Virus record (IMG/VR): IMGVR_UViG_3300046011_002895 | Location: 1 to 37,750 of that record | Source of the DNA: a virus | Length of the DNA: 37,750 nt | Direction: 5' to 3' (one strand) | Shown here: positions 1-37,750 of the stretch, in pieces | Numbering within the stretch: position 1 is the first letter of the stretch | Layout of the letters: each line of letters opens with the position of its first letter | Notes under the pieces: generated by a model | What the model saw: the letters and a program-made list of their open reading frames with translations, nothing else | Told to the model about the DNA's origin: nothing | Databases searched by the model: none | Made by a program: the position numbers and the translations under genes

Positions 1-2
1 AA

Positions 3-79
3 TGGGGTGCCTAACGGGTTTCGATCCCGTACTGACAGTTTCACAGACTGCCGTGCAGAGCCACTACACTATAGACACC
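3..79 (-). tRNA. tRNA-His (GTG)
   Basis: Cloverleaf on the minus strand with anticodon loop CTGTGAA (anticodon GTG). The acceptor stem is GTGTCTA/TAGGCAC. An extra G at position 79 (G-1) faces C73, the hallmark of bacterial tRNA-His. CCA is encoded (3-5). It sits 5 nt from tRNA-Phe and almost touches the left edge, so the array probably continues outside the window. Confidence 0.93.
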
Positions 80-84
80 ATTGT

Positions 85-162
85 TGGTGCCGCCTCTTGG
101 AATCGAACCAAGTTCCCGGATTCTTCAGACCCGTGCTGAATGACCACACTAGCTCAAGCGGC
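85..162 (-). tRNA. tRNA-Phe (GAA)
   Basis: Minus-strand cloverleaf with anticodon loop CTGAAGA (GAA), acceptor GCCGCTT/AGGCGGC, discriminator A and encoded CCA (85-87). The T-arm contains GGTTCGATTCC. A small hairpin (194-211) lies just 5' of it and may be a processing or stability element. Confidence 0.94.
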
Positions 163-632
163 AAAAATTGTTATGGTTACTATCGCCTGTTTAAGAGCCC
201 TAAGCGGCTCTCCTACTTGTAGGACCTATGGCTAGTAGGAAGTAGGATTCGGTATTACCCTGATAGTTGGGCTGCTGGGCCACGCATTTTGTCAGAACCA
301 TATTGAAACGCACTATGCCACGCTCTGAACCTGGACTCTTAGTAATGTGTTTCAATATGGTGGCGGGTGCTCAACTCCCGCTGCTATCGCACTCCACTGT
401 TCACGTTGTACAGTCGGATATCTTTAAGGGGACGACCCATCCTAGTCACCAGCACGACATTTATAGGTTCAGCATTTGAGCAGAATGCAACTGTTTCTCA
501 CCATATTGAAACACACTCGACCGTCTCTCTTTTACACAGCAGACCGGAGCGACCGGGGCTTGAACTGTTTATGCGATATCCTGTTTTAAACCAGGGACGG
601 ACAAAGCGCCACAGTGTAAGTGTGTTTCAATA
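163..632. other. 470-nt non-coding block inside the tRNA array
   Basis: No convincing tRNA or coding region is visible here. The block holds a hairpin with arms AGAGCC/GGCTCT (194-199/206-211), a small TCCTA/TAGGA hairpin (211-224), and four copies of a 16-18 nt element in two inverted pairs (297-361 and 500-636). The fourth copy runs into the 3' end of tRNA-Glu. A GC-rich hairpin CCGG-AGCGA-CCGG lies near 543-555. The layout recalls the stable non-tRNA RNAs within the T4 tRNA cluster, but no homology can be shown from here. Confidence 0.6.
297..361. repeat. Inverted repeat pair 1 (16-bp stem, about 32-nt loop)
   Basis: ACCATATTGAAACGCA (297-312) pairs with TGTGTTTCAATATGGT (346-361), with one G-T wobble. 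Both arms are copies of the element that also forms pair 2 at 500-636. The arms could form a long hairpin in RNA, or mark the ends of a small insertion. Confidence 0.8.
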
Positions 633-636
633 TGGT
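500..636. repeat. Inverted repeat pair 2 (perfect 18-bp stem, 101-nt loop), overlapping the tRNA-Glu 3' end
   Basis: ACCATATTGAAACACACT (500-517) and its exact reverse complement (619-636). The right arm contains the discriminator base and encoded CCA of tRNA-Glu (633-636), so the repeat unit reads, on the minus strand, as a tRNA ACCA end followed by TATTGAAACACACT. The enclosed 101 nt contain a GC-rich hairpin and a tRNA-arm-like stretch but no complete cloverleaf. Confidence 0.8.
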
Positions 637-707
637 ACACCGTATGGGAATCGAACCCATCTTTCCACCTTGAAAGGGTAGCGTCCTAACCGATAGACGA
701 ACGGTGC
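633..707 (-). tRNA. tRNA-Glu (TTC)
   Basis: Minus-strand cloverleaf, loop CTTTCAA (anticodon TTC), acceptor GCACCGT/ACGGTGT with a G1-U72 wobble, discriminator A, encoded CCA. Its 3' end is one arm of inverted repeat pair 2. A consensus sigma70 promoter lies about 45 nt upstream (754-782). Confidence 0.93.
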
Positions 708-753
708 AAAATTTGTACAACTTGTTAAAGATCGTTTACTGCACTATTTCATT

Positions 754-782
754 ATTATAAGAAAATAATGAATATTTGTCAA
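754..782 (-). promoter_or_regulatory. Sigma70-type promoter, perfect consensus, ahead of tRNA-Glu
   Basis: On the minus strand TTGACA (777-782), a 17-nt spacer and TATAAT (754-759). Both hexamers match the bacterial housekeeping consensus exactly. Predicted start is near 747, about 40 nt before tRNA-Glu. It would allow host RNA polymerase to transcribe the left half of the tRNA array independently. Confidence 0.85.
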
Positions 783-791
783 ACTGCTATT

Positions 792-867
792 TGGTGGTAA
801 TGGTTGGACTCGAACCAACGATAGTCTCCGTATGAAGGAGGTGCATTAGCCACTATGCTACATTACC
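792..867 (-). tRNA. tRNA-Met (CAT), elongator type
   Basis: Minus-strand cloverleaf, anticodon loop TTCATAC (CAT), fully paired acceptor GGTAATG/CATTACC, discriminator A, encoded CCA. The paired 1:72 position and the loop sequence favour elongator Met over initiator or lysidine-type Ile, but CAT tRNAs cannot be assigned with certainty by eye. Confidence 0.85.
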
Positions 868-873
868 TTAATT

Positions 874-951
874 TGGAGCACAGAGTAGGATTCGAACCTA
901 CGACTTTACTGGTTTGCAATCAGTTGCATTGGGCCACTCTGCCATCTGTGC
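874..951 (-). tRNA. tRNA-Cys (GCA)
   Basis: Minus-strand cloverleaf, loop TTGCAAA (GCA), acceptor GCACAGA/TCTGTGC, discriminator U73 as is typical for tRNA-Cys, encoded CCA. The uppermost anticodon-stem pair is an A-C mismatch. The 5' 54 nt of this gene are also the last 17 codons and stop of the YkgJ-like CDS at 898-1383, on the same strand. Confidence 0.9.
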
Positions 952-1383
952 ATTAATTTCTTGTTCTAAATTAAGTGTTTCATGACTTAGATAATACCAA
1001 TAACCACGTACTTGGTATCTTACATTTAAAATCTTCCGATCTATAAACATACGAAACATCCAATGTAAAACTTCTATTGGCATGGATTGACCGCACTCAC
1101 GCAATTCTAAAATCACGTATTGACCAAACTTATGAGTTGTGCATATAACTTTTACCCTATCAGGTTTCATCCATTCAGGTATACTCGAATCAAATGACCA
1201 CTGACAAAGATATGTTTTACAAGGATGTTCAGGACGACGATCATATATACCACAGCCTGTGCCCAAGTTATATTTACAAGGACTACCAGGCTTAATGACA
1301 TGACCGTGTATTTCACCTTCTAACCAACCTGCACAACATTCAGTACAGCCATCACAAGATCTAATCTGAATAGGTAATTGCAT
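898..1383 (-). CDS. YkgJ-like CxxCxxCC putative zinc/iron-chelating protein, embedded in the tRNA array
   Basis: A 161-aa protein with an N-terminal Cys cluster (CDGCTECCAG, about residues 10-19) and further cysteines near residues 36-60 (SPCKYN, GCGIYD, HPCKTYLCQW). This matches the YkgJ/CxxCxxCC family, predicted to bind Zn or an Fe-S centre; the biochemical role of the phage members is unknown to me. The gene is sandwiched between tRNAs. Its ATG is 7 nt after the CCA end of tRNA-Ala with no Shine-Dalgarno, and its stop lies within tRNA-Cys. The last 17 residues (from about AQMAEW) are therefore encoded by tRNA sequence and are unlikely to be functionally selected. Tenfold-plus Cys content and a long open frame support a real gene; the true C-terminus is uncertain because RNase P cleavage at 951 would remove the stop codon. 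Confidence 0.75.
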   Translation of the reverse strand: MQLPIQIRSCDGCTECCAGWLEGEIHGHVIKPGSPCKYNLGTGCGIYDRRPEHPCKTYLCQWSFDSSIPEWMKPDRVKVICTTHKFGQYVILELRECGQSMPIEVLHWMFRMFIDRKILNVRYQVRGYWYYLSHETLNLEQEINAQMAEWPNATDCKPVKS

Positions 1384-1390
1384 AATTAAT

Positions 1391-1465
1391 TGGTGGACCG
1401 TAAGAGAATCGAACTCTTACCTTCGCCGTGCAAAGGCGACGTGCTCCCATTATCACTAACAGCCC
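1391..1465 (-). tRNA. tRNA-Ala (TGC)
   Basis: Minus-strand cloverleaf, loop TTTGCAC (TGC), acceptor GGGCTGT/ACGGTCC, discriminator A, encoded CCA. The start codon of the YkgJ-like gene lies 7 nt beyond its 3' end. Confidence 0.93.
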
Positions 1466-1473
1466 ATAAAACT

Positions 1474-1550
1474 TGGTCGGAGTTGCAGGATTCGAACCTG
1501 CGACCCTCTGCTCCCAAAGCAGATGCGCTACCGGACTGCGCTAAACTCCG
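1474..1550 (-). tRNA. tRNA-Pro (TGG)
   Basis: Minus-strand cloverleaf, loop TTTGGGA (TGG), acceptor CGGAGTT/AACTCCG, discriminator A, encoded CCA, canonical GGTTCGAATCC T-arm. Confidence 0.95.
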
Positions 1551-1558
1551 AATACTTC

Positions 1559-1634
1559 TGGTGGGACGTGACGGGATCGAACCGCCGACATTCACGGTGT
1601 AAACGTGACGCTCTACCATCTGAGCTAACGTCCC
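1559..1634 (-). tRNA. tRNA-Val (TAC)
   Basis: Minus-strand cloverleaf, loop TTTACAC (TAC), acceptor GGGACGT/ACGTCCC, discriminator A, encoded CCA. Confidence 0.95.
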
Positions 1635-1643
1635 AATACAACT

Positions 1644-1717
1644 TGGTAGCGCAGGAGGGAGTCGAACCCCCAACTCCAGCTTATGAGACTGGTGAGATGC
1701 CATTTCTCTACCGCGCG
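1644..1717 (-). tRNA. tRNA with CAT anticodon, initiator-like (1:72 mismatch)
   Basis: Minus-strand cloverleaf, loop CTCATAA (CAT). The acceptor CGCGCGG/CTGCGCT has a C1-U72 mismatch; an unpaired 1:72 position with C1 is a feature of bacterial initiator tRNA (C1-A72). The anticodon stem CCAGT/GCTGG lacks the three consecutive G-C pairs of a classical initiator next to the loop. CTCATAA also occurs in tRNA-Ile2. Assignment between fMet-like and Ile2 is therefore open. Encoded CCA. Confidence 0.85.
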
Positions 1718-1731
1718 GCCGTTTAAAACTT

Positions 1732-1806
1732 TGGAGCGGGTAATCGGATTCGAACCGATTCGATCAGCTTGGAAGGCTGTCATGCTACCGTTAACATCAT
1801 ACCCGC
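1732..1806 (-). tRNA. tRNA-Gly (TCC)
   Basis: Minus-strand cloverleaf, loop CTTCCAA (TCC), acceptor GCGGGTA/TACCCGC, discriminator U73 as expected for tRNA-Gly, encoded CCA. Confidence 0.94.
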
Positions 1807-1850
1807 TTACATTCATACTTATTACTACATACTTAACAAATAAAATTCTT

Positions 1851-1931
1851 TGGTGCCGCAGGAGGGACTCGAACCCTCACCCGAAGACTGGCTTCTAAGA
1901 CCAGCGTGTCTACCAATTTCACCACCGCGGC
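1851..1931 (-). tRNA. tRNA-Leu (TAG)
   Basis: Minus-strand cloverleaf with enlarged variable arm, loop CTTAGAA (TAG), acceptor GCCGCGG/CTGCGGC, Leu-type D-arm (TGGTGAAATTGGTAGACACG), discriminator A, encoded CCA. Confidence 0.92.
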
Positions 1932-1938
1932 CGAATTC

Positions 1939-2014
<76 letters not shown>

Positions 2015-2024
2015 TCATTCTATA

Positions 2025-2053
2025 ACTATATATGACATTAACGCAAATGTCAA
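2025..2053 (-). promoter_or_regulatory. Sigma70-type promoter ahead of tRNA-Asn
   Basis: On the minus strand TTGACA (2048-2053), 17-nt spacer, TATAGT (2025-2030). It sits in the short gap between tRNA-Ile(GAT) and tRNA-Asn, so transcription would start within a few nucleotides of tRNA-Asn. Confidence 0.75.
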
Positions 2054-2062
2054 GATATTTTT

Positions 2063-2136
2063 TGGTTGCTCCTGATGGTAACGATCCAACGTCGCACGAT
2101 TATCAGTCGTGTGCTCTACCTTTGAGCTAAGGAGCA
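2063..2136 (-). tRNA. tRNA-Ile (GAT) with aberrant T-loop
   Basis: Minus-strand cloverleaf, loop CTGATAA (GAT), acceptor TGCTCCT/AGGAGCA, encoded CCA, good D and anticodon arms. The T-arm is odd: stem GTTGG/CCATC has a T-T mismatch, and the loop is ATCGTTA where nearly all tRNAs have TTCRANN. The T54-A58 pair is thus swapped to A54-T58. It may be a divergent functional tRNA or a decaying copy. Confidence 0.8.
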
Positions 2137-2138
2137 AA

Positions 2139-2213
2139 TGGCCGGTCTTACAGGAATCGAACCCATAACTTTTCGTTCGAAGCGAAAGATGATATCCATT
2201 TCACCAAAGACCG
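2139..2213 (-). tRNA. tRNA-Arg (TCG)
   Basis: Minus-strand cloverleaf, loop CTTCGAA (TCG), acceptor CGGTCTT/AAGACCG, discriminator G, encoded CCA. It would read CGN-family codons. Confidence 0.92.
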
Positions 2214-2217
2214 TATC

Positions 2218-2291
2218 TGGCAGGGGTACTTGGAATCGAACCAAGGCTATCGGAATCAAAATCCGGTGTGATACCATTTCACTATACCCCA
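2218..2291 (-). tRNA. tRNA-Gln (TTG)
   Basis: Minus-strand cloverleaf, loop TTTTGAT (TTG), discriminator G73, encoded CCA. The acceptor TGGGGTA/TACCCCT has a U1-U72 mismatch; E. coli tRNA-Gln also has an easily opened U1-A72 pair that its synthetase uses. Confidence 0.92.
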
Positions 2292-2296
2292 ACAAC

Positions 2297-2370
2297 TGGC
2301 ATCCCGGGAGGGACTCGAACCCCCACGAACAGTTTTGGAGACTGTCATGCTGCCATTACACCACCGAGAC
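2297..2370 (-). tRNA. tRNA-Trp (CCA)
   Basis: Minus-strand cloverleaf, loop CTCCAAA (anticodon CCA), acceptor GTCTCGG/CCGGGAT, discriminator G73 as expected for tRNA-Trp, encoded CCA. First tRNA of the array in the direction of transcription. Confidence 0.93.
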
Positions 2371-2398
2371 ATATTCATAACGCACTCATAAGAATGCG

Positions 2399-2435
2399 TA
2401 TAATAAAACAGACTTTAGCAATCTGTTTTATTATA
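2399..2435. terminator. Perfect 13-bp AT-rich hairpin 5' of tRNA-Trp
   Basis: TATAATAAAACAG (2399-2411) pairs exactly with CTGTTTTATTATA (2423-2435) around an 11-nt loop. It lacks a GC-rich stem, so it could be a weak terminator, an RNA-processing site or an mRNA stabiliser. It is 29 nt upstream of tRNA-Trp. Confidence 0.5.
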
Positions 2436-2548
2436 ACCGATTTTTACTACCAACGTTATCGCCGCTAGCCTCTCATCCTCGGTTCCGCCCTCATTAGTAG
2501 CTGATGTTTAACGTGCCAGCAGGGTCGCGTTCCCTATCACACGTACTA

Positions 2549-2582
2549 CAAAACAAAACCCCAGGGTGTTTAATCCTGGGGT
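2549..2582 (-). terminator. Rho-independent terminator-like hairpin
   Basis: Arms ACCCCAGG/CCTGGGGT (2558-2565/2575-2582) around a 9-nt loop. On the minus strand the stem is followed by TTTTGTTTTG. It lies about 30 nt after the stop of the 43-codon ORF and before the tRNA array, so it may attenuate read-through into the tRNAs. Confidence 0.7.
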
Positions 2583-2612
2583 CCTTTGGAGTTTAAGTGT
2601 ATTTGTGTACTC

Positions 2613-2744
2613 TTAGGTCTCCTGGACCCCCGGGGTTTTGGGTGTACTATCATTAATATGACGGCACACCTGCCAATACAATGACTCCTTGGCCATTGCT
2701 GGAACTATGTTGTGCTGTCTAAATAATGAAAGTATGTTTTGCAT
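2613..2744 (-). CDS. Small ORF of 43 codons between a sigma70 promoter and a terminator
   Basis: The ORF begins MQNILSLFRQHNIVPA and ends TPGVQET, with a stop at 2613-2615. No family is recognised. Support comes from context: a TTGACA-N17-TACAAT promoter ends 9 nt before the ATG, and a terminator hairpin follows about 30 nt after the stop. The predicted transcription start (near 2747) leaves only a few nucleotides before the ATG, so translation would be leaderless. AGG at 2751-2753 would be a Shine-Dalgarno only on a longer transcript. It could equally be the chance coding capacity of a leader RNA. Confidence 0.4.
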   Translation of the reverse strand: MQNILSLFRQHNIVPAMAKESLYWQVCRHINDSTPKTPGVQET

Positions 2745-2753
2745 CTTGTACCT

Positions 2754-2782
2754 ATTGTAGTTTATTTATTCTTTTTTGTCAA
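2754..2782 (-). promoter_or_regulatory. Sigma70-type promoter for the tRNA operon
   Basis: On the minus strand TTGACA (2777-2782), exactly 17 nt, TACAAT (2754-2759). The -35 box overlaps the stop codon of the upstream oxygenase gene. It faces the 43-codon ORF and the tRNA array, and fits early transcription by unmodified host RNA polymerase. Confidence 0.82.
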
Positions 2783-3507
2783 TACCATTGATTTAAATAA
2801 TTTTGGAAAATTTTTTGTTTAAGACCAGTGACAGTCTTGTCAACATAAATTCTGCCTATAGCAACATATCTATCAATTGATTCTTGATTTATAACACAAT
2901 GAACAAAAGAACAATTATTAAAAAAATACATTGATCCTAAATTAGGTGTTAAAAAACCATATGGGTAAATTTTTACACTAGGTTCCAAGCTATGCAAAGG
3001 AATCCAGAAATACTCCATTCGATGCCCATCAATTAATGGGGGATCTATATGAGGTTGTACCCATCCACCTGCAGCTAATTTCATTATTTGAAAACTTTTT
3101 ATTTTGAACCCAAAATTTTCAAGTTGATTGATTAAATCTACGTTGAAATTATAAGCAAAATCATTTTCAATTTCTCTACTTTTTTCGCCAGACTGTACTA
3201 GGTTTTCTTTTTGCATAGTAGAATAAATTAGCCGCACAGTGGTCCAATTTTCGCTATGATTTTGTGAAAACCAACTATGACCTAAATCCTGCTGTTTTCT
3301 TGCAGCATAATTTTGAGTATAATTTTGTTCGAATAAGTTCTTATTTGCTAAACACCAATTGTAAGTATCTAAAGTGTTCAAATTTAAATCAACTTGAACA
3401 AATGGTATAATTTTGTTTTTCCAAAAATTAGATTCTTTCAATACTGTTGAAACAGTATATCCAGGAAAGTCATTGTCTATAAAATCTTTAGTAAATTTGT
3501 TAATCAT
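2779..3507 (-). CDS. 2OG-Fe(II) oxygenase-like protein (aspartyl/prolyl-hydroxylase type)
   Basis: A 242-aa protein from ATG 3507 (MINKFTKDF). A longer TTG-initiated form from 3528 is possible but overlaps the upstream gene more. The core shows an iron-binding HxD (QPHIDPP), a following strand with EYFWIPLH, a turn with NLGSMYFF, and a distal His in FVHCVINQES followed by Arg (DRYVAIGRIYV), the order expected for the double-stranded beta-helix dioxygenase fold. Such enzymes use 2-oxoglutarate and O2 to hydroxylate proteins, nucleic acids or small molecules; the substrate here is unknown. The start overlaps the upstream gene's stop (ATGATTAA), so the two are probably translationally coupled. 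At least two more enzymes of this kind lie at 36400-37523. Confidence 0.7.
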   Translation of the reverse strand: MINKFTKDFIDNDFPGYTVSTVLKESNFWKNKIIPFVQVDLNLNTLDTYNWCLANKNLFEQNYTQNYAARKQQDLGHSWFSQNHSENWTTVRLIYSTMQKENLVQSGEKSREIENDFAYNFNVDLINQLENFGFKIKSFQIMKLAAGGWVQPHIDPPLIDGHRMEYFWIPLHSLEPSVKIYPYGFLTPNLGSMYFFNNCSFVHCVINQESIDRYVAIGRIYVDKTVTGLKQKIFQNYLNQWY

Positions 3508-3994
3508 TGGATTTTGCAATATGTTCAATTACCCATTTCCATATAGGCAATGAAAACTTTAATATCCACTCACCATTTAGTCGTATGTCAGTTTGATTGT
3601 ACATTACTTTATCTATTGTAAATCCTTTTGATGCCATGTCAGCTACCCAACTGTCAGACTGAAAATGTGTGAACGTTGAATTAGCAAAATAAAGTGCAGT
3701 TTCGAGCTTAATATCGTCTATTTCTACTTCTCTGATTTTAATATAATGATCGATGAAATTGCCATCAATTAATCGTAAATCATTATCAGTTTTATCCAAC
3801 TGTACTAATTTGAGTATATTAATATCTTCTTTAAATTCTGTTCTGTAATGTATAATTTCTTTTTTTGTAAATTCTGTGCGGTCAATTACATCTATTCTGT
3901 CAGCTGACAATAGGGTGTCATTTAAGAACACTTGAAATACAGGTTCTCTAACTCCAAAAAAACTTTCTATGTAAAGTTTTAAACTTGTAGTCAT
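3500..3994 (-). CDS. Conserved-looking hypothetical protein, beta-rich, possibly carbohydrate-binding
   Basis: A 164-aa protein beginning MTTSLKLYIESFFGV. I do not recognise a defined family. It is rich in alternating hydrophobic residues typical of beta sandwiches (FQVFLNDTLLSADRIDV, HYIKIREVEIDDIKL) and ends in an amphipathic segment (GEWILKFSLPIWKWVIEHI). This layout resembles carbohydrate-binding-like modules in aquatic T4-like phages, but that is a weak impression. It is transcribed between a small unknown gene and the oxygenase, with which it overlaps by 8 nt. Confidence 0.6.
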   Translation of the reverse strand: MTTSLKLYIESFFGVREPVFQVFLNDTLLSADRIDVIDRTEFTKKEIIHYRTEFKEDINILKLVQLDKTDNDLRLIDGNFIDHYIKIREVEIDDIKLETALYFANSTFTHFQSDSWVADMASKGFTIDKVMYNQTDIRLNGEWILKFSLPIWKWVIEHIAKSND

Positions 3995-3997
3995 TGA

Positions 3998-4201
3998 TTA
4001 ATAAGGTCTAGTCAAGTTTGCCCAAGTTAACCATTCTTTGAATGCGTGGTAAACACGTTGCGCTTCACGTTCATCCTGGTCAACTTTGACTCCGCGCACC
4101 CAAAACCCATTGCCGTCAATTCTAAGCATTTCTGTTTGATTAGAATGTAAAACAATGTTGCCTTGTGCTACAGTAGAGTCATCAATTGCCAACTTATCCA
4201 T
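3998..4201 (-). CDS. Small hypothetical protein (67 aa)
   Basis: Starts at ATG 4201 (MDKLAIDDSTVAQ); the longer open frame to 4261 runs into the tRNA gene and is rejected. It contains EMLRIDGNGFWVRGVKVD followed by an amphipathic helix (REAQRVYHAFKEWL), a pattern seen in small uncharacterised phage proteins. It is first in a compact group with the 164-aa protein and the oxygenase, and would be co-transcribed with the upstream tRNA from the promoter at 4314-4341. Confidence 0.65.
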   Translation of the reverse strand: MDKLAIDDSTVAQGNIVLHSNQTEMLRIDGNGFWVRGVKVDQDEREAQRVYHAFKEWLTWANLTRPY

Positions 4202-4227
4202 TCGAATACCACGAATTAATATAATTT

Positions 4228-4304
<77 letters not shown>

Positions 4305-4313
4305 AATGTGTGT

Positions 4314-4341
4314 ATTATACAGATATTAAAATTATTGTCAA
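4314..4341 (-). promoter_or_regulatory. Sigma70-type promoter for tRNA-Ile2 and downstream genes
   Basis: On the minus strand TTGACA (4336-4341), 16-nt spacer, TATAAT (4314-4319). The predicted start is a few nucleotides from the 5' end of the tRNA. The -35 box directly adjoins the stop of the 536-aa gene. Confidence 0.82.
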
Positions 4342-4342
4342 C

Positions 4343-5953
4343 CTATCTACGTTCTCTAGATTTAGATGCAACGGGTTCCTGTTTTGTGGGCCCTTTTCTA
4401 GCTTTTAGTCCTTGCACTGAATGCGTCGGTGCTGGTGTATCTATACCCGGCACGGGTTTTGCAGGTTGACTGTATTGATCTTTAGGTTTGCCTGCGTTAA
4501 AACTAAAACTAATTTTACGGCTGGGTTTAGTTCTTGCTGTATAACTATCAGCATCTACTTCGATTCGGCCGTTGAACACTGGTGGCCAGACAACTTTAAA
4601 TTGGCTATAATGCAACCCGCCTTCTTTGTCTGTTTTTGTTTTAGCATAAACTTGAACCAAACTACTTTTGTTCAATACTTGTTTAAAAAAGTCAGTGATT
4701 TTTTCACTGTCTTCATTTAACATACCAGCTACATACTTTGCACAGATTGCTAATAAATGAAATCCTAATTGATATTCTGGATGAGTAGCATCTGGTTGAT
4801 AGGGTATAGTTTCCTTGAGCATTTCCCACCGAGGTGGCAATTGATCTACATGTTTAATATCTTTATTGTAGATACTCATTAAAAAATCTACATCAGAAGG
4901 ATCAAGAATTCCATACTCCTGTGCTAACACTAAAGGCCCTTCAATGGCGCTATTCGTATCTAATATTTCAACTGCATCGATTTCATTTTTGAATTTAGTT
5001 TTAAAATTACTACCAAAATCAGTGTTTTCTAAAGTTTCTGCAATTGTCGCTGTGCTAGGTCTACCGCCGCCCGAACTGTCTTTAACACTAATATCAACTT
5101 TTTCATCTCCAAACCAAATTGTAGCATCAATAAGTTTTTCTGCTTTAGCGGGGAAACTTGCTGCGGTTGCTTGCTGCCAAGTATATCCCATGGGCTTTAA
5201 CAATTGTTCATTCACCATATTGTAATCACCAGTTACAAAATTGCCGCTTTGTAACGCTATAGGTGCTGCTAATTCACTTAGTTTAATTTCAATAGCACTT
5301 TGAAATTCTGCTAGGCCAGGAACCCCAGTAGTATTTCCCAGTTGAACATTCTTAATCAGTTCGGGTAATCCTTTTTTTAACTCTATAGGCATATTACTTT
5401 GAGATAAACCTGCACTTACATTTTGAACTAGTTGTCTAATACTATATTTGGTCCCTTCCTCAACAAAATCTGTAGGCTCAATCGGAATAGCTGCTTTTTT
5501 CATTTGTGCAGTTTGAGCCCACAGTCCAGTTTCTTTAGCAAAATTTGTAGTTTGCCAATAGATACCATTTGGTCCCAAACTTTTTTTGGCTATAAATTTT
5601 TTGGCAAATACATATACGTCGCCTTTACTATTTTTCATAATACAAACCATAGCAGCTCGGCCATAACTAACCCCAAACACATTGACCTGTAATGGATTTA
5701 CTTGTTCTACTATGTCTTGTATTGCAGTATCTAAAGCTGCAGTTCCTTTTTGTTGCGGAGTGTCTTCATATTTGTATTCGGGATCTGGAGGCACAATTTG
5801 AACATCTGTTAATGTATACTCTTCTTTTGTGTTTGCATCAACAAACGGAATGTCTTTTCCGCCTTGAATTTCTATCCATCTACGTGCTATTCCGCCTGTG
5901 CTTTCCTCAAGATCGATAGCTTCAATTAGGTCAATATATTTTCTTAAATCCAT
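4343..5953 (-). CDS. Large hypothetical protein with capsid-targeting-like N-terminus
   Basis: 536 aa from ATG 5953 (MDLRKYIDLIEA); an upstream TTG would add four residues. Known function: none recognised. The N-terminus resembles the short peptide that sends T4 internal proteins into the prohead, with a candidate protease site after LIE (residue 11). The body contains a predicted alpha/beta part (VNVFGVSYGRAAMVCIMKN, about 90-110), a motif DISVKDSSGGGRPS near 285-300, and a Pro/Lys-rich disordered C-terminus ending SKSRERR. The DxxxK spacing of DISVK invites comparison with PD-(D/E)xK nucleases, but the middle acidic residue is missing, so I do not claim it. A late-promoter-like box lies 28 nt upstream, fitting a virion protein. 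Confidence 0.65.
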   Translation of the reverse strand: MDLRKYIDLIEAIDLEESTGGIARRWIEIQGGKDIPFVDANTKEEYTLTDVQIVPPDPEYKYEDTPQQKGTAALDTAIQDIVEQVNPLQVNVFGVSYGRAAMVCIMKNSKGDVYVFAKKFIAKKSLGPNGIYWQTTNFAKETGLWAQTAQMKKAAIPIEPTDFVEEGTKYSIRQLVQNVSAGLSQSNMPIELKKGLPELIKNVQLGNTTGVPGLAEFQSAIEIKLSELAAPIALQSGNFVTGDYNMVNEQLLKPMGYTWQQATAASFPAKAEKLIDATIWFGDEKVDISVKDSSGGGRPSTATIAETLENTDFGSNFKTKFKNEIDAVEILDTNSAIEGPLVLAQEYGILDPSDVDFLMSIYNKDIKHVDQLPPRWEMLKETIPYQPDATHPEYQLGFHLLAICAKYVAGMLNEDSEKITDFFKQVLNKSSLVQVYAKTKTDKEGGLHYSQFKVVWPPVFNGRIEVDADSYTARTKPSRKISFSFNAGKPKDQYSQPAKPVPGIDTPAPTHSVQGLKARKGPTKQEPVASKSRERR

Positions 5954-5981
5954 GGTAATGTCCAAAATAAGTTGTTATTCT

Positions 5982-5989
5982 TATTTATT
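5982..5989 (-). promoter_or_regulatory. Late-promoter-like box (AATAAATA)
   Basis: AATAAATA on the minus strand, 28 nt before the ATG of the 536-aa gene, similar to the T4 late consensus TATAAATA. It lies back-to-back with a plus-strand copy at 6014-6021. Confidence 0.55.
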
Positions 5990-6013
5990 AGTTGTTTTTA
6001 TATTGCAGCGCAA

Positions 6014-6021
6014 CATAAATA
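6014..6021 (+). promoter_or_regulatory. Late-promoter-like box (CATAAATA)
   Basis: CATAAATA on the plus strand, 31 nt before the first of three overlapping mini-genes. Seven of eight positions match T4 TATAAATA. Confidence 0.55.
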
Positions 6022-6052
6022 ATAGTGTTCACAAGACAAAAAAGGAAATCAA

Positions 6053-6205
6053 ATGATAATTTTAAAATGGATCAAAAGTCTATTTAATGACAGTACAGTA
6101 TATGAAAGTAGATTAGAATCGTTTCTTAGTTCAAAAAAGCCCTCATCTGTAGCAGAGATAGAGCATTGGATTACAGAGTTTCACAGACGGGGAGGCATAC
6201 TATGA
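6053..6205 (+). CDS. Mini-gene 1 of 3 (50 aa)
   Basis: Starts MIILKWIKSLFNDS and contains VYESRLESFLSSKKPS then VAEIEHWITEFHRRGG. The segment Y-x-x-x-L-x-x-FL-x-S-K followed by an E-rich helix ending in EFHRR resembles short DUF3563-like phage/bacterial peptides (weak resemblance). A good ribosome site (AAAAAGGAAAT) precedes the ATG by a normal distance. It ends in ATGA, overlapping the next start, which is typical of a genuine coupled operon. Confidence 0.7.
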   Translation: MIILKWIKSLFNDSTVYESRLESFLSSKKPSSVAEIEHWITEFHRRGGIL

Positions 6206-6303
6206 GTAAAATTATTTCTATGTTAGATTTTTTGTTCAGTCTGACAAGTGATATCGCCAAGTTAAGAACAATGTATAAAGCACATCATCGAGATTATCAA
6301 TGA
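6202..6303 (+). CDS. Mini-gene 2 of 3 (33 aa)
   Basis: Sequence begins MSKIISMLDFLFSLTSD and ends HHRDYQ. The N-terminal half is hydrophobic/amphipathic and could touch a membrane; the second half is basic. It shares ATGA overlaps with the mini-genes on both sides. Function unknown. Confidence 0.6.
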   Translation: MSKIISMLDFLFSLTSDIAKLRTMYKAHHRDYQ

Positions 6304-6380
6304 TAGCCAATTGGATTCCAATGACCGATGATGACTGGGATTGGGTAAACGGAAAAGTTCCTACTCCTAAAAAACAATAA
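6300..6380 (+). CDS. Mini-gene 3 of 3 (26 aa)
   Basis: MIANWIPMTDDDWDWVNGKV then PTPKKQ and stop. It is acidic and Trp-rich. It begins in the ATGA overlap of mini-gene 2 and stops one base before the stop of the convergent cytidylyltransferase-cupin gene. Function unknown; reality rests on the overlap pattern. Confidence 0.5.
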   Translation: MIANWIPMTDDDWDWVNGKVPTPKKQ

Positions 6381-7145
6381 TTACTTTCGTTCAATGTCCT
6401 CTTCTGCACAGTTTTCACCATACTGGATTTCAATTATTTTTAGAGGCTGGTCTGTTTCATTACAAAGCATATGCCACTGATTAAATTCGATCCATGTATG
6501 TTGATGACGTGCAGGACTGGCCATTAAATCATAATCAGTGTCGTAAGGATCCACAGTATAAACTGTAGCTTCTCCTTCTGCAACAAACCAAAATTCAGCA
6601 CGTTCTCGATGTCTTTGCATACTTAAACACATTTTTGGTTCGACGGTTAATTCTTTGACTTTTACATGTGTATCCACATTGTGGAGAATTCTATAATACC
6701 CCCAAGGTCTTTTCGTTTTGGGTGACTTCCATTCATCCAATAACCATCTACTACTGTTTAACTTATCTGTGCCACCCACACCAAATACAAATTCTAAGTT
6801 TGGATCCTGGACATCCATCTCCGGAATATTTGTTTCTGTACGATCACCACCATTAGCAAAGATAATTGTGTCAGATGGATAGTTAAGTCTTACTTTTCGA
6901 ATGGCGTTTTTTGCAGTTCCATCGCTGTCATTAAACTCAACTGTGCCGTCTACCATTTTAAGATTTCGAACAATAGTTTGCCTATCTTTAAACTTCATAA
7001 ACGGTCTGCTTTTTTTCTTAGCTAACCACTCATCACTGTTTATTCCTACAATCAGAATATCACCTAATTTTTTTGCTTCTTTGAAATATTCAATATGTCC
7101 CGAATGAAGCGGATCAAACCCGCCAGTGCATAGTACAACTTTCAT
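6381..7145 (-). CDS. Cytidylyltransferase-cupin fusion (nucleotidyltransferase + phosphomannose-isomerase-type cupin)
   Basis: 254 aa in two parts. Residues 1 to about 135 form a nucleotidyltransferase of the cytidylyltransferase/HldE-TagD type: the Rossmann start MKVVLCTGGFDPLHSGH with catalytic HxGH at 14-17, then DILIVGINSDEW. Residues about 143-254 form a cupin like the isomerase half of type-II mannose-6-phosphate isomerase/ManC: KRPWGYYRIL, a metal-binding-type core LSMQRHRERAEFWFVAEG, and the terminal IIEIQYGENCAEEDIERK. The first half would activate a sugar- or alditol-phosphate with a nucleotide, the second would isomerise or bind a sugar phosphate; the pairing suggests synthesis of an activated sugar for surface or virion glycans (inference). 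The start overlaps the upstream gene by 4 nt. Confidence 0.82.
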   Translation of the reverse strand: MKVVLCTGGFDPLHSGHIEYFKEAKKLGDILIVGINSDEWLAKKKSRPFMKFKDRQTIVRNLKMVDGTVEFNDSDGTAKNAIRKVRLNYPSDTIIFANGGDRTETNIPEMDVQDPNLEFVFGVGGTDKLNSSRWLLDEWKSPKTKRPWGYYRILHNVDTHVKVKELTVEPKMCLSMQRHRERAEFWFVAEGEATVYTVDPYDTDYDLMASPARHQHTWIEFNQWHMLCNETDQPLKIIEIQYGENCAEEDIERK

Positions 7146-7594
7146 AATGATACGTCTTCCATTCCTGATGTTCTCAATCTACTTATGTGACCTAACATAA
7201 AGTTTTTACTTTCTAATCCTTTCATTAGGCCTAACCATTTATTTCTTAATAATGCAACTTCATTTATAATAGTTTCAAAATCTATAACTTCATCTTCACC
7301 GTCTACATACTTTTCGGCATCTCTGCTCGTTAAAGCTCTAGGATAATTTTCAAGATATTTTTGAAAATGTCGTTTACGTATTTTCCTTAATTGCAAATTC
7401 AAATAATTCAGTACCGCCTCAATTTCTTGGAGCTGATTGAATCTATGTTCAGTTACACCTGGCAAATTGGCAATATTGCGTTCTAAATGTCCTTTGATGC
7501 CACATTCGAATTTAGCTTCTGCCAATTCATTTTCGTAATGAACAATAAAGGCAGGTATACTGCCTAAGTCAGATACTACTCGGTTATACCACAT
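7142..7594 (-). CDS. Hypothetical protein in the UvsY position (candidate recombination mediator)
   Basis: 150 aa, strongly helical and charged. A core LQLRKIRKRHFQKYLENYPR followed by RALTSRDAEKYVDGEDEV and NKWLGLMKGLESKNFML looks conserved. It does not show the T4 UvsY sequence pattern that I know, but its size (UvsY is 137 aa), helical character and place two genes after uvsX make it a candidate recombination mediator. It overlaps the fusion gene by ATGA and follows the small acidic gene without a gap (TAAATG), so the four genes uvsX to fusion form one tightly coupled unit. Confidence 0.55.
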   Translation of the reverse strand: MWYNRVVSDLGSIPAFIVHYENELAEAKFECGIKGHLERNIANLPGVTEHRFNQLQEIEAVLNYLNLQLRKIRKRHFQKYLENYPRALTSRDAEKYVDGEDEVIDFETIINEVALLRNKWLGLMKGLESKNFMLGHISRLRTSGMEDVSL

Positions 7595-7825
7595 TTATTC
7601 TTCGTAGTCAGGATCTTCTTCATCTTCTTCGTAGTTTCCTGCGTACTCATCAAAACTACGTTTGGTATAACTGTCAACTCCACTGAATTCTTTTAATTCT
7701 TTATCCCCTAGTAAGTCGACCAATACGCTCATTAAATTATCGCTAGCTTCCTGACGATCTTTTTGTGGAATATATTGTTTTAAAATACTATATGTTTCTG
7801 TAATTACATCAATGTCTATGCTCAT
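7595..7825 (-). CDS. Small acidic hypothetical protein next to uvsX
   Basis: 76 aa: a helical N-terminal part (TETYSILKQYIPQKDRQEAS, then DNLMSVLVDLLGDKEL) and a very acidic tail (YEEDEEDPDYEE). The tail resembles the acidic ends by which phage replication proteins contact partners, but no family is recognised. It overlaps the uvsX stop by ATGA and is followed without spacing by the UvsY-position gene, so it is probably part of the recombination machinery. Confidence 0.65.
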   Translation of the reverse strand: MSIDIDVITETYSILKQYIPQKDRQEASDNLMSVLVDLLGDKELKEFSGVDSYTKRSFDEYAGNYEEDEEDPDYEE

Positions 7826-8877
7826 GATTCAATATCCTGTGTTTGGGACAGTTTATGAGGATTTTCCACATAGTCTTTCATAATTCGATCTAGAGTTTGA
7901 TCATCATTTCTTTCCCAAGCTTTCCGAAACTGTTTAATTACGGTCCCGTCTGCCAATGTATATTTAAGACTATTACCATCTTTTTGCAATAATCCTTTTG
8001 CTTCAAACATATCAACTAGACCACTATGAGGATTCATACCAGTTTCATAAGGAATTTTAATTTGTACACCTTCAAAAGGTTTGGCATATCGAGTTTTCAT
8101 AATCTTACAAGCAGCGCGAATTCCCCGCACTTCAGAAATTTTGTTCCCTTCGTCGTCTTCTTTAAGTTTAAGTTTACGCATTGCAACCACAATACTGGAT
8201 GCATAGATAAAACCTTGACCACCACTAATCTTATCATCCGGGTCAAACATATCCTGACTGGCATAGGTATGATTAGTTGCTACTAGTCCGATATTTAAAT
8301 CACCAAATTGATTAACACAATTACGAACTAATGCAGTCAATGCTTTGGGTTTGCGTCCCATGTCGCCTTTAAGATCACCTGCATCAAATTGATTGACATC
8401 AGTGGGAGTAAGTAACATGCCTAAACTATCAAGAACAAATAAAACTTTAGGCCTATCTGTTTCAGGAATAGTTTTATATTCTTTAACAAATTCACTAATC
8501 ATTTTAGCTACATCATCAATCATGGCCATGTTAAGCTTAAGCAATTTATCTTCAGTTGTATCCACTCCTAATGCATGGAGCCAACTTTCATCCAAAGCAT
8601 TTTCTGTATCTATTAGAATACAGTAAATTCCTGCTTGTTGTGCATTACGAATTAGATTGCCTGAACAAATAAAACTTTTACCAGCTCCAGATTCACCTGC
8701 AAATACTGTGACTTTTCCCAAAGGAATTCCCTTATGAAAATCACCACTTACAAGATAATTCAGTGCATAATTGCCTGTGCTAATCCAAGTATCGGGGTCA
8801 CGAAATCCTACACTAATACCGTCTATGCTTTTTGTAATGCTTTTACGAAATTTACTTAAATCAAAAGGTTTAACCAT
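7822..8877 (-). CDS. uvsX: UvsX RecA-like recombinase
   Basis: 351 aa, close to T4 UvsX (about 390). It forms filaments on single-stranded DNA and carries out strand exchange in recombination-dependent phage replication. Visible motifs: Walker A GESGAGKS (61-68), catalytic Glu in DTENALD (near 92), Walker B LFVLDS (146-151), then a RecA-type glutamine/asparagine switch region (IGLVATNHTYAS) and DNA-binding-loop-like GGQGFIYASS. A good ribosome site (AAGGA) precedes ATG 8877. It is followed by two overlapping genes, and gp32 lies two genes upstream, so DNA pairing and ssDNA-binding functions are clustered. Confidence 0.95.
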   Translation of the reverse strand: MVKPFDLSKFRKSITKSIDGISVGFRDPDTWISTGNYALNYLVSGDFHKGIPLGKVTVFAGESGAGKSFICSGNLIRNAQQAGIYCILIDTENALDESWLHALGVDTTEDKLLKLNMAMIDDVAKMISEFVKEYKTIPETDRPKVLFVLDSLGMLLTPTDVNQFDAGDLKGDMGRKPKALTALVRNCVNQFGDLNIGLVATNHTYASQDMFDPDDKISGGQGFIYASSIVVAMRKLKLKEDDEGNKISEVRGIRAACKIMKTRYAKPFEGVQIKIPYETGMNPHSGLVDMFEAKGLLQKDGNSLKYTLADGTVIKQFRKAWERNDDQTLDRIMKDYVENPHKLSQTQDIES

Positions 8878-8879
8878 AA

Positions 8880-9692
8880 TCAGTCCTTAATAATTATTTG
8901 TTTAATATGTTTATTATCTGTAATTTTAGTATAAGTTGTATCTAAATCCAAGACTTTTCCCAAACAAATTATACCGTGCCCTAAAGATTTGTTAAAAGGA
9001 TCAATATTATTTTTTTCAAGCCAATTTATGTATTGAGAATTTTTAGTCATACTAAAACCACTAAACAATAAACTAGCTTCCCCACTGTAATAATGCAAAT
9101 TTTTAAATCCTTGATAACTAATATCTAACCCATCTTTGTATAAGTCAAAATAATTTTTACCTAACTCGGCATAATGCAGAATCAATGTTCCCGGTTCGCA
9201 TTCGAATTGAAAATAATCATAATCATCTTCACTGAATCCGTAACGCCGATATTGGTCTTTGTTAAAACTAATGTAAAAAGATTGCTTACCGTAAGACTCA
9301 AACGCATGGACATAAAAATTTAAATCTCTGATAGCAGATTTTAATTCATGATTGGCTATTACGAATAGTCTTGTTGGTTTATTGTATTCCCCACTCAAGC
9401 TTTCAAACTTTTGATGCAAATAATTAAAATATTCCTGGGGTTGTTCATCTAAATTTTGCCGTATTTCTATAAAATTTTTTAAGTATTTGTTAATTGTAAC
9501 ACAGGCTGCTGTTAAACGATTTTGAATATTTTGTTTGTTCTTAAAAGCAGTAAAAGCCTCGTCTTGATTAAAATCACAGTTGTTTAGGCACCATCTTAAT
9601 TCATTTATCCATTTTTCGGTAAATGGATTTTGATAAAGTGAGATATCAAAAGACACCTCACCTTTAGTGCCTAAAACAACTGTTAGATGCAT
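8880..9692 (-). CDS. Hypothetical protein between gp32 and uvsX
   Basis: 270 aa, no recognised function. It contains a helical N-terminal half with YFNYLHQKFESLSGEYNKP (about 108-126), a pattern (Y/LNxLHxxFExLxG) that I have seen in uncharacterised phage and bacterial proteins. The aromatic-rich second half has YYSGEASLLFSGFSM and ends DNKHIKQIIIKD. It lies 9 nt after gp32 and 2 nt before the uvsX start, so it is co-expressed with the replication/recombination genes. No transmembrane segment is evident. Confidence 0.65.
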   Translation of the reverse strand: MHLTVVLGTKGEVSFDISLYQNPFTEKWINELRWCLNNCDFNQDEAFTAFKNKQNIQNRLTAACVTINKYLKNFIEIRQNLDEQPQEYFNYLHQKFESLSGEYNKPTRLFVIANHELKSAIRDLNFYVHAFESYGKQSFYISFNKDQYRRYGFSEDDYDYFQFECEPGTLILHYAELGKNYFDLYKDGLDISYQGFKNLHYYSGEASLLFSGFSMTKNSQYINWLEKNNIDPFNKSLGHGIICLGKVLDLDTTYTKITDNKHIKQIIIKD

Positions 9693-9701
9693 TTTACTGC
9701 A

Positions 9702-10709
9702 TTATGATTTTTGACGATTACGAATCATTGCCAAAATATCTTCTGCACGTTGGCTGGCAGGTTTTGTTGCTTGCACAGGCGCAGTAGGTGCAGGTGTATC
9801 CTCTACATCAAAAGGAGGCTCATCATCTTCAACCTTAGCTACTGGAGCAGGACGACTTTGTGCAACTGGCTTTACAGCAGGTGCATCATCATCCGCACTG
9901 CGATTAGTTGAACCTGAGTTCATCATACCTGCAGGCTTAAAATATGCTCCCCAGCGATCCATATCAAACGGTTCACCGTTAACACTGGCTTCAAACATTT
10001 CCTTAATGATTTTCAGTTCCTGTTCACTGGGCTTTTTAGGCAGAAAATCAGCAAGATTGTAAAGACCAAACTTTTCGATTGCATCACGTTCTGCTTGGGT
10101 AAGTGCACTTTCTTTTCTTGCCCAAGTACTAGTACTGTAATCAGCATATCCACCTTTGCTGGTTTTCTTGACATTGAAATCAAGACCACCCTCATAGTCA
10201 GTAGGCATGTTTTCCAGTTCAGGATCCATCAAAGCGTTTTTAACAAGGTTAAAAATTTGCGGACTGATAATGAAACGACGAATTGGATTGTCGATTGCTT
10301 TTTCATCGTTCAACGGATTTTCACGAACAAATCCTTGAAACAAATAAGATTTTTTTTTCCAATACTTGCGACCCATTTCCTCGAGACTTTTGTCTTTAAA
10401 CCATGTACGAACTTCTGCAAGAATTGGACATGCTTCACCCCACATTTCCACACAGGGTACTTGAACAAAAGTGGGCTTGCTATCAACTTGGCCTTTTACA
10501 CCAGCAAAAGGCAATTTGATCATTAGTCGCTCGACCCAGAAAAAAGTGTTTTTGGTATTTGCGTCAGGAAGAAAACGTACACGAGCAGTAGTACCTTCAG
10601 GAATGTTCCAATGGGCATAAATGCCATTGTCACCACCACTGCTGTTACCCTGGGATTTGTTTTCTTGTGCTTGAAGTTTTGCGCGGATTTCCGCAAGTGA
10701 AGTTGCCAT
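9702..10709 (-). CDS. gp32: gp32 single-stranded DNA-binding protein
   Basis: 335 aa (T4 gp32 is 301). It coats single-stranded DNA during replication and recombination and contacts UvsX, UvsY and polymerase. The sequence shows a basic N-terminal segment, the characteristic start of the core YAHWNIPEGTTARVRFLPD (about 31-49), aromatic DNA-binding residues (KYWKKKSYLFQGFV), and a C-terminal disordered tail with an acidic patch (DDEPPFDVED) and Pro/Ala-rich linker. Two cysteines (PCVEMWGEACPI) sit where T4 gp32 has its zinc site, but a full Cys3-His set is not evident. Strong ribosome site AAAGGAG at normal spacing. It has its own sigma70-like promoter and a hairpin at the predicted mRNA 5' end. 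Confidence 0.93.
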   Translation of the reverse strand: MATSLAEIRAKLQAQENKSQGNSSGGDNGIYAHWNIPEGTTARVRFLPDANTKNTFFWVERLMIKLPFAGVKGQVDSKPTFVQVPCVEMWGEACPILAEVRTWFKDKSLEEMGRKYWKKKSYLFQGFVRENPLNDEKAIDNPIRRFIISPQIFNLVKNALMDPELENMPTDYEGGLDFNVKKTSKGGYADYSTSTWARKESALTQAERDAIEKFGLYNLADFLPKKPSEQELKIIKEMFEASVNGEPFDMDRWGAYFKPAGMMNSGSTNRSADDDAPAVKPVAQSRPAPVAKVEDDEPPFDVEDTPAPTAPVQATKPASQRAEDILAMIRNRQKS

Positions 10710-10740
10710 AATAAGTTCTCCTTTGTTTTACCATGATTAT

Positions 10741-10764
10741 GTGCCAAGATACTAACTTGCACCC
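10741..10764 (-). promoter_or_regulatory. Stem-loop at the predicted 5' end of gp32 mRNA
   Basis: GTGCAAG (10762-10756) can pair with CTTGGCAC (10748-10741), with one bulged G, around TTAGTAT. From the promoter at 10771-10798 the transcript would begin close to this stem. A second, overlapping palindrome CTTGCA-GGG-TGCAAG (10756-10770) spans the start site and could be a DNA operator. Confidence 0.45.
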
Positions 10765-10770
10765 TGCAAG

Positions 10771-10798
10771 TCTATAACAAATGTATTTAGTCTGTCAA
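10771..10798 (-). promoter_or_regulatory. Sigma70-type promoter for gp32
   Basis: On the minus strand TTGACA (10793-10798), 16-nt spacer, TATAGA (10771-10776). It is in the 168-nt gap between the 1172-aa gene and gp32 and fits early/middle expression of the replication genes. Confidence 0.7.
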
Positions 10799-10877
10799 TA
10801 CTAAAACTTAAAATATCGTTGAGCACAGAGTAACTGTACAGTCAAATTTGAAAAGATTCAAATTTTATTTTACCAAA

Positions 10878-13800
10878 TTATTTTTTTGACTTGTTGCCCC
10901 AATTTTTGGCGCCCATGTTGCGGCATCTTTCCATCGCTCCACTGGCATACGCACTTGGAATAACTTTATATCTTGCTTTTACTTTATAATAGCAAGCATC
11001 CTTTTTTTCAGCCAAAGCAGAGCTACTGTATGCTGGTCCGCCGCATTCTGGGCAACTTATTCGACCTTCCGTCAAACCATGCTTTTCGGCAATGTCATTA
11101 AGATCGACTCCACGCTCACTTGCAAATTCAGTAAAATCAGCGTCAATGTCAAATTCATATGCATTGTATAGTGCAGTAAAACCTTTGGCCATGTCTTGTT
11201 GGAATGCTTTATATATTTCTGCAATAGTTTCCCGATCTTCTGGTTCTTCTCTAGTTTTAATAAACTCTTTCAACAGAGATAAAATTATCTTTGTTTCATT
11301 GCTGATTTTTTTTGTCTGTACGGTCTGTGTTTTATTAAATGCTTGATAGATATCTTGTTTGACATTGAATCCCTGGTCCATGAGTTGTTCTGCTACATGA
11401 TCTCTAACAAAGGTATCCATGGCATAAAATGCTTTGATACCTGCTGCCATTCCTGATGATATAAATGTTTGACCAACTTTGATGATCTTGGCAGCATCAG
11501 CCCCGTCGCCTTCATCGTTATACATCTCAACATAATCTTGGCCGATTTCGATGATAGCATTGCCGTAGTCTAGAGGTCCATTTCCACCCTGGCCGTCACC
11601 AGTAGCAAATTCATTTAATGAATCTTCCGCCACACCTTGCTGGACTTGCGCCACTTCAACTTTACCTGCTTGTACTTCACGCTCGTAGCCATGATTGCGA
11701 GCCCAACTTAATCCGGTTTTCATAGCCGCCTCTTTATTACTGACCCCACCAAACTTTATCATTGGCTCACCGTTGATCATTACTTGCCATTCAATGTTGC
11801 GCGGTGAATCGGGTTTATATTTTTCTGGATCGTAAGGTTTATGGGGTGGCACTTTTTGACCTGAACCTACATTATGTGATCCACCTGCTCTTGAGATTTG
11901 CTGTTTAGCTTGCCATACTTCGTGCCATAGTATGTCAACTAATTTACTACCTAACTCTTCTTCTGCCCACTCTAGCATACTTTCTCTAAATTCTGTATCG
12001 TAACTAAAGACTGTATCTGCAAGATCAAACCAATTTGGAGAATTATTACTGCGTAGTTTATCATACGCTTCTCTAACATCAGAAAGATCTTGCTTCCAAT
12101 TTATTTCTTCTGGTTCTTCTTCGTCATAGTCAGTATCTTGAGCAGTTCCTAATGATATCATTACACCAGATAAAAACTTCTTTACTGCTGATACTGTTTT
12201 AGGAGGAGCAGGCTTGAAGAATTTTGCATAAGTTTGCTTCATCAAATCACTGTAATAATTTTCCGCCAAACCTTGCTGACCCTGGCTTATTCTGTGCAGA
12301 GTATTCAATTCATCCACTAGTGCCTGCCCGGCCTTTTTGATATCTCCTGTATGTTTCATTACAGTGTATGCAGTTTCGATAGCCGCCATCATTTGTTCTT
12401 CAGAAGGTTGCCATCCTTTTTTCGGATCTAAAACTCTTTTAAATAACTGCATTAAACCGGGCAATGTTTTTATTAGATGTGCTCTATATTCTTCTGCTGC
12501 TTGATCATGCTGGCCTTCGTTCATTCTTCCTGATAATCTATTCAGTGCACGATCTAGTCCTCGTTCTCTTTTTCGATCAACTGGGGTATCGAAAGGGGCC
12601 TTATTATACTGATCACCTGCACGGCCCGATTTAAAACTGTCACTGGTAGATCGAAGTAGTTGATCTTGAACATTAGCTTTAATATACTTTTTTAATAGTT
12701 CTTTACTTACTTCGTTTATAGATTCTTTTTTTGTTTTAACATTAATTGCTGCGCCTGTTCGTTCTGCATTAGGATCTTCTCTGCGCTTTCTCCGAGCTGC
12801 ACTGGCACGGCCTTTCTTGCCTAGTGCATGTGCTTTAGCTTGTGGTAAACATTTTGGCTTGCCTTCACTGCTATCACCTCGAGCACAGTCACCGCGAATT
12901 TTTCCGTCAGGTCCAAATCGCACCCATTTTTCTTTAAACCATTTGCGCAGATTTTCAGTTAATTCTTGCTGTCTTTTTTTTTGCTCCATTACCCCCTTAC
13001 CGCCGGGTAATTCTCTATCAAACGTAGTGCTACCATAAACTCCATAGCCATAATCGTAAACTCCCATCTTTGGGAATTTCATTTTAGGAAATTTTAGGCT
13101 GATCCAGTCTTTAGCACGTTCTATTTCGTCTTTGCTTTCAAAGTAGTAAACACCATCTTCAAATTTAAACTCAAAACCTTTTTCATTTAAAAGTCCAGCA
13201 AGATTTTGATTTTCATTGTCATCTACTATGTTCTCTGCACTGTCACGCTCAACATTTTGTAAACTGTTAGCAAAAGGACTTTTAACATTTATATCTGCAG
13301 AATCTTCTTCTATATCTTCTGCATCCATTGCTTGTTTTTTATTGTCCTTATCTGTGGGATTTTCCTCAAACTCTCTTACTATATCATTCGCCCAAGATTC
13401 GAATTCCTGTTCTGTGGCCATTTTACGACGATGATACTCTCTAAATACAACTGGCAAAGCATTAGTAATTCTATCATCGAATACTTTTCTTACAAACCGT
13501 TCTCTCAATTCAGTCAGATCAAATTCAGTTTCTTCCAACACTTCTGGTTGCCATAATTCTCGATATTGATCGTAACCGCGCTGACTGCGAATTAGATGTA
13601 AATCACTATGCAATCTGCCGTAATGATCTATGGCACTTTCTACCATTTGCTGAGTTTCAATGTCTTCAAATGTTCTACCGCGCATGTTGCGAACAAACAT
13701 GCGAAGGTCGGCCATCTCTTTAATCATTCGTCCTATATGCTGGGAAAAGTCGTCGTGCAGTTGTCCGCCATTTTTTACATGTCTTGCGTAAGCTCTTGCA

Positions 13801-14396
13801 CCGTTAATAGTAGTGCCTTCGGGAAGTTTAAATCTTTCACCTTGGGAATTCTCGATGTAGAACGATTCAACATTTCGACTTCTTGCACCAGGAATAGTTT
13901 CGTCTACTATGGGTTTACTATGGCGTGCAATGATACGCACATCTTCTAATTGTTGATAACTGCTGCGACGTGTGCCATACAATTTAGATTCATTAACATT
14001 GACTTCATCTTTGGAATACACTTCTGAATCTTTATTCAGGTATTTTAAATCACGTAAATTTAATCCACTTTTTCCAATATCTCTAACATCAAATACTGCA
14101 CCTTCCGCCATTGCAAAAAATCGTAATTCTTTTAAAAACTTGAACCACTGCTTTTTTTCAATTGGTGTCATGAACTGGTCTAAGTCTTGAGCATAGAAAA
14201 CTTTTAAATCCTTACCCAATACACTGATAGTAATAGAACCAAAGTTTTTACCGTTAGCAGCATAATCAAAGCTAAAAAATCTTGCTTTAGCAGGATCCAG
14301 TGTGCTTTCACGTTTTTCATCACGTATAGCAACCGGACTAAAACGATTGCGTAACTTGTCAAATAATCCAGATGCAGTTTGGTCAATATTTCTCAT
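10878..14396 (-). CDS. 1172-aa mosaic protein, candidate internal-head polyprotein A
   Basis: A very large, probably virion-internal protein built from unlike pieces. Residues about 150-325: HSKP/GARSRN-containing helical domain (EDVRIIARHSKP, GARAYARHVKNGGQ). About 490-555: basic Cys-containing cassette (RGDCARGD, GKPKCLPQAKA, GRASAARRKRR). About 562-623: cassette VSKELLKKYIKANV to RERGLDRALNRLSG. About 868-912: WQVMINGEPMIKFGG. C-terminus: CPECGG, then the basic module DACYYKVKARYKVIPSAYAS and MGAKNWGNKSKK. Pieces are separated by (I/L)xE sequences: SINE562, GLAE712, SLNE929, GLTE1110, ALAE1130, plus GVAE924. These fit the T4 prohead protease consensus. It lies right after gp17; ATG 14396 has no ribosome site and follows a CATAAATA box by 7 nt. 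Confidence 0.8.
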   Translation of the reverse strand: MRNIDQTASGLFDKLRNRFSPVAIRDEKRESTLDPAKARFFSFDYAANGKNFGSITISVLGKDLKVFYAQDLDQFMTPIEKKQWFKFLKELRFFAMAEGAVFDVRDIGKSGLNLRDLKYLNKDSEVYSKDEVNVNESKLYGTRRSSYQQLEDVRIIARHSKPIVDETIPGARSRNVESFYIENSQGERFKLPEGTTINGARAYARHVKNGGQLHDDFSQHIGRMIKEMADLRMFVRNMRGRTFEDIETQQMVESAIDHYGRLHSDLHLIRSQRGYDQYRELWQPEVLEETEFDLTELRERFVRKVFDDRITNALPVVFREYHRRKMATEQEFESWANDIVREFEENPTDKDNKKQAMDAEDIEEDSADINVKSPFANSLQNVERDSAENIVDDNENQNLAGLLNEKGFEFKFEDGVYYFESKDEIERAKDWISLKFPKMKFPKMGVYDYGYGVYGSTTFDRELPGGKGVMEQKKRQQELTENLRKWFKEKWVRFGPDGKIRGDCARGDSSEGKPKCLPQAKAHALGKKGRASAARRKRREDPNAERTGAAINVKTKKESINEVSKELLKKYIKANVQDQLLRSTSDSFKSGRAGDQYNKAPFDTPVDRKRERGLDRALNRLSGRMNEGQHDQAAEEYRAHLIKTLPGLMQLFKRVLDPKKGWQPSEEQMMAAIETAYTVMKHTGDIKKAGQALVDELNTLHRISQGQQGLAENYYSDLMKQTYAKFFKPAPPKTVSAVKKFLSGVMISLGTAQDTDYDEEEPEEINWKQDLSDVREAYDKLRSNNSPNWFDLADTVFSYDTEFRESMLEWAEEELGSKLVDILWHEVWQAKQQISRAGGSHNVGSGQKVPPHKPYDPEKYKPDSPRNIEWQVMINGEPMIKFGGVSNKEAAMKTGLSWARNHGYEREVQAGKVEVAQVQQGVAEDSLNEFATGDGQGGNGPLDYGNAIIEIGQDYVEMYNDEGDGADAAKIIKVGQTFISSGMAAGIKAFYAMDTFVRDHVAEQLMDQGFNVKQDIYQAFNKTQTVQTKKISNETKIILSLLKEFIKTREEPEDRETIAEIYKAFQQDMAKGFTALYNAYEFDIDADFTEFASERGVDLNDIAEKHGLTEGRISCPECGGPAYSSSALAEKKDACYYKVKARYKVIPSAYASGAMERCRNMGAKNWGNKSKK

Positions 14397-14403
14397 AATA
14401 TAT

Positions 14404-14411
14404 TATTTATG
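14404..14411 (-). promoter_or_regulatory. Late-promoter-like box (CATAAATA) 7 nt before a start codon
   Basis: CATAAATA on the minus strand between gp17 and the 1172-aa gene. If it works like a T4 late promoter, transcription would begin about 1-2 nt before the ATG, giving an almost leaderless mRNA. Confidence 0.45.
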
Positions 14412-14427
14412 CGGGTCAGTTTTAAAT

Positions 14428-15993
14428 TTACATCATAATAAAAGGCATGGGCATGATGATTTCATCCGACGAATCTTTTAATTTTTCGTCTAAATTACTG
14501 TCATATTCTCTAAGAAATATTGCCATTCTAACTACTAATAACATAGCCATTACTAGGTCATCAGTCTCTCCCAGCTTGGCCGCATAGCTGTTATTAGATG
14601 CTACAAAAGTTTTTAATTCACTAACTAATGATTTACTGGCAATATGTAATTTTTTAGTTTCGACTAAATTTTTAAACTTCGCACACGCTGCCAGTTTAGA
14701 TTTATTTGTTGTGTTAAATCCTTTTCTATAGGCCCTTGCCTGCCCTGCCCGTTTGGGTTCACTTAAAAAAATACCTTTAAAGTTTTCTTCTCCAAATTCC
14801 GAAATAGTAATTAATGCTGCTTCACCAATTGTGTTATTTTCTACACTAAAATATACATCTGTAATGGTATCTATTTCTTCTGAAATATATTTTGTTATTT
14901 CACTTAAAATTTTTACTTGTTGTTGTATAGGCGTGCGATTATGCTGCCATTCCGCTACTTGGTGCATACTTGGCAGTTCGAGAACCTGTATTGCCGCAGG
15001 ATCCCCGCCTGTTCCTAAACTAGGATCTAATCCTACTAGATATATATTGCCTTTTTTGGGTTGTTTGTACCATCTTACCTGTCCTTGTTTTTGTATAGGA
15101 TCTATGCCAGCAAGTTCCGTTAACATAATAGGATTAATCAGCGTCTCATCATAGATAATGAATTCACAATCCATTTCACGACGGAAGCGTTCTTCACCTA
15201 ATTGCGCACGTTGTTCTGCTTCCCACTTTTCGTCTCTATCCGGATGTTCTTTCCAATAACTACGAAATGGTTTAAATCCATTAATGCCTAATTCTGTTTC
15301 ATTGCCATATTCATCTATACGTTTATTGGCTTGCCGCCAAATTTGTGCAAACTGATCTTCATCACTGTTCGGGGTGCTTGTAATAATACATTTACCACCA
15401 GTGGCCAAAGTTGGGCTAATAGAAGTCCAAAATTCCTTTGCTATTGTAGGTCTTACGAAAGCAAACTCATCACAATAAAGCAACGAAATACTCATACCCC
15501 GTCCCGTATTTTCAGTAGTTGTAGCACTGACTATTCTAGATCCATTATCAAAATCTATACTGCCTTTGTTATAACTTGTTACACCTGCCCGGATAAAATT
15601 TGGAACACTTTCGTATCCGTATCTAATACGCTGCATAATTTCCTGACTGCCTGTATATTTGTGTGCAGCCACTAAAATTGTGCTGTCCGGAACAAACATA
15701 GCATACCAAAGTAAATATCCTGCAGCAGTTGTGCTCTTGCCAGTTTGCCTGGGCATTAAACTTATACTGTATCTATAATTATGATAAGTTTCTACTAAAC
15801 GTTCTTGATATTCAAAAGGCTCATATTGCATCCTACCTCTAGTAGGATGTTGAATATAAAAATAGTTTGAGAGAAAATGGGCAGGCCCAGAAACAGGATC
15901 TGCACATTTAATAACCTCACGTAGTTGACTTTCTGTAAAAGTCTCTTTAGTATTTGGTTTTTTGATTAAAACGGTTTCAGACAAAGGTTTCAT
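14428..15993 (-). CDS. gp17: Large terminase subunit gp17 (packaging ATPase-nuclease)
   Basis: 521 aa (T4 gp17 is 610). It pumps DNA into the prohead and cuts the concatemer. ATPase domain: PFEYQERLVE, Walker A MPRQTGKS (80-87), Walker B LLYCDEFAF (171-179) with catalytic Glu176, coupling motif ITSTPNS (204-210). RNase H-like nuclease domain: GLDPSLGTGGD (321-331), acidic VENN (384-387) and TDDLVMA (477-483) give the catalytic Asp/Glu/Asp set. It is shorter than T4 gp17 mainly at the N-terminus and ends in a Met-rich tail (MPMPFIMM). No ribosome site is seen at ATG 15993; a TAAATA box lies 18 nt upstream. The small subunit gp16 lies 6 kb upstream rather than adjacent. Confidence 0.96.
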   Translation of the reverse strand: MKPLSETVLIKKPNTKETFTESQLREVIKCADPVSGPAHFLSNYFYIQHPTRGRMQYEPFEYQERLVETYHNYRYSISLMPRQTGKSTTAAGYLLWYAMFVPDSTILVAAHKYTGSQEIMQRIRYGYESVPNFIRAGVTSYNKGSIDFDNGSRIVSATTTENTGRGMSISLLYCDEFAFVRPTIAKEFWTSISPTLATGGKCIITSTPNSDEDQFAQIWRQANKRIDEYGNETELGINGFKPFRSYWKEHPDRDEKWEAEQRAQLGEERFRREMDCEFIIYDETLINPIMLTELAGIDPIQKQGQVRWYKQPKKGNIYLVGLDPSLGTGGDPAAIQVLELPSMHQVAEWQHNRTPIQQQVKILSEITKYISEEIDTITDVYFSVENNTIGEAALITISEFGEENFKGIFLSEPKRAGQARAYRKGFNTTNKSKLAACAKFKNLVETKKLHIASKSLVSELKTFVASNNSYAAKLGETDDLVMAMLLVVRMAIFLREYDSNLDEKLKDSSDEIIMPMPFIMM

Positions 15994-16011
15994 AAAATAA
16001 ATATTTTATTG

Positions 16012-16019
16012 TATTTAAG
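16012..16019 (-). promoter_or_regulatory. Late-promoter-like box (CTTAAATA) for gp17
   Basis: CTTAAATA on the minus strand, 18 nt before the gp17 ATG. The CTTAAATA form resembles late promoters proposed for T4-like cyanophages. It is back-to-back with the sigma70 promoter of the HNH gene. Confidence 0.5.
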
Positions 16020-16055
16020 TCAAAATTCGATTAAATTTAACTATTCGAAAATAGA

Positions 16056-16084
16056 TTGATTAATATTTAAAATTATCGTATAAT
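16056..16084 (+). promoter_or_regulatory. Sigma70-type promoter for the HNH gene
   Basis: On the plus strand TTGATT (16056-16061), 17-nt spacer, TATAAT (16079-16084). It lies 26 nt before the HNH start codon, so this gene can be expressed early and independently of the leftward late operons. Confidence 0.75.
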
Positions 16085-16110
16085 AAATTTCTTTTTTTGA
16101 GTATATCAAA

Positions 16111-16638
16111 ATGTCGGACGTTCTACTATTAAATTCGGATTTTAATCCAATTAGTGTACTTCCATTGAGTGTAATCTCATGGAAACATGCAATTAATTTA
16201 TATTTCATGGATAGAATTACAATCATCGAGGAATATGAAGATTGGGTAATCAGAAGTGAAAAATTGGCTATAAAAGTTCCCAGCGTTTGTATGACTAAAC
16301 AGTATCTAAATTTTAAAAAGACACCAAAATTCAGCAGATCCAATATGTACTTAAGAGATCTATATCAGTGTCAATACTGTGGTGAAATATTTACTGCTAA
16401 AGATTTGACATTAGACCATGTTATTCCAAGAAGTAAAGGCGGCAAAACAACTTGGGAAAACAGTGTGTCTGCATGTAAATCTTGCAATCATAAAAAAGGC
16501 GCAAGAACAGATATGTATCCAATGCGTAAACCTTTTAAGCCAGATCATTTTCATTTAATAAACAAATGGAAACAACGGCCTATCCAAGTCCGCCACAAAA
16601 GCTGGTATACATATTTGGGAATTGAGCCACCAAATTAA
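16111..16638 (+). CDS. HNH endonuclease
   Basis: 175 aa with a complete HNH zinc-coordinated nuclease core: CQYC (87-90), LDHVIPRSKGGK (101-112) with the catalytic His, Asn117, and CKSCNHKKG (122-130). Such enzymes nick or cut DNA; in T4-like phages stand-alone HNH genes are often mobile homing endonucleases. The N-terminal 80 residues (VLLLNSDFNPISVLPL) match the N-terminus common in bacterial HNH proteins of this type. It is on the opposite strand to all neighbours, has its own sigma70-like promoter, and overlaps the next minus-strand gene by 4 nt at its 3' end. This argues for insertion between gp17 and the internal-protein genes. A packaging role is the alternative. Confidence 0.9.
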   Translation: MSDVLLLNSDFNPISVLPLSVISWKHAINLYFMDRITIIEEYEDWVIRSEKLAIKVPSVCMTKQYLNFKKTPKFSRSNMYLRDLYQCQYCGEIFTAKDLTLDHVIPRSKGGKTTWENSVSACKSCNHKKGARTDMYPMRKPFKPDHFHLINKWKQRPIQVRHKSWYTYLGIEPPN

Positions 16639-16844
16639 ATTGGTTTTTCGTTTGTAAGATAAGGCTTACTGAACCAAAGTTTAAACCAGGCCTCGGTGCC
16701 TGGTTTTATATTATGTTCTCGCATTAATTTTGCTGTTTCTGTTCCTGTAACACTAATATTGCTACCGGGATAACCTTTATATTCAGTCCATTTTGGTCGA
16801 TTGTTGATACCTGACAGGAATTTAAGTTGTTCTATATCGTCCAT
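16635..16844 (-). CDS. Small hypothetical protein (69 aa)
   Basis: MDDIEQLKFLSGINNRPKW then a second part with NIKPGTEAWFKLWFSKPYL. The latter Trp/Phe-rich motif (GTExWFxLWFSKPYLT) recurs in small proteins of T4-like aquatic phages, function unknown. Its ATG overlaps the stop of the upstream 125-aa gene (TAATG), so it closes the internal-protein cluster that starts at 21594. Confidence 0.7.
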   Translation of the reverse strand: MDDIEQLKFLSGINNRPKWTEYKGYPGSNISVTGTETAKLMREHNIKPGTEAWFKLWFSKPYLTNEKPI

Positions 16845-17221
16845 TATATACCAAATTTATTTTTTTTAGGTTTTGCCACAGGACTAACTTTATATGTAGA
16901 TTCAAGTTCCTGACTTTTAAGATCGCCGTTGTTTAGGTCTTTGTGCCAACTGCCTACAGCTTTGAATGCTTGCTGAAGCATCTTTTGCTCCTCGGCAGTA
17001 TAGGGTGCAGCAATATCATGTCTACCAGCCCAACTTTCGTGATCTATGTTTAAAGGGTTCTCTCCATCTGCCATAGCTGCAGCCATCATTACACGATTTA
17101 ATTCGTAAATCCTATCTGCAAATTCTGCATCACGAAAAAGATTAAGACCTACAGTAGATTGCTGCAGTCTTTTAGCGATCTTTGCAGGACTACCTTCAAC
17201 AATAACTTCTTTGATTTTCAT
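16844..17221 (-). CDS. Hypothetical protein with capsid-targeting-like N-terminus (125 aa)
   Basis: Begins MKIKEVIVEGSPAK: a short amphipathic peptide ending in IVE, a candidate prohead-protease site before Gly10. The body has a helical segment (LFRDAEFADRIYELNRVMMA), SWAGRHDIAAPYT, and a Lys-rich end (KPKKNKFGI). No enzymatic motif is seen. It follows the upstream gene directly (TAA-ATG) and overlaps the next by TAATG. I infer an internal head or head-associated protein. Confidence 0.65.
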   Translation of the reverse strand: MKIKEVIVEGSPAKIAKRLQQSTVGLNLFRDAEFADRIYELNRVMMAAAMADGENPLNIDHESWAGRHDIAAPYTAEEQKMLQQAFKAVGSWHKDLNNGDLKSQELESTYKVSPVAKPKKNKFGI

Positions 17222-17899
17222 TTACCAAGCTCTACAAGACCAATAACGTGCTTTCCAGCGTGGGCCAGGGTTATCACAATTATGTCTTGCTCTAAATGAT
17301 TTACGACGTTTAGGGTTAGACTTTTTAATCTTCATCTTCTTGTCGCCAAAATTTACCTTGACAACATTTCCTTTAGGACCACGGACGTAAACTTTTGATT
17401 TTTTAACATCACCTGCCATTGGTTTACCTAATTGAACCTTGCGACCTTGATATTCTGCTTCCATTACGTCATCTTGACCGTATTCGTCTACTAATTGTTT
17501 ATGAATGATGTCAATAATCTGTTCAAAGTCATCGTCAGGGTGTAAGCCATAATCGATCACAATATCATCATACATTTCCTGCAATTTTTCAGAAACGTAG
17601 TTTTCAATTTTGTCTTGAGGCTGTGTCATTACTTGATAAATGTCCTTAGTGCCATTTACTAAATCTTGAAACAGCATATTAACTTCTTTCATTGCGCCCT
17701 CAACAACCATTTGTCCTTTGGATTCAAATGTGGCACCTGCCATTTTTAAAAGTGCTAAAGTTTTTAAATCAGCTTCAAGCAGAACACCATCTTGTAATAT
17801 ATCTACAACCCCAGTGTGAATTACAGTTTCGCCTAGTTCAATATCAAAACTATCACCTAACGCGATAGTTTCGTTTACGATAATGTCTGCTATTCTCAT
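17222..17899 (-). CDS. Candidate internal head protein with conserved basic C-terminal module (225 aa)
   Basis: N-terminus MRIADIIVNETIALG resembles a targeting peptide (candidate cut after VNE). Residues about 15-150 are acidic with a motif VVDILQDGVLLEADL. The C-terminal 75 residues form a sharply different basic module: YQGRKVQLGKPMAGDVKKSK, VYVRGPKGNVVKVNFGDKK, then RRKSFRARHNCDNPGPRWKA and RYWSCRAW. This last module, with two Cys and many Arg/Lys, is one I have met at the C-termini of several uncharacterised T4-like phage proteins and probably binds DNA or protein (inference). Adjacent genes abut with TAA-ATG junctions. Confidence 0.7.
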   Translation of the reverse strand: MRIADIIVNETIALGDSFDIELGETVIHTGVVDILQDGVLLEADLKTLALLKMAGATFESKGQMVVEGAMKEVNMLFQDLVNGTKDIYQVMTQPQDKIENYVSEKLQEMYDDIVIDYGLHPDDDFEQIIDIIHKQLVDEYGQDDVMEAEYQGRKVQLGKPMAGDVKKSKVYVRGPKGNVVKVNFGDKKMKIKKSNPKRRKSFRARHNCDNPGPRWKARYWSCRAW

Positions 17900-20800
17900 T
17901 TAACGTACCTTTATACTTTCGTACTCTTTCATTAATGATAAAGAAATACTTTCAGCTACATCTTTCACTGCCAATGGATTATCACTGAATCTTGCACTGC
18001 CATGCTTGTTCATTTTTTTGGTTTTTCCAGCAACTTCGCCGTCGCCCCCTTGTAGTTGTGTTTCTAAAGGAATTACTTCTTCCTCAGGTGTAGTGCTGGC
18101 ATGATATCGATCATCTTTGGCTTCTTCCATTGGAACTACAGTAACTTCAGCTTCTGGCATTGAACCGGACTGTCCTTTCATACCTGCTAAAGAAAGAAGC
18201 TGCATTAACTCTAATGCTGCATCACCATCTGCAGTTACAGTAACACTTTTAGTACCATCTGTGCTCATGTTAGTTGTAACGTTCATGCGACCTTCTTGAT
18301 CTGTCATGCCGTTTGCCATAGGGCCCATGTCCCCACATTCATCAAGTTTGCTTTCTTTTACTGGATATGTTTTACCATCAACTTCGAACTCTTTGGCGCC
18401 AGATGCCTTGGCTTTGGCTAAAGCTCCAGAAAATTCGTTGCCTTCGTCCATGTCATCTTCTTTAAAATGACTTTCATTTTGTGTTTTCATATCGGAAGTC
18501 GGAGCAGGTTGACTTGGCGCTGAATTTGCCTTTTCTCTGTCTGCCATTACCTGTGCTTGGGTTTTTTCACCTGATAAAATTTGCACTATTTCTGCAGATG
18601 TCAAATGAGGTTTCCGTGGAGCAGGCTGACTCTCTTTAACCTTTTTGCCACCTGCTCGTAAATCTGCCAGATCATCAGCTTCAATATCGCCATCTTTATC
18701 AACATCTAACTTATGTTGTTTTCCATGCAACTTGCCTTCCATGCCAGCAAGACGCATCATTTCTGACAACTCATCTTCTTCCATATTACATTTAGATGCG
18801 GGAGTGAAAGGTGGACATTTAGGTTTGATTTCGTTGTCTCTGTTTCCAGTCTGAGGTTGTGGTTGAGTACTTGGTTGCGTACTTGGTTGAGTACTTGGTT
18901 GACTTTGTTGAGAACTTTGGTTCATTCTTTCTATTTGGTCTGGAGTAAGTTTAAGTGTTCTATCTTCCACAGAGCCGTCCGGCATAATGATCATTTTTTC
19001 GTCTAACTTTTCGTCTGTACCAGCAAGACGCATCATTTCTGATATATCATCTTCTCGCATATCACTATCTAAAGTAGCAGGATTAACTTTATTTCCAACT
19101 AATCCAGGAATATCAACACCTCGATCAGAAAGTCGTTGTGCTGCCATGCTAGGACCAAGACCTCTTTCTTTACTGTAGACGTTACTGTCCCCTGGTTTCA
19201 TATACATACTATTTTTTACTCTATCCACATCTGTCTGAAACTGTGTGTTGTTTGGCTGACTTTCAGCAACTTCTTTGTCAGTATCGACTTCCGAACGTTT
19301 GTCTGGTCCTTGCTGTGGCTTGGGCGCAGGACTTGGTGTAGATTTAGCTGGTGCAGGTTTTAGATGTGGATTTAATTTATAATCTATATCCGGAACTAAT
19401 TCACCTGTTTTAGGGTCACGCTTATAAGTAGGCTCCATTGGAGCAGGTAAACGACTGTCAGTTTGACGTTCAACTAACTGTAAAAAAGCTTCAGCAATCA
19501 TCCGATTGTTTTCTGCAATCCAACTTTCCTTCATTTTATTTTTACTGCCGGCAGGTCTACCACGACCACGTTTTTCACCAGTAGACGTAGCTTTCTTTTC
19601 ACCGGCACGTACTACACGATTTTTTACGCCTTTTGGGCGGCCTCTGCCACGCTTTTCTCCTTCGGGTTTAGCAATCTTTTTCTTAGTTTGACCATCGTCA
19701 TCTTCGTCATCGTCGCCTTGATATTCTGTACCGTAATGGCCTTTATGTATTACACGATCAGTGGCACCTTGTTTTGGCACATCTTTCATTAGGTCACGCC
19801 AGTAATCTGCGTCGCTTTCTAAAATTACATTTAAACTTTCTAAGATTTCTTCTTTTGTATAGCCATTCTGGAATGCTCGATGAATTGCTTCGCTAACGTG
19901 CTGAGGTAAACCTTTGTGCTTAGTTGCTGCAAAATCACGGGCTGCTTTTTTGCTCATGCCTTTTGCTGCCTTAGCAACTTCCGGACTTGCAGGTTTACCA
20001 CCTTTTTTTGCAGCATGTACCATACCCATGAATTTCTGTTGGGCACGACTTACTGCTTTTTCATCTAATTGTTCTTCGTCCATTTTGTCGTGCTTGGCAC
20101 GTATCATTGCCATTTTTTCTTTGCTAGCCCCTTCGCGGCCTGCTTTCTGAAGAGCTTTCATACCTTGCTCACCATATTTCTTCTTACCTAAATAGGCTTG
20201 CAATCCAGATTCTTCTACTTCGCCTTCCGCTATAACTTTGTGACCTTCCTCTTTTTTCTTTCTTAGAAATCGTTTGAATTCATATTTGTCCTGAGTTTTA
20301 AAAACTACACGGCCATTGTATATGACCTTGAATGTATTAACTGGATCGCCGTATTTGTTGTCAGGAGATTTCTCACTGGAAGTCTTAGCCCAATACGTAT
20401 CCTTGGGAGATTTATCACGAGATTCAGAATCTCGTGTTGAGCCTTCTGCTATATCTTTTTTGCCATAAATTTCATCATACATGTATGGGTCATGCTTTTC
20501 TAAGAATCGCTCTACGGCTTCATCCCATGTTTTTATTCCATCAAACTCCCCAACTATTACACCATTAATTAATTTCTTATACATGTTGTTCCACTCGGGC
20601 CCGTAATGATCACGGACTTGTGCTGGAATCCTTTCCCAAATTGCATCCGCAAATTGTATATCATTTAATTGACCTGTGGATTCTGTTACTTTCTGCTCAC
20701 CAAGTTTCTTACCAGCAGCAGCGGCTTTTTGGAACTTTTCTTTTCCATACTTCTTACGACCTATGCTGGCAGCAACGGCTTCTGGATTTTCTGCGCTACC

Positions 20801-20971
20801 ACCTTTCTTAATAGCAGCCACAGTCTTCTTAAAGCCCATGTACTTTTCATTTACCTGCTCAATACTTTCTTGTAATTGAGTCTTAGGTTTAGCAGCCTGC
20901 TGAGTAGGCTCGGGCTTTTGCTCGATTAATTTATTAAAATTGTTTAGGATTTTGTAAATGTCGTTGCTCAT
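17900..20971 (-). CDS. 1023-aa mosaic protein, candidate internal-head polyprotein B
   Basis: N-terminus MSNDIYKILNNFNKLIEQ has a candidate protease site (LIE17). Cassettes in order: GRKKYG piece (about 40-92); acidic alpha/beta piece (100-175); KVIYNGRVVFKTQDKYEFKR (215-234); second KKYG piece (255-290); DUF3008-like piece (305-358, QQKFMGMVHAAKKGG and DFAATKHKGLP); two AT-hooks (RGRGRP near 441 and 468); Pro-rich linker; SEMMRLAG copies (644 and 736) around a STQP repeat; EF-hand loop DVDKDGDIEADD (756-767); EFEVDGKTYPVKESKL (861-876); beta-rich DGTKSVTVTADGDAAL (905-920). (I/L)xE junctions include DIAE176, VIAE249, QLDE304, ILE385, WIAE487, MIAE494. Extremely Lys/Glu-rich and probably largely disordered. 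Inference: DNA-associated capsid-internal cargo. Confidence 0.8.
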   Translation of the reverse strand: MSNDIYKILNNFNKLIEQKPEPTQQAAKPKTQLQESIEQVNEKYMGFKKTVAAIKKGGSAENPEAVAASIGRKKYGKEKFQKAAAAGKKLGEQKVTESTGQLNDIQFADAIWERIPAQVRDHYGPEWNNMYKKLINGVIVGEFDGIKTWDEAVERFLEKHDPYMYDEIYGKKDIAEGSTRDSESRDKSPKDTYWAKTSSEKSPDNKYGDPVNTFKVIYNGRVVFKTQDKYEFKRFLRKKKEEGHKVIAEGEVEESGLQAYLGKKKYGEQGMKALQKAGREGASKEKMAMIRAKHDKMDEEQLDEKAVSRAQQKFMGMVHAAKKGGKPASPEVAKAAKGMSKKAARDFAATKHKGLPQHVSEAIHRAFQNGYTKEEILESLNVILESDADYWRDLMKDVPKQGATDRVIHKGHYGTEYQGDDDEDDDGQTKKKIAKPEGEKRGRGRPKGVKNRVVRAGEKKATSTGEKRGRGRPAGSKNKMKESWIAENNRMIAEAFLQLVERQTDSRLPAPMEPTYKRDPKTGELVPDIDYKLNPHLKPAPAKSTPSPAPKPQQGPDKRSEVDTDKEVAESQPNNTQFQTDVDRVKNSMYMKPGDSNVYSKERGLGPSMAAQRLSDRGVDIPGLVGNKVNPATLDSDMREDDISEMMRLAGTDEKLDEKMIIMPDGSVEDRTLKLTPDQIERMNQSSQQSQPSTQPSTQPSTQPQPQTGNRDNEIKPKCPPFTPASKCNMEEDELSEMMRLAGMEGKLHGKQHKLDVDKDGDIEADDLADLRAGGKKVKESQPAPRKPHLTSAEIVQILSGEKTQAQVMADREKANSAPSQPAPTSDMKTQNESHFKEDDMDEGNEFSGALAKAKASGAKEFEVDGKTYPVKESKLDECGDMGPMANGMTDQEGRMNVTTNMSTDGTKSVTVTADGDAALELMQLLSLAGMKGQSGSMPEAEVTVVPMEEAKDDRYHASTTPEEEVIPLETQLQGGDGEVAGKTKKMNKHGSARFSDNPLAVKDVAESISLSLMKEYESIKVR
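18861..18900 (-). repeat. In-frame 12-bp tandem repeat encoding STQP repeats
   Basis: Three tandem copies of GGTTGAGTACTT (one with C for A) encode Ser-Thr-Gln-Pro repeats inside the 1023-aa protein. This is likely an unstable linker that can vary in length by slippage. Confidence 0.85.
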
Positions 20972-20973
20972 AA

Positions 20974-21594
20974 TTATTTTCTTCCACGGCCTACTGGCGG
21001 TAATTTAGGTTTGTGTCCACCTAAGGGACTTGTTTTTCCAACTGGTAAATCGTTTGTAGTTTTTGCTTGCGGAGTTGAGCCACCTTCAGGAGCTTCATAT
21101 TGGTACTTGCGTGTTTCTTCTAATTCTTTAATTAAATTAGGAATCCTTGCATCACCGACCAAAGCTTCTCCACCAGGACCTGGTCTTTCGCGTTCCATAT
21201 TATCTTGCAATAACACAGATTCACCAGCTTTGCCACCGATATTACTTTGCTCTAAGCCATCCCTTGTTGCTTCAAACGGACTATTTTTTGGAGTAACTTT
21301 AATACATGCTAAATTAATTCCCGCACGCTCTGCCATTAAAGTTCTTACTTGTTCGTCATTGCATGGGTAGTGAAAAGTAGCATCCATCAAGTGCACTTCA
21401 ACTGGGCCTAAACTAGGAAAATCTGGACTTTCTTGAATAGGTAATCTTTTTGGTTTTGTTATAGAATCCAATTTGTATGCTTCTAAAACTGTTTTGATTT
21501 TAGACATTAGATCATCAGGCAGCTCACAGGCTAGTCTAATCCTAAAATCAAACGTTTTATGACTTTCAGTTAGATAAGCTTTAAACGATTTCAT
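20974..21594 (-). CDS. Candidate internal head protein with T4-type targeting peptide (206 aa)
   Basis: N-terminus MKSFKAYLTES closely parallels the T4 internal-protein targeting peptide (MKTYQEFIAE followed by A), with a predicted cut after LTE10. An alpha/beta domain follows (TFDFRIRLACELPDDLMSKI, VEVHLMDATFHYPCNDEQV, AGINLACIKVTPKNSP), then a disordered Gly/Pro/Lys-rich tail ending PPVGRGRK. The fold looks like a small ferredoxin-like domain, but I name no family. It has a good ribosome site (AGGAATTAAA) and a late-promoter-like box (21614-21621), making it the head of the internal-protein operon. Confidence 0.72.
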   Translation of the reverse strand: MKSFKAYLTESHKTFDFRIRLACELPDDLMSKIKTVLEAYKLDSITKPKRLPIQESPDFPSLGPVEVHLMDATFHYPCNDEQVRTLMAERAGINLACIKVTPKNSPFEATRDGLEQSNIGGKAGESVLLQDNMERERPGPGGEALVGDARIPNLIKELEETRKYQYEAPEGGSTPQAKTTNDLPVGKTSPLGGHKPKLPPVGRGRK

Positions 21595-21613
21595 TTTAAT
21601 TCCTAATATATGA

Positions 21614-21621
21614 TATTTATT
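21614..21621 (-). promoter_or_regulatory. Late-promoter-like box (AATAAATA) for the internal-protein operon
   Basis: AATAAATA on the minus strand in the 40-nt gap between gp16 and the 206-aa gene, 19 nt before the ATG, with a ribosome site between box and start. Confidence 0.6.
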
Positions 21622-21634
21622 CGAAATATTGAAT

Positions 21635-22126
21635 TTATTGCTTTGGCTTATTTAATATTTGAGCCAACAATGTATTTCTATCAACTACCATACCCTCGCC
21701 TTCAATAGAACTATCCACTTGTCCACCATCTTGTTTAATTTGATGATCCAACCTCATTTTCTTTAATTGAAGATCAACCATGCGTAGTTTTTTGTCTAAC
21801 TTAGCTTGTTTGGCAGTGATAGCATGACCCAATAGTACCCCTGCAGTTTGGAAAACTTGACCACTAAATCTTGCTTCCATATTCATGCCAAGATCCATTA
21901 AATCATTAAATCTATCTTTAGCTAAAGTAGCTAATTCATCCATTTCCTGATCACTGGCATCTAATTCCCGAACCATAGGTAATGCAGCATCTATCTTATC
22001 AATGGTGCTGTCAATATCCCTAAATATTGTTTCGTTTTCTTTAAAAGTTTCTACTGCTTCGAGTGCTGTAGTCTCTTCCGGTAAATTTTTTGGTAAATTA
22101 AAAAGTTCTTCGAGTTTACGTGTCAT
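21635..22126 (-). CDS. gp16: Small terminase subunit gp16-like
   Basis: 163 aa from ATG 22126 (MTRKLEELFNLPKNLP), matching T4 gp16 in length (164). The longer open frame upstream lies inside the gp4 gene and is rejected. The sequence is almost wholly alpha-helical, with STIDKIDAALPMVRELDASD, EMDELATLAKDRFNDLMDLG and LLGHAITAKQAKLDKKLRMV followed by a helix rich in Lys/Leu, the coiled-coil oligomerisation pattern of T4-like small terminases. It recognises DNA for packaging and regulates gp17. It is 12 nt from gp4 and upstream of the internal-protein operon. The call rests on recalled similarity to gp16 of aquatic T4-like phages. Confidence 0.75.
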   Translation of the reverse strand: MTRKLEELFNLPKNLPEETTALEAVETFKENETIFRDIDSTIDKIDAALPMVRELDASDQEMDELATLAKDRFNDLMDLGMNMEARFSGQVFQTAGVLLGHAITAKQAKLDKKLRMVDLQLKKMRLDHQIKQDGGQVDSSIEGEGMVVDRNTLLAQILNKPKQ

Positions 22127-22131
22127 AGTAA

Positions 22132-22143
22132 CGGTATTTACCG
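22132..22143 (-). promoter_or_regulatory. Palindromic TAAATA box before gp16
   Basis: CGGTAAATACCG is a perfect 12-bp palindrome spanning the gp4 stop codon and ends 6 nt before the gp16 ATG. The embedded GGTAAATA resembles the late-promoter core. No ribosome site lies between it and the ATG. Confidence 0.4.
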
Positions 22144-22575
22144 TTTTTTGGTTCCTTGATGGAAAATGTCTGTTTCGTTTACGACTCTGAATCGTAAACC
22201 TTGTGCAGCACAAAACTTCTGTGCAGCTTGCCATTTTGCCATATTTAGAACTACTGCAGCTTTATCCCTTGCAGACTTTGCCGATTCAAATACAGTTTGA
22301 TTAGTTGGTTTAATTTCTATTAATTCTCCGTGTTGCTTACCATTTTTATCTTGATATACAATTAAAAAATCAGGAACATATATAGTGTTTTTTCCTGTAA
22401 ATGGATTTTTGTAATTGACATGAATAGCTTCACTAGCCCAGTGCAATACTGCTGGATTCCGATCACAAAAATTCATAAATGCAAATTCCCAACTTGATCT
22501 ATATGTAGGCTCCTTACGACCTACATATTTTGCAGGATTCACTATCTCATATTTTCCTTGGCTATATTTAGACAT
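22138..22575 (-). CDS. gp4: Head completion nuclease gp4-like
   Basis: 145 aa (T4 gp4 about 150). The sequence shows the TnsA-like/PD-(D/E)xK nuclease layout expected for T4 gp4: YRSSWEFAFMNFCDRNPAVL (about 25-44), WASEAIHVNYKNPF, the catalytic core YVPDFLIVYQ with Asp and GELIEIKPTNQT with Glu-x-Lys, and a final strand FRVVNETDIF. Gp4 finishes the filled head, trimming or sealing the packaged end before the neck attaches. It fits its place just upstream of the terminase small subunit. Confidence 0.88.
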   Translation of the reverse strand: MSKYSQGKYEIVNPAKYVGRKEPTYRSSWEFAFMNFCDRNPAVLHWASEAIHVNYKNPFTGKNTIYVPDFLIVYQDKNGKQHGELIEIKPTNQTVFESAKSARDKAAVVLNMAKWQAAQKFCAAQGLRFRVVNETDIFHQGTKKR

Positions 22576-22577
22576 GA

Positions 22578-22946
22578 TTAATATAAAATAGTTCGAGTTA
22601 CATATTTGTTTTCTTGAGGAGCCGTCTTGACTCCTAAATAACTGGTGTTGACTCTTGAATTATTTAAATACAGTGCTAAGATTACACTTAAATCGCCTTG
22701 CGGTAATTTCATAAATTTATTTAAAACTTGTAAAGGATCTTCTCTTTGAAGTTGTGCAGTTTCGATTACTGTTTGTACTAATATTTTGGCACTGTCTTTA
22801 TTTCCAGTCTGTTGTTCAAAATACCCTAAAATTGAATCATTAACTTCTTGGCTGATTTCTAACGGCGCTAAAAAATAATTATTAAAATATGCTGTAGTTT
22901 TTGTAAACCCGGAAGTATTAAGATTAGTAGGAGAATTCAATATCAT
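22578..22946 (-). CDS. Hypothetical structural-cluster protein (122 aa)
   Basis: MILNSPTNLNTSGFTKTTAY, then mainly helical with GYFEQQTGNKDSAKILVQTV and QREDPLQVLNKFMKLPQGDL, ending YLNNSRVNTSYLGVKTAP. A protein with a YLNNSRVxTSxLGV ending is familiar from structural regions of aquatic T4-like phages; function not known to me. It overlaps the stop of the 784-aa tail protein by TAATG and lies 2 nt before gp4. It may be a small baseplate or tail-assembly factor (inference). Confidence 0.65.
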   Translation of the reverse strand: MILNSPTNLNTSGFTKTTAYFNNYFLAPLEISQEVNDSILGYFEQQTGNKDSAKILVQTVIETAQLQREDPLQVLNKFMKLPQGDLSVILALYLNNSRVNTSYLGVKTAPQENKYVTRTILY

Positions 22947-25300
22947 TATTCACTGCCCCATTCATTCCATTCAGACCAACTGTCATTTGATGGACCTTCG
23001 TTGACCCAATCAGCTGGGTTACCCATTGGATCTTCAGTGGGGCCACTGTAGTTCCATTCATCCCCACTACCAGTATAAATCGGATTACCGCTTCCATCGG
23101 TTAATAAACTACCGGCCCCCGGACCTGAAGCCACGGAGTCTGTATTTTGACCGGGAGATTTATTAAAGAAATTTAAGAATCCTGAATTGTTTGAGCCTTT
23201 AACTGTTGCAACGATCTCACCGTTTGCATTTTCAGTGACTTGTGTGCCATCTTTATACGTAGTCACAGCAAATACTTCACCAGTAATAGGATCAGTATCT
23301 TCAATGGTACCGACAACATTTTTCCAAGGTTCTGAGGCAGAGTAGCCACCTGTACCAGTCCAGCTACCTACAACATTTTTAACTTCTCCTGCAACTTTAT
23401 CCCAACCTTGAACAATGGCTCCAGTTGCAGTGTTTATAATTGGTTGTAATCCATTATTGACTGCACGACCTATTGCTGCTCCTGTTGCAGTTGACACTGC
23501 GGCGCTGACTGTTCTGCCAATTACACTGTCCCCCAAGAAACTTCGATTTAGAGCTCTATTGATCGATTGCCCGGCTACTAATCCACCAACTGCCCCTGCG
23601 GTGCCCGACAAAGTATTTGTAATCTGTGCTGTGGTTGTACCACCAACAGTATAAACCAATCCCGTCTTAGGATCAGTTCTATATTGCACACCGGTTTGAC
23701 TCAATGTGGCACCAGTTGCAGCTAATGTTCTAGTGTCTACTGGATTTGTGTTGATATTATTTGCGTTTTGTACTTTTCCAGGAAAGACTCCCAGTCTGTT
23801 ACCTTCTGCATCTTCTGTAACTTGCGTACCGTCTTTGTATGTATTAATTACTACAGTATTGCCTTCTTCATCTGCAGTGGTTTGAACTGACACTAAATTT
23901 TCTGTTGGATTCTTAGGATTGTATGTACCGGACTTAGTACCTAATGTTGTAAATCCTGGCACTGCTTGACCATTATCGTCGATAAACACACCTGTAATTG
24001 TTCCAGTGGGTGTGTTAAGAGTACTAGGATCGACAACTACCCTGCCTGATGTTTGTTGTGCATCAAAGATTGACCCAGTTCTAACAAAATTAGCTCCTGC
24101 ACCTATAGCAGTTTGCAATCCTCTGTTAACTGCTGCTAATCCTTGCGTTAATACATTAGGACCTGAATTTATACCAGCTCCGGCTGCAGCACCTATTACC
24201 AAACTACCACCATTTACTCCTGTCACTGCAGGTATTCCTCTATTTCCTACAGGTGCTGGATTAGAAAATAATTGACTTGTTGTAGTACTAGCAGTGGTTG
24301 GGAATGCAAAAGGATTACGGCCATTTAGCACTTGATTTGCAACACCTAATCCTAATTGCCCTAAACTTGCTCCTACTGCATTTTTGAAGTTTACACCTTT
24401 TAAATTGTTATAGGTTTTGTATAAAGTAAGCAAATTACTTAATGGACCACCTGCTCCATTTGCGCCGTCTGGTTTTCGTAAATCTTTTGCTACACCATCT
24501 ATTACTCCAAGAATTCCACTGTTAGAGTATAAGTTAGATGTGCTAGTTGCAAGTGGACTTGGTCTGTTGTCGTAATGTAATAAAGTAAATCCGTCAACTG
24601 CAACAGGATCAACATATCCAGTAAAATATTTCACTGTTTCATAATTAACTTGCATTGTGTTTGTTAGCAGTCCTGTCCCTTCACTGCTGTCTACTTCACC
24701 ATGTCGCCAAGAAGTTATTACAGGGTTTACTAACATGTATTCAGTGAATCGTTTATTGTGCAAACTAAAAATTCTTATATTACTCAATAAAGGAGGCAAG
24801 GATTGATTTCTTGGACTAAATCCCCAACCAATTTTAGATCTTAAAGAGTAACGATTTGTATGCCTATAAGAAACTGCATCATAATCACTGTCTCTAAAGT
24901 AATATGTATAATAATCATTCCAAAAATTAGTTATTACATCTGCTGCATCATCATGAAATGCGATGCTAACCGGTTCATAACTTAATTGTGTATGTAGAAT
25001 ATTTTTCCTATTGTAGGCATTTAAAGTTTTTGTGTTAATTTGAAATTTAGGCAAATCTGCACGTTTGACCAACATTCCTGTTTCGAAGAATTGATATCTT
25101 TCAGCAAAACTCACAATATTTGCCAATATACCCTGTGCCTGTGTTAGTGCTGGATCAAAATTAATCACCACATAATACAAAAATGATTGCTTTGGGGTCA
25201 AACGAAAATTGTCTGCTAAAAACAATTTTGTAGCATGTTGATACGGTTGAGTGGGGTTAGAACCTAATGGTTTTAATCCAGCATTATATAAAGCGGCCAT
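22946..25300 (-). CDS. Tail/baseplate structural protein, 784 aa
   Basis: The N-terminal 240 residues look like a tail-tube/baseplate-hub-type domain: FRLTPKQSFLYYVVINFDP, LVKRADLPKFQINTKTLNAY, LSYEPVSIAFHDDAADV, then YMLVNPVITSWRHGEVDSSE. The remaining part is low-complexity and Gly/Ala/Thr-rich, with small hydrophobic stretches (SLVIGAAAGAGI, AVGGLVAGQSI) and a duplicated motif TYKDGTQVTE(D/N)A(E/N)G (near residues 508-524 and about 685-700). It ends in a Trp/Ser/Glu-rich tail (SNDSWSEWNEWGSE). Downstream of the tail tube and separated from it by a terminator. A tube-initiator/baseplate role is inferred from the N-terminal resemblance. No ribosome site is evident at ATG 25300; a GCTAAATA box ends 5 nt before it. 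Confidence 0.65.
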   Translation of the reverse strand: MAALYNAGLKPLGSNPTQPYQHATKLFLADNFRLTPKQSFLYYVVINFDPALTQAQGILANIVSFAERYQFFETGMLVKRADLPKFQINTKTLNAYNRKNILHTQLSYEPVSIAFHDDAADVITNFWNDYYTYYFRDSDYDAVSYRHTNRYSLRSKIGWGFSPRNQSLPPLLSNIRIFSLHNKRFTEYMLVNPVITSWRHGEVDSSEGTGLLTNTMQVNYETVKYFTGYVDPVAVDGFTLLHYDNRPSPLATSTSNLYSNSGILGVIDGVAKDLRKPDGANGAGGPLSNLLTLYKTYNNLKGVNFKNAVGASLGQLGLGVANQVLNGRNPFAFPTTASTTTSQLFSNPAPVGNRGIPAVTGVNGGSLVIGAAAGAGINSGPNVLTQGLAAVNRGLQTAIGAGANFVRTGSIFDAQQTSGRVVVDPSTLNTPTGTITGVFIDDNGQAVPGFTTLGTKSGTYNPKNPTENLVSVQTTADEEGNTVVINTYKDGTQVTEDAEGNRLGVFPGKVQNANNINTNPVDTRTLAATGATLSQTGVQYRTDPKTGLVYTVGGTTTAQITNTLSGTAGAVGGLVAGQSINRALNRSFLGDSVIGRTVSAAVSTATGAAIGRAVNNGLQPIINTATGAIVQGWDKVAGEVKNVVGSWTGTGGYSASEPWKNVVGTIEDTDPITGEVFAVTTYKDGTQVTENANGEIVATVKGSNNSGFLNFFNKSPGQNTDSVASGPGAGSLLTDGSGNPIYTGSGDEWNYSGPTEDPMGNPADWVNEGPSNDSWSEWNEWGSE

Positions 25301-25305
25301 AAAAA

Positions 25306-25313
25306 TATTTAGC
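25306..25313 (-). promoter_or_regulatory. Late-promoter-like box (GCTAAATA) 5 nt before a start codon
   Basis: GCTAAATA on the minus strand between the terminator at 25316-25343 and ATG 25300. The same octamer sits inside the terminator loop at 31475-31482. If used, transcription would start at or beyond the ATG, so it may be non-functional or give a leaderless mRNA. Confidence 0.35.
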
Positions 25314-25315
25314 TC

Positions 25316-25343
25316 AAAAAAAAGCCTGCTCGAAGCAGGCTTT
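25316..25343 (-). terminator. Rho-independent terminator after gp19
   Basis: AAAGCCTGC (25321-25329) and GCAGGCTTT (25335-25343) form a 9-bp stem around TCGAA. On the minus strand it is followed by a run of eight Ts. It ends the gp18-gp19 transcript; a T-rich run on the other strand makes it potentially bidirectional. Confidence 0.88.
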
Positions 25344-25359
25344 GTCTTTTTTCTAAGTA

Positions 25360-25983
25360 TTATCCAGTTACTGCACTTGCTGGATTGAATTGGGTAATGC
25401 CCGGAGCACCTACACCTGCTCCAACTGTTTGAATGGCATTGTCGTATCTAATGGTCATGGTAATAGTCATTGCTTCATTATCAGCATATGTGGCATCACC
25501 ATAATTAACATCACTCAGGAAACAGCCGTACAGTTGCCAACTTTCTAAAACTGTCGGGTCTGTAGCACCGTTATTACCATCTAGCATTTCAATAGTAGAA
25601 ATAAATTTATAGTCAATGGCGCTGCTTGCACTGGCTTGTTCCATAAAATCAAATTGTTTCTGTAATTGTTCGCCAACGATTCTAGAAACATTACCACCAG
25701 CATCGTCTCGTAAAACAACCTGACTAGCTTGCCATTGAGGTCTACCTGCAATGTAAACCATACTGTTATAGACCGGAATGGAAATTGGTTCCATTTGAAC
25801 CTGCGGTCTAGCAAAAGACATTAATTGTTTAGTAAGCTCGGTGGTTGCAGAGCCCGGCGCACCAAATTTCTCAAAGTATGCTCTAAATCTAAATTTCAAT
25901 TTAGGCATTAAGAGACCTTGAGTGGTACTACTTTGATTACCACCCAGTGGTACTGTAAATCTTGTTAGTGATGAAACTGCCAT
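25360..25983 (-). CDS. gp19: Tail tube protein gp19
   Basis: 207 aa (T4 gp19 is 163). It polymerises into the inner tube within the contractile sheath. Visible features match tail-tube proteins: KLKFRFRAYFEKFG, TKQLMSFARPQVQMEPISIP, VYNSMVYIAGRPQWQ, then ESWQLYGCFLSDVNYGD and NEAMTITMTIRYDNAIQ, a set of beta strands ending the tube fold. Strong ribosome site (AGGAGC). Its ATG is 2 nt after the sheath gene's stop, the conserved T4 order sheath then tube. A terminator follows. Confidence 0.92.
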   Translation of the reverse strand: MAVSSLTRFTVPLGGNQSSTTQGLLMPKLKFRFRAYFEKFGAPGSATTELTKQLMSFARPQVQMEPISIPVYNSMVYIAGRPQWQASQVVLRDDAGGNVSRIVGEQLQKQFDFMEQASASSAIDYKFISTIEMLDGNNGATDPTVLESWQLYGCFLSDVNYGDATYADNEAMTITMTIRYDNAIQTVGAGVGAPGITQFNPASAVTG

Positions 25984-25984
25984 A

Positions 25985-28900
25985 TTATGCTCCTGTTCCT
26001 AAAGCTGAGGCTGATGCTAAATTGCCCCCTTGGATTTCGCCGGGGTTCTTTAATCTAATTGGTATGTAAATAAATTCAACATCCTTAGTTGGTTGAATTG
26101 CTACGTCTACATATAATTCATTTCTGCTAATTCTTTCTGGTGTATTGTTTGTGGTATCGCAAACTGCAAGATAATCGGAAATACCACGTTTTACAACTAA
26201 ATCATTTAATAAACTGTTAACGACAGCTAAAATTGAATTTCTTGTAATAGGATCGTTAGGTTCAAAAATAAACGGTCTTGCAATGATATTCAGTTGTTGA
26301 CGTAAGTAGTTTACCAATCTTGCTACGTTAATTCTATCTAATGCACTAGGAGTCGAACTTAATGTTTTCTGTCCATAAACTAATAAACCATTACCTGGGA
26401 GGAATGTCAAAGGATTAATTTTGTTAGTGTACAATACATCTCTTAAACCTTGAGTTACCCCAATTGAAATAAACTGACCGCTAGTGGGTTGAATATAGCC
26501 AATTGCATTAAGGTTGTCTATTAAACCTCGTCTAGTTCCTGCAGGCGCCAACCAAGGATAACTAATATTATCACTTTTTAACATTGCACGTAATACTGCA
26601 TGACTTGATGGAACTACTACGGCGTTTCCATCAAGATCATTGGTTTGTCCTTGTGGATAGTATAAACCAACGTAAGGACTTGTTGTATTCAATCCATATT
26701 CACCAGTTGAGGTAACCTCCAAACTGTTTGTGGCCCAAGCTTGGATGTCTGTACCTGTAGCAACTAATCTCATAGGAGTATCACCAATAATAAACGCGGT
26801 GTTTTCTCTATCTTCATTTAAAGTAATCATGTTAGGAATCAACTCAGGATATCCAGGACATGCGATTAAATTAAACTGATTGGCATCCTCACGTAATGCT
26901 GTGCTTGCATCAATTGACGCTTTGAGTGCAGCAACCACAACACCTCTTGGTGCTTTTCTACCAAAGTTCGGAACTCCAGTAACATCAAATCCGCTAACAC
27001 TGACCCAAGTATTCTTTTGTGAGGGCAATGATTCATTTGGATATGCTGCAGCATTGAAATAATTTGTTCTAAACTCTTTGACATTATAACCGCTTGTTCT
27101 GGTATTCCATAGTAACATACCTCTTGGATATAGTGTTGGATCTGGAGCATCTAAATCAACATAATTACTTGTCAATAAAGTTGTAATTGGTGGAATTGTG
27201 TCTAATGCTGGATCTGTTGTGCCAGATGTTGCCCAACGTGCATCAGCAAAAATAATACCATTTTGGCTAACTGCATCTGTATTGTCAATAAGCACCCATT
27301 GATCTAACCCGTTTACACTTTGATAACGATATAATTTTGGATAATTTTCTAAATCGCTTGTATCTAACCATAAATCACCGTAGACTAAAGCATCACCATT
27401 GTCTTGTGTAGTGGGCTCTTCTGTACCAAGAATTACCCCGGACTCATTAGTATTAGATAAATTATAACCTCTAATATCGTTTGTTAAGTTCTGATAACCC
27501 AACCAAGCAGTTCCGTTGCTGACCATGATATCAACTCTACTTGGGGTATTGTAATACCATAAAGTTTCATTAGCAGGAGAAACATACGGTCTAGTGACTT
27601 TAGGTGTATAAGTAACTTCTTCTAAAGGTTCCCAATTGGTTCCATATAAGGCAGAGTCGCCCAAAGTTGGTGTCGCATAAACATTAGTTGCAGAATCAGT
27701 GATACCAACGTTAGCTAGAGGTGTTCCTGCACCATCTACTAGTAGTAGATCACCGCCAAGTTCGTGTCGCAAAGTCATTGCACCTGTGCTACTTAGTGCT
27801 GCTGAAACATATGGAATTCCTGCAGTAGCAACTGCCTGAATAAATCCGTTTACAGTAGCAGTCGCAATAGAAACAGTATATGTGCTTAAATTAGCTAATT
27901 GTACATTGGCTCTAGTTGTAAGAGTAAAACTTGCATTAATGTTTGCTGCACTAGGGCTTGTTGTATTTCCAGTAATTATTGTTGGCCCAGTAGATTTACG
28001 TTGCCATATATAATTCACTAACTGATTATTGTCATATGGATTATACTGATTGAATACTGTGCCTTGACTTACATTAATACCACCACCTGTAGGATCTAAA
28101 GCAAATGTTGCGGCAAAAATATTAGCATAACCATTAACTGTTAATGTGTCCCAAGTATTTGTAGTACTGTTAAACTCATTAACAATCATATTCATACCGT
28201 CACGTTGAGCTGTAGCAACTTGCCACACGCTGCCAGTTGGCTTCCCTACAAATGCATTACCTTGCCAACTTGGAACTGACGTATAAGGAGCAATACTTGT
28301 AGCTGCCGCAGGATATGCACCAGGAGTAATACCTAAATCAGTTAATGCTGTTCCTGATACGTTTTGTATATTTGCTGCGCTGACTGTAGCTGCAGAATTA
28401 GCACTTATCACTAGTTGATTGTTTGCAATTCTTGCAATAATACCAGTAACTGCTGCACTGTTGATTGTATCTCGTACCACAGTTACATTGGACGAACCAG
28501 ATAAAATAATACTTGTACCATTAATAGAAATAGTTCCGCCAGTTGATAATACTGGGTTTGTGACTGTTCCAGTCACTGACGGAATACCCATTTGCCAACC
28601 AGCATTTCCTACCAATTGCCAAGTGTTATTGTAAATTTTGTAAAATACAGGGTTATATGCATTAGCTGCATTTACTGCGTAATCACCAATCGATCCAAAA
28701 TTGACATTAGGTGTAAAACTATCGCCTGCTAGATATTCAGTACTAGTAATGACATTAGGAGTCTTCTTCACCCAATTTTGAGTTGTAAAGTTCCATTCGT
28801 ATACGCCCCAATTACTGCCTGCTGTATCTAACCATAAATTGCCGTTGCTAGGATTAGCTAAAGGTCTAATTGTAGTACCTTCAAGTGTCCCTAAATCAAC

Positions 28901-29239
28901 GTCTGCTCTTTGTACATAAATTCTATTGCTGACACCTAATGCACTATATGCAGCCAATAAACCATATTCGTTTTGTTCATCCCCGTTAATTGCTGCACCA
29001 CCTGCGGTAGTTTTAAATATCGGAGTACCAAAAGTTGTAATCAGGTCACGTTGACTAGTGATTGTATATATTCTTCCTGCATTTTCAGCAAGAGTGCCAG
29101 CAGCATATGATGATCCACCTGGTGCTAACTTATTTTCTGCTGTAGCAAGTAACACATATGCTACTGAGCCTAAAGCAGCTGGTGCATAGTTACTTTCATC
29201 TATTACGGTAACTTGTACGCCTGGAGAAACTAAAGCCAT
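25985..29239 (-). CDS. gp18: Tail sheath protein gp18, extended
   Basis: 1084 aa, far longer than T4 gp18 (659). The conserved N-terminus (VSPGVQVTVIDESNYAP, about 4-20), a Rossmann-like start (ALGSVAYVLLATAENKLAPG), SQRDLITTFGTPIF, and the C-terminal third with DRINVARLVNYLRQQLNIIA, RPFIFEPNDPITRNSI and VKDVEFIYIPIRLKNPGE-type ending mark it as the contractile sheath. The central part (about 130-750) is an exposed, Thr/Asn/Trp-rich region with repeated beta units such as GVYEWNFTTQNWVKK, YKIYNNTWQLVGNAG and LYRYQSVNGLDQWVLID. These are probably surface decorations inserted in the sheath. Ribosome site GAGGAAG and a GATAAATA late promoter precede it. Confidence 0.93.
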   Translation of the reverse strand: MALVSPGVQVTVIDESNYAPAALGSVAYVLLATAENKLAPGGSSYAAGTLAENAGRIYTITSQRDLITTFGTPIFKTTAGGAAINGDEQNEYGLLAAYSALGVSNRIYVQRADVDLGTLEGTTIRPLANPSNGNLWLDTAGSNWGVYEWNFTTQNWVKKTPNVITSTEYLAGDSFTPNVNFGSIGDYAVNAANAYNPVFYKIYNNTWQLVGNAGWQMGIPSVTGTVTNPVLSTGGTISINGTSIILSGSSNVTVVRDTINSAAVTGIIARIANNQLVISANSAATVSAANIQNVSGTALTDLGITPGAYPAAATSIAPYTSVPSWQGNAFVGKPTGSVWQVATAQRDGMNMIVNEFNSTTNTWDTLTVNGYANIFAATFALDPTGGGINVSQGTVFNQYNPYDNNQLVNYIWQRKSTGPTIITGNTTSPSAANINASFTLTTRANVQLANLSTYTVSIATATVNGFIQAVATAGIPYVSAALSSTGAMTLRHELGGDLLLVDGAGTPLANVGITDSATNVYATPTLGDSALYGTNWEPLEEVTYTPKVTRPYVSPANETLWYYNTPSRVDIMVSNGTAWLGYQNLTNDIRGYNLSNTNESGVILGTEEPTTQDNGDALVYGDLWLDTSDLENYPKLYRYQSVNGLDQWVLIDNTDAVSQNGIIFADARWATSGTTDPALDTIPPITTLLTSNYVDLDAPDPTLYPRGMLLWNTRTSGYNVKEFRTNYFNAAAYPNESLPSQKNTWVSVSGFDVTGVPNFGRKAPRGVVVAALKASIDASTALREDANQFNLIACPGYPELIPNMITLNEDRENTAFIIGDTPMRLVATGTDIQAWATNSLEVTSTGEYGLNTTSPYVGLYYPQGQTNDLDGNAVVVPSSHAVLRAMLKSDNISYPWLAPAGTRRGLIDNLNAIGYIQPTSGQFISIGVTQGLRDVLYTNKINPLTFLPGNGLLVYGQKTLSSTPSALDRINVARLVNYLRQQLNIIARPFIFEPNDPITRNSILAVVNSLLNDLVVKRGISDYLAVCDTTNNTPERISRNELYVDVAIQPTKDVEFIYIPIRLKNPGEIQGGNLASASALGTGA

Positions 29240-29265
29240 GTTGTTCTTCCTCTATCTGTTAAAGA

Positions 29266-29273
29266 TATTTATC
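29266..29273 (-). promoter_or_regulatory. Late-promoter-like box (GATAAATA) for gp18-gp19
   Basis: GATAAATA on the minus strand, 26 nt before ATG 29239, with a ribosome site between. Seven of eight positions match T4 TATAAATA. Confidence 0.65.
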
Positions 29274-29316
29274 GAAACTGATAAAAAAAGTCAAATTGAC
29301 TGCCCTTTGCAAAGGT

Positions 29317-29682
29317 ATGGGTAAATACCAAATGCAAAGACCATTATGTGCAGTATGTGGGCACACGCCAGCTGCTGTGAACTATATCAAAAACAACATC
29401 CATCATTATAGAAAGATGTGTGATAGTTGTATTAGGAAGGGTAAAAAATTAAAACCTAAGCCGTCGGCATGGTTTAAAGCAGGCTATAGGAAAAAAATGC
29501 ATTGCGAAAAATGTGGGTATGTTGCAAAATTTCCTGACAAACAACTTACAGTTTATCATGTAGATGGAAATTTAAAAAATTTATCTTCAATAAATTTAAA
29601 ATCTGTTTGTTTAAATTGCAGAGTCGAAATTGCCAATAGTAGATTGCCTTGGCGAGAAAGTCCAATTACACCAGATTTTTAA
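29317..29682 (+). CDS. Zinc-ribbon protein, candidate degenerate endonuclease
   Basis: 121 aa from ATG 29317 (MGKYQMQRPLCAVCGH); ATG 29332 is an alternative. Two metal-binding halves are visible: CAVC with a later CDSC (MCDSCIRKGKK), and CEKC (HCEKCGYVAKF) with CLNC (SVCLNCRVEI). The segment LTVYHVDGNLKNLSSINLKS between the second pair resembles the H-x-D-G-x-L-x-N stretch of HNH nucleases, so it could be an HNH/homing-type enzyme or a DNA-binding zinc protein. It is on the plus strand between leftward gp18 and the dNMP kinase, overlapping the latter's 3' end by 17 nt, which suggests an inserted mobile gene like the HNH gene at 16111. Confidence 0.7.
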   Translation: MGKYQMQRPLCAVCGHTPAAVNYIKNNIHHYRKMCDSCIRKGKKLKPKPSAWFKAGYRKKMHCEKCGYVAKFPDKQLTVYHVDGNLKNLSSINLKSVCLNCRVEIANSRLPWRESPITPDF

Positions 29683-30262
29683 GAGCCCTGTACAAATCTT
29701 CTATACTAGCATTGTTTTCAATAACAGCATCAAAATCTGTTGTGGCCCAACTGTATTCACTAGCATGAATTTCGGGCCAATCAACTTTCATACACTCTGG
29801 ATGAAATCTTGCAGTTTTAAACCACTCAGGGTCTGGACCTCTAACAATTCTGACTACTCTACCGCCTGCACGCCGTATGGCTGTGATTTCATTAGGAAAT
29901 CTGCAGTCACTGATTACAATGCTGTCTTCTGACTTTCGTAGTTTATTTTCCAAACTGGCAATCCAAATGTCATCATGAAATCCCTGACGACAAACTTCTG
30001 TACCCCAAAGTTGCAAAATAAGTCTCGGAGTTAATCCAGGCATTTTTAATCTTTCACTCCACCATGGATCAATTTCTTCACGCCATTCACGAGCATGTTT
30101 AGTACGTCCTTCCAATAACTCTCGATCCCAACTAAACACCGATGCTACTGCATCTTTTAATGTAGCAGCAAAACTGTCTCGTTTGAAACCATGGAAGTTA
30201 ACAAGATAATCGGCTGCAGTATCCTTGCCTGCGCCAATCAAACCGCAAATACCAATAATCAT
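29666..30262 (-). CDS. gp1: Deoxynucleoside monophosphate kinase (T4 gp1 family)
   Basis: 198 aa. It phosphorylates dNMPs for phage DNA synthesis. P-loop GLIGAGKDT (7-15), then TAADYLVNFHGFKRDSFAA and LKDAVASVFSWDRELLEG, the substrate/lid region REEIDPWWSERL, GTEVCRQGFHDDIWIASL, and a core strand VISDCRFPNEITAIRRAGG with the conserved DxRFxNE motif of phage dNMP kinases. Somewhat shorter than T4 gp1 (241). Upstream ribosome site ACGGAG. The 3' end overlaps the convergent zinc-ribbon gene. Confidence 0.9.
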   Translation of the reverse strand: MIIGICGLIGAGKDTAADYLVNFHGFKRDSFAATLKDAVASVFSWDRELLEGRTKHAREWREEIDPWWSERLKMPGLTPRLILQLWGTEVCRQGFHDDIWIASLENKLRKSEDSIVISDCRFPNEITAIRRAGGRVVRIVRGPDPEWFKTARFHPECMKVDWPEIHASEYSWATTDFDAVIENNASIEDLYRALKNLV

Positions 30263-30290
30263 AATATAAACTCCGTAAGCTTATATTACA

Positions 30291-31454
30291 TTATCCTATG
30301 ACCCATGTCAACGGTTGCGATCCATCAACATAGTTTTTCAAATCTTCTTCCAATTTTTCCATTTCTGCTTGCGCTTCTTGTAGCAAGGCTGCTCCATTCA
30401 ATTGAGTGCCAGCTTGAGGACCCGCTATACTGGCAAATTTACCACGTGCCTGCCCTAAAATACTCTTACAAAATGCTAAAGCATATTCCTGCAACCATGG
30501 ATAAACTTGTGGATCACTTAAAAGCATACTGTCTGGCTTGTAATTAAATATCCAAAGTAGAACACTTTCGGTATTGTTTAATCCATCCACTTCAGGACTC
30601 CAAATTTGTGTTTGGCTCAAATTAAAGCCAGTAACTGAATTAGATCCTAACGCTTGGGTGGCTTGCACTGTAATCACCGTATTACTATTGTTAACAGAAA
30701 CTACAGTATATTGCCCACTATAGCCGCTTACAGGACAATTTTGAATGTACAAACTGTTGCCTGCAGCCAACGTAACTGGTTGCCCTAAATTAATGGTTAT
30801 TGTACTGCCTATAGTTGTACCAGCAGCAGTTAAAGAATTTAAGGTAAAATAGGTATGTCCATATTCTGGCATCTTGCGTACCAGCGTTAACTTCTTGGTT
30901 ACACGATTCCAAGTGTAGTTCATGTAACCACCGAACATTGTCATTGCCAACTCTTGATACTGAGTGAATAATTCATAGTTTAGTAAACCTCCCACACGAC
31001 CTGCCACTAACATATAAGTGTTCAAGTAACCACTAGCAAACGGTTCAAATTGACTTGCTGTTGTGCCGGTTGTACTACCTATGCCTCTGCGAAATATCTG
31101 TCTTACTTCCATTATATAGTTAGGAAGAATATATTCTTGCACTTCTGGTAACAAATCTAAAAATGCATAGCTTTCTTCTACTGCGTTTTGTGCTTTCTGT
31201 CTATATTTTGTAAGTGCCTGTTTAATAGATAACTCATAGTGTTCTTTGTCCAGTTCTAAATCTACTATTTGATCACCTAACCGTAATCTTATATAATCGA
31301 TCATTTCATTACGCAATTGATTTAAAGTTTGAATATTACCTGCAGCTTCAATTGCGCTGGCCTGACTTATAGGACCAGGTCCTCCAAGATTATAGGTGCG
31401 TAAACTCAGATCATTTTGTAAGTTAGGTTGAATAACAACATTTGCAGTAGTCAT
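30291..31454 (-). CDS. Neck protein candidate, gp13-like (387 aa)
   Basis: Start chosen at ATG 31454 (MTTANVVIQPNLQND), which has AGGAC at good spacing; an upstream start at 31475 would sit inside the terminator hairpin. Residues about 45-150 (RNEMIDYIRLRLGDQIVDLE, LDKEHYELSIKQALTKYRQK, PNYIMEVRQIFRRGIG) match the N-terminal pattern of T4-like neck/head-completion proteins such as gp13 (LRLG... followed by helices). About 210-280 is a small beta domain (TITINLGQPVTLAAGN, YTVVSVNNSNTVITVQ) that looks inserted. The C-terminus has SDPQVYPWLQEYALAFCKSI and GARGKFASIAG-like helices. Placed near gp14- and gp15-like genes, which supports a neck role; other tail-assembly roles remain possible. Confidence 0.6.
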   Translation of the reverse strand: MTTANVVIQPNLQNDLSLRTYNLGGPGPISQASAIEAAGNIQTLNQLRNEMIDYIRLRLGDQIVDLELDKEHYELSIKQALTKYRQKAQNAVEESYAFLDLLPEVQEYILPNYIMEVRQIFRRGIGSTTGTTASQFEPFASGYLNTYMLVAGRVGGLLNYELFTQYQELAMTMFGGYMNYTWNRVTKKLTLVRKMPEYGHTYFTLNSLTAAGTTIGSTITINLGQPVTLAAGNSLYIQNCPVSGYSGQYTVVSVNNSNTVITVQATQALGSNSVTGFNLSQTQIWSPEVDGLNNTESVLLWIFNYKPDSMLLSDPQVYPWLQEYALAFCKSILGQARGKFASIAGPQAGTQLNGAALLQEAQAEMEKLEEDLKNYVDGSQPLTWVIG

Positions 31455-31492
31455 AAAAAAAGTCCTGTTAACCATATTTAGCTAACAGGACT
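31455..31492 (-). terminator. Terminator hairpin carrying a late-promoter box in its loop and the next gene's ribosome site in its stem
   Basis: Stem AGTCCTGTTA/TAACAGGACT (31483-31492/31461-31470), 12-nt loop with GCTAAATA (31475-31482), then seven Ts running into ATG 31454. The only ribosome site for that ATG (AGGAC) is in the 3' arm. Confidence 0.85.
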
Positions 31493-31496
31493 AGGT

Positions 31497-32663
31497 TTAA
31501 GCTACCTTTAACAGAACAATATCAGTGTTGATTCTTCCATTGAGTTTTGTTTCTGTAGCCTTGATATCGTCTAAAAACTTTCTAAGAATAATTTTGCCTG
31601 CTTTGGCAAACTCCTTAAGCTTCTCTTCTGGCTTTCTCAAAGTTTTACTAATGCTCTTATCTGTGTCAAAATTTTCAATTCCGGTGCCTTTAACTGAAAG
31701 CTGACTATGAGATGCTGCAACGTATTTGCCCAATTTACGGGTTTTAGTATTATAAACCCATAGTTCAGTGGAACCAATAATCTCAGCTGGATTGATACTG
31801 ACCAATTTTAATTCTTTGAAATCCTTGGCATATTTAAGTTTTGCAGTTAATTTTTCTTTTGTTGGTGCTTTTTTAACTCGGGCTTTCTTGGTTGCCTGTT
31901 TTACTTGACGATATTCGTCCAACGCCAACAACACCAAATCCAACCAACTAATAATTCTTTTGAAATCTGCTGCTTTATAATGTTTATAAGCTTCTGCAAG
32001 TTGGGAATCTTTTTTAGATTGTGCTAATTCCAATTCAAATTTTCTGTTTTCAAACACTGCTTTGTACTTGGGCAACTGTGCTTGAATAACTTTATTAGTT
32101 GTAAGAAAATCGTAAGGTTTAAAATTTGGCTTGGTATTTTTTACAATTTCGTCAAACATACCTTCCATTTCGCCTATCAGTTCAGAAGTTTTTTCTGCCA
32201 GTCTATCTTGAATAGTAGGACGGTATTCTTGTGCCTTAGGTTTTGTAGTGATTTCTTCAGGATCAGGTTCAGTATCTGAAATTGCTGCAATGATAGACTT
32301 AGTAAGAAATTCAATATGCGTTGCCTTTAATGGCATACCTGCACGATGCGCCATTACTAGGCTACATGCAGTCATAGGAATACTTCTGTCTGCACTACGT
32401 TTAAATGCTTTGACTTGTGTTTTGTCAAACATTCCAGATTTTTCAGCCCACTCCTCTACATGTTTTTTAGTGTCTTTTTGATTGTAAAAATAATTGTAGT
32501 AAAAGAAACTTTTACGCAATAGATGATCAAAGTCCTCGTCAGACCATTCTAAAGCATCTGCGGGCCATTCAGGCTCGCCACCTGTGTATTTTTCATCCGC
32601 AAATAAAGGATTACGAACTCGGGGAGGTTTAGTTTTAATTTTAATTCCGGCAACTGTAGGCAT
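31497..32663 (-). CDS. Conserved-looking hypothetical protein (388 aa)
   Basis: Function not recognised. The N-terminus MPTVAGIKIKTKPPRVRNPL and a motif LLRKSFFYYNYFYNQKDTKK (about 49-68), followed by IPMTACSLVMAHRAGMPLK (95-113), feel conserved among T4-like aquatic phages near the neck genes. The middle is long, charged and helical (KYKAVFENRKFELELAQSKK); the basic stretch KQATKKARVKKAPTKEKL could bind nucleic acid. The C-terminal domain contains ELWVYNTKTRKLGKYVAAS, a beta hairpin. It is followed 5 nt after its stop by the terminator at 31455-31492, and sits 1 nt after the 88-aa gene with which it shares a sigma70 promoter, so it is probably expressed early rather than as a virion gene. 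Confidence 0.65.
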   Translation of the reverse strand: MPTVAGIKIKTKPPRVRNPLFADEKYTGGEPEWPADALEWSDEDFDHLLRKSFFYYNYFYNQKDTKKHVEEWAEKSGMFDKTQVKAFKRSADRSIPMTACSLVMAHRAGMPLKATHIEFLTKSIIAAISDTEPDPEEITTKPKAQEYRPTIQDRLAEKTSELIGEMEGMFDEIVKNTKPNFKPYDFLTTNKVIQAQLPKYKAVFENRKFELELAQSKKDSQLAEAYKHYKAADFKRIISWLDLVLLALDEYRQVKQATKKARVKKAPTKEKLTAKLKYAKDFKELKLVSINPAEIIGSTELWVYNTKTRKLGKYVAASHSQLSVKGTGIENFDTDKSISKTLRKPEEKLKEFAKAGKIILRKFLDDIKATETKLNGRINTDIVLLKVA

Positions 32664-32664
32664 A

Positions 32665-32931
32665 TCAAACTCCTTTTGTCAAGTAAGCCAAAGTAATGTA
32701 CTGTTCAAGATTACTAACCAGTTCATCAAATTTGGTTAGTTCATTATTATATTGAGCTGTAACTTTTCCTATTCTTCTACATTCTATCCACAAATTATTT
32801 ACAAGTTTTTGAGTTTCCGTCACTGATTGGTACATTCTTTGTAGATCAATTTTTTCTCTGCCAGACGGCATTCCAGCTATCTGATCCCTGCATTTGTACA
32901 GTCTAGATTGGCAGTTAAGCATATCCGGCAT
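32665..32931 (-). CDS. Small helical hypothetical protein (88 aa)
   Basis: MPDMLNCQSRLYKCRDQIAG then two long helices (QRMYQSVTETQKLVNNLWIE and KFDELVSNLEQYITLAYLTK) typical of a short coiled coil. No family recognised. First gene of an early transcription unit: TTGACA-N17-TATACT lies 7 nt before its ATG, which again makes the predicted mRNA nearly leaderless. Confidence 0.65.
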   Translation of the reverse strand: MPDMLNCQSRLYKCRDQIAGMPSGREKIDLQRMYQSVTETQKLVNNLWIECRRIGKVTAQYNNELTKFDELVSNLEQYITLAYLTKGV

Positions 32932-32937
32932 TTAACA

Positions 32938-32966
32938 AGTATAGCACCTTTAGTTTTTATTGTCAA
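32938..32966 (-). promoter_or_regulatory. Sigma70-type promoter for the leftward 88-aa/388-aa unit
   Basis: On the minus strand TTGACA (32961-32966), 17-nt spacer, TATACT (32938-32943). It lies back-to-back with the rightward late-promoter box at 32973-32980. Confidence 0.8.
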
Positions 32967-32972
32967 TCTAAC

Positions 32973-32980
32973 AATAAATA
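32973..32980 (+). promoter_or_regulatory. Late-promoter-like box (AATAAATA) for the gp14-gp15 operon
   Basis: AATAAATA on the plus strand, 21 nt before ATG 33002, with AAAGGG as ribosome site between. Confidence 0.6.
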
Positions 32981-33001
32981 CATGATAAAAGGGTTAAATG
33001 T

Positions 33002-34381
33002 ATGCCTAGGCTAAGTATGTGGCGCCCAAACCACACTAACGATTACAAATTTTTTGACAAATTAATATCCGAACAATTTACAGTGGGCGGCACAGGCATT
33101 CTTCTCCACAAATATATAGGCACAAACAGCCAGGCAAATAGTTACGTCACTTCGAATTCTACTACATCAGGTGCTACATTACATTTTAGCAATGTGGCTA
33201 ATTTTGAACCAGGACAAACTGTACAAGGTGTAGGTATAGGTGCAAATACTGTTATTGTTAGCACCAACACTGGAAGCAATACTGTTGTCCTAAGCAGTAA
33301 CATAACATCAAACATTTCAACAGGACAATCCTTAAGTATATTTTGGAAAGATGCATCACAACCCGTTTATCAAAATCAAAGTGCTCTAAATATTCAAGAC
33401 TTATTGTTTTTAGAAAATAGGGACAGGAAATATGATACTTCCGTCTATACTCTTCGGGGTGTTTATACTGTTAATGATAACGATTTTGATTTAAATCAAT
33501 TTGGTATATTTTTAAGTGCAGACACAATTTATATGACGTTTCATTTAAATGACATTGTGGCTATTTTAGGTCGCAAAATTATGTCGGGTGATGTATTGGA
33601 ACTTCAACATAAAAAGGACTATTATCCATTAAATGAGGAAATTCCCGCTTTATTAAAAAGATATTATGTGGTGCAAGATATAACATTTGCAGCAGAGGGA
33701 TTCAGTCAAACTTGGTGGCCGCATTTATTAAGAGTTAAAATGACTCCGCTAGTAGACAGCCAAGAATACAAGGATATAATTAATCAAATTACTGGCACTG
33801 ACAGTCAAGGAAATATAACACCATTGGGTTCATACTTAAGCACCTTAGATAAATTATTAGAAATAAACGATGCTGTAATAACTCAAGCTGAAATTGAAGT
33901 TCCTAAAAGCGGAACCAACGTTGATGAATTGTATGTAGAACCAATTAATCCGGATGGTAGTCCAGGAGATCCCACTGGAGTGCAAGTTGATATTACCCAG
34001 ATGACAGTGGATTCCACCGTAAATTTTGCAGCTACCCAACCAACAACTCCAGATACCAACATTCCAGCATATTTGGGAGGGGACGGAACTCCGCCTAATG
34101 GCTGGCCCGTATCTGCCAGAACTAGTTTCCCTCAGGACCCCACTATCGGCGATTACATATTGCGTACAGATTTTGTTCCTAATAGGTTATTTAGATATGA
34201 TGGTACAAGATGGACCAAGATAGAAGATAGTGTTAGAACAGATCTAACACCAGGACCAAATAATCGTACACAACGTAGTTTATTTGTAAATAATACAGAC
34301 ACCTTTATAGACACCGAAGGCCGAACACAGCCTGTCAGACAAAGTCTTAGCAAAGCATTAACCCCAAAGGCAGATAATTAA
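33002..34381 (+). CDS. gp14: Neck protein gp14-like, with inserted beta domain
   Basis: 459 aa (T4 gp14 is 256). Residues 1-40 (LSMWRPNHTNDYKFFDKLIS, EQFTVGGTGILLHKYIG) and about 130-260 (LNIQDLLFLENRDRKYDTSV, FDLNQFGIFLSADTIYMTFH, DIVAILGRKIMSGDVLELQH, EGFSQTWWPHLLRVKMTPLV) follow the gp14 neck family of T4-like aquatic phages. Gp14 joins the filled head to the tail. Residues about 45-115 are an extra Ser/Thr/Asn-rich beta domain (NVANFEPGQTVQGVGIGANT). The C-terminus carries RLFRYDGTRWTKIED, a short motif with relatives in gp18 and the gp15-like protein. Its stop overlaps the next start (TAATG). Confidence 0.82.
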   Translation: MPRLSMWRPNHTNDYKFFDKLISEQFTVGGTGILLHKYIGTNSQANSYVTSNSTTSGATLHFSNVANFEPGQTVQGVGIGANTVIVSTNTGSNTVVLSSNITSNISTGQSLSIFWKDASQPVYQNQSALNIQDLLFLENRDRKYDTSVYTLRGVYTVNDNDFDLNQFGIFLSADTIYMTFHLNDIVAILGRKIMSGDVLELQHKKDYYPLNEEIPALLKRYYVVQDITFAAEGFSQTWWPHLLRVKMTPLVDSQEYKDIINQITGTDSQGNITPLGSYLSTLDKLLEINDAVITQAEIEVPKSGTNVDELYVEPINPDGSPGDPTGVQVDITQMTVDSTVNFAATQPTTPDTNIPAYLGGDGTPPNGWPVSARTSFPQDPTIGDYILRTDFVPNRLFRYDGTRWTKIEDSVRTDLTPGPNNRTQRSLFVNNTDTFIDTEGRTQPVRQSLSKALTPKADN

Positions 34382-35997
34382 TGTCTCTCCAACAATTTTT
34401 TTACGATAATCAAATACGTAGATACATTATTCAATTCATGCGAATGGTATCTAACTTTCAAGTAGAATTTGGAAAAGACCGTAATGGTGTTACTGCGCTA
34501 CAAAGAGTGCCAGTCATATACGGTGATAGTAGTAGACAAGCTGCAGCTATAATCAAACAAAACAGCGAAAACATAATGAATGCAGTTCCAGCAATGGCAG
34601 TTTATGTAAGCGGATTAACCTATGACAGAGCAAGGCTTCAAAATCCTAGTTATGTAGGAAAATTGAATTTAAGAGAACGATATTATGATCCACAAACAGG
34701 TAATTACAGCACTACACAAGGTGATGTTTTAACTGTAGATAGATTAATGCCTGTACCTTACAAATTAACTATCAAATTAGATATTTGGACTAGCAATACC
34801 GAACAAAAACTTCAATTATTAGAACAACTTTGTATTTTATTCAATCCAGCACTAGAAATTCAAAGCACAGATAACTATATTGATTGGACTAGCATCAGCT
34901 ATGTATTATTAACTGATGTTCAATGGAGTTCTAGAACTGTTCCTCAAGGCACAGAAAACCCAATTGATATAGCCACATTAACTTTTGAAATTCCTATTTT
35001 TATAAGTGCTCCAGCATTGGTGCGTAAATTGGGAGTTATTCAAAGAATTGTTGCTAGCATATTCGATGGTTCGGGCGGTTTGAACGATGCTATATATGAT
35101 GAATCCACTCTTTTAAGCAGGCAGTACTATACTCCTATGAATTATGGAGTGATTCTATTAGAAAACGAACTGAGATTAGTAAAATATAATCAACCTGTAA
35201 AGAATGAATTTGGTGCACAGATTATAAAAGAACTAGTAGCTAATGTCAGTGCAAACACCACAGTAATATTGACCGACACTGACGGAATTGAGGCTAACAT
35301 GGTTATTACGGGTGCTAGTATTGCCAGCAATGTTAATCCCACTATTAGAACAGTGCCTAACTGTTTAGTGTTACAAGTAAACGGTGACACGGTATTAACC
35401 AGTAATGTAATTACGGGCAATATTGGAGATAAAATTGCATTTACTGCAGTGACCAGAAAAGCAGGTGTAAGTGAAGTTTGGAGAGACGTAATTAATGTTT
35501 ATGGAAACTTAGTAAACGGGGCAAGTTCTATCACTTTAGAATTGGATGACGGCAATCAAGTAGTTGGAACGATTGCATACAATCCTATAGATGATACAAG
35601 TTTAATATGGACTGCAGACATAGATTCAATTCCTGTAAACACTTTGCAGCCTGTAAATGCTATAATAGACCCTTTAAGTTCGAGACCTAATAGAGACTTG
35701 CAAGACTTAGCTCCGGGCACAAGATATTTGCTCATAAACGATTATGTTTCACAAGAAGGTGCTCAACCGGTATATAATTGGTTAGGTGTAGATGATACCC
35801 CTTTAGAGGCATATGCCAATGACATTATTCAATTTGACGGTCAGCATTGGTCAGTTGTATTTGATTCAAGATACGAAACTACAGTTCAATATGTAACAAA
35901 CTTAACTACCAGTGTTCAATATAGATGGAATGGATCTACTTGGATTAAGAGTTACGAAGGTTATTACCCGTCAGGAAAATGGTTAATAGCAATTTAA
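34381..35997 (+). CDS. gp15: Tail sheath stabiliser gp15-like, with C-terminal extension
   Basis: 538 aa, about twice T4 gp15 (272). The first 225 residues match the gp15/tail-terminator pattern: FFYDNQIRRYIIQFMRMVSN, LQRVPVIYGDSSRQAAAII, RLMPVPYKLTIKLDIWTSNT, EQLCILFNPALEIQSTDNYI, DWTSISYVLLTDVQWSSRTV, ending in IFISAPALVRKLGVIQRIV. Gp15 caps the sheath and tube and binds the head neck. From about 280 on there are added beta-rich units (ANVSANTTVILTDTDGIEAN, VLQVNGDTVLTSNVITGNIG) and a Trp-rich end (YRWNGSTWIKSYEG). Translationally coupled to gp14 and overlapped by the NUDIX gene. Confidence 0.82.
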   Translation: MSLQQFFYDNQIRRYIIQFMRMVSNFQVEFGKDRNGVTALQRVPVIYGDSSRQAAAIIKQNSENIMNAVPAMAVYVSGLTYDRARLQNPSYVGKLNLRERYYDPQTGNYSTTQGDVLTVDRLMPVPYKLTIKLDIWTSNTEQKLQLLEQLCILFNPALEIQSTDNYIDWTSISYVLLTDVQWSSRTVPQGTENPIDIATLTFEIPIFISAPALVRKLGVIQRIVASIFDGSGGLNDAIYDESTLLSRQYYTPMNYGVILLENELRLVKYNQPVKNEFGAQIIKELVANVSANTTVILTDTDGIEANMVITGASIASNVNPTIRTVPNCLVLQVNGDTVLTSNVITGNIGDKIAFTAVTRKAGVSEVWRDVINVYGNLVNGASSITLELDDGNQVVGTIAYNPIDDTSLIWTADIDSIPVNTLQPVNAIIDPLSSRPNRDLQDLAPGTRYLLINDYVSQEGAQPVYNWLGVDDTPLEAYANDIIQFDGQHWSVVFDSRYETTVQYVTNLTTSVQYRWNGSTWIKSYEGYYPSGKWLIAI

Positions 35998-36410
35998 CAG
36001 GTTGTGGTGCATTAATTTTCTGTACTAGATCTCAACGATACTTATTTTTATTGCGAGATAAAGGCAAATATGCCAATACTTGGGGTTTAGTTGGCGGGAA
36101 AATAGAACCCAATGAATCTATTTTATCAGGACTAGAAAGAGAAATCAATGAAGAACTAGGCGGTAAAATTCTTGGTGCAAAAATTTTACCTATAGAAAAA
36201 TATACAAGTGATAATGAAAAATTCATTTATCATACGTTCCTGATCAAAGTAGAAGAAGAATTCATGCCCGATTTAAACGCAGAACATAAAGGGTATTGTT
36301 GGGTGCCTTTAGAGGATTATCCCAAGCCTTTACACCCCGGAATTTTACGTATACTTAATTCAGAAACAGTTAAGAAAAAACTAGATATACATCAAACAAT
36401 CAAAGATTGA
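35979..36410 (+). CDS. NUDIX hydrolase
   Basis: 143 aa with a complete Nudix box GX5EX7REXXEEXG: Gly40, Glu46, Arg54-Glu55, Glu58-Glu59, Gly61 (in GKIEPNESILSGLEREINEE). It hydrolyses a nucleoside diphosphate linked to another group. The substrate is not deducible from sequence; T4 NudE acts on ADP-ribose and related compounds. Domain order and length are normal. The start overlaps gp15 by 19 nt, with AGGA just before ATG, so it is expressed late with the neck genes, which is unusual for a metabolic enzyme. Its 3' end overlaps the convergent oxygenase gene by 11 nt. Confidence 0.92.
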   Translation: MVNSNLTGCGALIFCTRSQRYLFLLRDKGKYANTWGLVGGKIEPNESILSGLEREINEELGGKILGAKILPIEKYTSDNEKFIYHTFLIKVEEEFMPDLNAEHKGYCWVPLEDYPKPLHPGILRILNSETVKKKLDIHQTIKD

Positions 36411-36993
36411 ACACAATACTAGTTCGTGGTTCTTGGCTTTGATTGGGCACAACTTCGTGCCATAACCAGCCCGGCCAAATCATTAACAAACCCGGATAGG
36501 GATCATACTTTGTGCTGCTCATATTATACCAGTTAGTGGGATCTTTAACTGCGTAAAGGAAGTCAAAAAACTCTCTATAAGTTTGATGCGGGTAAAAAGT
36601 AATAGGGCTACTTCCTGGCGGAGTTTGTAAATAGTAAATTCCACTTATACTGCATTGGCTATGTAAATGTTTAGCGTGTGCAGAGCCTTCCTTAAAACTA
36701 TTTAAGAACATGTAAGGACGCCAATTTACTGCATTACTATCATAGCCCTGTAGTTCTAAAAATTCTTTTCCTTTTTGAAGAATGAATTCCCCGAAGTCCT
36801 TAAATTGCGGTTCATAAAATAAATTTCTAGTACCATGAGTTGTTCTGCCGTTATAGTAAAACTGTTCATTTAGGTTTGTAGTAGGATTATCCCAAATTTG
36901 CTTGGCATTGTTTAATACTGGTTCAATCCATTCAGGATGAAAACTTTTACCTATAACACTGGGAAACCAATGATCTAAAGATATTGTACTCAT
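36400..36993 (-). CDS. 2OG-Fe(II) oxygenase (TIGR02466-like)
   Basis: 197 aa. A jelly-roll dioxygenase with FEGSAHAK-like entry then HLHSQCSISGIYYLQTPPG (His109/His111 region), strand PITFYPH, and distal PGLLMIWPGWLWHEVVPN (His179) followed by RTSIVFN (Arg190, the 2-oxoglutarate ligand). This is the pattern of the putative 2OG-Fe(II) oxygenases common in aquatic T4-like phages (TIGR02466/PF13759); targets are unknown. The ATG overlaps the stop of the next oxygenase gene (ATGA), so the two are co-expressed. Confidence 0.82.
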   Translation of the reverse strand: MSTISLDHWFPSVIGKSFHPEWIEPVLNNAKQIWDNPTTNLNEQFYYNGRTTHGTRNLFYEPQFKDFGEFILQKGKEFLELQGYDSNAVNWRPYMFLNSFKEGSAHAKHLHSQCSISGIYYLQTPPGSSPITFYPHQTYREFFDFLYAVKDPTNWYNMSSTKYDPYPGLLMIWPGWLWHEVVPNQSQEPRTSIVFNL

Positions 36994-37523
36994 GATAAAG
37001 ACTTATTAAAAAATAATTGTACACTCAATCTCGGAAATTCCGCAGCATTGGTTACCATTGTGGTACTGTGCCATAACGGAGGAATAAACCATATTGCCGA
37101 ATTAGGATGAGGGAATACCCAACCCTGCCCTAAACTTTCATGATCATATAAAAACATTCCACCCCAATTCCAATTCCAGCTTTCGTTGATGTAAATGGTG
37201 CTGCTTAATCTAGGACTAGTGTCACTGGAATCATGATGCCAATTAATTTGTGTGCCAGGTAACCAAATATGCATAAAGCAAGTTAAATTTTGATAATCTT
37301 TGAATATGGGATCTAAGGCACAATATTTGTCGATAAAATATTGTCTGTATTCCTCAAGTGGCAGTATCAATACTGGACTGTAACTTCCGTACTCTAAACC
37401 TGCACCCCATCGTCCCATATTATTAATTTCAAATGAAGGAGTTCCTTTAGATTTTTCAAATTTATCCCGCAGATTTTGTAAAACATCTGGTTCTAAAAAA
37501 TTACTAATTCGATTTATTATCAT
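36990..37523 (-). CDS. 2OG-Fe(II) oxygenase (prolyl-4-hydroxylase-like)
   Basis: 177 aa from ATG 37523 (MIINRISNFLEPDVLQNL); an upstream TTG would overlap the neighbour's stop. Begins like P4H-type phage enzymes (ISNFLEPDVLQNLRDKF), with the iron-binding HxD in INWHHDSSDTSPRLSSTIYI, then WGGMFLYDHES, and distal His in PPLWHSTTMV followed by Arg in RLSVQLFFNK. All three metal ligands and the co-substrate Arg are present, so it is probably active. It forms an overlapping pair with the 197-aa oxygenase and directly follows the partial gene at the window edge. Confidence 0.85.
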   Translation of the reverse strand: MIINRISNFLEPDVLQNLRDKFEKSKGTPSFEINNMGRWGAGLEYGSYSPVLILPLEEYRQYFIDKYCALDPIFKDYQNLTCFMHIWLPGTQINWHHDSSDTSPRLSSTIYINESWNWNWGGMFLYDHESLGQGWVFPHPNSAIWFIPPLWHSTTMVTNAAEFPRLSVQLFFNKSLS

Positions 37524-37525
37524 AA

Positions 37526-37750
37526 TCAATACTCGGTTGTAAGAAAGAACAATTGAAACAGCCTACCATTTTCTTTGCTTTGACCAAAATAATCTACACT
37601 GTTATGAAATAAATCACTATGATAAAGCACTAGTCTATTATATCTATTACCAATTACGTCGTATAACTCCCATTTAGTCATATCTTGTGATTCGTAATTT
37701 TCTAGTTCAGATGCTCGAATAGCCCCAGTTTTTTTATATCTATAATCTTT
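37526..37750 (-). CDS. Partial CDS, DUF6445-like (C-terminal 74 aa)
   Basis: The open frame enters from the right edge and stops at TGA 37526-37528. The visible end reads NRYNRLVLYHSDLFHNSVDY and GRLFQLFFLTTEY. The arrangement Tyr-Asn-Arg-Leu-Val-x-Tyr-x-Ser-x-x-x-His-x-Ser-x-Asp-x-Phe-Gly ... Arg-Leu-x-Gln-x-Phe-Phe is that of DUF6445, a family related to 2OG-Fe(II) dioxygenases. If right, three oxygenase-type genes stand in a row here. The N-terminal part is outside the window. Confidence 0.65.
   Translation of the reverse strand, partial: KDYRYKKTGAIRASELENYESQDMTKWELYDVIGNRYNRLVLYHSDLFHNSVDYFGQSKENGRLFQLFFLTTEY

Follow-up and report, generated by a model that had tools for sequence, protein, structure and literature searches.

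As a fragment of 37.75 kb from a T4-type phage, the stretch of DNA analysed here (the window) carries genes for the terminase large subunit (TerL), a tail sheath protein and a head-closure (gp4-type) protein, as well as a cluster of 17 tRNA genes. Two very large proteins, to which we refer as polyproteins A and B, are encoded on its minus strand, A directly downstream of TerL and B on the other side of TerL, followed by two small genes (Table 1). A sequence-only reading of this DNA had reported two giant proteins of 1172 and 1023 aa, and the open reading frames of both are intact. The label "virion structural protein" occurs among the phrog matches of A, of which the one to phrog_13484 covers residues 77-276. 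A fold search with a model of the conserved N-terminal domain of A (pLDDT 68.5) retrieved no match from the PDB and only phage proteins without assigned function. According to a Pfam scan, neither A nor B contains an enzymatic domain.

Table 1. Features of polyproteins A and B and of the neighbouring genes in the window (a slash marks the predicted cut after Glu; charges are net charges)
Feature	Position	Strand	Remarks
Polyprotein A, 1172 aa, intact ORF	10878..14396	-	matches to phrog_727, phrog_23735, phrog_3477, phrog_13484
SAYASG cassette (DUF5872-like), A 1131-1172	10881..11006	-	LAE1130 before; charge about +9.7
Zinc-ribbon-like cassette, A 1111-1130, GRISCPECGGPAYSSSALAE	11007..11066	-	flanked by LTE1110 and LAE1130
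CPK cassette, A 482-562, NLRKWFKEKWVRFGPDGK...	12711..12953	-	LTE481 before, INE562 at end; charge about +12.8
Conserved N-terminal domain, A 1-420	13137..14396	-	homologues in L008, L009, L002, L118, L124
Terminase large subunit (T4 gp17 type)	14428..15993	-	adjoins A; PF03237, PF17289
125-aa neighbour of B	16844..17221	-	leader MKIKEVIVE/G
225-aa neighbour of B	17222..17899	-	leader MRIADIIVNE/T at 17870-17899; match to phrog_7595
C-terminal basic cassette of the 225-aa neighbour, AEYQGRKV...ARHNC	17225-17458	-	charge about +19.9
Polyprotein B, 1023 aa, intact ORF	17900..20971	-	top motif-density z-score of the window
EF-hand-like loop, B 738-780, DVDKDGDIEADDL	18632..18760	-	sub-threshold EF-hand matches
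Two AT-hook-like RGRGRP repeats, B 386-487	19511..19816	-	between ILE385 and IAE487; read from sequence
DUF3008-type cassette, B 305-361	19889..20059	-	LDE304 before; PF11450; charge about +10.0
KKYG2 cassette, B 255-304	20060..20209	-	VEE254 before
KKYG1/MGFKK cassette, B 43-92	20696..20845	-	VNE42 before; charge about +8.8
Possible leader of B, B 1-17, MSNDIYKILNNFNKLIE/	20921..20971	-	similar N-termini elsewhere
206-aa neighbour of B	20974..21594	-	T4-format 10-residue leader MKSFKAYLTE/S

Several modules had been named in the sequence-only reading. Its DUF3008-like piece is real: the match of the whole of B to PF11450 falls below the cutoff, and that of the isolated piece lies above it (27.3 vs 24 bits). 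The AT-hooks are visible in B as AT-hook-like repeats, whereas the proposed EF-hand loop does find EF-hand matches, but all of them below the cutoff. In A, the CPxC motif of the zinc-ribbon-like cassette is invariant in 29 aligned sequences, and cassettes homologous to SAYASG in related phages match PF19197. The SAYASG cassette itself was modelled, at modest confidence (pLDDT 67.5), as a short piece of helical structure. Among the neighbours of B, the 206-aa protein weakly resembles a virion structural family (E 0.13), while homologues of the 225-aa protein start with MKSLKDYLAE/S.

The prohead protease gp21 of phage T4 cleaves after L/I-X-E (PMC9026906). All twelve (I/L)xE sites that had been named in A and B are where the sequence-only reading placed them; its list lacked three of the clearest joints, LTE481/NLRKWFKEKW in A and VNE42/KYMGFKK and VEE254/SGLQAYLG in B, as well as the T4-style leaders of the three genes flanking B. 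It had further expected the motif to be more frequent than in shuffled sequence. Both proteins are enriched, A with 18 occurrences vs 11.6 after shuffling (P=0.03) and B with 16 vs 8.1 (P=0.003), but the enrichment is not specific, as the neighbouring TerL scores higher (15 vs 6.6, P=0.0008), and motif density was rejected as sole evidence for this reason. With the broader pattern [ILVMF]xE, B ranks first (z=4.3) and A second (z=3.0) among the proteins of the window, and in the genomes of two relatives the top-ranked protein is a gp22-like scaffold, with z-scores (4.5 and 4.1) that resemble that of B. The density of the cleavage motif in A and B is suggestive; its position is strong evidence.

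The position of the motif was analysed in 86 related loci, in which six unrelated cassettes were defined by their conserved residues; contexts were counted as non-redundant if the upstream sequences were dissimilar (<34% identity at positions -16 to -5). The tripeptide [ILVMF]xE directly precedes the cassette start at 81 of 85 non-redundant joints, as compared with 2.1 of 85 expected when positions are drawn at random from these proteins, the maximum being 8 in 2000 trials. All six families contribute: CPK (28/28 contexts), KWS (14/14), SAYASG (13/16), the DUF3008-type cassette (7/7), KKYG2 (4/4) and CWKGY (15/16). A counterpart of the KKYG1/MGFKK joint is found in the relative L153 (VISE/KYMGFK). 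The strict I/L at P3 is present at 60 of the 85 joints, P3 often being V or M; in a looser count of 135 instances, 127 have Glu at P1, and residues other than L, I, V and M are rare at P3. The joints use both codons for Glu and 14 different ones for P3, and the constraint therefore lies on the protein rather than on a DNA recombination seed. When the DUF3008-type module was used to retrieve a second set of contigs, the joint motif preceded this module in 27 of 27 contexts, and the basic cassette known from the C-terminus of the 225-aa neighbour in 6 of 7. For SAYASG, which in this set comes mostly from marine genome bins, the motif lies exactly at -1 in only 2 of 9 modules. Since the CPK, KWS, CWKGY and SAYASG modules are few in the second set and several profile starts are off by one residue, only the DUF3008-type module provides a clean replicate. 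A joint test based on BLAST boundaries also gave an enrichment (up to 10.8% vs a baseline of about 2.1%), but it was blurred and rose in control proteins too, so that we relied on the defined module starts. Cuts at the joints separate basic from acidic pieces no better than random cuts. For the earlier proposal of mosaic polyproteins with putative prohead-protease sites at their joints, the comparative data offer far stronger support than the density argument did.

The cassettes recur in varied orders among the relatives, as had been anticipated: 57 proteins with at least two core cassette types display 11 arrangements, including CPK-SAYASG, SAYASG-CPK, CPK-KWS-SAYASG and SAYASG-CPK-KWS, in a sample where CPK is over-represented, most loci having been retrieved with a CPK-dominated query. 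The A-type N-terminal domain is followed by other cassettes in relatives. Compared with its nearest informative relative (L008), A shows 78% identity over residues 1-556; in L008, residues 557-1105 are replaced by an unrelated, much shorter block, after which the zinc-ribbon-like and SAYASG cassettes match again, and the edges of the exchanged block are at xxE sites. The KKYG2 cassette, found here in B, resides in the A-type protein of another relative (G008, locus L124). Polyproteins of some relatives also contain GNAT, LysM, sigma-70 region 4, CTP_transf-like (nucleotidyltransferase), GP88 and peptidoglycan-binding domains, and with such enzyme-type or host-interaction modules on board the earlier description of the products as small DNA-binding peptides is too narrow. 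Pfam scans of A, B and 50 related proteins revealed no peptidase domain, one Hint module apart.

The first 8-10 residues of many module proteins have the format of T4 capsid-targeting sequences and lead straight into a cassette, as in MRANEIITE/NLRKWFKEKW, MRYQEILE/ACWKGYHK, MRAGEFITE/AWSEKYKRSI and MRLTDFITE/KCWKGYEKK. In T4, the first 10 residues of the internal protein IPIII are enough for targeting (PMC9026906). Among 2472 unique N-termini from all loci, 181 fit the pattern M[KR]x(3-7)[ILVF]xE, about four times the 44.6 seen after shuffling, whereas control patterns with Glu exchanged for Asp (33 vs 39.9) or for Lys (39 vs 45.2) remain at background. Only the M[KR] pattern, taken across all loci, shows the enrichment clearly; with a looser pattern in single genomes it is weak (62 vs 55.6 in G007). 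All 16 occurrences in the loci of a leader-like sequence, SSILKGLxE (loose pattern), are in module proteins, at N-terminal (6), internal (8) and C-terminal (2) places. In the window, leaders are present on all three neighbours of B and, as a possible longer variant, on B itself, the N-terminus of which resembles those of other module proteins (MSNDIYKILE/, MSDDIYKILE/); A has no recognisable N-terminal leader.

A search of the 37.75-kb window record did not detect gp21, and as contigs are fragments, its absence from any one of them means little. It is present in 14 of 15 module-bearing contigs of more than 200 kb that were tested. The homologues of portal, gp21, gp22 and gp23 are grouped in the relatives, where gp22 is a gene of its own between gp21 and gp23. 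A and B show no homology to gp22 (they match other families) and are not the gp22 gene beside gp21 and gp23. In each of the six contigs inspected, the capsid-protein propeptide contains (I/L)xE sites; one such N-terminus reads MSQELLE/GRWDETKDALLE/GLSGSKRSSMSVILE/NTKKYLRE/NASSG.

Related proteins exist in isolated cyanophages. The T4-GC 119 proteins (S-SM1_115, S-SSM5_108, Syn19_101 and S-SSM7_236) and the similar S-SCSM2R_117 contain the same or related cassette strings with xxE joints, and several of these phages have the gene near or beside the terminase genes. In S-SCSM1, ORF93 (69 aa) consists mostly of one DUF3008-type module, 72% identical to that of B, while ORF92 is a mosaic with a 26-residue piece common to homologues of B; both are labelled "virion protein". 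Mass spectrometry of CsCl-purified S-SCSM1 virions detected 45 phage proteins (PMC9602691), and the labels of ORF92 and ORF93 presumably stem from that experiment. On the other hand, the S-SM1 annotation calls T4-GC 119 hypothetical rather than structural, although the virions of this phage had been subjected to proteomics. Until checked, this label counts against the idea of packaged cargo; short Lys-rich peptides are easily missed with trypsin.

From the cassettes, the joint site, the shuffling, the leaders, and the gp21 genes and matching capsid-protein sites of relatives, all of them features of sequence, we infer with a probability of roughly 0.7 that A and B are precursor polyproteins of a T4-type head, the cargo of which is cleaved by a gp21-type protease into pieces that are retained and probably ejected. 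B and its small neighbours would probably enter the prohead core by means of their short N-terminal capsid-targeting leaders, and A by another route, for which its conserved N-terminal domain is a candidate. Cuts after (hydrophobic)-x-Glu at the module joints, made by the gp21-type prohead protease of the phage itself, would then release small peptides, most of them basic and many with Cys, to which relatives would add enzyme-type or host-interaction domains; these products would remain with the DNA in the head and then probably be ejected into the host. Taken separately, cleavage at the joints appears highly probable, retention of the pieces in the head rather probable, and delivery into the host about an even chance. 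DNA binding by the cassettes is plausible, given the charges of the CPK, SAYASG and DUF3008-type cassettes and the AT-hook-like repeats. Because a portable, predicted cleavage site stands just before each cassette, a cassette can be exchanged for another, disappear or pass to a different protein, and the cargo would thereby be modular.

It could be argued that A and B are scaffold or core proteins like T4 gp22, gp67 and gp68, chopped by gp21, with most pieces leaving the head and nothing delivered. The core proteins of T4 are cut into many fragments that are mostly removed (PMC9026906), and the motif density of B resembles that of the gp22-like proteins of relatives. Nonetheless, we consider this unlikely: the sites are at the edges of strongly conserved cassettes and not scattered through a coiled coil, the cassettes are basic, Cys-conserved, shuffled and in relatives fused to GNAT, sigma-70 region 4, LysM and nucleotidyltransferase domains, and a lone cassette is labelled a virion protein in S-SCSM1. 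Still less probable is that xxE merely represents a fixed N-terminus of the cassettes or a docking motif in whole, uncleaved multidomain proteins of the virion or the cell, similar to the polyvalent proteins. A relative of the N-terminal domain of A in BFVD bears the name "large polyvalent protein-associated domain", but the same class of tripeptide, with variable P2 and P3, precedes six unrelated modules, ends the T4-format leaders before the same modules, and recurs in the propeptide of the capsid protein. That the joints are recombination artefacts, with short conserved DNA driving the exchange and no function at the protein level, is very improbable: the modules do recombine at the joints, but the variety of P3 and Glu codons and the specificity of the leader enrichment for Glu as opposed to Asp or Lys both speak against it.

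The proposed cargo polyproteins share features with several known systems. Like the T4 internal proteins (IPI, IPII, IPIII and Alt), they have a conserved N-terminal leader of 8-10 residues that ends with (I/L/F)xE, a variable cargo after it and a gp21-type protease, here found in the relatives; in T4, however, a single cargo is released by one or two cuts, whereas here many cassettes follow each other in one ORF, each with its own site. Judged by the sequences, these many cargo cassettes in one chain would be what is new relative to the internal-protein system. T4 gp22, gp67 and gp68 likewise have many L/I-x-E sites per protein and yield several fragments, but they form a helical scaffold instead of conserved, shuffling, Cys-rich basic cassettes. 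The ejection proteins of phiKZ and SPN3US (processed by gp175 and gp245) are matured by the prohead protease, packaged in large heads and ejected, as is predicted here, but they are cut mainly for propeptide removal, after S/A-x-E, and lack a shuffled cassette string. The cyanophage T4-GC 119 proteins, which have xxE joints and cassettes of the same or related families, differ in being mostly shorter, labelled only as hypothetical, and found in phages of marine cyanobacterial hosts. Polyprotein processing is best known from RNA viruses and retroviruses, and the open-licence literature that we searched contains no description of polyproteins of this kind in T4-like phages. Polyvalent proteins, large mosaics thought to be packaged and injected, have been likened to polyproteins (Iyer et al. 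2017, PMC5512222); the processed examples among them are discussed as having an embedded peptidase, while here we propose processing in trans by the capsid protease at portable sites.

If this proposal is correct, the capsid-maturation protease of a DNA phage doubles as a cargo-release enzyme, and the biology of T4 internal proteins, so far a matter of a few proteins, extends to a modular platform. The abundant "hypothetical" families phrog_727, phrog_23735, DUF5872, phage DUF3008 and T4-GC 119 would acquire a role, a sequence rule would become available to predict packaged proteins from genomes, and the head contents of environmental phages would be directly testable by mass spectrometry. We lean slightly towards a still broader view, in which a trans-processed polyprotein system is widespread among T4-like phages sampled from marine and other environments: shuffling cassettes, each with a portable prohead-protease site before it and in some chains with internal copies of the leader peptide SSILKGLxE, would allow a single gene to fill the head with a customisable cargo of peptides, enzyme-type domains and host-interaction modules that is delivered when a host is infected. 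The SAYASG module occurs in 364 phage records, nearly all of them from cyanophages, and the DUF3008-type module in 88; in cellular genomes, SAYASG was found on 18 contigs, all from metagenome bins and probably viral.

The cassette polyproteins at two related loci (L019 and L083) each enclose a sigma-70 region 4 domain, hinting that transcription factors are packaged. At a third (L014), cassettes are fused to a nucleotidyltransferase (NMNAT-like) domain, and the NMNAT of phage S-SCSM1, reported in virions, begins with MKSFLQFLKEA, a leader of T4 format. An ORF of the window that lies far from the A-B cluster has the leader-like N-terminus MDLRKYIDLIE (proposed cut before the following A), and its product may be an additional packaged protein.

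The lone DUF3008-type virion protein of S-SCSM1, ORF93, ends in RTFKEFLEYIE, which by its sequence resembles a capsid-targeting leader, but a C-terminal one; leader-like SSIMKGL-type peptides likewise stand at the C-terminal end of the L063 and L066 polyproteins. The SAYASG module is present in 18 metagenome-bin contigs (L224-L241, genome_contigs) with bin labels of various bacteria and archaea, which are probably misbinned phage contigs; the xxE joint is missing in several of them.

The HNH-endonuclease-like ORF between TerL and B, on the strand opposite to both, is possibly a free-standing homing endonuclease. The Cys-rich HNH-like ORF overlaps the end of a dNMP-kinase-like gene, and a similar short Cys-rich ORF in relative G008 adjoins the head genes.

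Coordinates of features in the window and in related loci
Feature	Locus	Position	Strand	Domain residues
Polyprotein, sigma-70 region 4	L019	9719-13363		247-295
Polyprotein, sigma-70 region 4	L083	2-2293		713-755
Cassette-nucleotidyltransferase fusion	L014	9254-10927
NMNAT	L094 (S-SCSM1)	5188-6417
ORF93	L094 (S-SCSM1)	7995-8204
ORF with leader-like N-terminus, ~540 aa	window	4343-5965	-
HNH-endonuclease-like ORF	window	16111-16638	+
Cys-rich HNH-like ORF	window	29296-29682	+
dNMP-kinase-like gene	window	29666-30262	-
Short Cys-rich ORF	L119 (G008)	2482-2847

Follow-up and report, generated by a model that had tools for sequence, protein, structure and literature searches.

Conserved T4-type N-terminal peptides on head-module proteins of a jumbo-like T4-superfamily phage fragment

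According to an earlier note, four adjacent genes of a viral DNA fragment begin with short amphipathic peptides that resemble the capsid-targeting peptide (CTS) of the T4 internal proteins. This raises the question of which of their products are addressed to the phage head, and whether they belong to the head itself or are carried there to act on the host after injection. The fragment, here referred to as the window, comprises the entire record IMGVR_UViG_3300046011_002895 (37,750 bp).

Gene content and position of the cluster

The window is a fragment of a jumbo-like myovirus of the T4 superfamily. It encodes sheath, tube and head closure proteins, a small-terminase-like protein, the gene cluster in question and the large terminase (TerL), followed by p1172 and gp32-, uvsX- and uvsY-like genes. 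Among isolates, the best TerL identities were found in the PA5oct group (56%), Phosso (52%) and Atu_ph07 (50%). The block p206/p1023/p225/p125 is syntenic and lies between the head closure/small terminase genes and the large terminase gene. The gp21-gp23 region is located outside this 37.7-kb fragment, so the prohead protease is known from relatives only. Gene calls were made with a simple script of our own, and some may be spurious; the ORF list placed the four genes and their N-termini exactly where the earlier note had read them. Genome-wide tests used related genomes, among them a 338-kb record (G001, source of L018). The features are as follows (all on the minus strand).

20974..21594, minus: p206, putative CTS-tagged head protein (ORF, 45 homologs, AlphaFold model, PA5oct gp282)
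21565..21594, minus: p206 tag MKSFKAYLTE, with Ser11 predicted to follow the cut (conservation in 45 homologs)
17900..20971, minus: p1023, predicted multi-cut core/internal protein of 1023 aa (site excess)
20696..20845, minus: KYG module of p1023, residues 43-92, net charge +9, between VNE and LGE/VTE
19889..20059, minus: DUF3008-like module of p1023, residues 305-361, net charge +10, between LDE and VSE
19016..19045, minus: p1023 RLAG motif 1, ISEMMRLAGT (motif search)
18740..18769, minus: p1023 RLAG motif 2, LSEMMRLAGM (motif search)
18179..18208, minus: p1023 RLAG-like motif 3, LMQLLSLAGM (motif search)
17222..17899, minus: p225, putative CTS-tagged head protein with a conserved basic C-terminal domain (domain search, homologs)
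17870..17899, minus: p225 tag MRIADIIVNE (18 homologs; two tag flavours in the family)
16844..17221, minus: p125, putative CTS-tagged protein, small and mostly helical (homologs)
17195..17221, minus: p125 tag MKIKEVIVE (32 homologs)
16635..16844, minus: p69, small protein with the N-terminal RLAG-like sequence IEQLKFLSGI at residues 4-13 (52 homologs)
4343..5953, minus: p536, a distant gene starting MDLRKYIDLIE|A, candidate only (few relatives)
10878..14396, minus: p1172, protein of the head module encoded downstream of TerL (PA5oct gp278 is its homolog)
14428..15993, minus: large terminase (context)
21635..22234, minus: small-terminase-like ORF, belonging to a PHROG of unknown function (inferred from position and sequence)

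The first ATG of the small-terminase-like ORF lies within its overlap with the upstream gene. Elsewhere in the window, a 784-aa protein (22946-25300) combines a tail-tube-like N-terminal part with a long extension, an HNH-like sequence is present in an opposite-strand gene between p69 and TerL (16111-16638, plus strand), and 17 tRNA genes are found at positions 1-4304.

N-terminal peptides of p206, p225 and p125

IPIII of T4 needs no more than its first ten residues for targeting. Targeting depends mainly on residues 4 and 7 of the CTS and processing on residues 8 and 10, and the protease gp21 cuts after L/I-x-E (PMC9026906). The T4 IPIII tag reads MKTYQEFIAE|A. In the alignment of 45 p206 homologs, K2 (45/45), F4 (43/45), Y7 (42/45), [LIF]8 (45/45) and E10 (43/45) were conserved, the residue following the Glu was S11 in 31 of the 45, and positions 3, 5, 6 and 9 were variable. 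p206 thus displays the aromatic or hydrophobic residues 4 and 7, the I/L at 8 and the E10 of a T4-type CTS, and its tag fits the T4 determinants because F4/Y7 and 8/E10 are kept and the intervening positions are free. Two homologs lack the tag Glu, MKSFRDYYDA of PA5oct and MKNFYEYLSS of Phosso, and retain F4 and Y7; cleavage is therefore not universal in this family. The AlphaFold model of p206 consists of an N-terminal helix, a ferredoxin-like domain (residues 15-102) and a disordered tail; fold matches were ferredoxin-like (S6-like) and weak, and give no pointer to function. In Atu_ph07 (L123), the frame is open upstream of the annotated start of gp113 up to MKTLQDYLTESKKCYTY, a p206 tag, and the annotated start is probably too far downstream.

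The tags of the two smaller families carry a conserved short hydrophobic peptide ending in [LIV]xE, whose register is one off that of T4. Glu9 is present in 30 of 32 p125 homologs, with hydrophobic residues at positions 6 and 7 in all aligned sequences, and in 17 of 18 p225 homologs; the window copy of p225 has its Glu at position 10, a shift of one residue. In the p225 family, a single mature domain is preceded by either a MKIRDVIVE-like or a MKTFKDYLTE-like tag, with about three changes of tag label on the family tree, which is small and weakly supported. The p225 slot of the 338-kb relative (L110:2801-4186) is occupied by an unrelated DUF6321 protein starting MKVNDVITE, that is, the same tag flavour on a different cargo. 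The mature parts of p206, p225 and p125 had no detectable mutual relatedness in sequence comparisons.

The earlier note had compared these peptides to the tags of the T4 internal proteins. For p206, p225 and p125 this likeness was borne out, since their homologs support the start sites and keep the peptides. Its fourth neighbour, p1023, did not hold up: the LIE at residues 15-17 is replaced by VAQE, LTE or NGLAP in relatives, which share a conserved M-S-x-x-I-Y-x-I-L start and a later LQES/VYES. p1023 is outside the set of proteins with an N-terminal tag. Whether p536 is CTS-tagged is uncertain. It is 536 aa long from the ATG at 5953 and 540 aa from an upstream TTG, and its homologs comprise two close copies and two distant relatives; of the latter, one has IIE (MRNLIDIIE) and the other LVS.

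To count such N-termini genome-wide, we used a CTS-like regular expression with its core within residues 3-10 and E at 9 or 10, and took expected counts from internal positions of the proteins. Three of the 35 window proteins matched (0.15 expected, P 5e-4). Of the genomes not used to set the expression, G004 had 9 matches (1.3 expected, P 9e-6), G002 had 4 (0.7 expected, P 0.005) and P-SSM2 had 4 (0.8 expected, P 0.009); the values for G006 (4 vs 1.5, P 0.07) and G003 (1 vs 0.45) were individually weak, and PA5oct and Phosso were at background, with no overall enrichment. In the T4 control, 5 matches were found (0.8 expected, P 0.0016), and IPII, IPIII and gp24 were recovered. The P of the 338-kb relative itself (1.6e-6) is optimistic, because this genome and T4 had guided the choice of the pattern. 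In the 338-kb relative (L103, L106, L118), CTS-like or [LI]xE N-termini were also observed on amidoligase-like proteins, a cytidylyltransferase-deaminase, a DUF6267 protein and a LysM protein. A shared C-terminal "SPV" tail was discarded, as its excess was confined to Phosso and most genomes showed no clear one.

Predicted cut sites in p1023 and the RLAG[IL] peptide

The sequence [LIV]xE[SAG] occurs 13 times in p1023 compared to 3.0 in shuffled sequences, about a four-fold excess, and [LIV]xES 9 times compared to 0.9. Similar values were obtained for T4 gp22, a known multi-cut substrate (10 vs 2.4 and 6 vs 0.9, respectively), and TerL (1 vs 1.6) and sheath (1 vs 1.7) had no [LIV]xE[SAG] excess over shuffles. 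Because bare [LI]xE is also frequent in TerL, the counts require a small residue directly after the Glu. Several p1023 homologs showed a modest excess, and the counts could partly reflect linker composition. The DUF3008-like module, which scored just below the Pfam cut-off, has sites on both sides in seven of seven distinct homologs (background 0.43 and 0.20), although these are not seven independent events because the sequences are related. Many of the pieces predicted for the N-terminal part are basic (+9, +6, +10, +7), and those for the C-terminal part acidic; the basic ones may bind DNA. Judged by its sequence, p1023 is likely a multi-cut core or internal protein.

A second peptide links p1023 to the scaffold. 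The gp22-like scaffold proteins end in [KR][RK]LAG[LI] at 76 of 78 loci (L197-L276, by regular expression) and in FKRLAGLK at the remaining two, so that an RLAG peptide stands at the scaffold end in 78 of 78. A looser form turned up 65 times among 49 p1023 homologs, against 0.4 for shuffled sequences; 45 of 52 p69 homologs also carry it, as do 42 of 96 p1172 homologs. In the p1172 family it often sits at the C-terminus, and the window copy of p1172 lacks it. In G003, the whole-genome matches were exactly the scaffold, p1023, p69 and p1172; in the other genomes, the loose pattern also matches unrelated proteins, near chance level. The link between the scaffold end and these three proteins is new here. 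A scaffold-end peptide on other head-module proteins suggests a mechanism, open to test, by which large heads could recruit their contents. It is conceivable, though short of probable, that two address peptides build the prohead core, a CTS in two interchangeable flavours and a scaffold-type RLAG[IL] on p1023, p69 and p1172, possibly docking to the partner of the scaffold end (inner shell or core), and that p1023 is a polyprotein releasing several basic DNA-binding peptides within the head.

Virion evidence and probable fate of the tagged proteins

A gp21-type protease (Peptidase_S77) was present in 13 of 13 relatives and reference phages tested. LxE was found at the T4 gp23 cut position in 80 of 80 related capsid proteins, for example FLTE|A in T4 and HLAE|NAT in the 338-kb relative. 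According to the "ESI-MS/MS" notes in the GenBank record of PA5oct, gp282 (the p206 homolog), gp281, gp279 and gp278 (the p1172 homolog) are virion proteins. gp281 has no detectable homology to p1023 and is an analogue in position and motif only. The PA5oct p206 homolog, tagged without E10 and nevertheless virion-annotated, would fit targeting without processing. An analogously tagged protein, the T4-GC190 cytidyltransferase, begins with MKSFSQFLTE|T in P-SSM2 and MKKFSAFLNE|A in S-SM1, and was detected in S-SM1 virions (PMC3037559).

Tag conservation, protease, capsid LxE and virion detections together make head packaging well supported, and T4-type capsid targeting of p206, p225 and p125 is likewise well supported. 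From sequence, conservation, synteny, enrichment and the protease and capsid site of relatives, we infer that the proteins are targeted and cleaved, and what becomes of the pieces; the presence in virions of the p206 homolog and of the analogously tagged protein was reported by others. Head targeting followed by processing is the best reading for the three proteins, and we consider it probable. The cluster would then be a head-core module of this phage. The N-terminal helix of 9-10 residues would recruit p206, p225 and p125 to the prohead core, the gp21-type prohead protease would cut after the Glu of the tag ([LIV]xE|), and the mature proteins would remain alongside the DNA in the head. p1023 would be a substrate of another kind, long and modular, in which the same protease cuts many [LIV]xE sites, as in T4 gp22, and several of its pieces would be basic.

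A variant in which the proteins are targeted as transient core components, and are degraded or expelled at maturation instead of being retained, appears rather unlikely. The pieces of T4 gp22 and gp67 are mostly removed (PMC9026906), and p1023 is rich in cut sites; however, p206 and p125 contain few internal [LIV]xE[SAG] sites, and the PA5oct annotation lists gp282 and its neighbours among the proteins detected in virions. Still less likely is that the tagged proteins are injected effectors acting on the host by anti-restriction or takeover; the earlier note had proposed them as candidate host-takeover or anti-defence factors. T4 CTS proteins do include the injected IPI* and Alt (PMC3012670, PMC9026906), and the enzyme-like proteins of the 338-kb relative mentioned above carry similar N-termini. 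Against this, p206 and p125 recur in syntenic positions and are conserved throughout the clade, whereas T4 internal proteins are variable, the genes sit within the head/packaging module, and no defence, effector or enzymatic domain was found in the cluster proteins; searches of Pfam, PHROGs, NCBIfam, PADLOC and PDB sequences returned no host-takeover domain. The suggestion is therefore unsupported. Shared ancestry or a generic amphipathic Met-Lys start bias, with no targeting signal, is very improbable: the motif is short and its enrichment weak or absent in some genomes, but the mature parts show no detectable relatedness, fixed and free tag positions track the T4 mutational data, the flavours interchange on the p225 family, and the same expression recovers T4 IPII, IPIII and gp24.

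A short tag that can be read from sequence could serve to inventory the proteins inside the heads of uncultured T4-superfamily phages from genome data, so that many "hypothetical" genes would become candidate virion cargo open to test. No paper on the families discussed here was among the literature hits listed, which is weak evidence of novelty.

Compared to T4 IPI, IPII and IPIII, the tags share the N-terminal decapeptide with K2, aromatic residues at 4 and 7, I/L at 8, and E10 followed by a small residue at position 11, as well as the gp21-type protease (in relatives) and the occurrence of the tag on unrelated mature proteins. In contrast to the variable and accessory T4 genes, those of the window are conserved, syntenic and part of the head module. 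Further differences from the T4 CTS are the second flavour, MKIxxVIxE with E at 9, and the loss of the cleavage Glu in the PA5oct and Phosso p206 homologs. p1023 resembles the multi-cut core proteins gp22 (scaffold) and gp67 in its comparable [LIV]xE[SAG] excess. It is not a homolog of gp22, as the gp22-like gene adjoins the capsid gene in relatives, and differs by its modular build with basic DUF3008-like and KYG segments. The cyanophage T4-GC190 cytidyltransferase has a like tag, but bears an enzyme domain and lacks homology to the window proteins. In phiKZ and SPN3US, a prohead protease also removes N-terminal propeptides from ejection proteins (PMC10052503, PMC9026906); protease and head proteins of these phages are much more divergent (PMC9026906), whereas the peptides of the window are of the short T4 kind.
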